From assembly GCF_014633365.1 (NCBI RefSeq), contig NC_068339.1, positions 563,001-627,000 on the forward strand: a stretch of 64,000 nt of DNA. The letters are read 5' to 3'. The DNA comes from Diospyros lotus (taxonomy: Eukaryota > Streptophyta > Magnoliopsida > Ericales > Ebenaceae). A program made the position numbers and the translations under genes. Below, one piece after another: positions 1 through 64,000 of the stretch; position 1 is the first letter of the stretch; each line of letters starts with the position of its first letter. The notes beneath the pieces are model-generated. The model worked only from the letters and a program-made list of their open reading frames with translations. It did no database searches and was not told the DNA's origin.

Positions 1-1541
1 TACATATATTCATCCCTAAATTATGAGCAAGATACTCAAATATTTCCCACCGGAAAATTTCATACAACCAATATTCCATTTCTTATCTTTGCTGGGAATG
101 AGAAGCTAAACCAACATAACTGGTTTAAAAAGAAAAAGAATTTTAACCAACTTAATAACACTTTTTAATACTGTTGAAAGCTAAATCACCAAAGTAAATT
201 TTTTAGAAAGTTGGAAAATATAAAAGAAAAAAAAAACAATTTTATTGATGAAAGAGATAATTGTAGTTTAACATTCAAAGGACAGGTTATACTCATCCAA
301 AGAAAAGCTGGAGTGGATAATTCCCTGTAGAAGGGGAAGGAGTGGAGAGGAATGGCAAGACACAGTTGATGGGAAACTTCTGCAGCAAAGAAATGAGGAA
401 AACAATGCTTCGTGGATAGGCAGTGGTATTGGAAATGATTGATAGATGACAATGCACTTGTAACAAATGGTGTAAGATGAGAAGAAGAAGAAGCAGTGGC
501 TCACTTTTTCTAAGCAATGGGGAAGAGGACCAAAACATGACAGTGAAAGACTACGGAGAAAAAGAAGGGCCGTCAATAACGTAGAGTAGGTAGGATGGGC
601 AGTTGGTCAGATCTAGTATGGATTGTACATGGACAGTAGTTGGAGTCGGCAGCTCTCCTAGGGTTCCTTGGGGAAGAGGAACAAGTTGGCCCTTGCAAAC
701 AACTTGATGCACTATCTCCCTTCAACCCTTTGAGTGAAATGCATCAAAAGGAAGGAAAATTCATGGACCAATCCCATCATATCCACACCATAGGAACTAT
801 GAGATCACTAAAAGGATGCCTTTGGCATCCAGGGGTCATGGACTGACCATAGAACCCTGCTCAATAAGTGGAAGGGATTAGCTTTCCACCCTCAGGTTGG
901 ATAGTCAGGGTCAAAGAAGCGCAATCATTCACTCTTAAAACTGGCGTTCTTAAGACCAAAAAGTCAAGGAAAAAGGAGGGGAAAGCTGTCCACTCCTGGT
1001 TCTCTTGAAGCTAGATCCTCCAAAACCATAAGAATCCGTAGTAAGAATTGGATTCCAACTTAGCACTCCTTGAGTGAGATTTTGAGAAGAGTTGCTCTTT
1101 GGAGAGTACAGTATGATGAAAGAAAAAGGAGGAGACTAGAGAGAGAGAGAGAGATTTCAAGAAGGGAATATTCAGCATTTTTTTCAAAATCCACGACCCA
1201 ATATCTATGACATCACTAAAGCTTATTTATAGGCTAAAACTAAAATGATAATTCAAATCTCCAAATATATCTTACTAAAAATAGAAGGTAAAATCTAAAA
1301 TAAATCTTACTAAAAATAAAAATCTAAAATCTAAATTCCAGTTTTAAATAAAACCTGAATCTTTATATTTTAATACATTAAATTTCTCATCAAATAGTCT
1401 GCCTAAGTTTTTTTTTTCTTTGTTCCATGCTTTACGTCAAAGCTAATTTACCATGCTTCCCACAATTTCACGTAGTAACAGAGTACCATGGGCTCTATTA
1501 ACCATAAGCTTTTTCATAAGTTTCAATTCTATATTACTCAC
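1..1541 (-). other. CNGC intron 11 (left end truncated by window)
   Basis: No coding exon or recognisable transposon. There is a short GA-rich run at about 1138-1155. Small ORFs on both strands (for example minus 186-576) have low-complexity translations and no known motif. 600-1150 is less AT-rich than its surroundings and could be an old unrecognised repeat. Confidence 0.5.
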
Positions 1542-1704
1542 CTTATTGCTCCTTGAACACGTGGGTTTCTCAAGAATCTAGTGAAAAGACTGGTGACTTC
1601 TTCAAGATCAGTAGCTCGCAGTGTGAATGCTTCTACATTTGTAAAGCATCTCACCATTCTATTGCTTAGCAGTCTATGTCCTGGTACCCGGACTTTTTTT
1701 CCAT
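1542..1704 (-). CDS. CNGC20: CNGC exon 11 (end of cyclic-nucleotide-binding domain)
   Basis: 163 bases, [20 protein letters not shown] through [12 protein letters not shown], between CTGCAG|ATGG and ATAAG|GTGAGT. It includes the [13 protein letters not shown] hinge and the [11 protein letters not shown] helix. An exon starting YESPYW should follow; I searched 1-1541 and did not see it, so it lies off the window. Confidence 0.92.
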
Positions 1705-4700
1705 CTGCAGATAATTTTTTGAAACAGATATATTCTTAACACTCCTGTTGCTTTAGTAGGTAAGAAAAGAAAAGAAAAGAAAAGAAAAGAAAAGAAGAAG
1801 AGTTTGTCAAATTCAAGAACGTTTATAAGTTACCAACAAGAAAATTGAAACCTTATCATGCACATTCAAGCCTCTCAACAATGATCAAATGTCAAGCCAT
1901 GGAGCATATTGATTTAACCTACTAAAAAGAAGTTTTGCTACAAGACTCATTTTTGTTTGTAAGTTCAACATTTAGGAACTCAACCTTTGTATTGGAAATG
2001 TGGATACGACATTCATTCTGAAGTTGAGAAAATTGTGGTTACCACTAATGTTCAACTAAAAGTGTAGAAGTTTCTTTACTGCTCAACTAAGCCAGGCCAG
2101 CAGCAATACCAAGTGGTGAAAGATCTTAGTGACTGGATTAAAATTGTTGGAAGAAATATCAATCTCAACTTGATAGACCCGAACTTAGAGTAGAAAAAAG
2201 ATGAGGAAAAATATATGCTAAGAAGGCTTATATGCTGTTATAAGAGGGAAACCCAGATTTAAGGTATAAGTAGTTTCATTGTCGTCTTTCATGTTTTCTT
2301 TGCTAAGTTCTCTTAAGGTTTATATTTTTTTTTTTTTTTTATCCATAGAGAGAATTCTAAAGTAGAATTTTGTTTTTGGCATCTTTCGACTTTAATATTT
2401 TTTGGACCTAACCCAATATTTAAATAGTTGCACGTGTTTGGATCAGTTATAAGTTGAGGGTAAAATAATAATATAAAAAATAAAGTTAACTTTTTATCTA
2501 ACAACTTAAACTTTTAGATGAAATGTTGCTTAACAATTTAAGAAAAACTATCATCCACTCAACTTCAGTATTTTAGAAAACAAAGACACTAGTAGTATTG
2601 ACAAGCCCAAACCATACGTGGACTTCAAGATGCAAAATAGAAGGCATTGTTGAAGGACCTAGGTTCAAGCATTGCAACCCAAATGATAAGACAACAAACA
2701 CTCAGTTTCATTCATGAAACAAGACAAGTGAATACAGGTATTTACAAAATTATAGTTTTACCTTTATTGATAGAAGAATGCTCAAGGCACCATGTCAGAA
2801 GTTCTTCACCACAAACATCCCCTTCAGACAGGGGAAGTATGATACCACCTTCTCCAATGCTCTCCATTTTTCCCCGAACAATAAAAACCATCTTCTCAAT
2901 AAGACCACCACAGTACAAAATTTTGCTTCCTTTGATATATGTTCTTTGTCTTAGCCTCTCACAAATGGCATCTAAGATAGGTTCATCCATCAGGGCAAAA
3001 ATACGGACCTGGAAATCACATTTGAATGTCCTTATAGAACTGGGAATGTTTATATGATGGATAAAGAGAACAACAATGCAATTTGTCATCTTCTGGTTGG
3101 AAACAATTAATTGGTTCAAGCATGTACTCAGAGATACCATTAAGTATGGATAGATCCATGTTACTTTACAAAAAACAATTGTAGGTAAGGGTCCACCAAG
3201 CCAAACAAGCACTATGTTTCAAAAACAAAAATTAAGAATATGCCTTCTATAAAAGTCATTATTAATTAATGATAGATGATTATTTTGTACAATGACATCA
3301 AAGCCGCCACAATGTAATGACAAATCTTCAATGGCTCATCTTGGGAAAGTCCACTAAAACTCAAAAGGTCTTAACACTCCAAAGCCGCGCCCCCCCCCCC
3401 CCCCCCCCCCCCCCCGGAAAAAAAAAAAAAAAGGAAAAAAAACCGCAGACTAAATAAATAAAAAAAGCACAAACATAATCAATACCATACTAAAACCACA
3501 TATAACTAATGATGCCATGACAATCAGACAGCACTTAAACTTTGAAACTCACCTTTTTGACAAATTTGAAGAGATGCCGTCGTATTTCTCGTTGAAGGTT
3601 CTCAGGAAGATTTTCAAGTAGCATTTCTTCATTTACCCCTCTGGTGGCAGCCCAATTATACCTTTCTGATTGACGAACTTGCCTGTACATTATAGAATGT
3701 CAATTTTTTAATTAGCTTCCCTTCCACCTAGATACCTGTATAATAATAATCAATATACAATGTGACTGATCATGCAATATAAGGCAAATTGAAGAAGTTT
3801 GATTCCTTAATGAATTGTGTTTTTCCTTTGTTTTCTTTTTCTTTTTGACTGATCTTTCTTAATTTGATTTTACCAATAAGGCTCCATACTTGGATAAAGT
3901 TTGATGATACCATAGTTAATTTGCGAGTGAGATTCAGTTAGCATGTTCCTGGATTTTCATGTTCAATGGCCCTAGAACTGTGGTTTACCCACCTCCCTAA
4001 GTGGGGGGTTTGTGATAGTCTTTACACGTTCATTCTCTGAAAAGGCCTTTCTTCTCACTCTAAGGGAAACTGATTACATGCTCTCCACATGGTGAACAAT
4101 GCAATATAAAACATGAAAGTTAATACAAAAAAACCTGCACCCCTGATATAGAGTTTTCAGGACTACAGATAATTGCATCACATGAACCAGGAAAAAAAAA
4201 AAACCACCTCAGCTTTCTTCCAGAAGAAAGCTTTATGCACAATCTACTTAGTACCTCAACTTGGGTGCAAAAGTTAAAGAGGGAGCAGCAATTTAATCAA
4301 GCTTATAAATGAATACTCAATGTTCAACTAAAATCATTCAGTTAACCAGCCTATGCATCCTTCAAAGATAGTAATAATTTTCGACGCCCACCAGGTTCTA
4401 CTCAGTAACAATGTACTAGAAGTGTAGTTTTTCAGGATCCAGCTAAAGATTGGGATCTCCACCTAGAGAATTTATTAAGATCTTGTAAGTGACTTTCAAG
4501 TTGGCTTGCTTGAATTACCTGTGACAATAACATCTCACCCATGTAAAAGAACCAGAGCAACAAGAAAAAAGATAAAAACGAGGGAACTGGTAATACCTTC
4601 TTAGTTCTTCGGGCAACCGCCGATGCCTCATCCACTGCTCAACATCACGACACCTGAGGGACATCTCTAGCCGCCTGACAAGAATAGCAGTTGATGTAAG

Positions 4701-7700
4701 CAGTAAATTGTTGGGTACAGCTATTCACTTATTTTAAACTGAAGGAACATCTATTACCACATTCACACTTCTGAGCATGAACTTATTGCAAATGCAATGA
4801 ACAATGTATTAAACTCCTAAGAGCTATTATTATTAAATCTTGGGCAATCTGGGCGAACATAAAGGTCAAATTCATTCCATTGATACCTTGCAACACTGCT
4901 GTAAAGTTGGTTAGCTAAGTAGTCTAAGCCTTAGTCCGACAGGGTTTCCCCTCATGTAGAGCTGCAGGTTCAATTTTTGTCTTGTGCACTGTCATGCACT
5001 GAGAGCTTTGAATTCACTCACACATAAGTAGCATTGCAGTAAAACTATGGCGCCCACCCATCTGACATTCCCTTCCTCCAGGTTCCTTAGTAGAGTGGAG
5101 GCTGCTGTATCATGCCTAAGAAGTCATTCATTTTGATTGTAATTTTCCTTTTGCCCAATTTGTGTATGCTTGAAAATTATAAATAGAAAAAATTGGAGAC
5201 AGTTATCTTTTTAAATAATAATAAAAGAATTAATTTGATTTTAGGATTCTTTACAAAATAATATCTCTACATATATATTATTTTCACAAATTGCCAACTC
5301 CACTTAGTGGGATTAAGGCTTGTGATTGTTTTGTTGTATAAATTATGCTTACAAACTGTTGAATTCTTGACCACCATCTGATCTAAAAGCTTAAACTATT
5401 AGATAGAAGGTTAATTTTATCTTTTATACTATTATTTTACTCTTCGCATACCCCCTCAAGTGTGGCCAAGCTTCACTAATGAGGTCCAACCACTTGCAAC
5501 AATTTTAAATATTGGGTTGGTAGTGAAGTTTGAACTCAAGACCTATGCCTGATTTGATACCCTATTGAATTGCTAACCATCATTTAATCTAAAAGGTTAA
5601 ACTGTTAAATAGAAGGTTAACTTCATCTTTTATACTATCATTGTACTCTTAACACAAACTAATGTCTCACCATACATTACAAGTACTAATTCAGAAAGAT
5701 TGCTAGAAAACTTAGTAACCATATTGCGATATAAGCAGAGGCTGGTGTCTATTTGCAGTTCTTCCTTTTTGTTTTTTCCCTCTCTCTTTGTTTCTTGTAA
5801 TCTATTCATTCTTTTACAAGCCTAAAGGTAATTTTATAGAAAAATTACCTATTAGCCTCTTGGTTCATTCCTTTCTTTATGCGAATAGGTAACTCTTTCA
5901 TTTAATCTATATAATTGATGCATGTTTTTGACTGTCATAGTAAGAAGTATACCTGCGTCCAAGAGCCTGTAGAAAGTTTTGCATGTTCCCAATTAGAAAA
6001 GCAAATAGCAACAGGCCCAGGCCAATGATGGCCATAGTGAAAAGGACTTCCCAAACAAAATAGCTCGGCGTTTGATTACCAGCCAGTGTACTGATTTGCT
6101 TTTAAAATCCAAGACGAAAAAAGGCATAAAAAAACAAGTTTTTTAGGTGTCAGAATGATACTAGTACATACAAGGAATCAGGCAGCTTAATTATTTTAGT
6201 GAAGTAATACGTTAGAAATTATCCTTCTTATCCAATAAATTGGGGTACAACAAAATCCATAAGCTGACTAAAGCAAAAGGTAGAGATATGCTAGAACAGT
6301 ACTAAAAAGTTGCTTGTAAGTAAAGAAAAAATGCACGAAGTTACTTTTAAGTTTGGGAATTCTGCCAGAATGAGGTATTCAAGGAAATATGATCTCGTAC
6401 AGAATGCAATATTAACCTCTTCAAAATTTCAAAGAAATTTGTGAAATTTTAAGCCCTCTTCCATACTTGGATTTTTTGTTGTGTACTGATGGTTTGAAAT
6501 AGGTATGTTAGGCAGTTATCATATACAAACCACTGAAGATCAACTATATTGAATGTAAAATGATTACTTGGAAATTAAAAGAGGCATATTAATGAGAATG
6601 TAACAAACATAAACCACAATAGGTAAAAACTTTTAAGGCCAATCTAGCAATTAACCCAATAAAGCACAATTGACAAACAGTTAATAGATATTCAATTACA
6701 ACCATAGCTCAACTTGAATTTACAACCCTTCAGCTAATGTAAATTTTGCTCAGCTCATAATGTACTGTTTTCCCATGTACTATATTCATGATTCTCTCTC
6801 ACTGTCTCAAAATCCACTTATAAGAGATCAAATCACTCTGCCTAAATCCATGAAATGACCATCATGGAAACTCCACCAAGACTTAACCTTCACCTGAGAA
6901 GATATATAATGCTAAGGATGACTATTTGAAACCTACTTCTGCATATAGGGAATTCTGACACATAATTATCAGAGACCACAATCTCTTTTTGTACCTTGAC
7001 CAAATCTCAAATTGTTATCTTTCCATGGTTATCAAAAATATGAAATACTGCTAAGTGCAATTCTAGTGGTAACCTCTCAACTAAGATTGCAAGCGAACTC
7101 TTCAAGTTGTACTTTGTACGATTGCTTTCACTTTAGCCAACCACCCCAAAACTGTTCAGAACTCTTCTAGTTATACTTTCTACAATTAAACTCCTCAAAA
7201 CTGTTCCAAGCCATCTAGCAATAGCCACTGGACATGGATGCTGTAGCACTCTCTTAAAACTTTTCTAGCAGTTGCTATTGTTTGGTTCTATAATATTGGT
7301 GCCAGAGTGCCCTTGTGCCTTATAGTAGAATGTTGCCAAATTTGGAATAGTGCAACAACAACAATCACATTGCTTAATCCACTAGGTAGGGTTGACTACA
7401 TGAATTCTAGACCTCTAGCCATCTCTATTCATGGTCATATCCTATATAAGATCATTATATCCTATGTCATGTTTAAGGGTAATTTTCCACTAAGTGTTCT
7501 TTACTACAAACTCTTGAAAGAAAAAGATGCAAACAACCAATCCTAAAGGATTGAGGAGATGATTCGTGAATAAGATGAAAGGAATAAGAGGAGGATAACT
7601 CTCCCGAGTTATCCTCAAGCTGATCTATATATGTGTATTTGTAAATTTAGTTTTATTTTATCTTGTTATCTTGTACTAGAATTTAGGAGTTTATCTAATA

Positions 7701-10700
7701 GCTAAAGTTTAGGAGATAAGTTTGTATCAAACTAGGAGTCTTGTATATTTAATCCTAGCTGCTAATGGAGAAGAGTACGATAGTTTTTCATTGTTCTATC
7801 GGATTTCTTCATGGTATCAGAGCTTGGTTTCGAGTTTCTGTAGCTACTAGATATTTAGAGTTCTAATTGTAAGAGAACTCTTTAACTTGCGCCATGGCTG
7901 ATGATCCAACAGCCAGTACATGGACTTCTAATCCTCTTCCAACAAAGAGCAGTCCAGTCTCTGCAACCTCGTCACATTCTTCCTCAGCCTTCGATGGACC
8001 TTCCCTCCAGATTACTTTACACAAGCTGAATGGAACCAACTTCCGAGAGTGGTCCCAATCAGTTATGCTTGTGATTAAAGGAAAAGGGAAGGTAGGCTTT
8101 TTACTTCTTACAAATTTCCCCCTTTTTTGTTTCTTCAGATATGGAGGTCACTAAACAGAAACCTACAAAAGAGGGGCAACCCCTTTACAAGAGGGAAGAG
8201 AAAAAAACAAAAGCTAAGCATCTATGTATCTACCAGCAAAAACAACTCATCTAAAAATTACAAAATGAGTATAAATAAAACAAGATGTTCTCTCAACTAA
8301 AGAAACTGAGAAACAAGAATAGCTCCCTTCATAGTTCATATAATAAAATCAACTCTCTAGACCTTCAAAGGCTCTCCTATTCAGCACATGCATGCCTATT
8401 GGAGTTAATTTTTCTTTTTTAACTCCATCAACTAGTAATGTTTTCCTCCAACAGTGGACAACATTGATTCAGATAACACATCCTTCCCACTTTCAAAGAA
8501 GTTTAATAATAATAGTGACACATGGAATCTGTCTCTACTCTCTAGTCAACGCTAGCACATAGCCAGTTATATTTAAAAAATACAAAGCAGATCATTTTCA
8601 ACTGTGAAGCTCAAGAACAGTTATTTTCCTACTAGATTTAATGTTGTAAAATAATAATATAAGAAGATAAAGTTAACTTCTATCTACCAGCTTCAACTTT
8701 TAGATGGAATGGCAGTTAAGAATTTAACACTTTCAATTGAGCATAAGACAACTTCAAAGAAAACTTTCATTGAAGAATTTACCTCATGTGAGAGTTAATT
8801 TTTCTATTAAAACTGAGTAGGAAGCAATATACCCTAAGTTTGTTATGAACCTGACAAACAGGAAGACTTTTTACATTGAGAACTAATTTTCTATTAATTG
8901 TGTGGAAACAGCCTCTTTGCAAAGCAAGGGTAAGACTATATACAAAAATGACCCTCTTAGACCAGCTCAAAACGGGGAGCCTTGTGCATATGGGACACCC
9001 TTTTGATTGTGTCAGAAAGCTTGATATCCATTGTCGAGCCCCTTTCCAACAGCTTAAGCTTTTGAAACAAATGGCAACTTTACATAGAATCAAAGGTTCT
9101 AGGTTCAAGATTTGTTCCTCATCATTCATATCTGTGCAAAATTATTTTGTGTGGCTAGAACACCTTTCTTTTACTCCTTCCATGTGCAAAAACGTGGTTG
9201 CACATGTTTTTGAGACAAGTGTTGACTTAGAAAATGGAGGATTATTTTTCAAAGTATAGGAAGAAAAATATCATTGGCCTATAAATTTGTCAATATCCAA
9301 CAAGTTCTAGACAACATCTTGAATTTTATCCCTCCAAAATTTTGTACTGAATTAGGTCAGCATTCAGTATCTGCTAAAAAATGTATACTCCAAGACAACA
9401 CAAGCATTGAAAACGATTTTCTGTAAGAAACATTACAGGGTATGCTTCCTAATTAACAGTGAGTGAAGGAATTTTTTAAAGCTCCTGAAGTTGAAGCTGC
9501 ATCTCTTTCCATGAATATTGCCTACTAAGAACCCTTCAGATGTACTTTCTGCTTAACAAGCATGATTGATCACCCTTGATAAGTAGTCTTACAACAGTAA
9601 TTGATCAAATATGATAATGAAATTGGAAAGGGAGATGTAGACATATACCTGAAAGCCCCAGAACAATGAATAAATATATCTGGTCATGATACTATTTTCT
9701 GTGGTGAGATTAACAGCTTGCTGATAGATTCCATAGGAGAAACCTCCTTCACTGAAACAATCAGTTGCATTTTCATTGTTCCTCCATTCATGCCATGATT
9801 CATCTGAGCTAAAGTTTCTCCCATGGCCGCAATCGATGAATTTCTTACACATATCCATGTGAGAGTCATGACAGGCAACTCGAAGACATTGGTTTACTCT
9901 CTATTCAAGAAAAGTTAGAAAGCAAGAAGCACGGTTAGAACTTGAACTTTGCAACAGTAAGAGTTTGTTAATCCTTTATGATAAAATATATTCTCCTTAT
10001 TTATCTTGTATTTTATCTATCTTGTACTTTATCTTTATCATATTTCTTTCTTGATTAGGTTTATTTATATTTTTCTTTGTTGTAATCTAGTCCTATAAAA
10101 TAGGAATGTAATGTCTAAAATCTAGGAGAATTCTTAGAAAACTCTTGTATAAATATTTTTCATTCGTATCAATAAAATATACGGGAATACCGCTTCCCTT
10201 TCTCCTTTTTCTACATGGTATCAAACCCTCGTTAATAGGCTGATACAGTAAACCTTAGTGCCTTCATTGCACAACTTCAAGTGCCTTCATTGCACTGTCA
10301 TTGTGCACGTCGAAACGCTTCTGTCCGGCCACCGCCACCACTATTGGGTTTGTCGTCATCAAATCGGCTGACCACTGGAGAACCATCGCCATTGAAGTCC
10401 ACATGTGCCCCCACGCGCTGCCGTTAGTTCGCTTCTGACTCCACATGCTTGTGCGTGAAGGAGCGTCCACAGCCCTTTCGCCTCCGATTGCTCCAAATCT
10501 GCTCTCCAACGTCTTTCTAGCCCATCCTTGGTGTCAAAATCTTTCGTTGTTGGGTGATTCTTCCTTCCATTACTATCTCAAACTGTCGATTCCGTTGCTA
10601 TCTCATTTTTCTTCTCTGCTCCACCTGAGTCTTCACCATGACAGACACTTCACTTCTAAGACAAAGAACGATGCTTCATCTGACATGCCAATGGAGAACG

Positions 10701-13700
10701 GTGCTTCATCTGACATTCCAATGGAGAGTTTGTCTAACAGTGACCTTCCAGGGTTACATCAGTCTTATAGGCTTGATGGAAGGAACTACTTACAATGGGT
10801 GCAGCTTGTGCAGACTTTCTTGAAAGGAAGAGGAAAGATGGCACATCTAATTGAGCCTAGTCCAGATGCTAAAGACCCTAATTTTGCTGCATGGAAAGTA
10901 GAGGATTCCTTGATAATGTCTTGGTTGTGGGGCTCAATGCACCCTGAGGTAAGTAAAAATTGCATGTTCTACTGCAAAGTGTACTTATTCTAAAGTGCAA
11001 GATGCCTCAGTTATTTTTTATATCAAGATGAAAATAAGTGGTACTAAACAGGGTTCTCTAACTATCACCGAGTACTATAATAAAATGAATGGATATTAGC
11101 TTGAGTTGGATCATTATCAAGATGAAATGTAGTGAAGATGCAGCCACCATAATTGCAATATTTGAAAGAGATAAGGTAGTTGAATTTTTAGCAGGCCTTA
11201 ATGCTGATTTTGATCAAGCAAGGGTCCAGGTCCTAGGGAAAGACAAAATTCCTTCTTTAAATGAAGTCTTTGCCATTGTTCGTAGTGAGAAGTATAGGAG
11301 AATAGCTATGCTAAATGAGACTTCTCTTGAGGGATCTGCAATGGCAACTAACAAGAAAGATGCTTCTCGGTTTAGGTCACAACAAGGTGGGAATGTTTTC
11401 AATCCTAAAGCTCAAAATAAAGATGGTTTATGGTGTTCTTTTTGTAAGAAACCCAAGCATACCAGGGAGACTTGTTTTAGACTCCACAGGAAATAAGCGA
11501 TACTGAATAAGGTAGGAGGGATGAAAAATCTTCATAATTTTCAGGCCCGACAGCAAGTTCAAGCCTATCAAGCTGCCAAAGAGGAAGAGACTGCATTGGA
11601 GAAGATAGATTCAGTTATAGCCGATTCATCTATCATGACCGAACAACTTAATGCTGAAGAAATCAGCAAGCTTAAAAGCTTCCTAAAGACTATTCAAGGT
11701 GGTTCTTGTTCCATGGCCCAAACAAGTATTTGCTTGAATTCTGAATCTAGTATTGCCTCACATACTATTAGGAATAATCTATGGATTTTGGATTCGGGGG
11801 CTATTGATCATATGACCTTTGATATAAATGTCTTCAATTCCTATACCCCACTAAGTAGCTCCAAAAAGATAACGGTGGCCAATGATAGTACGATTCCTAT
11901 AGCTGGACATGGTGGCCTATGCAGCATGTTCTTCATGTCCCAAATCTTTCTAGCAACTTGATTTCTGTTCATAAGCTAACCAAGGATCTAAATTGTTGTG
12001 TTGTCTTTTTCCCAAACAAATGTGAATTTCAGGCACTGGACATGGGGAAGAAGATTGGAGTTGGTGAGGAATGGAATGGGTTGTATTTTCTGAAGACATG
12101 CAGTGCTGATCTTAAGGGGGAGAAACCTTCAGCTTACTCTTCTCAGTCAGATTCAACTTCTTCGATTCCTATTCAGCCAGCTGTTTCGATCCATGATTTT
12201 TGGCTTCAACATTGTTGTTTAGGGCACCCTGCCATTAGTACTATGCAGTCTATGTTTCTAACTGTGCTTAGAAATTTGGACATTTCTAATCTTCATTGTG
12301 ATGTGTGTGAACGTTCTAAACATCATAGAGTTTCATATCCTATGAGTAACAATTTATCCTCTCTTCCATTTACTTTGATTCATTCGGATGAGTGGAGACC
12401 ATCTAAAATTCCTAATTGTTCTGGGGTTAGGTGGTTTATTACCTTTATTGATGATTGTATAAGAACAACTTGGGTTTATCTCTTAAAGAATAAGGCCGCT
12501 ATTAGTTCTATCTTGCCTATTTTCTATAAGATGATCTCTACTCAATTTGGGTCTCAAATTAAAAAATTCCAAACTGATAATGCAAGAAACTACTTCAATC
12601 ATCACTTGCATAACTTCTTTCAGCAAGAAGGTATAATTCACGAGTCTTCATGTGTTGATACTCCTTAACAAAAGGTGTAGCAGAAAGAAAAATGAGACAT
12701 TTGCTCAATGTTATGAGAGCTCTCTTACTACATCATTCTATCCCTAAGTCTTTCTGGGGGGAGGCAGTTTTGATTGTTGCCTATCTAATTAACCGAATTC
12801 CTTCTACTCTTCTAAAACACTAAAGCCCAATTCAATGCTTGTCCTCCTATTTTCCAGCAGTGTTTTCTCATACTCCTCTTCCTTTGAGAGTCTTTGGTTG
12901 TGTTGCTTTTATCCATGTATCCAAACATCATAGGGATGAACTGGTCCTCAAGCCCTCAAATGTGTGTTTCTTGGTCATTTGCCCACTCAAAAAGGGTATA
13001 AGTGTTATCACCCTGCTACTAGAAAATTTTATGTGACCAAAGATGTTACATTTGTTGAAAATTAGTCATTCTTTGGTCCTCCTAGTGCTAATATTCAAGA
13101 TACACATATATCTTGGGTTGATATAAATAATGATCTTCCCATTTTGGAAACCTCTCATGATTTGCAGATTTATGCTCCATCTAACTCTTCCTTAGATGAA
13201 TAGAACTAGCCAGAACCTCCAGAAGAACAACTGCCATCCACTCCAATTCGATTCAAAGGATCTCCCTATGTATTTAAGAGGAGAACACAACAACAACAAG
13301 CCATTCCAAAACCTCTTCTAGCACCAGTTTCCTCTCCTAATCCAGGTAATGAAACCTCACGTTGTTGTCCCTCTGATTCTCAGCCCAATTTTGCCACATC
13401 TAATTCACTGCTTGCATCAATTACTAATGATCTTGATCTACCAATTGCCCTTCGCAAAGGGATCAGAAGCTGCACCCAACACCCTTTGGCCAATTATATG
13501 TCCTATCACCGCTTATCTCTAAATCATAAGACTTTTTTGACTTCCTTAGACACAATTCCTATTCCTAAGACAGTTAATGAGGCTTTCCAAGATCAGAATT
13601 GGGTTCAAGCAATGCAGGAGAAGATGAGGACATAAGAAAAAAATCAGACATGAGACATTGTCCCTAAGCCAAAGGGAGTCAAGCCCATGGGCTGCTGGTG

Positions 13701-16700
13701 GGTTTTTAACCTCAAATCTAATGCAGATGGGTCCCTAGAAAGGTATAAGGCAAGGCTAGTTGCTAAGGGATACACACAAACTTATGGTATTGATTATCTA
13801 GAAACTTTTGCTCCGGTAGCCAAAATGTCAACTATGCGTATCCTATTAGCCCTGGCAACACACTATGGTTGGAAGTTGTACCAATTTGATGTAAAAAATG
13901 CCTTTTTGCATGGAGATTTAAAGGAAGAGGTGTTCATGGAACCCCTTCTTGGCTTTGATAAAGGGTTGTCCGAACAGGTATGTAAATTAAGGAAAGCTCT
14001 TTATGGCCTTAAATAGTCTCCTCGGGCCTGGTTTGATCGTTTTTCTAAAGCCATGAGGCATATGGGTTATTCTCAAAGTAGGGGTGATCACACTCTTTTC
14101 TTTAAACATTCCTGTGGGGGAAGGGTAACTGCTCTTTTGGTTTATGTGGATGATATTATTGTCACTAAAAATGACTGTGAGGAGCAGGTACAACTTAAGG
14201 ATAATCTGTCCAAGATTTTTGAAATTAAAGATCTTGGCATTTTTAAGTATTTTTTGGGTATAGAGGTAGCTTATTCTAAAGCAGGTATCTTCTTATCCCA
14301 AAGAAAATATATTATTGATCTATTGCATGAGACAGGTTTGCTAGGTGGCAAAGGTGCAAGTACTCTGGTGGAATTTAATGTTAAACTATGTGATCAAGGT
14401 CAACTGGTGGATAAAGGGAGATATCAACAATTGGTCGACAGACTAATCTACTTATCTCACACCAAACCAAATATTGCTTTTGCAGTAAGTTTGGTTAGTC
14501 AGTTCATGCATTGTCCTACAAAAGATCATATGCAAGTTGTACGGCGAATTCTGTGCTATTTAAAGACAACTCCAGGTAAAAGAATTTTATTTAAAGCTGG
14601 GACATATTTGGATATCACACGATACACTGATGTAAACTATGGAGGGTCTTTGGTTGATAGACGCTCTACCATAGGTTATTGTGTCTTCTTAGGTGGAAAT
14701 TTGGTTTCTTGAAGGAGTAAAAAGCAAGGGCTAGTAGCGCGATCAAGTGCTGAAGCCGAATTTTGGGCACTAGCAATGGGCCTATGTGAGTTGCTGTGAT
14801 TGCGAATTATTTTGGAAGATTTGAGGATTTTCAACCATGGGCCAATCAAATTGTGCTGTGATAATAAGTCAGCTATAAGTATAGCACATAATCCTATGCA
14901 ACATGATTGCACCAAATATGTGGAGATAGATAAACATTTTATTAAGGAAAAATTGGAAGCTGGATTGATTTGCATTCTGTATGTGTCTTCGGAAGAACAA
15001 CTGGCTGATTGTTTGACCAAAGGGCTGCCTCCTAAACGGTTTGAAGACTTGGTGTGCAAGCTAGGGATGGTTGATATCCATTCCCCAGCTTGAGGGGGAG
15101 TTATAAAATATATTCTCCTTATTTATCTTGTATTTTATCTATCTTGTACTTTATCTTTATCTTATTTCTTTCTTGATTAGGTTAATTTGTATTTTTTTTT
15201 GTTGTAATCTAGTCCTATAAAATAGGAATGTAATCTCTAAAATCTAGGAGAATTCTTAAGAAACTCTTATATAAATATTTTTCATTCGTATCAATAAAAT
15301 ATACGGGAATACCGCTTCCCTTTCTCCTTTTTCTACACTTTACTTTTTCACCTGCTTTTGACAGCTTATTTCTTTACATACTGTTTACTTTAAAAAAAAA
15401 AAAAAATAGTTTGTCAAACTTTTTCCAAATCAGGACTGGAAACAAGTTAAATTCAGAAAGAGGATACATATGTAACAAAGTAAGACAATCAAGTATAAAG
15501 TGGATACACAGAACCGGGGGTGTGGGGAGCTAAAGTACATTCCAAGACATATAAGAGCAATGTCCATGAAATTGCATTGCTTTAATGTCAAAGACAGGAC
15601 TTCAAGAAAAAAGATTTGATAAATATGGCCATGAAAAATTTGCTGTTAGCAAGATGAAAACCAAACATATTACAAAACATGTGGAGTCCTTAGTTCGTGG
15701 AAATAAAGTCATTCCCATGAAACACATGAACAAAACGGTCAAATGCTACATGGATTATTCTCCAGCTTCTTTAACCACTTGATGATTTCTTTTATGTTCT
15801 TTTACGGGAGGAGGTGTGACTCAAGTCTTGAGTATATTACTTGGTTTAAGAAGTTTAAAAATTAAATTTTAGCTAGCACTTTTAGGTAAGAGCCTGTTAT
15901 GTTTCAAGATTAGGGCTTATCTAGGACCACTATTATGTGGGTGCAGGTCAAGATGATAAGTTTGAGGCTGACCATAGAGTCAAAATAATGGGATATAAGA
16001 TTTTCACCTTCAAATGCTAGGGTACAATGTGATGGTTGTTAGTTTACTCCTCTAACTCTTCGAATACCCTACAGTTGCATTACTTTTTAATAACCCTAGT
16101 TGTGTAACCATTTGGTATAATCACCACATCCACACATCAAACTTTTCAAGAAATAAACAGCCACAAGGATTAAACGAGCTGCAAGAGCAATTTGATGATT
16201 GAAGGTAGAAAGCTCTATTAGCAAGCTGATGCAAATCAGTTGCTTAAATTAAACTTGTGCACTCGAATCAAGCAACGGCTACATTCTAGTGAATTTTCAT
16301 TACTGATTTTCATATATAAGACAAATATATATCTAATATTCACCCACATATTAGCAGTTTCATTACTGATTTTCATGATCATATATAAGGCTTGCTCCCT
16401 CCATTATCAAGTTTTAAGTAGTGCTAAAATGAGAATAGGTTACAATTAGGGCATGAAGTTGATTCTTCTAATTGTGACCATCTAATTGGGCATTCCTAGG
16501 GGATCATAGTTGAGATGATCACTCAGTTTTAAAAGCTGGAAAAATGATTCGTTCAGAAATGCACATATGTTATACACTCATAGTTTGCTTCAATTTATAA
16601 ACATAACAAAAGTACAAAAGAAAATAAATAAGAACGACAAACCATTTCCAATCTGCAAAGAAAATCATGAAAGTTAAGAATTCTACAGAGTTTATTCATC

Positions 16701-19700
16701 AGATACAGGTTTGCCTGTCTAAGATAAGTAGAGTGAAGAAGCAAATTTGAGAAGCTATCATAACTATTGAGTGAACAACTGTGGATGGAGTTGCATACTG
16801 ACTCAGTGCATAAGTTATAACCTTTTAGAACGAAAAGAAGCATCAACAACTTTCAGAGATAAAATGAGTTCCACACCTGCAAGCCAAAGAGGTACCAGCA
16901 TGACCCCACAACATGGCCAGACAACACAAAGGTGAGAAGATTTATAACAAAATTTGCCCATGCTGACTCAAATATGAAGCCACTTGGAGACTGTCCAACA
17001 AGCAAAGGTAGGAACCTATACAACCTTGGAAGATACTGAACAAGGAAAGATAAACGCAAAAGATTCTTAGCATAATTTGCCCCAGATGATCCGATAGAGT
17101 TTGGTAGGATCAATAATATCACTACCTGCACAATGACAAAACTATGTAATTGCAACTGTACTAAAAATCAGATAAAGCTCCTAGCTGTTAGCATCTAGCA
17201 ATGCACAAATATTGATAGAAGGGTGAACGAACCAAATTATATATTTCTGGGAAACCAAAATTTTTAGTAGGAAGTTTCTTCAGAGTTCAGACATATAATT
17301 TATGAACATGATTAATCACCTTATTTTCACACATGTAGTTCAAACGGAAGCTAAGAGACTTCGTGTGCCAATAAGAAAATAGAAATTTTGGATAAGTTGA
17401 GAAAATGATAATGCCAACTCCCAGGGATCCTTAACATAATTAGGAAGATCAACTATTTTCCCAGAACACATCTGTGTCCCCCTTCATATGTAAACATTAC
17501 CAATAGCCTCATTGATCCAAGAGAATCATAACGTGGTACCATGAACTAATTAAATCTCAAATAAATTTGCCTGTTCTGCTTCAGAATACTCTGAGTTATA
17601 AGTAGCACAGATAGGAAAAAGGCTTCCAAAAGCAGAAGAAATTTCATTGCTAAAGATTGGTAAACAGTCCCAGAAATTCATGATGGCCACAAAGCCAATG
17701 CACTTCAAAATTGAAAAAAGTTTTCCACCAATTCAAGCCAGCAGTTAATGGTTAACATCCACTTTCTCCCCTTTTCTTTTCAGAAACCAATAGACTTCAT
17801 CTTTGAGTATTCTTCAATTGGAAGGGAATATAATCCATACCCAAGGGAGGTACTCATGGACATTGATCAGTTTTGAAGGCATCAACATCATTCAGCTCTC
17901 ATTTTGTAATACTAGCCTTCAGCTGTAGTGTCAATGTTTGACAAACTCCTGGAGGCTTTCAACAAAAGTCCTCCTATCCCTCAACCAAAAGCAACTTGTT
18001 TGTGTTGGCGGACAGCTACTTCTTTCCTATTGGTTCTTCTTACCTACATGCTCCTATTTGTTCTTCTTTCCTAATTTAGTGCACACTGATATTATGCAAG
18101 ATTAGTGTGATTGATTTCCTTACGTGCTCTTTCCTTATTTGCTTGATTGCTTTGTTCAATTGTATATTCTTTTCCTTTTTTATATATTTCCTAATGTAAT
18201 CTAGATATCATCTAATTAGAAAAATTCCTAATTAGACTTAGGAATGTTGCCTATTATGATAGGCGTGTATGTGTCTATATCGGCTGTTGCTTTAGCCTTA
18301 ATGAATAAGATTGGAGATTATTTTTTCATCCTTTTGACATGGTATCAGAGCTGGGTTCGATCTCCTAGCATTTGAAACCAAAACCCGTGCCCTAACCTGT
18401 CTTCTATTGATCCAATCTCCTTCATTTAACTTGAGTCATGTCTGAAACCCTAGAGTCCGGAAGTTCTAGCAAGACTTTTGCTACAAACGGTACCAATGGA
18501 GGGACTATATTCAGTGGCGAGTTGCAGAATGTTCAAACTGTCTACCAGTTAAATGGGAAGAATTATCTCAAGTGGTCACAGCTAATCAAGACTTTTCTGA
18601 AAGGCAAGGGGAAGATCGGCCAGTTGCTTGGAATATAGTCCCTTCATACGCTTTTGGGGACAATGAAGACTCCCTTATGATGTCTTGACTCTGGAACTCA
18701 ATGATTCCAGAGATCAGTGACACAGTTATATTCCTTTCCACGGCCAAGGAAATATGGGATGCTATGAAGATGACATATTCTAAGGTAAATGATGCCCAAA
18801 TCTATAAAATTAGGACTAAGGTAACAGCCGCTAAACAAGGTACCCAATCTATAACCGAGTATGCAAGTATTTTGCAAACCTTGTGGCAAGAATTGGATTA
18901 CTATCAGTGTATCCAAATGAAGTGTAGTGAGGATGCTGCTATCCAAAAGAAGTTTATAGAAAATGAGAGGACCTATGATTTCCTTGCAGGCCTCAATGTA
19001 GAATATGATGCTGTTAGGGTTTAAATACTTGGAAAATCTGAGTTGCTATCATTAAATGAAGCCATTTCAATAGTCTGAGCAGAAGAAGGTAGAAGAGGAG
19101 TGATGCTAGAACCAAACTCTATGGAAAGTTCAGCACTGCTGACTTTGAAGGGGCTTGGTAAGGAGAGAGGGGTTCGAGAAGAAAGGAGGCCCTTAGATCC
19201 AATGAAACCATCTACCAAAAACAACTTATGGTGCTCCTTCTGCAAGAAGCCCAGACACACAGTGGACAAGTGCTGGACGCTTCATGGCAAGCCAGCTAGA
19301 GGAGGATAGCCTGGAGGAAAGTCCAAAAGCCAAGTTTTTACAGCCAGCATCCATCAGAGTGAGGAAGAGAAAGCCTCTGAACAAGCTGATTCAATGGGGC
19401 TGAATCAAGAGGAAACTGAAAAATTAAGAAACTTGCTGGGATCTCTTGAAAAAATCCTAGGGACAGGTAGTTCAAATTTATCTTTCACAAGTATTACTTC
19501 CAACTCATTTAACTTTCATGCTTCAGATTTATTTCTTAACAAAACTTGGATTCTTGATTCTAGTGCTACACACCACATGACACCCTTACCAACCAATTTT
19601 TTGTCCTACAAACCCTGTCCTAGTACCAGAAAAATTGTTCTTGCTGATGGATCTTTAACAGTAGTGGTTGGACAAGGGGATATATTGATCAATCCCTACC

Positions 19701-22700
19701 TAATCTTGAGAGATGTCTTACATGTTCCTAAGTTGCTCACCAATTTAATTTTGTAGAAATGTAGGAAATGGGGACAATGGATCCGTACTTTATGGGATCC
19801 TACAAATTGAGGAAACAAGTATCCATGTTTCATGGGTTACATGTATCCATGTTTTATGGTTCTTCTTTCTATCTTTTGGTGTGTATATAAGATGTTGTAT
19901 GTAGATTAGATAGGGTGTGGAGATATCATTGTATTCCATATTGTTTTGGTTTGTTATATGGTATCAGAGCCACCCACAGCCGCGATTGATCTGCCATCGT
20001 TCTAACAGACGAACTCGCCACTGCTGTCAAGCGCCAAGAGTGGAGAAGACAAGGGGTCACCTGTTGTCAATTCTAGAAGCTACGTTCATCTCCAGTTTCC
20101 GTCACAGCAAGCCTTTGCCATCAACAGCCAAGACCTACCCACCGTCGCCTCCCAGTCGCGCACCACCACCATCACTGTCGCTGGCATTTGATCGCCCACC
20201 CCCTTGGAGCACAGCCGCCGTTGAGCCTCCACGAGTCGCCACATGCTACTCCCTCCCAGTCGCACCATCACGCTGTTGTTTGCCATAGGCCTTTTACGGC
20301 CATCGTTTGCTCCTAAAACCACCGCCATCGATGTCGTCGACCAAGGATCGGCCTACCCTCGAAGTTCGACCACCATTACTGCTGCCATCATATCTAACCA
20401 CCGCCACTGTTTGTTGCTCCGATCTCTCTCTCCGGTACTCCAATCACGACAACGTTACCACCGTTGGACTCGTCTCACTCAGCCCATTCAGATCTCGGTG
20501 GTTTCACTGCCGACTGTTGCTGCCTGTCGCCGTCCAACTTGGTTGGTTCTCCAGTGACTGCTGGTGGGATTTCTCCATTATTGCTGTCCACGTTTCAAGC
20601 AAATCCATATCCTTGCCAGACCTGGGTCAGATCTAACCCACCTAGTTACGACCTGCTTCAAATTTGGTCAACCAGAGTTGACTCATTAGGCCAAATCCAA
20701 CTACCAGATCCGCCAGACAGATCCAGCAAACCAAGCTAACTCAAATTAAAAGGCAAAGGATGACTGGATCTGCAATGTGTAGTCACTTACTAGTCAATAG
20801 ATCATCGATCCCTACCGCCACCATATCAGACGTTCCCTCCACATATGGTTCCTTCAACAAAGAGCAGTTCAATTGACTCTTGACATTGTTACTGTCCAAT
20901 TCGTTATCTGGTACACCTAATGGTTCTTTGGTACATTCAGGTAGAATAGAACTACTTTAGCCCTGTTAATTTTCTTTAAATATGCTCCATAGATCATTGA
21001 TTCAGGGCCATCTGATCACATGACTAGTTTGCCCAATCTTTTCAATTCATATACTCCTTGTTCAGGTAGTGAGAAAGTAAGGATAGCAGATGACAGTTTT
21101 TCTTATATTGCTGGCAAATGCCTCATTAAAATCTCTGAAAGTATTGATCTTCAATTAGTACTTCATGTTCCTAAACTTACTTGTAATCTTTTGTCTGTCA
21201 GTAAACTCTAAAAGATTCTAACTGCCGCATTACCTTCTTTGATTCTTATTGCCTATTTCAGAATCAAAACTCGAGGAAGACAATTGGCAATGCTAGAGAA
21301 ATAAACGGAATTTACTACTTCAATGAGGATTTCTTCGATAATAGAAAAGCTCACGGATTAAGTGGTAACAGTTCAATCTCTGTTTCTGATCCAATAATGC
21401 AATGACATCTCAGGCTAGGCCATCCTAGTTTTCCTTATTTAAGACACTTATTTCCTGAATTGTTTAAAGGAGTGGATTGTTCTAAGTTTCAATGTGAAAA
21501 CTGTCATTTGTCTAAAGATCATCGTGTTAATTTCGTTCCCAAACCTTACTGTTCTTCAAAACCATTTTATTTAATCCACAGTGATGTTTGGGGACCCTCA
21601 AAAGTTACCACTTTATCTGGTAAAAGATGGTTTATAACTTTTATCGATGATCATACTAGACTATGTTGGATTTACTTGTTTAATAAGAAATCCGACATAG
21701 CAAGTGTTTTTAAAGATTTCTTTTACATAATCGAAGCCCAATTTCAAACAAAAATTTGTATTCTTTGGTCTGATAATGGAACAGAATACTTCAATGAATG
21801 TTTAGGGGTTTTTTTTTTTAAAGAAAATGGTATTTTACATCAATCAACATGTCATGAAACTCCTCAGTAGAATGGCATAGCTGAACGAAAAAATAGACAT
21901 TTACTTGAGGTAACTAGGGCTATCATGTTTTCTATGAATGTCCCAAAATACCTATGGGGAGATGCTGTTTTAATTGCTTGCTATCTAATTAATAGGATGC
22001 CTACTCGAGTCTTAAACTTTGAGACACCTCTAAATTCCTTAAAAAAGACTTTTCCTATGTGCCGGTTATACTCTGAGCTACCTTTAAACATTTTTTGATG
22101 CACTTGTTTTGTTTACATTCCACAAAATTTTCGATCCAAATTAGATCCAACGGCTGAAAAATGTGTTTTTGTTGGTTATGCTCCAAAAAAAAAAGGGTAC
22201 AAATGCTTTAATCACAAAAAAAATTCACATAAGCATGGATGTTTCTTTCATGGAGAATCAACCCTATTTTACCAAAAATTATCTTCAGGGGGAGAATATT
22301 GTAGAAGAAGATAATTTTTTGAAAATTTCTGAATCTCTTTCAAATATGTTTGATATGATTGACACTCCACTCCACTCTGATAAGCGATCTAAGGAAACTG
22401 GTGTTCAAAACAATAAAGAACAAGATACATCTAGCTCATAGGTGCCAAGCATAATGGAGTTGAAACTAAGGGGAGAATTACTTCAAACGGATCAAAGCTA
22501 TACGAAACCTGAGCTTCAGTTTTATTTCAAAAGAAAATCTCAAAGAAATGCTATTGATCCAAATATCCTTCCAGTAACTGAGCAATTGGCATCTTCGAAT
22601 GATGGTCCTTATTCCACTCAGGGTAATTCTAAACTTATCCCTTTAAATTCTTCCTCAGTTGATTTGTTTGATCTTGATGTCCCCATTGCCACTAGAAAAG

Positions 22701-25700
22701 GAGTAAGATCTTGTACTAAACATCCTATTGCCAAATACTTGTCCTATCAAAAACTGTCCAATAGTCACAAGGCATTTCTTTTAAATATTTATAACTTGCA
22801 TGTATCAAGAACAATTCAAGATGCTCTAGGTGATTTGAATTGGAATTTAGCCATAAAAGGAGGAGATGAATGCTCTTAAAAAGAACGGGACTTGGGAGAT
22901 TGTGGAGCTACCGAGAGGCAAGACAACTGTAAGCTGTAAATCAGTCTTCATTGTAAAATGTAAGGCAGATGGAAGCATAGAGAGGTATAAGGCAAGACTT
23001 GTTGCCAAGGGGTTCACCCAAACATATGGCATCGATTATCAAGAGACCTTTGCTCCAATGGCAAGGATAAACTCTATTCGAGTCCTTTTCTTTCTCGTGG
23101 TGGCTCAAGATTAGCCTCTACACCAACTCAATGTAAAAAATGCCTTCCTAAATGGCGATTTGGAGGAAGAAGTGTATATGGACCTCCCACTTGGATTTGA
23201 GAAGAGCTTTGGTACCAACAAGATATGCAGCCTAAAAAAATCCTTGTAAGGTCTGAAACAGTCTCCAAGAGCGTGGTACGAAAGGTTTGGAAATGAAGTA
23301 AGAAGCTATGGTTATACTCAGAGCCAAGCGGACCGCACAATGTTCTTCAAGCATTCTAGCGACGGTAAGAAATCTATTTTAATTGTCTATGTGGAAGATA
23401 TAATAATGACTGGTGATGACAAGGAAGAAATTGAAGAACTTAAGAGGAAACTAGCATATGAGTATGAAACCAAGGACTTGGGACCCCTAAAGTACTTCCT
23501 TGGGATAGAGTTTGCAAGATCTAAGGAGGGAATCTTTGTCAACCAATGTAAGTATATCCTGGATTTACTCACTGATACAGGAATGCTAGGGTGTAAGATA
23601 GCTGAAACTCTCATTGAATCTAATTTGAAGCTATAACTTGTCGAAGCCAAAGATGTGGTAGAAATGGAGAAATATCAAAGGCTTGTAGGCAAACTCATCT
23701 ATCTGTCCCACACTCGACCTAATATAACATTTGCAATAAGTGTAGTAAATCAATTTATGCACTCACTAGGTTCACAACATTTTGAAGCTGTCTACAGAAT
23801 TCTAAGGTACCTAAAGAGAACTCCTGGAAAAGGTTTACTCTTCAGAAAACATGGGCATCTTCACATAGAGGCTTATACAGACGCAAACTGGGCAAACAGT
23901 GTTACTGATAGAAGATCTACATTAGGATACTGCACCTTTGTGGGAGGTAATCTCGTCACTTGGAGGAGCAAGAAACAAAACGTGGTGGCCAAAAGTAGTG
24001 TTGAAGTTGAATTTCGTTTAGTTGCCCACGGGATTTGTGAGGTCATGTGTGGATAAAGAGACTTCTAAAGGAGTTAAGGGTCTCCACTCCCTTACCAACT
24101 AAGGTTTACTATGATAATAAAGCTGCAATTTCCATTGCCCATAATCCAGTACTCCATGATAGGACAAAGCATGTAGAGGTGGATAAGCACTTTATTACGG
24201 AGAAAATTGATAATGGGATAATTTGTATGCCCTACATTCCAATAGTTGATCACATCGCCAATGTTCTTACAAAGGGGTTACACAAAAGTCAATTTGAAAA
24301 AATTAGTGAGCAAGCTTGCCATGGAAGATATCTTCAAGCTAGCTTGAGGGGGAGTGTAAAAATGTAGGAAATGGGGAAAATGGATCCATACTTTATGGGA
24401 TCCCACAAATTGAGGAAACATGTATCCATGTTTTATGGTTCTTCTTTTCTATCTTTTGGTGTGTATATAAGATGTTGTATGTAGATTAGATAGGGTGTGG
24501 AGATATCATTATATTCCATATTGTTTTGCTTTGTTATAAATTTACATTGAAAAACTAACCAAGGATACTAATTGTCGGGTTGTCTTTTACCACTTGTTTT
24601 GTGAATTTTAGGAAAAGGACTCGAGGAAGATGATTGGGCGTGCTAAGGTTGAGGATGGTCTTTATCATCTTGAAGACTATAGTGCACAACTTGGAAAAGG
24701 AAAGTTTTCTCCTGCATCTTTTTTAGTTAAACCTAATAAAGACCTAATTTGGCTTCATCTTCTCTGGTTAGGGCATCCTTCTTTTAGAATACTTCAGTTT
24801 ATGTTTCTCTCTTTGTTCAAGGGATTTGATGTTGGAAATTTGAGATGTGATGTATGTGAACTTGCTAAATATAAAAGGACTTCATTCCCTCTTATTAATA
24901 AGAGAAGTTCCCTTCCTTTTAACCTTGTTCATTGTGATATATGGGGACCGTCTCCAATCCCTAATCTGTCCGAGGCTAGATGGTTTGTGTTATTTGTGGA
25001 TTATTGTACAAGAGTAGTTTGGCTTTATCTTCTAAAAGCTAAATTTGAAATATGTTCCATTTTTCTCAATTTTTGCAACATGATTAAAACTCAATTTGGG
25101 GCTAAAATTAAGAGGGTTAGAACTGATAATGTTAAGGAATTCTTGACTCATACCCTTTCTCATTTCTTTCTTCAAAAGGGAATAATTCATGAATCTTCGT
25201 GTGTGTATACTCCTCAGCAAAATGGGGTTGCTAAGGGGAAAAATAGGCATATTCTTACTATCACAAGGGCATTGCTATTCCATAATAATGTTCCTAAACA
25301 ATATTGGGGAGAAGCAGCCTTAACAACAACCTATCTAATTAATAGGCTGTCATCTAGAAATCTTGAATCAAATAGCCAAATTCAGCTTCTTTCTAAAGTT
25401 TTTCCAAATTTCGTGACTTCTAAGGGTCTTTGTCCTAGAGTGTTTGGATGTGTGAGTTTTGTTCACAATCACTCACCTACTCGAGGAAAGTTAGATCCTA
25501 GAGCCCTTAAGTGCATTTTTGTTGGATATTCCTCTACTCAAAAGGGCTATAAATGTTTCCATCCTCCATCTAAACGTTTTTTTATCTCAGTGGATGTAAG
25601 TTTTATGGAAGAAAAATCCTATTTTGGAGAGTCTTATTCTCAGGGGGAGACTAATTTCTTAGAAGAGGAAAATAGGGATTTGTCTCTCCCTATTTTTCCC

Positions 25701-28700
25701 TCTTCCTCAAATCATTCTCCTGTTCCCCTTCGGGATATTACTCACAGGTCACTAGAGAAGATACATGGAGAACAACATCAGTCTCCTCCTTGTCCATTAA
25801 AGGTTTATTCAAGAAGAAAGACTCCAAATACTCAACCTACACATGCTGAATCGCTGAAACCGAGTTCTGAATCATGGAATTCTAATGATGAACCAGCTCA
25901 ACAAGTGCAACCTTCTAATGCAGCCATGACATATTCAAACTCGGGTATTAACTCTCAATCTAAAACTGAGTTTAATGACCTAGATATCCCTATTGCCTTT
26001 AGAAAAGGAACCCGGAATTGTACCAAGCATCCTCTCCATTTATTTATGACCTATTCTCATTTATCTCCTAAACATAAATCCTTCTTAACCAGCCTTGATG
26101 CCATACCTATTCCTAAGAATCTGTCTAAAGCTTTAAGTAGTGAGAACTGGAAGGATGCCATGAAAGTGGAGATGGTAGCTCTTGAGAAAAATCAGACCTA
26201 GGAGTTGGTGGATTTTCCAAACGGAAAGCGGTTGGTAGGATATAAATGGGTATTCACAGTTAAGTACAAATCTGATGGGTCTATAGAGAGGTATGAGGCT
26301 AGGTTGGTGGCTAAGAGGTATACTCAAACCTATGGGGTGGACTACTTAGAAACTTTTACCCCTGTAGCAAAAATGAATACTGTCAAGGTATTATTGTCCT
26401 TAGCAGCTCACTATGACTGGTCATCACATCAATTTGATGTAAAAAATGCCTTCCTACATCGGGAGTTAGAGGAAGAGAAATATATGGAGGTTCCCTCGGG
26501 GTTTGAGCTGCAAATAGAAGGGGAAAATGTTGTATGCAGATTGAAAAAGACCCTTTATAGGATGAAGCAATCACCTAGGGCTTGGTTTGGGAGATTTACC
26601 ACGGTCATGCTCGGGTTAGGCTTCAAACAAAGTCAAGGTGACCACACCTTGTTTATCCATCATTCGGTTATAGGTATGATAACAATGCTTATTGTGTATG
26701 TTGATGACATTATTGTAACCAGAAACAACCAAGAAGGGATGGATCAGTTAAGAGTGTGTTTGGCAAAGGAGTTTGAAATCAAGGAGTTGGGAAAATTGAA
26801 GTACTTCTTAGGTGTAGAAGTAGCGAAATCTAAGGAGGGGATCTTTATTTCTCAACACAAATATGTACTTGATCTATTGAAAGAAACCAGTTTACTTGGA
26901 GGAAGGACTACTGATACTCCTATTGAAAAAAAACCCTAGGATTGGGGCTGATCTTGACACAGGTACAGTTGACAAGGGCTCTTATCAAAGGCTGATTGGG
27001 AGACTTATCTATTTGTCACATACAAGGTTGGACATTGCCAATTCATGCATGATCCTAGGGAGAGTCATCTAAAGATAGTACAAAGGATCCTTCACTACCT
27101 AAAGGGCACACTAGGGAAAGGAATTTTGTTTAAGAAGCAAGAAACCTTAACATTTGAAGCTTACACTGATGCAGACTATGCTGGGTCTCTTGTGGATAGA
27201 AGATCCACTTCTGATTACTGCACATTTTTAGGGGGGAATCTTATCATTTGGAGAAGTAAAAAACAAAATGTGATTGCAAGATCAAGCGTTGAGGCTGAGT
27301 TTAGAGCTATGGCTCTAGGTGTTTGTGAGCTATTGTGGTTAAAAATTGTGTTGAATGATCTGCAGGTTAAGTGGGCAATTCCTATGTGGCTTTATTGTGA
27401 CAATAAGTTTGCCATCAGCATAACCCATAACCCGGTTCAACATGACCGGACCAAACATGTGGAAGTAGACCGACATTTCATCAAAGAAAAGCTTGAAAGT
27501 GGTATGATATGTAGTCCTTGTGTCCCTACAGGAGAACAATTAGCAAACATTTTGACCAAAAGATTATCAAGCCAAGTGTTTCACAAACTTTTGAGCAAGC
27601 TGGGAATGTATGACATGCATTCATTAGCTTGAGGGGGAGTGTTGGCGGACATCTACTTCTTTCCTATTGGTTCTTCTTACCTATATGTTCCTATTTGTTC
27701 TTCTTTCCTAATTTAGTGCACAATGATATTATGCAAGATCAGTGTGATTGATTTCCTTAGGTGCTCTTTCCTTATTTGCTTGATTGTTTTGTTCAATTGT
27801 ATATTCTTTTCCTTTTGTATATATTTCCTAATGTAATCTAGATATCATCTAATTAGGAAAATTCCTAATTAGACTTAGGAATGTTGCCTATTATGATAGG
27901 CGTGTATGTGTATATATCAGTTGTTACTTTAGCCTTAATGAATAAGATTGGAGATTATTTTTTCATCCTTTTGACAACTTGTTATTCTTTCTTTTTTCTA
28001 GAAACAATTTAATTGTTAATGAGTTATTTATGCATTATTTTATGAAGACAACTATATACTTTGTACCACATAAATAAAGATAATGGAGCTAAGTAAAATC
28101 ATCTCAATTCTTATGGTTCCATTCTTTAGCAACCCGCATTCCTCTCCTCTACTTTTTTCCTCTTTAATATTTTTGCTTTCTTTCCTTTTATTTTTATTTT
28201 GATGGAAAATTGACTCAATGTCAAGAAGATGAGTTATAGGGAACAACTCTAGACATGGGATGTAGAGTGGAAATTCTGATTTCCTTTCTAAAGCAATTGG
28301 GATGATAAAAAAAATCAAGATCTGCAAAAGGGGATATCAAAATCTAATAAGAAAACAAAATTGGAGTTAAAGTCTGACCACTAACATGGTGCCAAAAGGG
28401 TAATAAGTATGCTTTGACAACATGAGTAGGTTTTAAAGATCACATTACTAGGAATGCACATGATATATGAAGAAGTTTGGACTTTTAAACACCTTAAAAT
28501 TTCTCACTTTATTATTCAAATTGGACACATTTATATACAAATGGTAGTTGTTCATGTGGAAACAATTACACACAAAAAAAACTGTTACTTAGAAAATAAA
28601 TAATTGTATAATGAATGGAAAATTGCTTCTATATTTCGTCTAATTGCCTAACTGTCTATATTCCTTGTACACGTTTATCTACACGCCCCCTCAACCTGGG

Positions 28701-31700
28701 CTGTAAATATTAAGAAAGCCCTAGCTTGGATCTTCACATCTTCAAACTAAGTCTTCAGTGGGTAGTGTTTGGTAGATCATTGGTATATAGGAAGTCCACC
28801 TTCAATTTTTCTTTTTATGAAGTGTCTGTTTATTTAGGTCACTTTAAACTGGTTGAGTGCTGCCGATATTTTAATTTGACGACTAAAATATTGGGTGTTT
28901 GAGAGGTCTCCTTGACAATGCTTCTGTTGTGCCTTAGTGTCGAAATACTTCTCCTTTGCGACATTCTAGATTTTTTGTATCGTCTCATGGAGGATGACAT
29001 TTACTCTGACTTGTTGTGTCTTCATTAAGAGTATATTTATTTTACTAGTATTGCAATTAGCATCATCCTTCAATTCCTCTGGAGATATGATTGACAACAA
29101 CCCCTCAAAGGCTTATTAGGATTTGATTTTATGCATCTCTTCTTTTTTGCGGGACTGGAGAGATGGTTGCGACTATGGCTGTAGTGATGGTGAATGAAGA
29201 AGAAGGAGATGACTGGAAATTTCTCTGTGATTGTGGCTCCATTTTGTGACCATCTTCGCCGCTCTCTCTCTCTCTCTCTCACCGTTTTGATACCATGAAG
29301 AAGTTTGGACTTTTAAACTCCTTAAAATTTCTCACTTTATTATTTGGATTGGACACATTTATACACAAATTGTAACTGCTCATACGGAAACAGTTACACA
29401 GAAAAAACTACCACTTAAAGAAATAAATAACTATATAATGAATGAAAAATTGCCTCTATATTTTGCCTAACTGTCTATATTTCTTGTACATGTTTTTCTA
29501 TAATATATGTGCACACATTGTAGTTACTAAGGGTGCGCAGCGAACCTAATAGGCCCAAGAACCATACTAAACTAGAACAATTAGGCCTAGTCTGCTTCAT
29601 TTTTCTAATACCATGCTTATGTCTTCGTTCTACATTTTAGAGAATAAAACAATGGTTTTATTTTTTGTTGTTGTATCAGTCTACCTAAACTAATTGGAGA
29701 ACTAACCATTGGGAATGAATTACTACCCAACTAAGAATTGGTGTAATGCCTTGCTCTCCCGAAGCCTCACTAATTATCCAAAAACTTGGGAATTTTTTTA
29801 AATTTAATTAATCAATTTCCCACTACCCGACTAGAGGTAACTTAACCATGCAAGCCATGTTCTAGCTCATCAAGGGTTAACTTGGTTAAGTTCACGATTT
29901 AATCCTAACATCTAGTGGGTGAAACCCTTAATTTCATTTCTAACTTCATTTGGGTGAATTAATTTCATTTCTAACTTCATTTAATTAAGGGTGGCTAAAA
30001 TCTGTTTTTCAGAGGTGTAGGATTGAACCTCATAAACTCATTTGATGTTTACAAACATTCTAGCTATTATTTAAAATCATTTCTCAACTTTTTCAAAACC
30101 TGCTCAAGTAGGTTTCAAAATCTACCTTTGGTACAAGGCTTCTTTAATTCAGTTGTGTCAGAAAATACCGAAATTCTCACTTATATTCAAGGATTTATCT
30201 GCTTGATTTGTGTTTCCATGTTTCCTTTCTAAGGGATTATATCTTGACTGTATCTTGTAAATCTTTCTTAATTTCAGTAGAAGCTAGATTAGGAAACTGC
30301 CTAATGTAGAAGGCTAAAATTAGATAGTTCTCCTTTCCCAATTGTATATAATCTTGTCACCCTACAAGGAGGAATGAGATTGGTTTTTTCCCGACTACTT
30401 TTGACATGGTATCAGAGTCCTAGGTTCATGTTCCTAGAGCCGGCCATCATGTTTGTTTTCTGGTTAGCTATAGCCGATAACAATATCCAATCCACTTTCA
30501 TAGCTATCAAAACCCTACAACCATGACAGATTCAATGGAATCCAGTAGTACTTTGTTCTAGTGGAAATAATGGTATTCCTTCAAGTGGTCCCAGTTAATC
30601 TGAACGTTTCTGAAGGGTAGAGGGAAGCTAAGTCATCTATTTGGGATCGGACCTAAGAAGGAAGACCCCACATATGCAGCCTGGGACAAAGAAGACTCGT
30701 TGGTCATGTCTGAGCTTTGGAATTCCATGCTATCAGAGATCAGTGACACGGTGATGTTTCTATACTCTGCTGAGGAGATTTGGGATGCTATGAAGCTAAC
30801 ATACTCTAAAGTTCATTATGCTGCCAGATTTATGAGATAAGGACTAAGGTGGCAGCCACCAAGCAAGGATCTCGGTCAATCACCGAGTATGCCAACCTCT
30901 TGCAAACTTTGTGATAAGAGTTGGATCATTATCAATGTATCTAGATGAAGTGCAATGAGGATGCAGCTTTACAAAAAAGGTTTGTTGAAAAGGAGATAAT
31001 CTATGATTTTCTTGCTGGACTAAACTTAGAGTTTAGATCCTTGGAAAGGATGATTTTCCCTCTCTAAATGAAACGATCTCAATTGTGCGTGCGGAAGAAG
31101 GGCGGAGAAGAGTGATGCTTGATACTTCATCTATAGAAAGTTTAGCACTTGTGATGGTAAAGGGTTCTAGCTTAGAGAAGCATCCTAGGGAGAAAAGGAA
31201 GGCGTCTGATTCATCAAAGGTAATTAACAGAAACTCCTTATGGTGCAGCTATTGCAAGAAGCCTTAGCATACCATAGAAAAGTGTTGGAAGCTCCATAGT
31301 AAGCCCCCTAAGGATGGACAATTAAGGGGCTAGGGGCAAGTTCATGTGGCTAGTAGCCAGCAACTTGTTGAGGGAAAGGTTCAAGACCAAGTAGAAATGA
31401 TGGAGCTCAATAGAGAAGAAATTGAGAAACTCAGAAGCCTATTAGGGTCCTTGGAAAAGAAACCCGAAACAAGTACTTGCATTCTAGCTTTTACAGGTAT
31501 ATGTTCCTCTTCTCTTGTATTTCATGCTTCAGATACCAGCCTTCCAAATACATGGATTCTTGACTCTGGAGCCATAGATCATATGACCTGTTCCTACCAT
31601 CGATTTATCACCTATACACCATGCCCTAGCACAAGGAAAATAACCATGGCAGATGGGTCATTGACAATTGTAGCTGGCCAAGGAAATGTTCCCATCAATA

Positions 31701-34700
31701 GTCATCTCACCCTTAAAAACGTTCTCCATGTTCCTAAACTTTTCACAAACCTTGTGTCCATCCAAAAGCTTACTATAGATTCTAATAGTAATGTCATATT
31801 TTATCCCTCTTTTTGTGAATTTCAAGAACAAGATAGGAGGAGGAAGATTGGGCGTGCTAGGGAGAGAGATGAACTATACTACCTTGAAGACCTTAGTAGA
31901 CAGGTTCAAAAAAAGAAAGTTTCTCCTTTATCATTCCTAGTTAAGTCCGATAAAGATAAGTTGTGCCTTCATCACTTTTGTCTTGGTCATCCCTCTTTTA
32001 GGGTCCTTAAATTGTTGTTCCCTTTATTGTTCAAAGGATTAGATGTGGAGGATTATCATTGTGATGTATGTGAACTTGCAAAACATAGAAGAATCTCATT
32101 TCCTCTTACTAATAAAAGAAGTTATCTTCCCTTCACACTGGTTCACAGTGATATATGGAGCCCTTCCACTGTTCCTAACATTTAGAGAGCAAGATGGTTT
32201 GTCTCCTTTGTTGATGATTGCACTCGTGTGGTTTGGTTATTTCTTTTGAAAGCTAAATCTGAAATGTGCATTGTTTTTCCTGATAATTTACTCTTAGTAA
32301 TAAAATGGTTTTGTTAATGACTATATGAAAATCAATCTCTATAAAATGGATTACATAAATGAGAAAATAACTTTTATAATATGAAGCAAGGCATGGATTA
32401 TACAAATGAGAAAATAAATTTTAATATGTGAATTGTGAAGAAAGGTATGGATTATATGAATGAGAAAACAAACTTTTAATACATGAATTTTGAAGCAAGA
32501 TATGAAATCCTATAAAAGAATCATTGAGTTTGGTTGAGTGATATTTATTTCAAAATATACTTTTGATAATCTCAACTTGCTTTCAAAAAGATCTAAATGA
32601 GGTTTTGTTAAAGTTTTCTATGTTTTCAAAAGGATAGTCGACTATGCTGTTAAGGATAGTTGACTATGTATAAGGATAGTCGACTATGCTGATTTGATCT
32701 GTCGACTATGTGAGGCATCTGTCGACTATTTCTTAATCTGTCGACTATTTCTTAATCTGTCGACTATCAAGTAAGGATAGTCGACTATGGCATTTCATCT
32801 GTCGACTATTTTTGTTCATAAAATTCAAAATTTTCTTCACATTTTTGCAATAGTCGATTGTGCATATGTATCTGTCGACTATGGGATTTTTGTGTTATAA
32901 GATAGTCGACTATGCGTTTTTGTCTGTCGACTATGTTTTGTTTTATTTGTAAAAATAGTCAACTATGCATTTTCTTCTATCGACTATGTGTTTCGCAGAA
33001 AGCTTCCAACGGCTATTTTTTCAAATCCCAACAGCTCCAAACGGCTAGTTTCTTCTTCAATCTTTATGGAAGCCTATAAATACAACTCAAGCAAGATCAA
33101 GAGAGGGCTAATGGATGGAAATGAATTGATTTGAGCTTACGGTTTATCTTCGTTTGTATTTACAGTGCTCTGTGCCTTCATTGTTATACTTTTCTCTCCA
33201 AAGCTTCATTCTATTATTGTTAATACATTCATTTAAGCCTTGTTTAATCTTGAGAGACATTGTAACTAAGAGATTCATCTCTTAGATTCTCTCATATTCT
33301 ATATTTCTTATTCTTCCTAGCTTGTGTAGCTAGAGGGCCCATTTGAGTGGGAGGTTTTGTATTTTCCTAGTCTTGGACTAGAAGACCTACTTGGTTTAAA
33401 TAGGGGGTTTTAGTGGATGGTTTGAAAAATCCTTAGTGAGGAACTAAGGTAGTGGATTAGGCTTGGGTTAAGCCGAACCACTATAAATCCTTTGTGTTCT
33501 TCTCTTGTGCTTGTAGTTTTATTTCATTTATTATTTCAACCAATTCAATAATCCTCACTTGCATCGAATTTTTCATCAAAAGGATTTCAAAGTTCTATCA
33601 AGTTTTTTTTTTTAAAATATCCAATTCACCCCCCCATCTTGGTGTGTGCCATAGAACCTACTGTTCTAACATTTCCCATCTTCTATAACATGGTCAAAAC
33701 TCAATTTGGTGTTGAGATAAGGAGCAATTTGATAATGCCAATGATTACTTTAATCAGTCTTTATATTATTTTTTTTCATGAAAATGGCATAATCCATGAA
33801 TCTTCTTGTGTCCATACTCCTCAAAAAAATGGGGTGGCTGAGAGAAAGAATAATCATCTTTTGGTTGTTATAAGAGCTCTTCTCTTCCAAAATAATGTTC
33901 CAAAACAATATTAGAGGAGAAGCAGTCTTGACAGCCACATATCTCATTAATAGGCTGCCCTCTAGAAGTCTTGACTCCTATGGTCCAATAATCTTCATGC
34001 AAAATTCTATCCTGGGGTCAATGTCTCTAATGGCCTTACTCCTAAAGTCTTTGGATGCCTATCCTTTGTTCATATTCATACTCCTCATCGTGGAAAACTT
34101 CATCCTCGCACCCTAAATTGTATCTTTGTTGGATACTCTTCCACTCAAAAGAGCTATAAGTGTTATCATCCTCCTACTAAGAAAGTTCTTGTCTTAGTTG
34201 ATGTTACCTTTGTTAAAGATACTTCCTATTTTGTTTGTCCTTATATTCAGGGGGAGATTGTCTTCTTAGAAGACAAGGACAAGGATCTATTTATTCTTGA
34301 TTTCTCTTCTTCTCTAAATCCATATTCTCCTTATTTGGTCTCTAATTCTAAGGACTTTTACAGGGCATGATACTCGCAAGGGGGGGGGGGGGGGGGGGGG
34401 GTGCAATTATCCAAATCTTCTTGTCCGCTACAAGTATATTCAAGAGGGAAGGCACCAGCTCCTCTACCTATGCAAGTTTCATCATCTTAAACAAGTCCTA
34501 ACCCTAGTATTCCTATTCCCGAACCAAAACTTCTCACTAAACCTACAACTGATCCGAACCCAAGTGACTATGATAAACTTGATCCCAAGGATCTTGACCT
34601 TCTCATTGTTATCTGGAAGGGAACAAGGTCTTGTACCAAACACCCTCTACATTTGTTCTTATCCTATTCAAACATGTCTCCTAAGCACAAAGCCTTTCTT

Positions 34701-37700
34701 ACTAGCCTAAACACAATCCCTATACCAAGGACCTTGTTCGAAGCAATAGGCAATGAGAATTGGAAGAGTGCCATGGAAGTAGAGATGGTAGCACTGAAAA
34801 ATAATCAAACTTGAGAGTTGATGAAATTACCCAAGAGAAAGAATCTGGTGGGTTGCAAATGGGTGTACACTGTAAAATATAGATCAGATGGGTCCTTAGA
34901 AAGGTACAAAGCAAGGTTAGTTGTTAAGGGATATACACAAACATATGGGATAGACTATTTGAAAACATTTGCCCCAATGGAAAAAATGAATACTGTGAGA
35001 GTGCTTTTGTCCTTACTGCTAACCTAAGCTGGAAATTGCAGCAATTTGACGTCAAAAATGCATTCTTACATGGGTACTTAGAAGAGATCTATATGGAAGT
35101 ACCACCTAGGTTAGACAAGAGAGAATGTAGTCTGAAGATTGAAAAAAGCTTTGTATGGATTGAAATAGTCACCAAGGGCGTGGTTTAGCCTGTTCACCAA
35201 AGACATGTTTGGTCTGGGATACAAACAAAGTCAAGGAAATCACACCATATTTATAAATCACTCGGCCACAGGGGGAGTGATTGCATTACTTATTTATGTG
35301 GATGATATCATAGTAACAAGAAATGATATGGCAGGAATGGAAATGTTGAGAGGCTGTTTGGTTAAGGAATTTGAGATTAAGAAGCTGGGCAGATTGAAAT
35401 ACTTTTTGAGTATTGAGGTGGCTCATTCTAAGCAAAGAATCTTTATCTCTCAACAGACATACATACTTGACTTGTTGACTGAAACTGGGATGTTGAGAAG
35501 TAGGGTTGTTGACACACCAATTGAACCCAATCACAAGTTAGGAGATGTTCCAGAAGATGCTACTATGGATAAAGGCTCTTATCAAAGGCTAGTGGGTAGG
35601 CTCATTTATCTCTCCCATACCTAGCCAAATAGGTTTATGCAGTGAGTGTGGCTAGTCAATTCATGCATAATCCTAAGGAAACTCATCTAAAAGCAGTGTA
35701 TAGGATCCTACATTATTTAAATGGGACATCGGGTAAGGGTATATTGTTCAAGAAGGGGGAAAAGTTGTCTCTTGAAGCTTATACCGATGTTGACCATGCA
35801 GGGTCAGTGATTGATAAAAGGTCAACCTCAGGGTATTGCACATTTCTATGGGGTAATCTTGTGACTTGGAGAAGCAAGAAACAAAGTGTTATAACTTGAT
35901 CAAGCGTTGAAACAGAGTTCAAATCAATGGCTTTAGAAATATGTGAACCACTTTGGATTAAGATACTGTTGAATTTTGACTTAGTAGCTGTTGATGTGGT
36001 TTAAAGAAGTCAAAATAAATTAAGATTATCCATAACCAATAAATTAGCAAATATCTGATATTGTTTGTTAGTTGTTTTGGCTGGATAGTATGCCATATTA
36101 TTCTCCTTTTTATACTCATTTCAATTTACATTTTAGTTGTATAAATTGAAGTTTACGATTGAATAAAATATATGACTTTCGCTTTGGTATTTTTTCCCTT
36201 TCATTTTCTTCTTTCTTCATAAAATACCAACAAATGGTATCAGAGCCCTTCTTCTTGAGGGACCTGTGAGATTGAGTAAACCAAAAATGGAGGGTCCAAA
36301 GAAATATGCGTTTGTAGATGTTTCTCTTGAAGAAACATTACAGAAGAGTTCTTTTGGAGATTTTGAGGAAACAACTGCGTTAAAATCATCAAAAAATGTT
36401 GAGGTTGTGGACCAAGTTTCTCATAATGGAATTGCTTCTGCATCTGAGGTTGGTGTTTCTCAAGGTTCATCGTCAGCCTGGAAAAAAAGTTCTGGTTTGT
36501 CAGTGGAAGCTTTGGAAAAAATGATGGAAGATCCAACTATGCAGAAGATGGTTTATCCATATCTGCCAGATGAGGAATCCTTCTACATTTAAATGGATGT
36601 TGCAGATCACAACAACAAGAAGGAGAAACTAGAGCTGCTGCTTATCAACATGAGGAGGAGGAGTTATTTTAACTCTAGTAAAAAATAACCATATCCATGC
36701 CTATGCCCCCAAAAAATGCCTATACCCAAAAAAAATGCCTATGCCTCAAAACCCATAACCATACCTATGCTTCATAACTATAAAATCATAAAATGCCCAT
36801 ATGTTATATCCAAGACGTGTCAAAATTTAAAATTTATATTTGCAGCCTCAAAGTCAAGGAGGAGTGTTGAATTTTGACTTAGTAACTGTTGATGTGGTTT
36901 GAAGAAGTCAAAATAAATTAAGATTATCCATAACCAATAAATTAGCAAATATCTGATATTGTTTGTTAGTTATTTTGGTTGGATATTATGCCATATTATT
37001 CTCCTTTTTATGCTCATTTCAATTTAAATTTTAGTTGTATAAATTGAAGTTTACGATTGAATAAAATATATGACTTTCGCTTTGGTATTTTTTCCCTTTC
37101 ATTTTCTTCTTTCTTCATAAAATACCAACTTACATTTTAGTTGTATAAATTGAAGTTTACAATTGAATAAAATATATGACTTTCGCTTTGGTATTTTTTC
37201 CCTTTCATTTTCTTCTTTCTTCATAAAATACCAACAGATACTCTTGGAAGACCAGAGGATAAGTGCATAGCACCTATGAGGCTCTACTGTGACAATAAAT
37301 CTGCTATTAACATTGCTCATAATGTAGTATAACATGACTTGACAAATCATATTGAAGTAGATAGACATTTCATAAAGGAAAAGCTAAATAGTGGCTTAAT
37401 TTGCAAACCCTTTGTATCTACCGATGATCAACTTGCAGATATTCTTACAAAAGATCTGCCTAGCCATGTGCGTCAAAGGTTATTGAGCAAGATTGAAATG
37501 CAAGACGTTCACTCAATCTTGAGGGGGAGCGTCAGAAAATACCGAGATTCTCACTTATATTCAAGGATTTATTTGCTTGATTTGTATTTCCAGATATTAT
37601 ATCTTGACTGTATCTTGAAAATCTTTCTTAATTTCAGTAGAAGCTAGATTAGGAAACTGCCTAATGTCGAAGGCTAAAATTAGATAGTTCTCCTTTCCCA

Positions 37701-40700
37701 ACTGTATATAATCTTGTAACCCTAAAAGGAGGAAATGAGATTGGCTTTTTCCCAGCTACTTTTGACAAGTTTCTATGTTGCAGTTCCTCTCCAACACTTT
37801 TGTTTAATTCAGTTATTTGACCCATCAAATGTCATTCAAAAATTACACATATGTCATTGGCTTCCTCTTTTAAAGGACTAAAACATATTTAAAATCTCAG
37901 ATCATTTGGGCTTCCTTTGAATCATCAAATAATTTTCAAAGTCAGCAATCATTGGTCTGTTCCTGTTTTGACACCTTCTTGCATTTTAATTATTTGACTG
38001 ACCAAATCTTATCCAAAATTTGCAAATTTTATACCACTGGAAAGCTATTTCAAATATCTACAACATATCAAAATTTCCTGTTATTTCAAAATCATTTGAC
38101 CCCTCAAATCAATCATCAAAATGAAACGTTTTCTGCAATCTCAGAAACAGCACATTGTTCACATTTTGCAACAGCAAGTTTTGAAACCTACCCTCCAGGT
38201 TTCAAAACCTAGACCCCTGTTTGCATTTTGGCAAACTTCACATGCCATCTGTTTTTCTGGTTACATGTACCTAGTGAGACTTACAAAAAAATATTTGTGC
38301 TGTTTCAATGATCTTATAATAATAATAAAAAAGAGAGTATTTCAAGATAGAATGCTTACTTGAGGAAGAGGTAATACAGCAAATAAGTCAATAAGAAAGT
38401 ATCCAGAAAGATAATTGAGAGCAATTTTTTTAGGATGGTCAACTAAGTCTCCAGCACCAACTACTCTAGACTCTGGAGCAACATATGCCAGCCGGAACTG
38501 CAACATTCAAAGTAGCTATGGTTATCATCCTTTAAACAGTATGATCCAAATAAATAATATCGAATTATGAATGACTCAAAGCAAATCTGGGAGTGCTCAA
38601 TGTTACCTGATGTGCGTCATACAATGTAATGATTACAAAATAAATCTAATCAAATATCCTTTTCCATACTTTTCTAATAAATACCTTCTTTGACTAGCAA
38701 TAAAAGTTGACCAACGCTTAACAGAATTCTTATGATCTAGGAACATGGGACAAATCTATACAAGATAAATGCTAAATTTCATATTGAAACTGACTTCTAT
38801 CCTGACTAAATTCTCCTGTTAAACACATACCATACCATGTCACAAAACTCTCAACAAGCAGAATCTAGAAGTTTCCAGATCAATGGATTATTAGATATGA
38901 ATTACAAGCATTCAAAACTAATTTATTTTATATTCATAGGGAAGGGAGCATAAAGCAAAGCTACTTAGCAGTTTTGCCAGCAAGTACAGATTCTCTCAGT
39001 TAAAAGTGAAGATGGTCAGGCAATTCCATTCTTCATCAAAATCACAGTTTGCAGAATTATATGTACTAGAGTTCACAGCACCAGTTAAATAATAACAATT
39101 TGCTATGATGTCTCAGAAAACCTCTCCAAGAGGGTTACTGATGTAGGCGCACCTACAACCCTCAATGAACACACTCAAAACTCGAATTGCAAACACAAAA
39201 AAGGATCACCAATTCTTATTCCCCAAAGCAACTAAAAAAAACCTACAATGACTGAAAAGTGTTTAAATACTGTTAACCTAGATCTCACCCTTATATATGA
39301 TCACTCAATCACTCAAACTTACCTAGCGACCTCTCTCTAATCAGCAATGAATAGAAATCAGAATTCAATCAAGAAACAATCAAGAATTGCACACAACACA
39401 CAAGATTATCCTAGTTCGGTCTCAATTAAAGACCTACATCCAGATTGGCTTTGCCCTTGCTTTCTCCACTATCTTGAATGCCAATACACGATTACATGTG
39501 CCACCAATACCCAACTCTCACCTAGCCTATAGACCTGAAAGCTATATAGAGTTGTATATAAGAAAGATATTCACTCCTTCTCACTGCACATTCTCGCCCC
39601 AAGACAGATTGAAAACCCACAATAGAAAGCACACCCCAAAGCCTACCTCTCGGCCCCTATTTATAAGCAATTGGGGGCGGGAGAACCTACCTGACTGACT
39701 GCCCAAAATGGCAGTTACAACAACCTCGGTCAGACCTAATTTAAAAAATAAAACCTTCTATAAGATAAAACAAAAAATACAACATGATATTTCCCTCACA
39801 TTACAAACCCTAATCTAGTACAAATGTATCCTAACAAATACGATGCCCTGGCGGGCTACAGACTCCAAATAGATTGGATCTTACAGAACACGCCCAAAAC
39901 AAAAAAATAACCCAAACGTAAAATAAGGAAATCGTAAATAATCATAAAAGGCAATTTCAAATGGCTAAAACATGATATTTCGATTCGGCTTGTCGAGCTA
40001 CCCCAAAAGCATATATTATGGGTTGAGAACGGACACCGTATGCAAATTCCTATGCCCATAATACCAAACACCAACCTCTACGATCATATCTTCAAATTCT
40101 TTCCATCGTGCTTGTCCAAATACGCTAATGCAGCTCGATCCACATCATTCTCCCCGGGGGCAATGCGATTCGTCCTCGAATCTGGAACAGCAGTGTCAGA
40201 GCCATCATCCTCGTCCTCTTAAGGAAGCAAATGTTGCACATTGAAGACATCAGAAGTGCGGATATGACTGGGCAGCTACAATCTATGCACATTGGGATTG
40301 ATCTTCTCGATAATCTCAACCGGCCCAATGGTGCGTGCAAATAGTTTAGAATACTCATGCGCAGAAATACGATCCTTTGTCAGAACTACCCAAACATAGT
40401 CCCTCACCTCAAATTCCACATGACGCCGATGACGATCCGCGGACTGTTTGTACTTGCAGGCAGACTCAACCAAATGGGCACGAGTTTCCGCATGAACGTG
40501 TTGTAGATCACGAACAAAATCAACAACCCAACCATGTAATCGGGTTTTTGAAGGTAGAGTAAGCAAGTTCATCGGACCACGTGGTAATACACTGTAGACA
40601 ACTTAAAAAGGACTAAAACTCGTGCTGTGATTTTGAGCATGATTATGAGTAAACTTTGCCTGACTGAGGCGCTAATCCCAAGAACGGATGTTGTTGTTGA

Positions 40701-43700
40701 CCAAGCACCATAACAAATCACCCAAAGACCAGTTCATGACCTCAGTTTACCCATTAGTCTGTGGGTGATAGGCACTATTGAAATTGAGTGAAGTATTAAT
40801 AGTCTTCCATAAACTCTGCCAAAAATGGCTGAGGAAGCGAGTATCACGATCCGATACAATAGAGGTTGGCAGCCCATGAAGATGGTATACCTCCCGAAAG
40901 AATAACTGTGCTACATTAACTGCATCTATTGTTTTCTTGCAGGGAATGAAATGCACCATTTTGGAGAAACGATCAACCACCACAAAAATAGAATCGTTGC
41001 CCTGCTGCATCCGTGGCAACCCCAACATGAAATCCATACTAATATCCGTCCACGGTGCAGAGGGAATCGGAAGGGGACGATAAAGACCCACATTAGTGGC
41101 CTTTCCCTTTGCCATGTGACAAACCCGACACCATGCTACAAACCGTCCCACCTCACGTCGAATAGTCGGCCAGAAGAATGATGCAGTGATGAGAGCTATA
41201 GTTCTATCACGCCCCACGTGACCCTCCCCATGAAACTCCTCAATTAATTTCAGTTGAAGACTGCAATCAAGAACACACAACTGAACTCCTTTGAAAACAA
41301 AACCGCCCTCCAGAATGAATCGAGGATGTGGGCCCTGCAATAGATGGGAGTAGATAGGACCAAAATACGAATCATCAGCATACAAAGAAGGAAAAGTGTC
41401 AAACCCCCGCACTACATCCTGAAGGCTAGTAAATAGGCCATGATGACGACTCAATGCATTTGCCACCCTATTAGACGACCTCACCTGATGTTTTATAACA
41501 AAATTGAACTCCTACAAGAAGGCTACCCAGGCTGCATGACAGGCGGATATAGAATCCTGACTACCCAAATGCTTCAAAGTCTCGTGGTCACTATACAAGA
41601 TAAACTCTTGCTGAAAAAGGTAATGCCTCTAATGCCGAATGGCCAAAACGACGACAAAGAATTCAGCATCATAAGTGTTATACCTCCCTTGAGCCCCTAC
41701 AAGCTTCTGACTGAAATAAGCCACGGGTCTGCCATCTTGACTAAGAACTGCTCCAATGCCCAATTTCAAAGTGTCACAATGAAGAGCAAATGGCTTGGAG
41801 AAATCAAGCAAGGCCAAGACAGGTGCGGTAGTCAACTGCTCCTTGATCACCTCAAACGCCCTCTCAGCTTCCAGCGTCCACTCGAACTTGGCTTCTTTCA
41901 TACAATCAGTTATGGGTGCCATAATAGTATCGAAGTGCTAAATGAACCGCTAATAGAATGATGCTAACCCATGAAAGCTACGCACTTCCGTGATCGATTG
42001 AGGACGAGGCCACTGCCAAATTGCCTCAACCTTTTCTGAATCCACTACTACGCCACTAGTAGACACAACATAACCCAAAAACAGAACCCGATCAGTGAAG
42101 AAAATACACTTTTGAGGGGCTGCATAAAACTGTTCGCTACGCTAGACCACAAGAACCTCCCGTAGGTGACAGGAATGAACCTCTTCTGATGCACTGTAGA
42201 CCAAGATATCGTCGAAATAGACAACCACACATTTATTGATGAGTGGACGCAAGGCTTAGTTCATCACATGCATGAATGTGCTGGGCGCATTGGACAACCC
42301 AAAGGGCATAAGCAGCCACTCATATAGACCCTCCCGTATCTTAAAGGCTGTAATATCCCGAAACAAAAATGAATAAATATATAATTATTTCATAGCATAT
42401 TTGATGGCGATAATGGAATCTAGGAGACAGTTTAAGGGTACTAAATAGTCGAATCAGTAGGAGGGAGTACCCCAAGACGTGCATGTGTTAAAAGAAAGAG
42501 ATACCCAAAGCAAGCATATTAAAATAAGATTTTTAGTGTCAAAAGAAGTCAAATCAAGAATGATTTGCGGTACAGCTTCGAATCAGACTGAAAAATCGAA
42601 TTGGCATAAGAGGCTTTCGGGAAGTCAACAGAACCATAAGGGGGCTCCGATTTTATGCAAGGACCAACCTCGAAGTGATTTCAAGATGAAACAATAGCCC
42701 GGTGAGGACACTGGGGTAAAATCGTCCTTATCGAGTAAGCCTTGAGTTATTAATTTTGCATTTTAAGTATCGTAATGTAAATTAATTTGATGTTTGAGAA
42801 TGTAATTAAAGAATTTCCCAAGTGGAATTAAGAGGAAGTTTGGGACTTAAATGTGTAAATTCCCATATTTTATTGGTATAATATATATAAGTCATGTATA
42901 TATATATATATATGTGCAAGTGGGATGGAAAGCTTAATGGTTAAGCTTTGTGAAGTGGGATGAAAAGCTTAATGGTTAAGTTTTGTGAAGTGGTGCAAGT
43001 GGGAAGTAAAAGTGATGGGAAAGTGATGGACAACAAACTTAATAGCTAAGTTTTCTATGCAAATGGATGGCTATATATATAGATGGAGAAATGAGAAGGA
43101 GAGCAAGCAAATGGCAATGGCCAAATGAAGGTAACAAGTGAAGATGGCCGAGAGCTTGGAATTAGGAAAGAAATTATTCGGGCATGCACATCAATGAGGC
43201 TTTAAAAGCTAAGTTAAGGTGAGTTTTGGAATTTTTTATATTCTTAGAAAAATATTTTAGGAATTTTGGTATAAAGATATTTGGAAAAATATTTGAATAG
43301 ATATTTATTTTAGAATATTAGTGAGGAAGAATGGGAGAAAAATAAAGAAAATGTGAGGAAATTAAGAAAAAAATTAGATTTATGATGTTTATTTGGGTAA
43401 TATGATGATTAAGGTGCTTTGAGGCTTGAGGTGAAACGACTTGTGCAAATTTTAAAGTTGGCACGAAAATCAAGATATTCTGAGATACGTTCGAGGTAAG
43501 TAGTACTACTCAACTGGATTTAGTTTTATGAAAAGGGCTTCTAAGTGGTTCGATCCCAAAAGCTAATTTTATGTAAATGGTTTTTATCATATTGTCATGT
43601 CTTGATGTGAATATATTATGTAGATTGCATTTACATATTGATGATGAAATATGCATATGAGCACGATGAGATTCACGGTCATACGTTACATGGGTTTGGG

Positions 43701-46700
43701 ATTAGGGACTGGTGTCGTTGCTTTGCCAAAGGTGCACCTATATACCTCGGTCTAGCAAAGAGATTGTAAAAATGGCAGGTAATCTTAAGGTGCAGCCGAC
43801 CCAAACATGAGAGTTATGATGTTACGTACATTGCATTCATACACGTGCATTAAATGTTTTATTCCCTTCCTTAGATGATTCATCATCTAACTTGGGCTTT
43901 GTCCCTAGAATATTCAAACGTTTTAGATGGAGATTGTAGCAGAAACAAGGATGAATGAGGCATGAAATGGTATTTAGCAAAATGCATGATAAATTGAATG
44001 TATGTTATGTAGCTCATGTATTTAAGTTATGCTACTTTGAATTCTAAACGTTTTGAGGAATGATGATGTGTAACCTCATTTATGGTGAATGATGATGTAT
44101 AATCTCATTTATGGTTAATGATGATGTATAACCTTATTTGTGAATAATGTTAAGATGTTAGGTTCGATTCTAGCTTCCGCACTTGATGTTTATGATGATT
44201 CTCTTTCGAGATAGATATATGAAAATTTTGGGATGGATATGAAGAATGATATGCTTTAGCAATAGTTTTTAAGAAAAAAAATTTATTATCCCATAATTGT
44301 CTTAAGTTATAATACGCTTGAGAAAGTGGGGTGTTACAAAGGCTGTCTCCCATTCATCCCCAAGCCGTACCCTAATCTGGTGATATCCACTCTTCAGATC
44401 TAGTTTCGTGAATACAGTCGCTCCTGCCAACTGATCAAGCAAATCATCAAGTCGAGGAATGGGAAAACGGTAGCGCACTATTATCTTATTGATGGCTCTG
44501 CTATCCACACACATCCTATAACTTCCATTCTTTTTCGGGACAAGTAGCATAGGTACAACGCAGGGATTGAGGCTTTCCCGAATGTAGCCTGCTGGAAATA
44601 TGCTTAAATCAAGGGAGATTTGACTTTGATCCTAGAATATTCTAGGATTTATCTTTTATGTAAATATTATGTAAATATAGTAAGTAAAAGATGTAAATTA
44701 GGATATTGTCTATATTTAGTTTATTTCTTTCCTTCTTTGTTCATAATCCTCTCTTTAAAAGAGGATGTTGTTCTTGCTTATGTGAATCAATCAAGCTATA
44801 TTATCCTTGATTAGTTCTAAGATGGTATCAGAGCTTCAGATTTAATCTCAGCCATCCATTACCTAGGCCCTTTGCCCTTTGCCATACCTTGCGACTGTCG
44901 GAGCCTCTCTATTGGCCGCTGAAGCTCGGAGCTAGCCACTTTCAGTCAATCGGTTGCGGCCACCCAGATCGCCTAGCCGTCACTGCTCTTGGGACTCCTG
45001 GTCGCTGCTACCCAAGGCAATCTTCTCTCCATTGTCAATCGCCAGGATCATTTCTACCTCCTGCGAGTGCAAGTTCTCTCTGAGCGAGATCGTTTCAACC
45101 GCCAGATCGTTTCAGGAAGGAGACGCCCACTTCGATTGGGTCTGTTGGGTTTGCTTCAGCCACCGATTGATTGCGGCCTTTCTCCCTTACTGCCTACTGC
45201 TTGCTTCAGCCACCGGTTGCTTGCGGTCTCTCTACCTCAGCCACCTACTGCCTTGGCCATCGTCCAGATCTTGGTAACCTTATTGTTCTTTTTTTTTCCA
45301 CTCTCAAATGATAAGCTATGTCGGAAGTTACTTCTGAAACTACCCTAAACCCTACTGCTGCCATCCAAACAAAAATTCCAGCAACCCAACCAAACCATTC
45401 TAGCACCCATTCTGTCCAAATCACCACCATTTGTTTAAATGGTGATAATTTTCTTCGCTGGTCTCAATCTATCCGGATGTATATCCGTGGGCAAGGAAAA
45501 ATTGGCTACATCACGGGAGACAAGAAGGAACCTGCAATGGATGACCTAGCACATTCCATTTGGGATGCTAAAAATTCTATGGTCATGACTTGGCTGGTCA
45601 ATTCTATGGATGAAGATATTAGTTCCAATTATATGTGTTATCCTACTGCTAAGGAACTGTGGGATAATGTAAATCAGATGTACTCTAATCTGGGTAACCA
45701 ATCTTAAGTTTTTGAGTTAACTCTGAAGCTGGGAGAGATTCGGCAAGGAGATGATTCTGTTACTAGGTACTTCCATTCTTTGAAAAGATTGTGGCAAGAT
45801 CTTGACCTCTTCAACACTTATGAGTGGAAATCTACTGAAGATTGTAATCACCACAAGAAAATGGTTGAAGATGGTCGTATTTACAAGTTTCTTGCTGGTC
45901 TTAATATCGAATTTGATGAGGTGCGAGGGAGGATTATTAGCCGATCCCCCCTTCCTCCTATTGGTGAAGTATTTGCTGAGGTTAGAAGGGAAGAAAGTCG
46001 AAGGAGTGTCATGCTTGGCAAAAAAACTGTTGGTGAGTCGATTGAAAATTCTGCGTTGTTTACTGATTCTACTGCCTTCAAGGCTGCAAATTACCAGCGT
46101 AGGAGCAATGAACGGCCTCGGGTTTGGTGTGACCATTGCAACAAACTACGCCATACTTGTGAGACCTGTTGGAAAATTCATGGCAAACCTACAAATTGGA
46201 AGAGCAACAAGCAAGGAGACAAGGGCAGTAACCGTGGGGTCCCCACTGCGAATGAGGTTGACACAAGTCCCTTCAACAAAGAGCAGATTGATCAACTCTT
46301 GAAGCTGTTACAATCCAGTTCCTCATCTGGTATTCCTAGTGTTTCCTTGGCACACACAGGTAGAAAATCTAACACTCTTTCTTGTCTACATTCCTCTCCA
46401 TGGGTTATTGACTCTGGAGCCTCCAATCATATAACTAGTTCTCCTTATTTATTTAATACCTATCATCCTTGCTCTGGCAATGAAAAAATCAAAATTGCCG
46501 ATGGAAGTTTTTCATCTATTGCAGGAAAAGGAATTATTAAACTAACCGAGAAAATTAATCTCAATTTTGTCCTTCATGTTCCTAACTTTGCCTGCAATCT
46601 TTTGTCTGTTAGTAAACTTTGCAAAGATTCTAACTGTCGTGTTACCTTTTTTGAATCCCATTGTGAATTTCAGGACCAGAACTTGGGGACGATGATTGGG

Positions 46701-49700
46701 CGTGCTAGGATGATTGAAGGTCTTTACTACTTTGATGAAATTTCGTCTGGTAATAAAAAAGCTCTGGGCTTTAGTAATACTAGCTCAATTCCTGTTCACG
46801 ATACAATTATGCTATGGCATCTTAGACTAGGACATCTTAGTTTTGCCTATTTGAAACGTTTGTTTCCTGAATTATTTAAAGGAATGAATTGTTCTTTTTT
46901 TCAATGTGAAAGTTGCATTTTAGCAAAAAATTATCGTTCTACATATTTCCCAAAACCCTACCAAGCATCCAAACCTTTTTATATAATTCATAGTGATGTT
47001 TGGGGTCCATCTAAAATTTCTACTCTATCTAGAAAAAAATGGTATGTTTCCTTTATAGACGATCATACCCGTTTGTGTTGGGTTTATTTGATGCACAAAA
47101 AATCTGAAGTGGAATATTTATTCAAAAATTTTTACACTATGATTGAAAACCAATTTCAAACCAAAATTAGCATTTTACACTCTGACAATGGCACCGAGTA
47201 TTTCAATGAGCATTTGGGGGATTTTTTGAAAACAAAAGGTATTTACCACCAATCTACTTGTCGACATACTCCTCAACAAAATGGCATTCCTGAACGTAAA
47301 AATAAACATTTACTCGAAGTAGCACGTGCCATCATGTTTTCTATGCATATTCCAAAATACTTATGGGGTGAAGCTGTTTTAACAACATCCTATTTGATAA
47401 ACAGGATGCCTACTAAAGTATTAAAGTACCAAACACCCCTTGAGTGTCTAAAAGATTTTTTTCCTAACACTAGATTACATTCGGACCTCCCTGTCAAAGT
47501 TTTCGGATGTACTGTGTATGTTCATATCCCTGCTCAATTTCGCTCAAAACTTGATCCTCAGGCTGTCAAATGTGTTTTCTTGGGCTATACCTCTCAAAAA
47601 AAGGGCTATAAGTGTTATGATCCTCTCACAAAAAAGATCTACGTGAGTATGGACTCATGAATCACATGTTTCTGATAATAGTCACGTAGGAGATTCTAGT
47701 TCCTTGATGCCAAGTAAAGGGGTTTCTCGGGCAGGGGGAGAATTACTACAAACTGATCATCATGATTTAAATTCTGAGCTTCAGGTTTATACCAGGAAGA
47801 GATTTCATCAAATGAACAAAGACTTGAATGTCAATCCTGCACAAAATCAGTCTGAAAACCTGAGAAATGGCACTGTAAGTTCAGGAAATCCCACTTCAAC
47901 ATTTAGTCCACCTCCTTCCACTTTACCTAATAGTTCTCAAGTTGATTCTTTAACTATTTCCAATCATTTACCTACTATTTCTGATCTTGATATTCCTATA
48001 GCAATTAGGAAAGGTGTCAGAAGTTGCACTAAATATCCTATTGCTAAATATCTCTCCTACCACAGACTATCAAAGAATCATAAGGCTTTCACATCTAGGA
48101 TTTCACACTTGTTTGTGCCAAGGAATATACAGGAAGCTTTGGATGATCCAAACTGGAAATTAGCAGTTAATGCTCTAAGGAGAAGTGGTACTTGGGAGAT
48201 AGTTAACCTGCCCAAAGACAAAAAAGTAATAGGGTGTAAATGGGTGTTTACAATAAAATGTAAGGCGGACGGGAGTGTTGATAGGTACAAAGCCAAACTA
48301 GTGGCTAAAGGCTTCACCCAGACTTATGGGATTGATTATCAAGAGACCTTTGCTCCTGTTGCAAAAATAAACTCTATTAGAGTCCTGTTATCTCTTGCAG
48401 TAAATTCAGATTGGCCCCTACACCAACTTGATGTCAAAAATGCGTTTCTTAATGGTGATCTTGAAGAGGAGGTCTTCATGAGCTTGCCATCGGGATTCGA
48501 AAATAAATTTGGGAGTGACAAAGTATGTAGACTGAAGAAATCCCTGTATGGTCTCAAACAGTCCCCAAGAGCATAGTTCGAACGCTTTGGAAAGGCAGTT
48601 ACTAGTTATGGCTTCCTTCAAAGTCAGGCAGATCACACTATATTTTATAAACATTCAAAGAATGGTAAAGTTGCAATTTTGATTGTTTATGTTGATGACA
48701 TTATTTTAACTGGTAATGATGAGACAGAGTTAGCAGTCCTCAAGCAGAAACTTGCAAAGGAGTTCCAAATCAAGGACCTAGGGATCCTAAAATACTTCCT
48801 TGGAATGGAGTTTGCAAGATCCAAAGAATGCATCTTTGTTAATCAGAGAAAATATGTTCTTGACCTTCTTGGAGAAACAGGTTTACTTGGTTGCAGGGTG
48901 TCAGAGACTCCCATCGAGCCTAATGTGAAACTATATGCTGCCAAATCTGAAGAAGTAAAGGACAGGGAACAATATCAGAGACTTGTGGGAAGATTAATCT
49001 ACTTGTCTCATACGCGACCTGACATTGCTTTTGCAGTAAGTATGGTGAGTCAATTCATGCACTCGTTAGGGCCAGAGCATTTTGAAGCAGTCTACAGAAT
49101 CCTAAGATATCTAAAAGGGACTCCTGGAAGAGGCTTACTGTTCAAGAAACATGGCCACCTACAAGTTGAGATCTACACTGATGCAGATTGGGCAGGAAGT
49201 GTCAATGATAGGAGATCTACTTCAGGCTATTGTTCTTTTGTTGGGAGAAACCTAGTCACCTGACGAAGCAAAAAACAAAATGTGGTGGCTAGAAGTAGTG
49301 CAGAAGCAGAGTTCAGAGCTGTTGCTCATGGAATTTGTGAGGGAATGTGGATCAAAAGGATACTTGAAGAACTGAAGTTTCCTCAGTCGAAACCAATAAA
49401 AGTCTATTGTGACAACAAGGCTGCCATCTCTATTTCTCATAATCCGGTGTTACATGATCGTACAAAACATATAGAAATGGACAAACATTTCATCAAAGAG
49501 AAGCTCAATGCTGGAATAATATGCATGCCATATCTTCCAACAACTGAACAAATTGCTGATGTTCTAACTAAGGGTCTTCACAAGAATCAATTTGATAAAC
49601 TTATTGGCAAGCTAGCTATGGAAGACATCTATAAGCCAGCTTGAGGGGGAGTGCTGGAAATATGCTTAAATCAAGGGAGATTTGACTTTGATCCTAGAAT

Positions 49701-52700
49701 ATTCTAGGATTCATCTTTTATGTAAATATTATGTAAATATAGTAAGTAAAAGATGTAAATTAGGATGTTGTCTATATTTAGTTTATTTCTTTCCTTCTTT
49801 GTTCATAATCCTCTCTTTAAAAGAGGATGTTGTTCTTGCTTATGTGAATCAATCAAGCTATATTATCCTTGATTAGTTCTAAGATAGCCCTTACTTACCA
49901 ACTCCTCCACCTGCCTCCTCAACTCTTCATGTTCTGCAGGGCTCCTACGATAATGCAGGCGATTTGGCAATGCAGCACCTAGAACCAGATCAATCTAGTG
50001 TTGTATATCCCGTAAAGAAGGAAGACCTTCAGGCAGATCATCCAGAAATACATCACAAACCTCAACCATCAAAGTGACAGCTTTGGGGTGAAGACCTGCC
50101 CCCTCGGCTGCCGTAGGAACCGCTGACACTCCCGCCGCATCGACTCCCACCAGCAACAAAACCACTCCCGACTCGAACATCTCCTGAACAAACAATGAAC
50201 GGGAAAGAAAATTGCTACTGTCCCCAGTTGAGGGTGTGCATGAAGGCTCCTTATAGGGTAGTAACACAATTTTCTTGCCCGAAAATGAAAAGCTATAAGC
50301 ATTACGCTAGCCTTCATGTTGCACATCCCGATCAAATTGCCATGGACACCCCAACAGTAAATGACACGCATCCATAAGCACCACATCACACCAAACTGTA
50401 TCACGGTACACATTACCATTGGAGAAGGTAACCGACACACATCGTGTGACAAAAATTTCATTACCTCACTTAAGCCACGCCAAACTGTAAGGTGTTGGAT
50501 AGGGCTCAGTCAGTAAGTTCAACTTCTGAATAGCTACCTTGGACATAACATTCTCGCAACTACCCGAATCTATGATAAATCTGCAGACCTTCCCCCAATA
50601 GTACATGTAGACTAGAAAATATGATTCCGTTGAAAATCGTCAAATGGACTGCACGGTGTGAGACATATCCGTCACACTACCAGAAGGAGACCTGAATCTC
50701 CAGTCACCACTTCTTCAGTCTCATCTGCCTTGTTTGTCACCTCTTCTGCTGCCTCCACCAACTTGTCTGCTAACAAACCTGGTCGTGCTCAACCATTTGA
50801 AGGGCTCTCTCTTTGCATATGCCCTATACCCCCACAATTATAACATTGTAGACTGTCACTGTAATACCCAAGAATTTCTAAAGGACTCGAGAGTAAATTA
50901 TCTTGAGGCAAAAATGGAATTTACAGATAAATTGAGGTTATAGGATAATTTCTTACCATTATGAATGACAGAGACTACAAGGAGTGCCCTGGAGCCGAGA
51001 TGTTTAAGGAAAATGAGATGGTATTAACGAGCATTTCGAGGCATGATTTATGGAATCGAAAGAAATTTAATTAGAAACAATTTTCATACAGCTAAAATAT
51101 AGCTATGATTTGGGCTGAAAAACCGAATTATCGCAGAAGACTTCCGGGAAGTCAACGAAACCTCAAAGAGGTTCATATTTAGTATGTAGAACAACCCTTC
51201 ATTAGTTTCGGGAAGAAATAAAAGGGTTTATGGTCAAAACGTAGATTCGGACCTAAGTGCAATTTCTTAATTTTGGTGGAGGGAGGATGAAATGAAGTTT
51301 TTTCGGAATCTTTGGGGATGCAATGGAAAGTATAAAATTTGTAGGTCACAATAGAACTATTAGGAAGCTCAGGGGCTTCAAGGAAAGGACCAAAGTGCTA
51401 AATGGAAAAAGGCTGGGGTCAAAGTGCAATTTTTCAAAATTACACAGAGAAATCTGCCATGGCCGACCAAGCTTCCACCACCACCTCCCATCACTGAATT
51501 CGGTGGCGAAAGACTCGAGAAAAGTGGCCTAGGATGCTCTTGGGTCAAGCCTAGGCCGACATTTGCCACAAGGGTGACCAATTTTGCATGATTTCCGACT
51601 GTTTCTTGGCCGAAATTTCGATACGTTGAATCCGTGTTTGGTGGTGTTTTTGGACTAATCCGGGGCAGGTAGAAGCCCCAGGGAGGTTGGATTGACCATC
51701 CATGAGCATTTGAAGGCTCGAAATCGCTTATAAATATAAGTTTTTAGAGATGGCCGAGATAAGGCAAAAATTAAATTTTCAGATCCGAGAGTTTGAAAAA
51801 AAATTGAGGGAAGGTGATAAAGGGCTTTTGTTCCCCATGTCCAGAGGATCATTTCTGGAAAATTTGAGCAATTTTCGTTGAGAGATGAGGGAGATATGAA
51901 GCTTCGTAGGAAAAACGGGCTTCGCCGGAAAATGGGTTTGAGCAGTTAGAAAATAGCTCCGATCGAGGCATTTGAAGCTATAATCTTGTAAAGGATGAAG
52001 AGAGGAAGGCGTAAGTTCAAATGGGAGGCAAAATGGAGCTCAAACGAAGGAGATATGGCCATAAAACCAGAGCTATTCGGAATCTTGCCGAGGAAGAAGA
52101 CCTGCGCGTGCAGTGCACGTGCCAGCCAGGCCCCACGAGTAGGGGTGCATGGAAGGTCAAAAAGGGGAGCATGAGGGTGCGTCTCTTGCTAAAAAAATTT
52201 GGAAAAAATCAAGAAAAATAAAATAAAGGGAGTTTGTGTTCAAAGTGTTAGTGTTTGCCTTTCTAGTTTCTCGATTTTCGCAACGACCAGCCTCGTTTTG
52301 CGTGCAAACGAAGCTTCGGGGTAAGTTCTGAAATTTTCCTTTAAAGTTCTTAAAATATTATGAATTTTTGTGAAAAAAGATTTGAGAAATTAGTTAAGCA
52401 AGTATTTATTTGAAATTTTAAAGAGGAAAATGGGAGAAAAATGGAGGAAAATATGAAGAAATTGAGGTATTTATGTAATCCTTGTACATATATGATTTAT
52501 AGGATCATTGTGCTCGAGGTTAAGTGGTTTGTGTGATTTTTTAGGTTTGGCACGAAAATCAAGATCGAGCATGCAAATTGAGGTGATGCGCATTTTTTAA
52601 GGTATTTCAAACTTCGTACTAAAGGTGAGTGGTTTTACTCCAAAAGCTTATATATGTTATATGTTGCCTATGTTGAGCATGATAGTCATGAAAGTGGCTA

Positions 52701-55700
52701 AGTTATATGTATTTTATACATATCTTGTCATATCAGTACATATATTGTTGCATCGATAGTTATGATATTTCATTCAGCATGATATTATTGGCATATCGAT
52801 ACTTGTGTCAGGATGGGATGTCGTCCTGATAGTATAGTCGTAATTCCCCAAGGGCAACTGATAGAACAACGTTAGGATTATCTTGAAAGCATGTCAGGAT
52901 TCTGCTTAGGGTTTTGTGTCTGGCAAGAGGGCCAGGGAAGTTACACTAGGGTATATGATTGTTCATGTTATTGCATCATACATTCATGTATCATTTTTCT
53001 AAACCCTCACTAGAAAATTTATCTTCTAATTGGGTTATGTCCCTGGAACATTCGAACGTTCCAATTAGGATTTGCAGCTATGACAAGGGGATGATTGAGA
53101 TGTGACAGCAAGTGATGATGTGGTCGATGAGTCCGACGAGTTGTTCCAGTTTTGCTCCTTAGCAAGGATTCAGGAAGTGTTTTTAGTCATGTTTAGAATA
53201 TTATCTTATATTAATGATCATGTATAATTGTTATAGTTTAATGTATTTATGAGGCATCACTAGACTGTATCTAAAGTGCTTAGTTGTCATTTCGAGAAAC
53301 GAGTCTCCATCTATTTAAGTATCTGATGGTACAGATTCTTGTGTTATGATTAAAGCGAATTCAGTATGTACCATATCGGATTTCGAATTTAGCTTCCACA
53401 TTTATGATGATTACATGTCTTAACCTATTGATTCTTATTTTGGTATGCTGAGAAAGTAGAACGGGATTATCGAGAAATGATTTATATTGAATTTATGTTG
53501 AAAAAAAATATATATTCCCAAAATTTCTAAGTTATTTAACGCTCGAAAAAAACGAGGCGTTACAGTCACAACCATGCCCACGAGGAGGAGCCCCTCCGCT
53601 CGAGGTCACGGCCGAGGAACCGCACCACGAGGGCCTTGCTCGACACCCCTTTATGGTGGGGGCAGAACAAGAGTGGGATTTGGGGTGGTAAACCGACCCC
53701 CACCTCTTGAGGGACCCGAAGAACCTCCAATTGTTCGCCGCTGCAACTGGATTTCTGACTGTAATGCATGTTGATGCGCCTCTGAAACAGACACAGGTGA
53801 GAACATGTTGAGGGTGTCCTGCAAATTAAGTCTCAATCCTCCTATGTAGCGAGCCACTAACTGATCCTCTGATTTGCCCAAGTCATTACGTGCGATCAAC
53901 TGGTAGAAATCAGTTGTATATTCAGTCACAGACCGATTGACATGCCTTAGATTTTGCAGGCGCTGGTACAACGTCCGAGTATAATTGAACGGCAGAAACG
54001 CTACCTTCAGGTGCTTCTTCATCCTGTCCCACGACTTGATTTTTGGTTTGCCATGACACTCACGATTTTGTTTGAGCTGTTGCCACCAGGCGGCTGCTCT
54101 GCCACGCAGCCTCGTAGCCACCAACGATACCCGCTTATCATCCGGTACCTCCTTGTACTCCAAAACTTCCTCTACAGCACATAGCCAATCCAAAAAGTCG
54201 TCAACCTCAATCCCTCCATTAAATTCTGGAATCTCAACCTTATTTCCAGACTCCCAACGCTGGAAGGCGCCCACGCTCAAAATCCTCTTCCAAATGACGC
54301 GGGGGTGCGCCGGCTGGACGTCCAGCCGATACACGAGGCTGTGGAACATGGTCGCCTCGTAATTCCGACACCGTATCTTCATCTGACCGCTCCTCGGTCG
54401 CATAACCACTCGCATCATCTCCCTCTGGTACTGTCCGACGATGAGCTGGAACCGGTGGGGTTCTATTCGTCACAAACTCGGTCGCCCATGTCATGAGCTG
54501 ATCAAACCGATGAGTCAAAGTCTTGATCTGGTTGCACAGATCTGCAATCTCTTCACTGTGGTCACACCCTTGGCCACCACGCACCGTGCTCTGATACCAA
54601 CTGATGTAGGCGCGCCTACAGCCCTCAATGAACACACTCAAAACTCGGATTGCAAACACGGAAAATGATCGCCAATTCTTATTCCCCAAAGCAACCAAAA
54701 AAACCTACAATGATTGAAAAGTGTTTAAACACGATGCCCTCACTGACTACATACTCTAAATAGATTGGACCTTACAAAACACATTCATAACAAAAACATA
54801 ACCCAAACATAAAATAAAAAAATCGTAAATAATCATAAAAGGCAATTTCAAATGGCTAAAACATAATATTTCGATCCGGCTCGTCGAGTTACCCCAAAAG
54901 CATATATCGGCCGAAAATGGACACCGTATGCAAATTCTATGCCCATATTATCGAACACCGATTTCTACGACCATATCTTCGAATTCTTTTCATCGTGCTT
55001 GTCCAGATATGCTAATGCAGCTCGATCCACATCAATTACTTTCTTAAATTTATGACAGTGAGTGGCTTCTTTCCACAGTAAACCAGCCTCCTGGCAATAT
55101 AGGACTGCACTCAAATTCCACTCTGGAAATTGAACTTGCTAAGCATGTGGTATCTTCAAGAAATGATCCCCACATCTCACATCCAAGATTCCATCAAAGT
55201 TACCATTCGAAGACATGAAGTTATCATTGTTATTTTCTCCAACCATTGCACTCGAAAGTTGTCTCTAGTTCAGTTTTCTTCAGTCTAGTTTAATTGCAAT
55301 AATAATGTTAAGCGCCACAACCAACATCATAATATCACTGCAAGTGACTATTTAAACCCAATGAGACCAATTACCATCACACATTGAAATATGCTCCATA
55401 AGCTTGTAGTTGATCACAGAGTTTCTGAATTAGAATTCACAACAACAACCACAATGAAAGAAATACAAGAAAGATGGAGTGCTAATTTGAGTTTTTCCCC
55501 AAAAACAGTCCGTACACGTCAGCTTTTCCTAAACTCATTGCTTAGAAAACTAATTTCCCAAACTCAATACCTCTAGAAAAGTTGTGGCCAAAACCATAAT
55601 TTCAGCTTAAACTCATGGTGTGGAACCATGACCCATGAGTTTAGTTGGCAATAAGTGAACACATAGTTTCCTAAAAGGGAAATAAATGAAGAAGACATGG

Positions 55701-58700
55701 TTTTTGAAAAACCATTCAATTCTCAGAAAAGGAAAAATGAAGATATGGCTTCTTAAAAGGGAAATGAGTGAGTGATTTACCTGAAGAAGTATGTGAATAA
55801 AGAAAATGAAATCAGTCAAGCTTCTGCAAACCAAGAGTGTTGTTGTCATGGGCCAATTGATTACTATACACTTATTACCCTGCTTTGAAGAAGGAAAAAA
55901 ATGTAAATTTGAATGCAGAAATGCCATTTATGATAATGTAGAGAATGACAATAGCAAAAACTTGTGCTAGGCATCATAGAAAATTTTCTAAATAGAAGGA
56001 AAATGGACGGCAATGCACTTTAGTATGACACATAGTGAAAGGTAATTAAATATAACCAGTAAATTAAATAAGGAGACTAGAGCCAAAAGAAGCATTATAT
56101 AAGAGATGGAAGCAAAAAAACAACCACAAACATAAATCAACCACATCAATAAAGCGTACAAATGAGATATCATGGACTCAACTCTATGAATAACAAATAA
56201 ATAAAGTTAGCTCTGACATCCTCCTAATTTTAATGATGGCCAGATCACAAAATGATGATCTTTGAAACTTCCAGGAAGGCCATTCTCTAATTACCAAGGA
56301 CCATAGATAGATATTGGTAGCATATCCGTGAATCACATCAAGTAACTAAATTGCCTAGACTTTCCTTCAATTCTAGCTTATATATATGTATATATTTGTG
56401 TCGCCTTCAGTTAAATAGAACTTAACATAAGATTCAAACTTTTCAAATTTAACCAAAGCTTTCTTAGAGAAGGTCCTAAGATAGGTGCTTTCAGATTCCC
56501 AGCACTACTGCTCCTTCCATTATATTCAGTCTAGAAGATTCATTCTGTTGAAAATTTCTTTTCCCACTTATTTTTTAAGCTGTATATATACCAGTACACA
56601 ATTAAAGCCTGATGAAACTGCAGAACTTTTTTGGCCACCCTAGTGTCCTCACCAGAAAAACTTAACAACCAAAGCTTGTACCATTAGGAATTTGGTCATG
56701 GTTGGCTGCAAAACAGCATCCTGACCCACGCCTACATGATAATGAACCTAGATTAACTATAATACCAGTTGTAACATCGTGGAGTCCCCACTCAAAAGCA
56801 CTACACTATGTTAAGGACCTCCTAAGTGTGCCACCAAGGTGAGAAACGAGCTGAGTGGAACAAAGGACCCCTCTGATGATATCTGGTTTACAGGACTATC
56901 ACTGCAAATCTACAAGTACTTCATGCATATTTATTTAAGAATGGCCAAATTAGAAATACTACTCACTAAATCAAATTCTAAAGTCCATCTTATAGCAAGA
57001 GGAATGAAAATGTGTCCACCTAAAATGTAGAAAAGACATGCAATTTAGAGCTCAAAGTCAAATGTGTAACCCTTTAACAGTTGATTCTTTAGATTCTACT
57101 ACTTGATATTACCAAATGAGAAAACAAGCCAATACCTGCTGCACAGACAGCAAAAAGAAAAATAGTGGGTCTAAGAAGATTGCCGCAAGACAAGAAATGG
57201 CAAAGAATTTGTTCCAGCGCTGAACAACTTTAGCATGGGGATTCATGACTCCAATAACATATTGCTGCAGGAAAGACAAGATTCTTCTTGCCCAACCCTT
57301 TGCATCTCCATAAAGAGCATTATGGAACTGCATAATGAGAACTATGTTAATTCATTTGTAGAACAGAAAAGACCAGGAGTTCAAGTAGCAATCAATTAAA
57401 TTTAATTAAAATGAGTTCTTATGATATTTATTAAACTATTCCAAACAAAAAAAAAAACAGAATATACTACAGTCAAGAAAGAAACTCATTGATATCATTC
57501 TTGCTTAAAAGTTATTCAAAAGAATAATGTTCAATAGTGATTCTAAAAAATAATTTTTGGAATAAAATTAATATTTACTTATAATAGAATAAGAATAATA
57601 GTATCTTACACTATCATAATACTAAACATCTCTCTTGTGCAAGGCTTACAGATCAAAATTAATATTCCTTCTTATTCAACACATTTAGTTAACCAATTCA
57701 TTTATTTGATTCCTCATATTTCCTGGTTTGGACCTCATCTTAAATCTATTTGTAGCATCTCCATAGGCCACAACATCCTCTACAAAGTTATCATTACAGT
57801 TAAGAACTACTTTCTCTTAACACTTGAGCTATTAGAAAGGTTGCAACTTAATTTCTTACATTATCAACAGGCTTTGTCATGTGTGCCATCTATTCCCGTG
57901 ACTTTTCCCCAAATACTCTTCATAAGTGATGGGCAGCCAAACACATAGGACCCGGTAGTATCCCATTCAGATCTAGAAAGCTTTCCCAGAGACCAATGCT
58001 CAGAGAATGCATGATGAACATCTACTATGAGTTTTCAAGCACTATTGTGCCTCTAGAAAGTATAAGTCATCCAAAAATTGCCTCAAAAGAGACAAAAGGG
58101 AAGCTCCTCTTTCATGCCAAAAAACATTGAAATAAGGATCTAAAACAGCCAAAGAATTCTCAACCCATCATTCTGATCTCACAAGAGAGGGCACCTCATG
58201 CGTAAGGAATTACTACATCAGCATGTGCCATTGACATGTAAGGTAATTCCCTGTCCCAAGAACACAGAAGTTCCAGAAATAAGCCAGTGTCACCACTGTA
58301 CATTAGTAAAGTAGACCCCACAATTGCCTTGCCACAGAGCAAAAGAAGCAAGTGATTCACCACTCTTCTTACATATAATGCAATGATTCACCACAATTTG
58401 GTCTACTCTTCATCAGATTATACTATACATTAATAGACCAAAGGGAAGCTGCCTGTACAAAAAAAGGTCCAACCTGGGTAGCCCTAGATTTCCACAAAGC
58501 GTTCCATGAAAAGTATAACCTACACTGATCGTAGAAAGCTCCATAGAAAACAAATGCATGGAAAAGTACCTTCACCCCAATATGCACCAAACACACTTAT
58601 CTTACCTGTCTCCAATCGAGGCAAAGACTACTTAGCTACTGATGTATTTTCAAGAAATACATAAAAAATAAAAATTTTGGAATATCTATTTAAGCAACAT

Positions 58701-59355
58701 AATTTTTTGGATGTTTATAGTCCCGTTTATAGCGGAGTGATCTATCAAAGAAAAGTAACAATCAGAAGCTACAATGCAATAATAATGAAAGCTGTAAATA
58801 AATGTCTATATATACGTACTGAAAGGGAAAGTAAATGAATGTATATCTATTTAGATAGAAAAACACCTTTGAGTCAAAGATAATGGAAGATTTTGAGGTC
58901 TTTCGTTGCCCGTTTAACTTGTAATAAGTGGGGCATGTTGTGCAGTAAGGATCATTGCATATTCCAAGTTGCCCAGACCTCAACAGATGTTCATTTTTGC
59001 CAGCATAGTTATCCGGCCAATCATGCTGACCCATTCCTTTAGAAGAAGGATACTTTTCCACTGTAAGCTCGGATGTTTTGGGCCTTATTGCACCTTGGGT
59101 GGGTCTCTCATGCTTCCGGCTTATGTATAGCGGACCACTCATCTGCATGAATGGTGTTCTTCTTGCAGTCCGTAATGGGCCAGTATGACCCATATAACTT
59201 TCATTGTCATAGGTTTCCTGGGAATTCATAGAAATAGACATTGATGCACTCCGATTTCTGGATGAAAACCTACGATTTCGGAATTCCTCGTGTTCATCCA
59301 CTTCTGAGTACAGGTTTGACAGCATTGGCACCTCATCTTTCTCGGAAGCAGCCAT
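1542..59355 (-). CDS. CNGC20: CNGC19/20-like cyclic nucleotide-gated ion channel, partial (11 coding exons; 3' end off window)
   Basis: Joined coding exons (high to low): 59355-58867, 57327-57136, 55879-55781, 38497-38360, 17125-16877, 9900-9649, 6098-5953, 4674-4597, 3682-3553, 3008-2762, 1704-1542. All junctions are GT-AG and the phases agree, giving about 727 residues without a stop. Order: long charged N-terminus (1-163), S1 (about 204-225), S2 (239-260), S3 (285-306), S4 (328-348), S5 (365-389), pore helix and filter (about 455-480, STLAGNQ), S6 (485-512), C-linker, then a cyclic-nucleotide-binding domain from about 592 with phosphate-binding cassette [14 protein letters not shown]. Family knowledge: Arabidopsis CNGC19/20 form plasma-membrane Ca2+ channels acting in immunity and cell-death control. 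The missing last exon should hold the IQ/calmodulin-binding tail. The frame looks intact, so the gene is probably functional despite introns of 17 and 21 kb. Choice of CNGC20 over CNGC19 is from general resemblance only. Confidence 0.93.
1763..1797. repeat. (AAAAG)n microsatellite
   Basis: About six to seven consecutive AAAAG units inside CNGC intron 10. Confidence 0.9.
2390..2541 (+). repeat. Truncated SMART-like LTR element copy
   Basis: 2461-2541 (TAAAATAATAATATAAAAAA... to AACAATTTA) matches the reverse complement of the 92-bp LTR of the element at 5357-5654. The preceding stretch with ACCCAATATTTAAA and AAGTTGAGGG matches its internal region and polypurine tract. The 5' LTR is missing, so this is a plus-oriented 3' fragment. 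Confidence 0.65.
2762..3008 (-). CDS. CNGC20: CNGC exon 10 (cyclic-nucleotide-binding domain, first part)
   Basis: 247 bases, [19 protein letters not shown] to the CLEHSSINK end, between TTCCAG|GTCCGT and TAAAG|GTAAAA. It contains the beta-roll ([19 protein letters not shown]) and the phosphate-binding cassette [14 protein letters not shown]. Phase 1 exit. Confidence 0.93.
3009..3552 (-). other. CNGC intron 9 with long homopolymers
   Basis: A non-coding intron holding an uninterrupted run of about 26 C (3390-3415), then GG, then about 15 A (3418-3432). Nothing else recognisable. Confidence 0.8.
3553..3682 (-). CDS. CNGC20: CNGC exon 9 (C-linker)
   Basis: 130 bases, [19 protein letters not shown] through [10 protein letters not shown]. 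Acceptor GTACAG|GCAAG, donor AAAAAG|GTGAGT. The sequence [13 protein letters not shown] followed by [14 protein letters not shown] is a CNGC hallmark between S6 and the nucleotide-binding domain. Confidence 0.92.
3683..4596 (-). other. CNGC intron 8
   Basis: 914 bp of unique-looking AT-rich intron. I see no gene, repeat boundary or regulatory motif I can support. Confidence 0.7.
4597..4674 (-). CDS. CNGC20: CNGC exon 8 (C-linker)
   Basis: 78 bases encoding [16 protein letters not shown] and [11 protein letters not shown], the highly conserved C-linker of plant CNGCs. Acceptor GTCAG|GCGG, donor AGAAG|GTATTA. Phase is preserved (1 + 75 + 2 bases). Confidence 0.92.
5357..5448 (-). repeat. 3' LTR of the 298-bp element
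   Basis: 92 bp, TGTTGAATTC... to ...CTCTTCGCA as read on the plus strand. It aligns end to end with 5563-5654. Confidence 0.85.
5563..5654 (-). repeat. 5' LTR of the 298-bp element
   Basis: 92 bp, TATTGAATTG... to ...CTCTTAACA as read on the plus strand. The second base has changed from the canonical TG. The primer binding site abuts it at 5551-5562 (minus strand). Confidence 0.85.
5953..6098 (-). CDS. CNGC20: CNGC exon 7 (selectivity filter and S6)
   Basis: 146 bases, [20 protein letters not shown] through [10 protein letters not shown], flanked by AAAAG|CAAATC and CGCAG|GTATAC. The filter triplet region reads AGN, unlike the GQN common in other CNGC groups. S6 and the start of the C-linker follow. 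Phase 2 exit: the split Arg codon is completed by exon 8. Confidence 0.92.
7552..8090 (+). mobile_element. Truncated Ty1/copia: 5' LTR, primer binding site and start of gag
   Basis: 7552-7811 (TGAGGAGATG... to GGATTTCTTCA, 260 bp) is directly followed by TGGTATCAGAGC (7812-7823). An ATG at 7894 opens an Ala/Ser/Thr-rich leader, then [20 protein letters not shown], the usual N-terminal copia gag motif (LNGxNFxxWSQ). Similarity stops after KGKGK at about 8090. No second LTR was found nearby, so the 3' end of the LTR and the target duplication cannot be confirmed. Confidence 0.75.
7894..8090 (+). pseudogene. Copia gag N-terminal fragment
   Basis: About 66 residues of gag ending at the truncation; the downstream residues ([13 protein letters not shown]) read as non-coding. 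It lacks the rest of the capsid region, zinc knuckle and pol. Confidence 0.7.
8642..8729 (+). repeat. Solo LTR of the SMART-like family
   Basis: TGTTGTAAAATAATAATATA... to ...AAGAATTTAACA, 88 bp, matching the reverse complement of the 92-bp LTR at 5357-5448. TG and CA ends are present, but the flanks (TTTAA and CTTTC) do not form a target duplication. Confidence 0.6.
9649..9900 (-). CDS. CNGC20: CNGC exon 6 (extracellular loop and pore helix)
   Basis: 84 codons, [13 protein letters not shown] through YSLFWGFQ, between GAATAG|AGAGTAAAC and TTTCAG|GTATAT. It encodes the Cys-rich S5-pore loop ([16 protein letters not shown]) and the pore helix (IYSLFWGFQ). Copia A sits about 80 bp upstream in gene terms (its low edge is 9979), without touching the acceptor. 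Confidence 0.93.
9979..10215 (+). repeat. 5' LTR of copia A
   Basis: 237 bp, TGATAAAATATATTC to CTTTTTCTACA. It has a TATA-like TATAAATAT at 10148-10156. Confidence 0.93.
10638..15093 (+). pseudogene. Copia A gag-pol remnant
   Basis: Broken by many stops and frameshifts. Recognisable in order: gag motif [11 protein letters not shown] (about 10770), zinc knuckle [16 protein letters not shown] (about 11430-11480), protease [12 protein letters not shown] (about 11780-11815), integrase zinc-binding [15 protein letters not shown] (about 12300) and core [10 protein letters not shown] (W-G-P altered), reverse transcriptase [13 protein letters not shown] and [11 protein letters not shown] (about 14140-14175), RNase [18 protein letters not shown] (about 14850) and a C-terminal DCLTKGLP motif. 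The final stop abuts the polypurine tract. Not functional. Confidence 0.93.
15101..15337 (+). repeat. 3' LTR of copia A
   Basis: 237 bp; its first bases have decayed to TTATAAAATATA from TGATAAAATATA. It follows the polypurine tract at 15092-15100. Confidence 0.93.
15343..16876 (-). other. CNGC intron 5, part upstream of copia A in gene terms
   Basis: AT-rich intron. ORFs at 15585-15782, 16240-16449 and minus 16595-16849 have no recognisable motif. Nothing else supported. Confidence 0.6.
16877..17125 (-). CDS. CNGC20: CNGC exon 5 (S4 voltage-sensor-like helix and S5)
   Basis: 83 codons from [15 protein letters not shown] to CWYLFGLQ, between TGTGCAG|GTAGTG and TTGCAG|GTGTGG. The S4 segment [19 protein letters not shown] has the reduced positive charge usual for CNGCs. 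S5 ends at the exon border. Its acceptor closes the 21.2-kb intron 4. Confidence 0.93.
17126..18002 (-). other. CNGC intron 4, 3' end (gene sense)
   Basis: Unremarkable intron sequence between the exon 5 acceptor and copia C; no gene or repeat seen. Confidence 0.6.
18003..18339 (+). repeat. 5' LTR of copia C
   Basis: 337 bp, TGTTGGCGGACAGC to CATCCTTTTGACA. Confidence 0.93.
18438..19751 (+). pseudogene. Copia C gag-protease remnant (first half)
   Basis: The ATG at 18438 opens gag. [15 protein letters not shown] is the N-terminal motif, zinc knuckle [16 protein letters not shown] lies about 19230-19275, and the protease region reads [12 protein letters not shown] (about 19545-19580), where the catalytic-site Gly of DSGA has become Ser. 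Several stops and frameshifts break the frame. It ends at [11 protein letters not shown], where copia D is inserted; the same motif resumes after 24543. Confidence 0.93.
19752..19958 (+). repeat. 5' LTR of copia D
   Basis: 207 bp. It contains a roughly 23-bp internal tandem duplication around the GTATCCATGTTT motif (about 19830-19860) that the 184-bp 3' copy lacks; otherwise the two differ at about 7-8 positions. Confidence 0.92.
19959..20839 (+). other. GC-rich leader of copia D, no gag
   Basis: ORFs here (for example 19917-20288, 20243-20557, 20464-20739) translate to Pro/Ser/Arg-rich low-complexity sequence with no capsid motif. Copia A and G have shorter GC-rich leaders in the same place, so this is probably expanded or rearranged leader rather than a captured gene. 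Confidence 0.6.
20840..24347 (+). pseudogene. Copia D protease-integrase-RT-RNase H remnant
   Basis: Begins at a linker resembling copia G (CCTTCAACAAAGAGCAG at about 20847). The protease has decayed to SGPSDHMTS (about 21005). Integrase spans about 21410-22230 ([17 protein letters not shown], then a stop inside [11 protein letters not shown]). Reverse transcriptase spans about 22870-23640, and its catalytic YVDD reads [11 protein letters not shown] (about 23385), losing the first catalytic Asp. RNase H ends with EDIFKLA and a stop at the polypurine tract. Multiple nonsense and frameshift lesions. Confidence 0.92.
24355..24538 (+). repeat. 3' LTR of copia D
   Basis: 184 bp, TGTAAAAATGTAGG to TTTGCTTTGTTATA. 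The end is TA rather than CA in both LTRs of this element. Confidence 0.92.
24544..27632 (+). pseudogene. Copia C integrase-RT-RNase H remnant (second half)
   Basis: Resumes with the continuation of the protease-integrase linker, then a 523-residue open stretch (24630-26201) with integrase zinc-binding site [15 protein letters not shown], core [19 protein letters not shown] and [12 protein letters not shown]. In the last motif the catalytic Glu of the usual AERKN is replaced (Glu to Lys). Reverse transcriptase has [10 protein letters not shown] and [11 protein letters not shown] (about 26700). RNase H has [16 protein letters not shown] and [21 protein letters not shown] stop at 26200-26202 and frame changes at about 26940 and 27030 disrupt it. 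Confidence 0.93.
27640..27976 (+). repeat. 3' LTR of copia C
   Basis: 337 bp, same length as the 5' copy and colinear along its whole length. Confidence 0.93.
27977..28467 (-). other. CNGC intron 4 segment
   Basis: Host intron between copia C and the TRIM; no feature recognised. Confidence 0.6.
28468..28683 (-). repeat. 3' LTR of the TRIM
   Basis: 216 bp, TGAAGAAGTTTGGAC to CGTTTATCTACA as read on plus. Confidence 0.85.
29296..29502 (-). repeat. 5' LTR of the TRIM
   Basis: 207 bp, TGAAGAAGTTTGGAC to TGTTTTTCTATA as read on plus. The copies differ by several substitutions and small indels. Confidence 0.85.
29503..30155 (-). other. CNGC intron 4 segment
   Basis: Host intron. It has a short direct repeat of TAATTTCATTTCTAACTTC around 29930-29985. 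No gene seen. Confidence 0.6.
30156..30406 (+). repeat. 5' LTR of copia E
   Basis: 251 bp, TGTCAGAAAATACCG to CTACTTTTGACA. It carries about 13 bp (within CCATGTTTCCTTTCTAAGGG) that are absent from the 3' copy. Confidence 0.92.
30523..32280 (+). pseudogene. Copia E gag-protease-integrase remnant (part 1)
   Basis: Gag starts MTDSMESS and breaks early. The zinc knuckle WCSYCKKP ends at a stop (31264). The protease motif [12 protein letters not shown] (about 31552-31587) is intact. A 279-residue open stretch (31346-32185) runs to integrase [15 protein letters not shown] and [10 protein letters not shown], then breaks at a stop. The integrase is cut at 32280 by the solo LTR insertion. Confidence 0.92.
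32281..33671 (+). mobile_element. Solo LTR of a SIRE/Maximus-type copia element
   Basis: 1391 bp, TGATAATTTACTC to CTACTGTTCTAACA, with a TTTCC target duplication (32276-32280 and 33672-33676) within copia E's integrase. The 3' part CAATTCACCCCCCCATCTTGG is typical of SIRE LTR ends. A TATA box CTATAAATAC lies at 33074-33083 and U3 is unusually rich in GTCGAC palindromes (32634-32988). No internal region remains, implying LTR-LTR recombination after insertion. Confidence 0.88.
32634..32988. repeat. Array of about 15 TAGTCGACTA palindromic units
   Basis: Units are either ATAGTCGACTATG (a 12-bp perfect palindrome ATAGTCGACTAT) or CTGTCGACTATG/T, with a few single-base variants (ATAGTTGACTATG, ATAGTCGATTGTG, ATAGTCAACTATG). 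Spacing is irregular, about 10-40 bp. The array ends about 85 bp before the LTR's TATA box, so it lies in U3. Confidence 0.92.
33677..35966 (+). pseudogene. Copia E integrase-RT-RNase H remnant (part 2)
   Basis: Continues the integrase ([11 protein letters not shown], then a conserved Glu in [10 protein letters not shown]), an RT with [13 protein letters not shown] (about 35040) and [11 protein letters not shown] (about 35295-35330), and RNase H up to LWIKI. Numerous stops and frameshifts. A run of about 22 G (34380-34401) replaces coding sequence between integrase and RT. Confidence 0.92.
35967..36232 (+). repeat. Element F LTR 1
   Basis: 266 bp, TGTTGAATTTTGAC to AAAATACCAACA. Confidence 0.9.
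36266..36640 (+). pseudogene. TIC40: Captured TIC40 (chloroplast import translocon) fragment
   Basis: The ORF at 36266-36592 contains [19 protein letters not shown] and, near its end, [20 protein letters not shown] followed by PYLP. A small deletion (about 5 nt) at about 36568 shifts the frame. In the next frame [12 protein letters not shown] (36570-36605) follows in the right order. These motifs are those I recall from the region before and into the C-terminal Sti1/Hop-like domain of TIC40, a plastid inner-envelope co-chaperone. It is only a fragment, out of frame, without transit peptide or C-terminus, so it is not a working gene. The identification is from memory of the family, not a search. 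Confidence 0.82.
36690..36775 (+). repeat. Degenerate ATGCCTATGCCCCAAAAA minisatellite
   Basis: Three to four loose copies of an ATGCCTATnCCnCAAAAA unit in element F between the TIC40 fragment and LTR 2. Confidence 0.7.
36865..37129 (+). repeat. Element F LTR 2
   Basis: About 265 bp, colinear with LTR 1 and ending AAAATACCAAC before the partial third copy. Confidence 0.9.
37130..37236 (+). repeat. Element F partial third LTR (tandem)
   Basis: TTACATTTTAGTTGTATAAA to AAAATACCAACA, the last 107 bp of the LTR, placed head to tail after LTR 2 and inside the target duplication. Confidence 0.9.
37242..37521 (+). pseudogene. Copia E RNase H C-terminal remnant (part 3)
   Basis: Resumes exactly after element [15 protein letters not shown], then [17 protein letters not shown] and [13 protein letters not shown]. 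The usual terminal stop is lost by a small deletion just before the polypurine tract. Confidence 0.9.
37530..37767 (+). repeat. 3' LTR of copia E
   Basis: 238 bp; the first base is C instead of T. About a dozen substitutions separate it from the 5' copy. Confidence 0.92.
37773..38359 (-). other. CNGC intron 4, 5' end (gene sense)
   Basis: Intron between the exon 4 donor and copia E. The ORF at 37952-38212 has no recognisable motif. Confidence 0.6.
38360..38497 (-). CDS. CNGC20: CNGC exon 4 (S2-S3 loop and S3)
   Basis: 46 codons, [20 protein letters not shown] through the S3 helix to LFAVLPLPQ, flanked by TTGCAG|TTCC and CTCAA|GTAAGC. It sits alone between two giant introns. It is too short to stand out by ORF length and was found by reading the minus strand for the expected S3 sequence. 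Confidence 0.93.
38498..39138 (-). other. CNGC intron 3, 3' end (gene sense)
   Basis: Host intron between the exon 4 acceptor and the gypsy 3' LTR; nothing recognised. Confidence 0.6.
39139..40147 (-). repeat. 3' LTR of gypsy H (full length)
   Basis: 1009 bp with TG/CA ends (TGATGTAGGCGCACC to CGATCCACATCA on plus). The minus strand carries a TATA box, CTTATAAATAGGGG, at about 39655-39668. Confidence 0.92.
40200..42348 (-). pseudogene. Gypsy H RT-RNase H-integrase remnant
   Basis: Starts [20 protein letters not shown]. The RT active site is [11 protein letters not shown] (about 42195-42227). RNase H has [20 protein letters not shown] and [17 protein letters not shown]. The integrase has [53 protein letters not shown] and YHPQTNG. 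The end is [17 protein letters not shown] and [10 protein letters not shown]. Several stops (for example after TFMHVMN and after YHPQTNG). No chromodomain was recognised. Confidence 0.92.
42917..42990. repeat. Tandem duplication in solo LTR 1
   Basis: Two copies of a roughly 36-bp unit containing AAGCTTAATGGTTAAG followed by TTTTGTGAAGTGG. Confidence 0.8.
44060..44146. repeat. 29-bp tandem repeat, three copies
   Basis: Unit ATGATGATGTRTAAYCTCAT... at 44060, 44089 and 44118, near the 3' end of solo LTR 1. Confidence 0.85.
44344..44584 (-). pseudogene. Gypsy H RT segment between copia G and a solo LTR
   Basis: [52 protein letters not shown] and [12 protein letters not shown] followed by ETAF, the fingers/palm of Ty3/gypsy RT. 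Open reading with normal motifs. It is bounded by copia G on one side (TAGCC) and the solo LTR on the other (AAGGC). Confidence 0.93.
44590..44822 (+). repeat. 5' LTR of copia G
   Basis: 233 bp, TGCTGGAAATATGC to TTAGTTCTAAGA. Confidence 0.95.
45318..49644 (+). pseudogene. Copia G gag-pol, nearly complete
   Basis: ATG at 45318 ([17 protein letters not shown]). Gag has [23 protein letters not shown] at 45705-45707 interrupts it; the same frame continues to 47660. Zinc knuckle [15 protein letters not shown] (about 46129-46173), protease [13 protein letters not shown] (about 46401-46439), integrase [31 protein letters not shown] and PERKNKH with catalytic Asp/Asp/Glu present. A one-base shift at about 47655 moves to the frame 47656-49644, with TAG at 48574-48576 (for a Trp) and TGA at 49261-49263 (for a Trp). 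RT has [17 protein letters not shown] and [11 protein letters not shown]; RNase H has [16 protein letters not shown] and [20 protein letters not shown]. Two of the stops are Trp codons changed by one base. Confidence 0.95.
49652..49884 (+). repeat. 3' LTR of copia G
   Basis: 233 bp; differs from the 5' copy by T/C in GGATTTATC/GGATTCATC and A/G in GGATATTG/GGATGTTG. Confidence 0.95.
49890..50859 (-). pseudogene. Gypsy H zinc knuckle, protease and start of RT
   Basis: The zinc knuckle reads [14 protein letters not shown]: the fourth ligand Cys has become Ser. Protease follows ([14 protein letters not shown], about 50560-50600; later [22 protein letters not shown]). Then an acidic linker and the RT approach (DIQH, about 49995-50005). 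Stops at several points (for example after SLAWLK). Copia G interrupts the RT N-terminus at 49884. Confidence 0.88.
50860..53564 (+). mobile_element. Solo gypsy-type LTR 2 nested in gypsy H gag
   Basis: 2705 bp, TGTAATACCCAAGAAT to AACGAGGCGTTACA, with an exact GTCAC duplication (50855-50859 and 53565-53569). Related to solo LTR 1 by shared blocks and the same end sequences, but longer and diverged. ORFs inside (for example 51323-51532, 52021-52221) have no recognisable protein. No internal region or second LTR is present. Confidence 0.87.
53570..54590 (-). pseudogene. Gypsy H gag remnant
   Basis: The N-terminus ([20 protein letters not shown]) is in one frame, then shifts near 54260-54300 to the frame with [33 protein letters not shown] and [14 protein letters not shown], the standard plant gypsy capsid motifs. 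It ends in a Gly/Arg-rich segment. A solo LTR is inserted just before the zinc knuckle, which is found at about 50815-50857. Confidence 0.92.
54602..55034 (-). repeat. 5' LTR of gypsy H (573-bp class internal deletion)
   Basis: 433 bp. It matches the 3' LTR at both ends but lacks the part equivalent to about 39268-39840. The deletion joins TGTTTAAA to CACGATGCCC. In the full-length LTR both break points carry AAATAC, suggesting a microhomology deletion. The missing part includes the TATA box. Confidence 0.92.
55035..55780 (-). other. CNGC intron 3, 5' end (gene sense)
   Basis: Host intron between gypsy H and the exon 3 donor; no feature recognised. Confidence 0.6.
55781..55879 (-). CDS. CNGC20: CNGC exon 3 (S2)
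   Basis: 33 codons, GNKCIVINW through [10 protein letters not shown], bounded by AAGCAG|GGTAAT and CTTCAG|GTAAAT. It carries the conserved Cys-Ile-Val-Ile-Asn-Trp motif and the S2 helix. Its donor opens the 17.3-kb intron that contains the gypsy H complex. Confidence 0.93.
55880..57135 (-). other. CNGC intron 2
   Basis: 1256 bp with no repeat boundary or second gene visible. The ORF at 56839-57030 on plus has no known motif. Confidence 0.65.
57136..57327 (-). CDS. CNGC20: CNGC exon 2 (S1)
   Basis: 64 codons between acceptor ATTATGCAG|TTCC and donor CAG|GTATTG. It contains the conserved [16 protein letters not shown] stretch entering S1, and S1 itself (hydrophobic, with LDPLFFFLL). Phase 0 at both ends. 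Translating past the donor gives unrelated intron sequence. Confidence 0.93.
57328..58866 (-). other. CNGC intron 1
   Basis: 1539 bp, AT-rich. The plus-strand ORF at 57637-57948 is probably chance; nothing else recognised. Confidence 0.65.
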
Positions 59356-59371
59356 TTCTCTTTGTAGTCAC
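58867..59371 (-). CDS. CNGC20: CNGC exon 1 (N-terminal cytosolic domain, start codon)
   Basis: The ATG is at 59355-59353, opening with [16 protein letters not shown]. The exon encodes 163 residues ending IIFDSK, then AAAG|GTGTTT as donor at 58867. The N-terminus has many Arg/Ser residues, a [12 protein letters not shown] segment and a Cys cluster ([13 protein letters not shown]), all features I associate with the CNGC19/20 group. 59356-59371 is leader after the UTR-intron acceptor. Phase 0 exit. Confidence 0.93.
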
Positions 59372-59718
59372 CTGAACAAGTCATAAAACTGAAAATCCAG
59401 CATGTTTGACAACTAAAAATGATGATCGGCGATACAACAAAGTGGACAACAAAATTTAGGGAAACTAAGCCTCAATTTCAAGTAATTTAGACACGAAAGT
59501 CATCCAGCAGCATTCTGTATAAGCCAGGCACTTGGTTAAATAGGAGTGGATGATAACGAAAACAATAATTTCTTAGTTAGATTGTCAACCGAGTAACTGA
59601 AGAAAATTATTAAGAATAACAATAACAATTACAATTTAGTGACATAACTAAAGAACAGCTTGAACATGAATCATCAAACATTTCTCCTTTGCCTTTCAAC
59701 TAAAGAGTAGGGTACAAC

Positions 59719-59850
59719 CTGCTGGATTCTGCTTTCCTTCTTCGAAACCCTCAAAACTGCATCATCCTCCCCAATTGCAGCACTGCACTTCAGAAACGCA
59801 CACCAAACAGGGAAAGGGAAAGAGAAGAAGCCCTGAATTCAATTAATACT
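59719..59850 (-). other. Probable 5'UTR exon of the CNGC gene
   Basis: On the minus strand the segment ends in a good donor (CCAGCAG|GTTGTACC at 59719). A matching acceptor (CTTGTTCAG|GTGACTAC) precedes the start codon, so coding exon 1 would begin at 59371 with a short leader. A pyrimidine-rich patch (minus-strand CTTCTTCTCTTTCCCTTTCC around 59808-59833) is typical of plant core promoters. The transcription start is not determined. Confidence 0.55.
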
Positions 59851-60130
59851 GAAAAGGAGGGACGACATGACCGTTGACATTTTACTAAGCGGTGCAGCGT
59901 CTAAGCTGGAAGAAAAAGAGGCGAATAGCGGAAGCTACTGGTTCGGCATTTTACTAAGCGTCTGGGCCTAGTACGGACGGAATGGCCGAATGGGTTTTAC
60001 TGGTTCGGCATTTTACTAGCCGGCGCCAGTGGAAGTCTCCGGGAAGATGAGCAGGCAGACGCGTGAAGAACACGGATACGACACTCACCTTCCAACGAAA
60101 ATGGCCTTTTCTGGCGATATTATTTAAAGG
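59851..60130 (-). promoter_or_regulatory. Putative CNGC promoter with repeated GCATTTTACTAAGCG motif
   Basis: CATTTTACTA occurs three times (about 59878, 59947 and 60009). Two copies are part of a 19-bp direct repeat (59938-59956 and 60000-60018). The region is GC-richer than the DNA beyond it and directly precedes the 5'UTR exon. No clear TATA box could be fixed. Function is inferred from position only. Confidence 0.45.
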
Positions 60131-63100
60131 AAACGAATCTGTTTTATATATTAATATATTATATATTTATAATGATATAATATATATTATTATAACCTAT
60201 ATATGACATTATAATATGCAACACGTTACATAAGAATAGGATTGTTAGCTAAATCTATATTCTTGTCCGCTACTTTTATATTTTTTTTTTTTTTTGTGGT
60301 CATTAGAATTTTCTATTATTTTAATTATGTTACTAAATTTGATTTTAAAATTAATTTAATATTTTTATTTTATTTTTAATTATTTATGATAATCAAAACA
60401 TTTTATCATTTTAATTATATTTTTAAACTTATATTTTATAATTTATTTAATTTTTATATTTTATATATAAAAAAATAAAATAAAATATACGTCACACTTT
60501 ATTCTATTCGTATCAAAATATAATAATTAAATTAATTTAAAAATATATATCCATTGATATAATAAAAATTTTAAGTTGGCACATAAAAATATATTAAAAT
60601 ATAATGATTAAATTAATTAAGAAATATATAATTAAAATGAAAAAAAAATCAAATAGCCAGACTGAAAACTCAGAACAAAAATATAAGAAAGATTATTTAA
60701 CCAATTGAATGGGACGCGTCTATAAGAGAAGAGAAGGATACGATTTGGTTGGTGGTTGAAGTATAATTATTTTTTAACATGCTACGTAATGACAAGAGAC
60801 CTTGGACTTGTTCAAAACGTTACATTGTAAACGCATGGATTGACTTTTCCATACAACGTGAGGGCAGGGGAGGGGAGGGCTGGACTCTTGACTCTTGACA
60901 ACCTTATACCCCAAGTCCTTTGCCAAAGTCACCAGTTTTTTATAATCCCTGTGGTGTACATTTTATATTGGGTTTTTTAAATTAATATTATTTTTTTAAA
61001 AAATATGATTCTTAAGTCACATTTATTTTCATGAACTATGTGTATTTCTCTATCAAAATATGTTACATATCGTGCTCTTCTCTTATTCTATTGACTAAGT
61101 TATTTGTGTTCCATATACTCCTTAATCTAATTTGAGAATATTAAAATAATCATGTTGCCCATTAAAATAAAAATAAATGTATTTTTGAATTTACTTATTA
61201 TTCAGTTTTTTGTTCTTCTAATATTAAATATTAACTTAATTATCAAATTTCATTTTGAATGATAGCTCTAACATTTGATATTTCGAGTTTCAATCTCTAA
61301 CAACATAAATTTCTAAACTATTTCTCACGCGCCAATGCTAGAACTTAAATTGAGCCCACCGATTCAATTTAAAAAATTAGAATCATTTTAGAGCCATTTT
61401 AAAAATAGGTGAATTGGCTCCCTTCTCAATCGTAAATGACATGATTTAATCCAAAACCAAAGTTCCTTTCTCTTTTGTTATTTCTTAGAATTTGTTTGAA
61501 AGAAACCGAAACCTTTCACCAAAATATTTAATTTCATCCTCAACTCCCAAGTGAAATTCTTCACCAGTTTTTCATTTTCTTTATTTCTCATTATCTTTTT
61601 TTTTTTTTTTGAAAACTATTATCTTTGAGTGTATTCCTACATAATAATTTAAATCTTTTTAAAAAATATATATGTTTTATAAGAACCTTTTGCTAACCCT
61701 TACAATTTACATATCCTTGCAAAACTTTCGTTTGCTTGACCTTTCATTTTTTTTAAAATTTATCAGAGATTATTCTCCTAAATAATGCTTAGCGAGATTT
61801 ATCTCTAGTAGTCTCGCTTTTTTATCTAAACTCTTGTATTTAGTTTAGTTTATCAAAACAGATTATGTGCGTGCACACTTATTTTCACAAAAACCTAATT
61901 TAGTTCATAAGTCTTATTAAGAAATTTAAATTTTTTATTCATTCTGAAATATTAAATTTTAAAAAGAGAAAAGAAAAAGACTTTTCAAGCATCTCAACCA
62001 TAAGTCTTTAGAAATACTTAGAATAAATTTATATTTCCACTAAAATAAAATAACATGCCTTGAGTAAAAACTTAGTTCGTACAATAGGTTTAATATGCTT
62101 GGTGGACTCAACATTACCAAAATAGAGCGTATGCATATACTTTTAAGAGTTTTCTCAATTAGTGCCTTAAGCATTTCTTGAAAAGTCTTCGACCATGTCA
62201 CCTCTAACTTTAGTGGTATAGAGTAAAATAGTATGAGCATACAAGAACATAGATACAAATAAAAAATCAAACTAAGTTTATTTTTGAAATCAATTTTTCA
62301 TACACAAAAAAAGCCACAAAGTAAAAGTTTAAGATGAAGAACCTCACATTTGAGCCTCTTTTAAGTGAAGATCTTTCTTGATTTTCCTAATTTCCTATCT
62401 TTATTTACTTATCTTTATTTTTCCTTCTTATGTTATCTATATCTCTCTCTTTCTCCCTTCTCATATTTGTTTCAAGCTTGGATCTTTCCTCTTCTAAGGT
62501 TTTGAAGAACACCCTTGTAACCCTTATTTATATCAAACAATTTGGGCACCACTTCCCTCATTGGGTGAGTTTTCAAATTTATTCAAAACTTCTTAATTTG
62601 ATGAAAAACTTTAATTTATCACCATTTGAAATAAAACTCAAAAGGTCATTTTTGGGCCAAGGTAAATAGGTACCAAGACTCCATATTTATATTAAGATTT
62701 AACTCAAAAAAATACTTGATCCAAATAATTGGATCCAAAGCCCAATCTAGACCCAAATCTCCACCACACCTTCTTAAGATTACCTCGTGGCCAAACTTCA
62801 TCATCCGTGTGGCATGACCATATCTCTCCATCGGCACCACAATGCACCTATATAAAAATACAAATTTTAAGAAACAAATAAGTTATTTATTGTATACTAT
62901 TATTTTTGTTTCACATTTGATATTGGGACTAATTTGATCGTCATATATTATATTGGATAGACTAAGTCCTACCCTCCTTGTAAGTTAAGTAGGCTTTAGA
63001 CAGGTTTTGGCTAATGAAAAGCTATCAAATGCACTTGGTTTTGGATAAATTGGACGATAATCGATTCCAACCATCATCAATATTGAATCACTTGCCACTA

Positions 63101-64000
63101 CCTCAAAGTTTGCAAGTTGCAACCTTCCCATGTCTAATATAATAAATTTTAAATGAGGTATTATTTGATATTAATAAATAAATAAAAGATGATTATTTTA
63201 TCTTAATATTTTATGATAAAGGAGGGGGAGAAAAGCGAAGAGATAAATAAGAGGTAAAAATTGTCGCGCTTTTTGTAAACATTTAAAATATACTTAATAG
63301 AAATTTATTTTATTTTAGCAAAATAAATTAATTCTTAAATTATTTTAACTTATTTATGATATCAAATCTTAATTATATCTTGTTATGTTATATAATCACT
63401 TTCTTATTCACAAAGAAATCGAGTCATAAACTATGATACATGAAAACATCTGGGGGTACTATTTCAGCGTTTTCGAAACGTTTCTTATATCAAAACACCA
63501 AGAAACACAATATATATATATATATATATATTTCTAGATCATTTTTCCAATTTTGAAAATATTTCGAATCCATTTTGTAATGTTAGGAAAATATAAAAAA
63601 TGCATTTTTGTCCATGAAGCTGGAAACCAAATTTTGTTCGTCTCTAACCACTAAGGGGGCGTTTATTAATCAAAATATAGAATGGAAAAATCAAGATATG
63701 GGATGTATCTCGGACTTCTATCATTTCTAACATGTTTGTTAAGCTTATCTGAAAATTCTTGAAAAAATCATTAATGACCCATTATCTCGATCTTTTAAGA
63801 TATGTTTATCTCTTCCTTGTTCAAAATAAGCATATCATGGTCCTTATAAATAAGAAGAAAAAAAAACATTTGTGTCCTTTAGTGCATTTTAAAAAATTTA
63901 ACAAACAGTTTGATAAAAATCTTAGAATGTTTTACAACTTTATCTTAATCATTCTATATATTGATTCGGAATGCATTCCAACCTTATCTTAATGCCTCTT
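60131..64000. other. AT-rich upstream intergenic DNA
   Basis: Long A/T-dominated stretch with no reading frame of recognisable product on either strand. It contains poly-T tracts (about 60280 and 61590) and an (AT)n run at 63509-63532. Confidence 0.6.
63509..63532. repeat. (AT)n microsatellite
   Basis: About 12 TA units. Confidence 0.9.

Follow-up and report, generated by a model that had tools for sequence, protein, structure and literature searches.

Introduction

The capture of host gene pieces by LTR elements is already known from several plants. In the accessible part of PMC4717578, 30 TRIM elements from seven subfamilies are reported to contain putative gene fragments; these elements measure 1172-1449 bp, hold exons only and have 5-bp target site duplications (TSDs), and one earlier case, from Arabidopsis, is counted there. 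The same text assigns elements to the TRIM class by a length below 1500 bp without gaps, by the absence of retrotransposon proteins in BLASTX searches, and by the presence of two complete copies, or of a single copy plus a solo LTR, the TSDs being different. A review, in its available portion, deals with how plant LTR elements transduce sequence and switch templates abnormally, and gives Bs1 and TRIM elements as examples (PMC13317346).

Here we analyzed an element of this kind in Diospyros lotus. "The window" denotes the whole 64-kb stretch of DNA that was analyzed. Based on the present data, we consider it likely that a small LTR element captured a piece of the host TIC40 gene, whose product serves protein import into chloroplasts, and subsequently integrated into a Copia element that lies within a CNGC20 intron. 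In its length of 1270 bp, its two LTRs and its 5-bp TSD, the element resembles in layout GmaRetroS15 and the other TRIMs with gene fragments from soybean and Medicago, as far as these are described in the accessible text of PMC4717578. Host and gene are different, most of the soybean and Medicago elements have at least two copies whereas one is known here, and the absence of introns, which was shown for those elements, would have to be deduced for ours. Their fragments share more than 70% identity with the source genes, and the part of PMC4717578 at hand does not mention a tail duplication of the 3' LTR such as we describe below. A transduced gene piece is also found in the Arabidopsis TRIM with a cytochrome P450-like fragment (Witte et al. 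2001, as cited in the accessible part of PMC13317346); that case is described as a 3' transduction, whereas the present fragment lies within the LTRs with unrelated sequence on either side. Maize Bs1, according to the same partial texts (PMC13317346, PMC4717578), is likewise an LTR element that contains parts of host genes derived from exons. Three genes were captured by Bs1, as compared to one frameshifted piece here. Bs1 is also the larger element of the two. No prior report of the present element was found in the literature, mainly open-access, and we regard it as a clear and well-preserved example.

Results

Anatomy and class of the small LTR element

The segment 35967-37236 is a small, complete LTR element whose sequence contains no N (Table 1). 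As expected for an LTR retrotransposon, it has direct LTRs with TG..CA ends, a primer binding site, a polypurine tract and a 5-bp TSD. A preliminary description of this DNA, made from its letters, had recognized the LTR pair with its exact GATAC duplication and the primer binding site, and both were found again in our analysis. It had also given the LTR length as 266 bp. This is correct for the 5' LTR, but a duplication in the 3' LTR had been missed: the two LTRs have their TGTTG start and CAACA end in common, and the extra length of the 3' LTR is due to a tandem duplication of its final 106 bp. Over the comparable parts (35967-36231 and 36865-37129), 258 of 265 positions are identical (97.4%), the differences being five transitions and two transversions (K2P 0.027). 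The duplication occurs only in the 3' LTR, and its junction, CAAC/TTACAT, resembles an LTR-internal CAAT/TTACAT. The TTACATTTTAG C of the 5' LTR is kept in the second 106-bp copy, and the first copy has A. Since one template normally gives rise to both LTRs, the duplication is likely to date from the insertion of the element or from a later time.

Table 1. Positions of the features discussed in the text, numbered from the first letter of the window.
Feature	Position	Strand	Remarks
CNGC20 intron holding the nested elements	17129..38347	-	between exon matches 38506-38348 and 17128-16877; edges approximate
Host Copia element	30157..37767	+	LTRs 30157-30406 and 37531-37767; RNase H split
Left TSD	35962..35966	+	GATAC
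5' LTR	35967..36232	+	266 bp; TGTTG...CAACA
Primer binding site	36235..36246	+	TGGTATCAGAGC; word TGGTATCAGAG also after other left LTRs of the window
TIC40 fragment	36281..36605	+	sense to the LTRs; left edge uncertain by a few bases
101-codon ORF (predicted)	36287..36592	+	starts inside the TIC40 fragment, ends soon after the frameshift
Candidate weak TIC40 continuation	36620..36652	+	11 residues aligned with RQQLEDMLNNM, register off by 2 nt
19-bp tandem repeat	36697..36751	+	2.8 copies, in the non-TIC40 interior
Polypurine tract	36856..36864	+	AAGGAGGAG
3' LTR	36865..37236	+	372 bp; tail with 106-bp tandem duplication (37020-37235)
Right TSD	37237..37241	+	GATAC

The primer binding site, which we take to be of the initiator-tRNA-Met (tRNA-iMet) type, shares the word TGGTATCAGAG with the sequence 3' of the left LTR in all but one of the five remaining LTR pairs of the window (at 18340, 19959, 30407 and 44823); the exception has TGGTATCAAAC at 10216 instead. 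The Copia superfamily is recognized by the order of its pol domains, with integrase ahead of RT. No pol was found in the 1270-bp element, and the type of primer binding site, common to the Copia elements of the window, is the one pointer to its affiliation, which is probably Copia. The other five LTR pairs, located at 9981-15337, 18002-27976, 19752-24538 (nested within the preceding pair), 30157-37767 and 44590-49885, are apparently Copia elements as well, with LTR identities of 85-99%, the most alike being 44590-49885 (99.1%). Matching stretches occur as two further pairs (92% and 87%) at 39137-40147 and 54600-55034. They lie near minus-strand ORFs (53651-54698 and 40747-41484) that are gag- and integrase-like; judged by these residues, we presume that the stretches are perhaps LTRs of a Gypsy-type element.

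All 17 stop-to-stop ORFs of at least 30 aa that overlap the interior (36233-36864) were scanned against Pfam. None reached the cut-off and three gave weak matches to unrelated families (E 0.04-0.07), in agreement with the earlier view of a non-autonomous element with an interior devoid of retroelement protein. The rest of the interior, outside the TIC40 fragment, had no match in Pfam or in the 64-kb window itself, and Rfam and tRNA scans of the whole window found nothing. The element thus is non-autonomous. With respect to the TRIM class, to which it had been assigned in the preliminary description, its gap-free length falls below 1500 bp and it lacks retrotransposon proteins, as judged by Pfam, where BLASTX was the method of PMC4717578. 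These two parts of the assignment stand; the 64-kb window contains no second copy. Since it agrees with two of the three criteria set out in the accessible part of PMC4717578, we call the element TRIM-like.

The interior carries a frameshifted piece of TIC40

A 119-aa reading frame, used as the first query, retrieved seven TIC40-like proteins (E up to 1), and a longer hybrid probe matched 628 proteins, 120 of which are listed. These 120 of 628, together with the seven from the first query, made up the 127 proteins that were compared with the window by tblastn. The best match, to TIC40 of D. lotus (P0009, 451 aa), covers 36278-36574 with 79 of 99 residues identical (E 2e-43), and 12 more TIC40 residues follow in the next frame. 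Overall, the fragment corresponds to residues about 230-339 of this protein, and the match, in sense orientation, continues for about 325 nt with a 5-nt deletion as its sole interruption. On the strength of this similarity, 36281-36605 is TIC40, and among the proteins listed the host's own is the closest. The identity amounts to 88 of 108 aligned residues when two residues at the deletion are left out; when these two artefactual residues are kept in, it is 90/111, with Camellia (82/111) nearest among the other proteins in a set of 25 chosen ones. In a tree of 26 rows and 112 columns, which also includes the two residues, the fragment and D. lotus TIC40 form a sister pair (support 100/98), in which the terminal branch of the fragment is about threefold longer (0.21 versus 0.073). 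The recognition of TIC40 motifs in the interior by the preliminary description was therefore correct. It had pointed to the region 36233-36864 for a translated search, of which about half, 36281-36605, is certain TIC40.

The frame indeed changes, as previously noticed, and the small frameshift can be specified further: the most plausible reading is that 5 nt were lost at 36568-36570 from the two Glu codons preceding MRN, because the remaining letters read CCA-G-ATG-AGG. The apparent residues D-E at this position are an artefact of reading past the deletion. Upstream of the predicted 101-codon ORF there is another ATG at 36234. The certain similarity ends at WMLQ. A weak likeness follows at 36620-36652. 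Among shuffled sequences, 23 of 3000 scored as well within 4 nt of collinearity and 123 of 2000 at any position; for random pieces of the window, the figures were 14 of 3000 and 97 of 2000. As further TIC40, this segment is suggestive only.

The E-value of 2e-43 and the collinear second piece rule out a chance match. A match running into the flanks was ruled out as well, since outside the element the 127 proteins gave weak or low-complexity matches, the lowest E (1e-5) being found beside a poly-C tract; 23 tblastn alignments start 3-12 bases within the end of the 5' LTR, where the frame is open by chance. Thus, the two outcomes that the preliminary description had set against its own reading, no significant match or a match beyond the LTRs, were not encountered with the 127 proteins. 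Pfam called no TIC40 family on the fragment itself, a search of solved structures gave nothing relevant, and among viral and prokaryote contigs, where there were 11 and 18 pattern matches respectively, no relative was found at E 1e-3.

The element is inserted in an older Copia element within CNGC20

When the small element and one GATAC were removed in silico, the interrupted RNase H frame of the surrounding Copia became continuous across the join, and the resulting 17-residue empty-site reading aligned with 15 residues of RNase H from a sister Copia in the window. Together with the target duplication, this reveals a clean insertion into a Copia element, as had been proposed before. The host copy is decayed, with a stop soon after the join and reading resumed in another frame. 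The LTR identity of the small element exceeds that of the host Copia (88.8%), and the small element is therefore the younger of the two, which agrees with the nesting.

The nested elements sit within a CNGC20 intron of about 21 kb, and the TIC40 fragment is antisense to this gene. The D. lotus CNGC20 proteins (P0128, P0129) gave tblastn matches from 59355 down to 1541 on the minus strand; the first piece is identical in 163 of 163 residues, the other pieces in 69-100%, since tblastn overruns the exon ends. The CNGC20 query matched 851 proteins, and among the 120 listed the best two are from D. lotus, followed by Camellia at 71%. We therefore take the host to be D. lotus or a very close relative; Salicaceae, which a TMQKM motif shared with P0006 had brought up, were dismissed in view of this match and the TIC40 tree. 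CNGC20 fills most of the window. Nested LTR elements have drawn its exon matches out over about 58 kb, and its introns include ones of about 17 kb and 21 kb.

Timing and source of the probable capture

From the LTR divergence, about 3.5 residue changes would be expected in the fragment since insertion. Nine fragment-specific changes were counted with five chosen outgroup proteins, the two residues at the deletion being omitted, three further changes being assigned to D. lotus and eight being undecided. The excess of nine over 3.5 (P = 0.01, rising to P = 0.27 at the upper limit of the LTR divergence) leans weakly towards a capture that preceded this insertion. Alternatively, an empty small element might have inserted first and received the TIC40 piece later, for instance as filler in double-strand-break repair. 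That one copy has been seen so far in the window, that the breakpoints of the fragment bear no mark in the sequence and that the age test is not robust would all suit such a course. Nevertheless, we regard it as improbable, because the fragment has sense orientation and is flanked by a primer binding site and a purine tract that are both intact, because the nominal age test favors capture before insertion, and because the published gene-carrying TRIMs are alike in size and layout and, in the accessible part of PMC4717578, all have at least two copies except GmaRetroS1 and GmaRetroS28.

Of 109 columns, 30 show conservation of at least 97% across the 119 other listed TIC40-like proteins, and all nine changes lie outside these 30 (P = 0.055), which weakly hints that part of the divergence perhaps accrued in a working gene, possibly a second TIC40 copy or allele. 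Several of the nine, inferred from the residues, are explicable by C-to-T or G-to-A changes, which are expected in methylated, silenced DNA. A diverged TIC40 paralogue or another allele as the source is a tentative possibility that overlaps with our main explanation, the mechanism being otherwise the same. It would account for the spared conserved columns and for an identity of 88/108 that is low for a recent capture from P0009, yet the 120 proteins listed of 628 include a single D. lotus record, and the divergence is equally explained by an old capture combined with retrotransposition error.

We also regard it as improbable that the piece came from TIC40 genomic DNA or unspliced RNA, as a single exon or intron-less stretch. 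The observed end at WMLQ is what an exon boundary would produce, but within the captured stretch, immediately ahead of VSQNG, there are faint indications of variable splicing, which suggest that an intron is missing from the element: the close sequences P0012 and P0018 differ there by a 7-residue gap, and the annotated start of P0003 is odd, although plain indels could produce the same pattern. In the accessible part of PMC4717578, the published TRIM cases are also intron-free. No TIC40 gene structure was found in the accessible parts of PMC9162185 and PMC5030654.

Discussion

If TIC40 was indeed captured before insertion, a small non-autonomous LTR retrotransposon, probably of the Copia type, would have gained part of the host gene during reverse transcription. 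Most likely, the reverse transcriptase switched from the element RNA to a co-packaged, spliced TIC40 mRNA and then back, a processed transcript having been proposed as the source in the preliminary description too, and the resulting chimera would have been copied and integrated in trans by the enzymes of an autonomous element, its integration site being the RNase H region of the older Copia in CNGC20. The sense orientation, unbroken length and intact priming sites fit template switching. The fragment itself, about a quarter of the TIC40 protein, is a frameshifted passenger and probably has no function.

Because the fragment is sense to the LTRs and antisense to CNGC20, antisense TIC40 RNA would be part of the primary transcript of CNGC20. 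We think it very improbable that the fragment is not inert and that an amplified family of such elements could yield small RNAs tuning TIC40; if true, this would link a mobile element to plastid protein import. What the locus adds is a new, well-bounded case from the Ericales of an LTR element with host exons, in which the source gene family, the insertion site and the nesting can be read, and captured fragments of known donor may be used to date capture relative to insertion and to read the breakpoints of switching.
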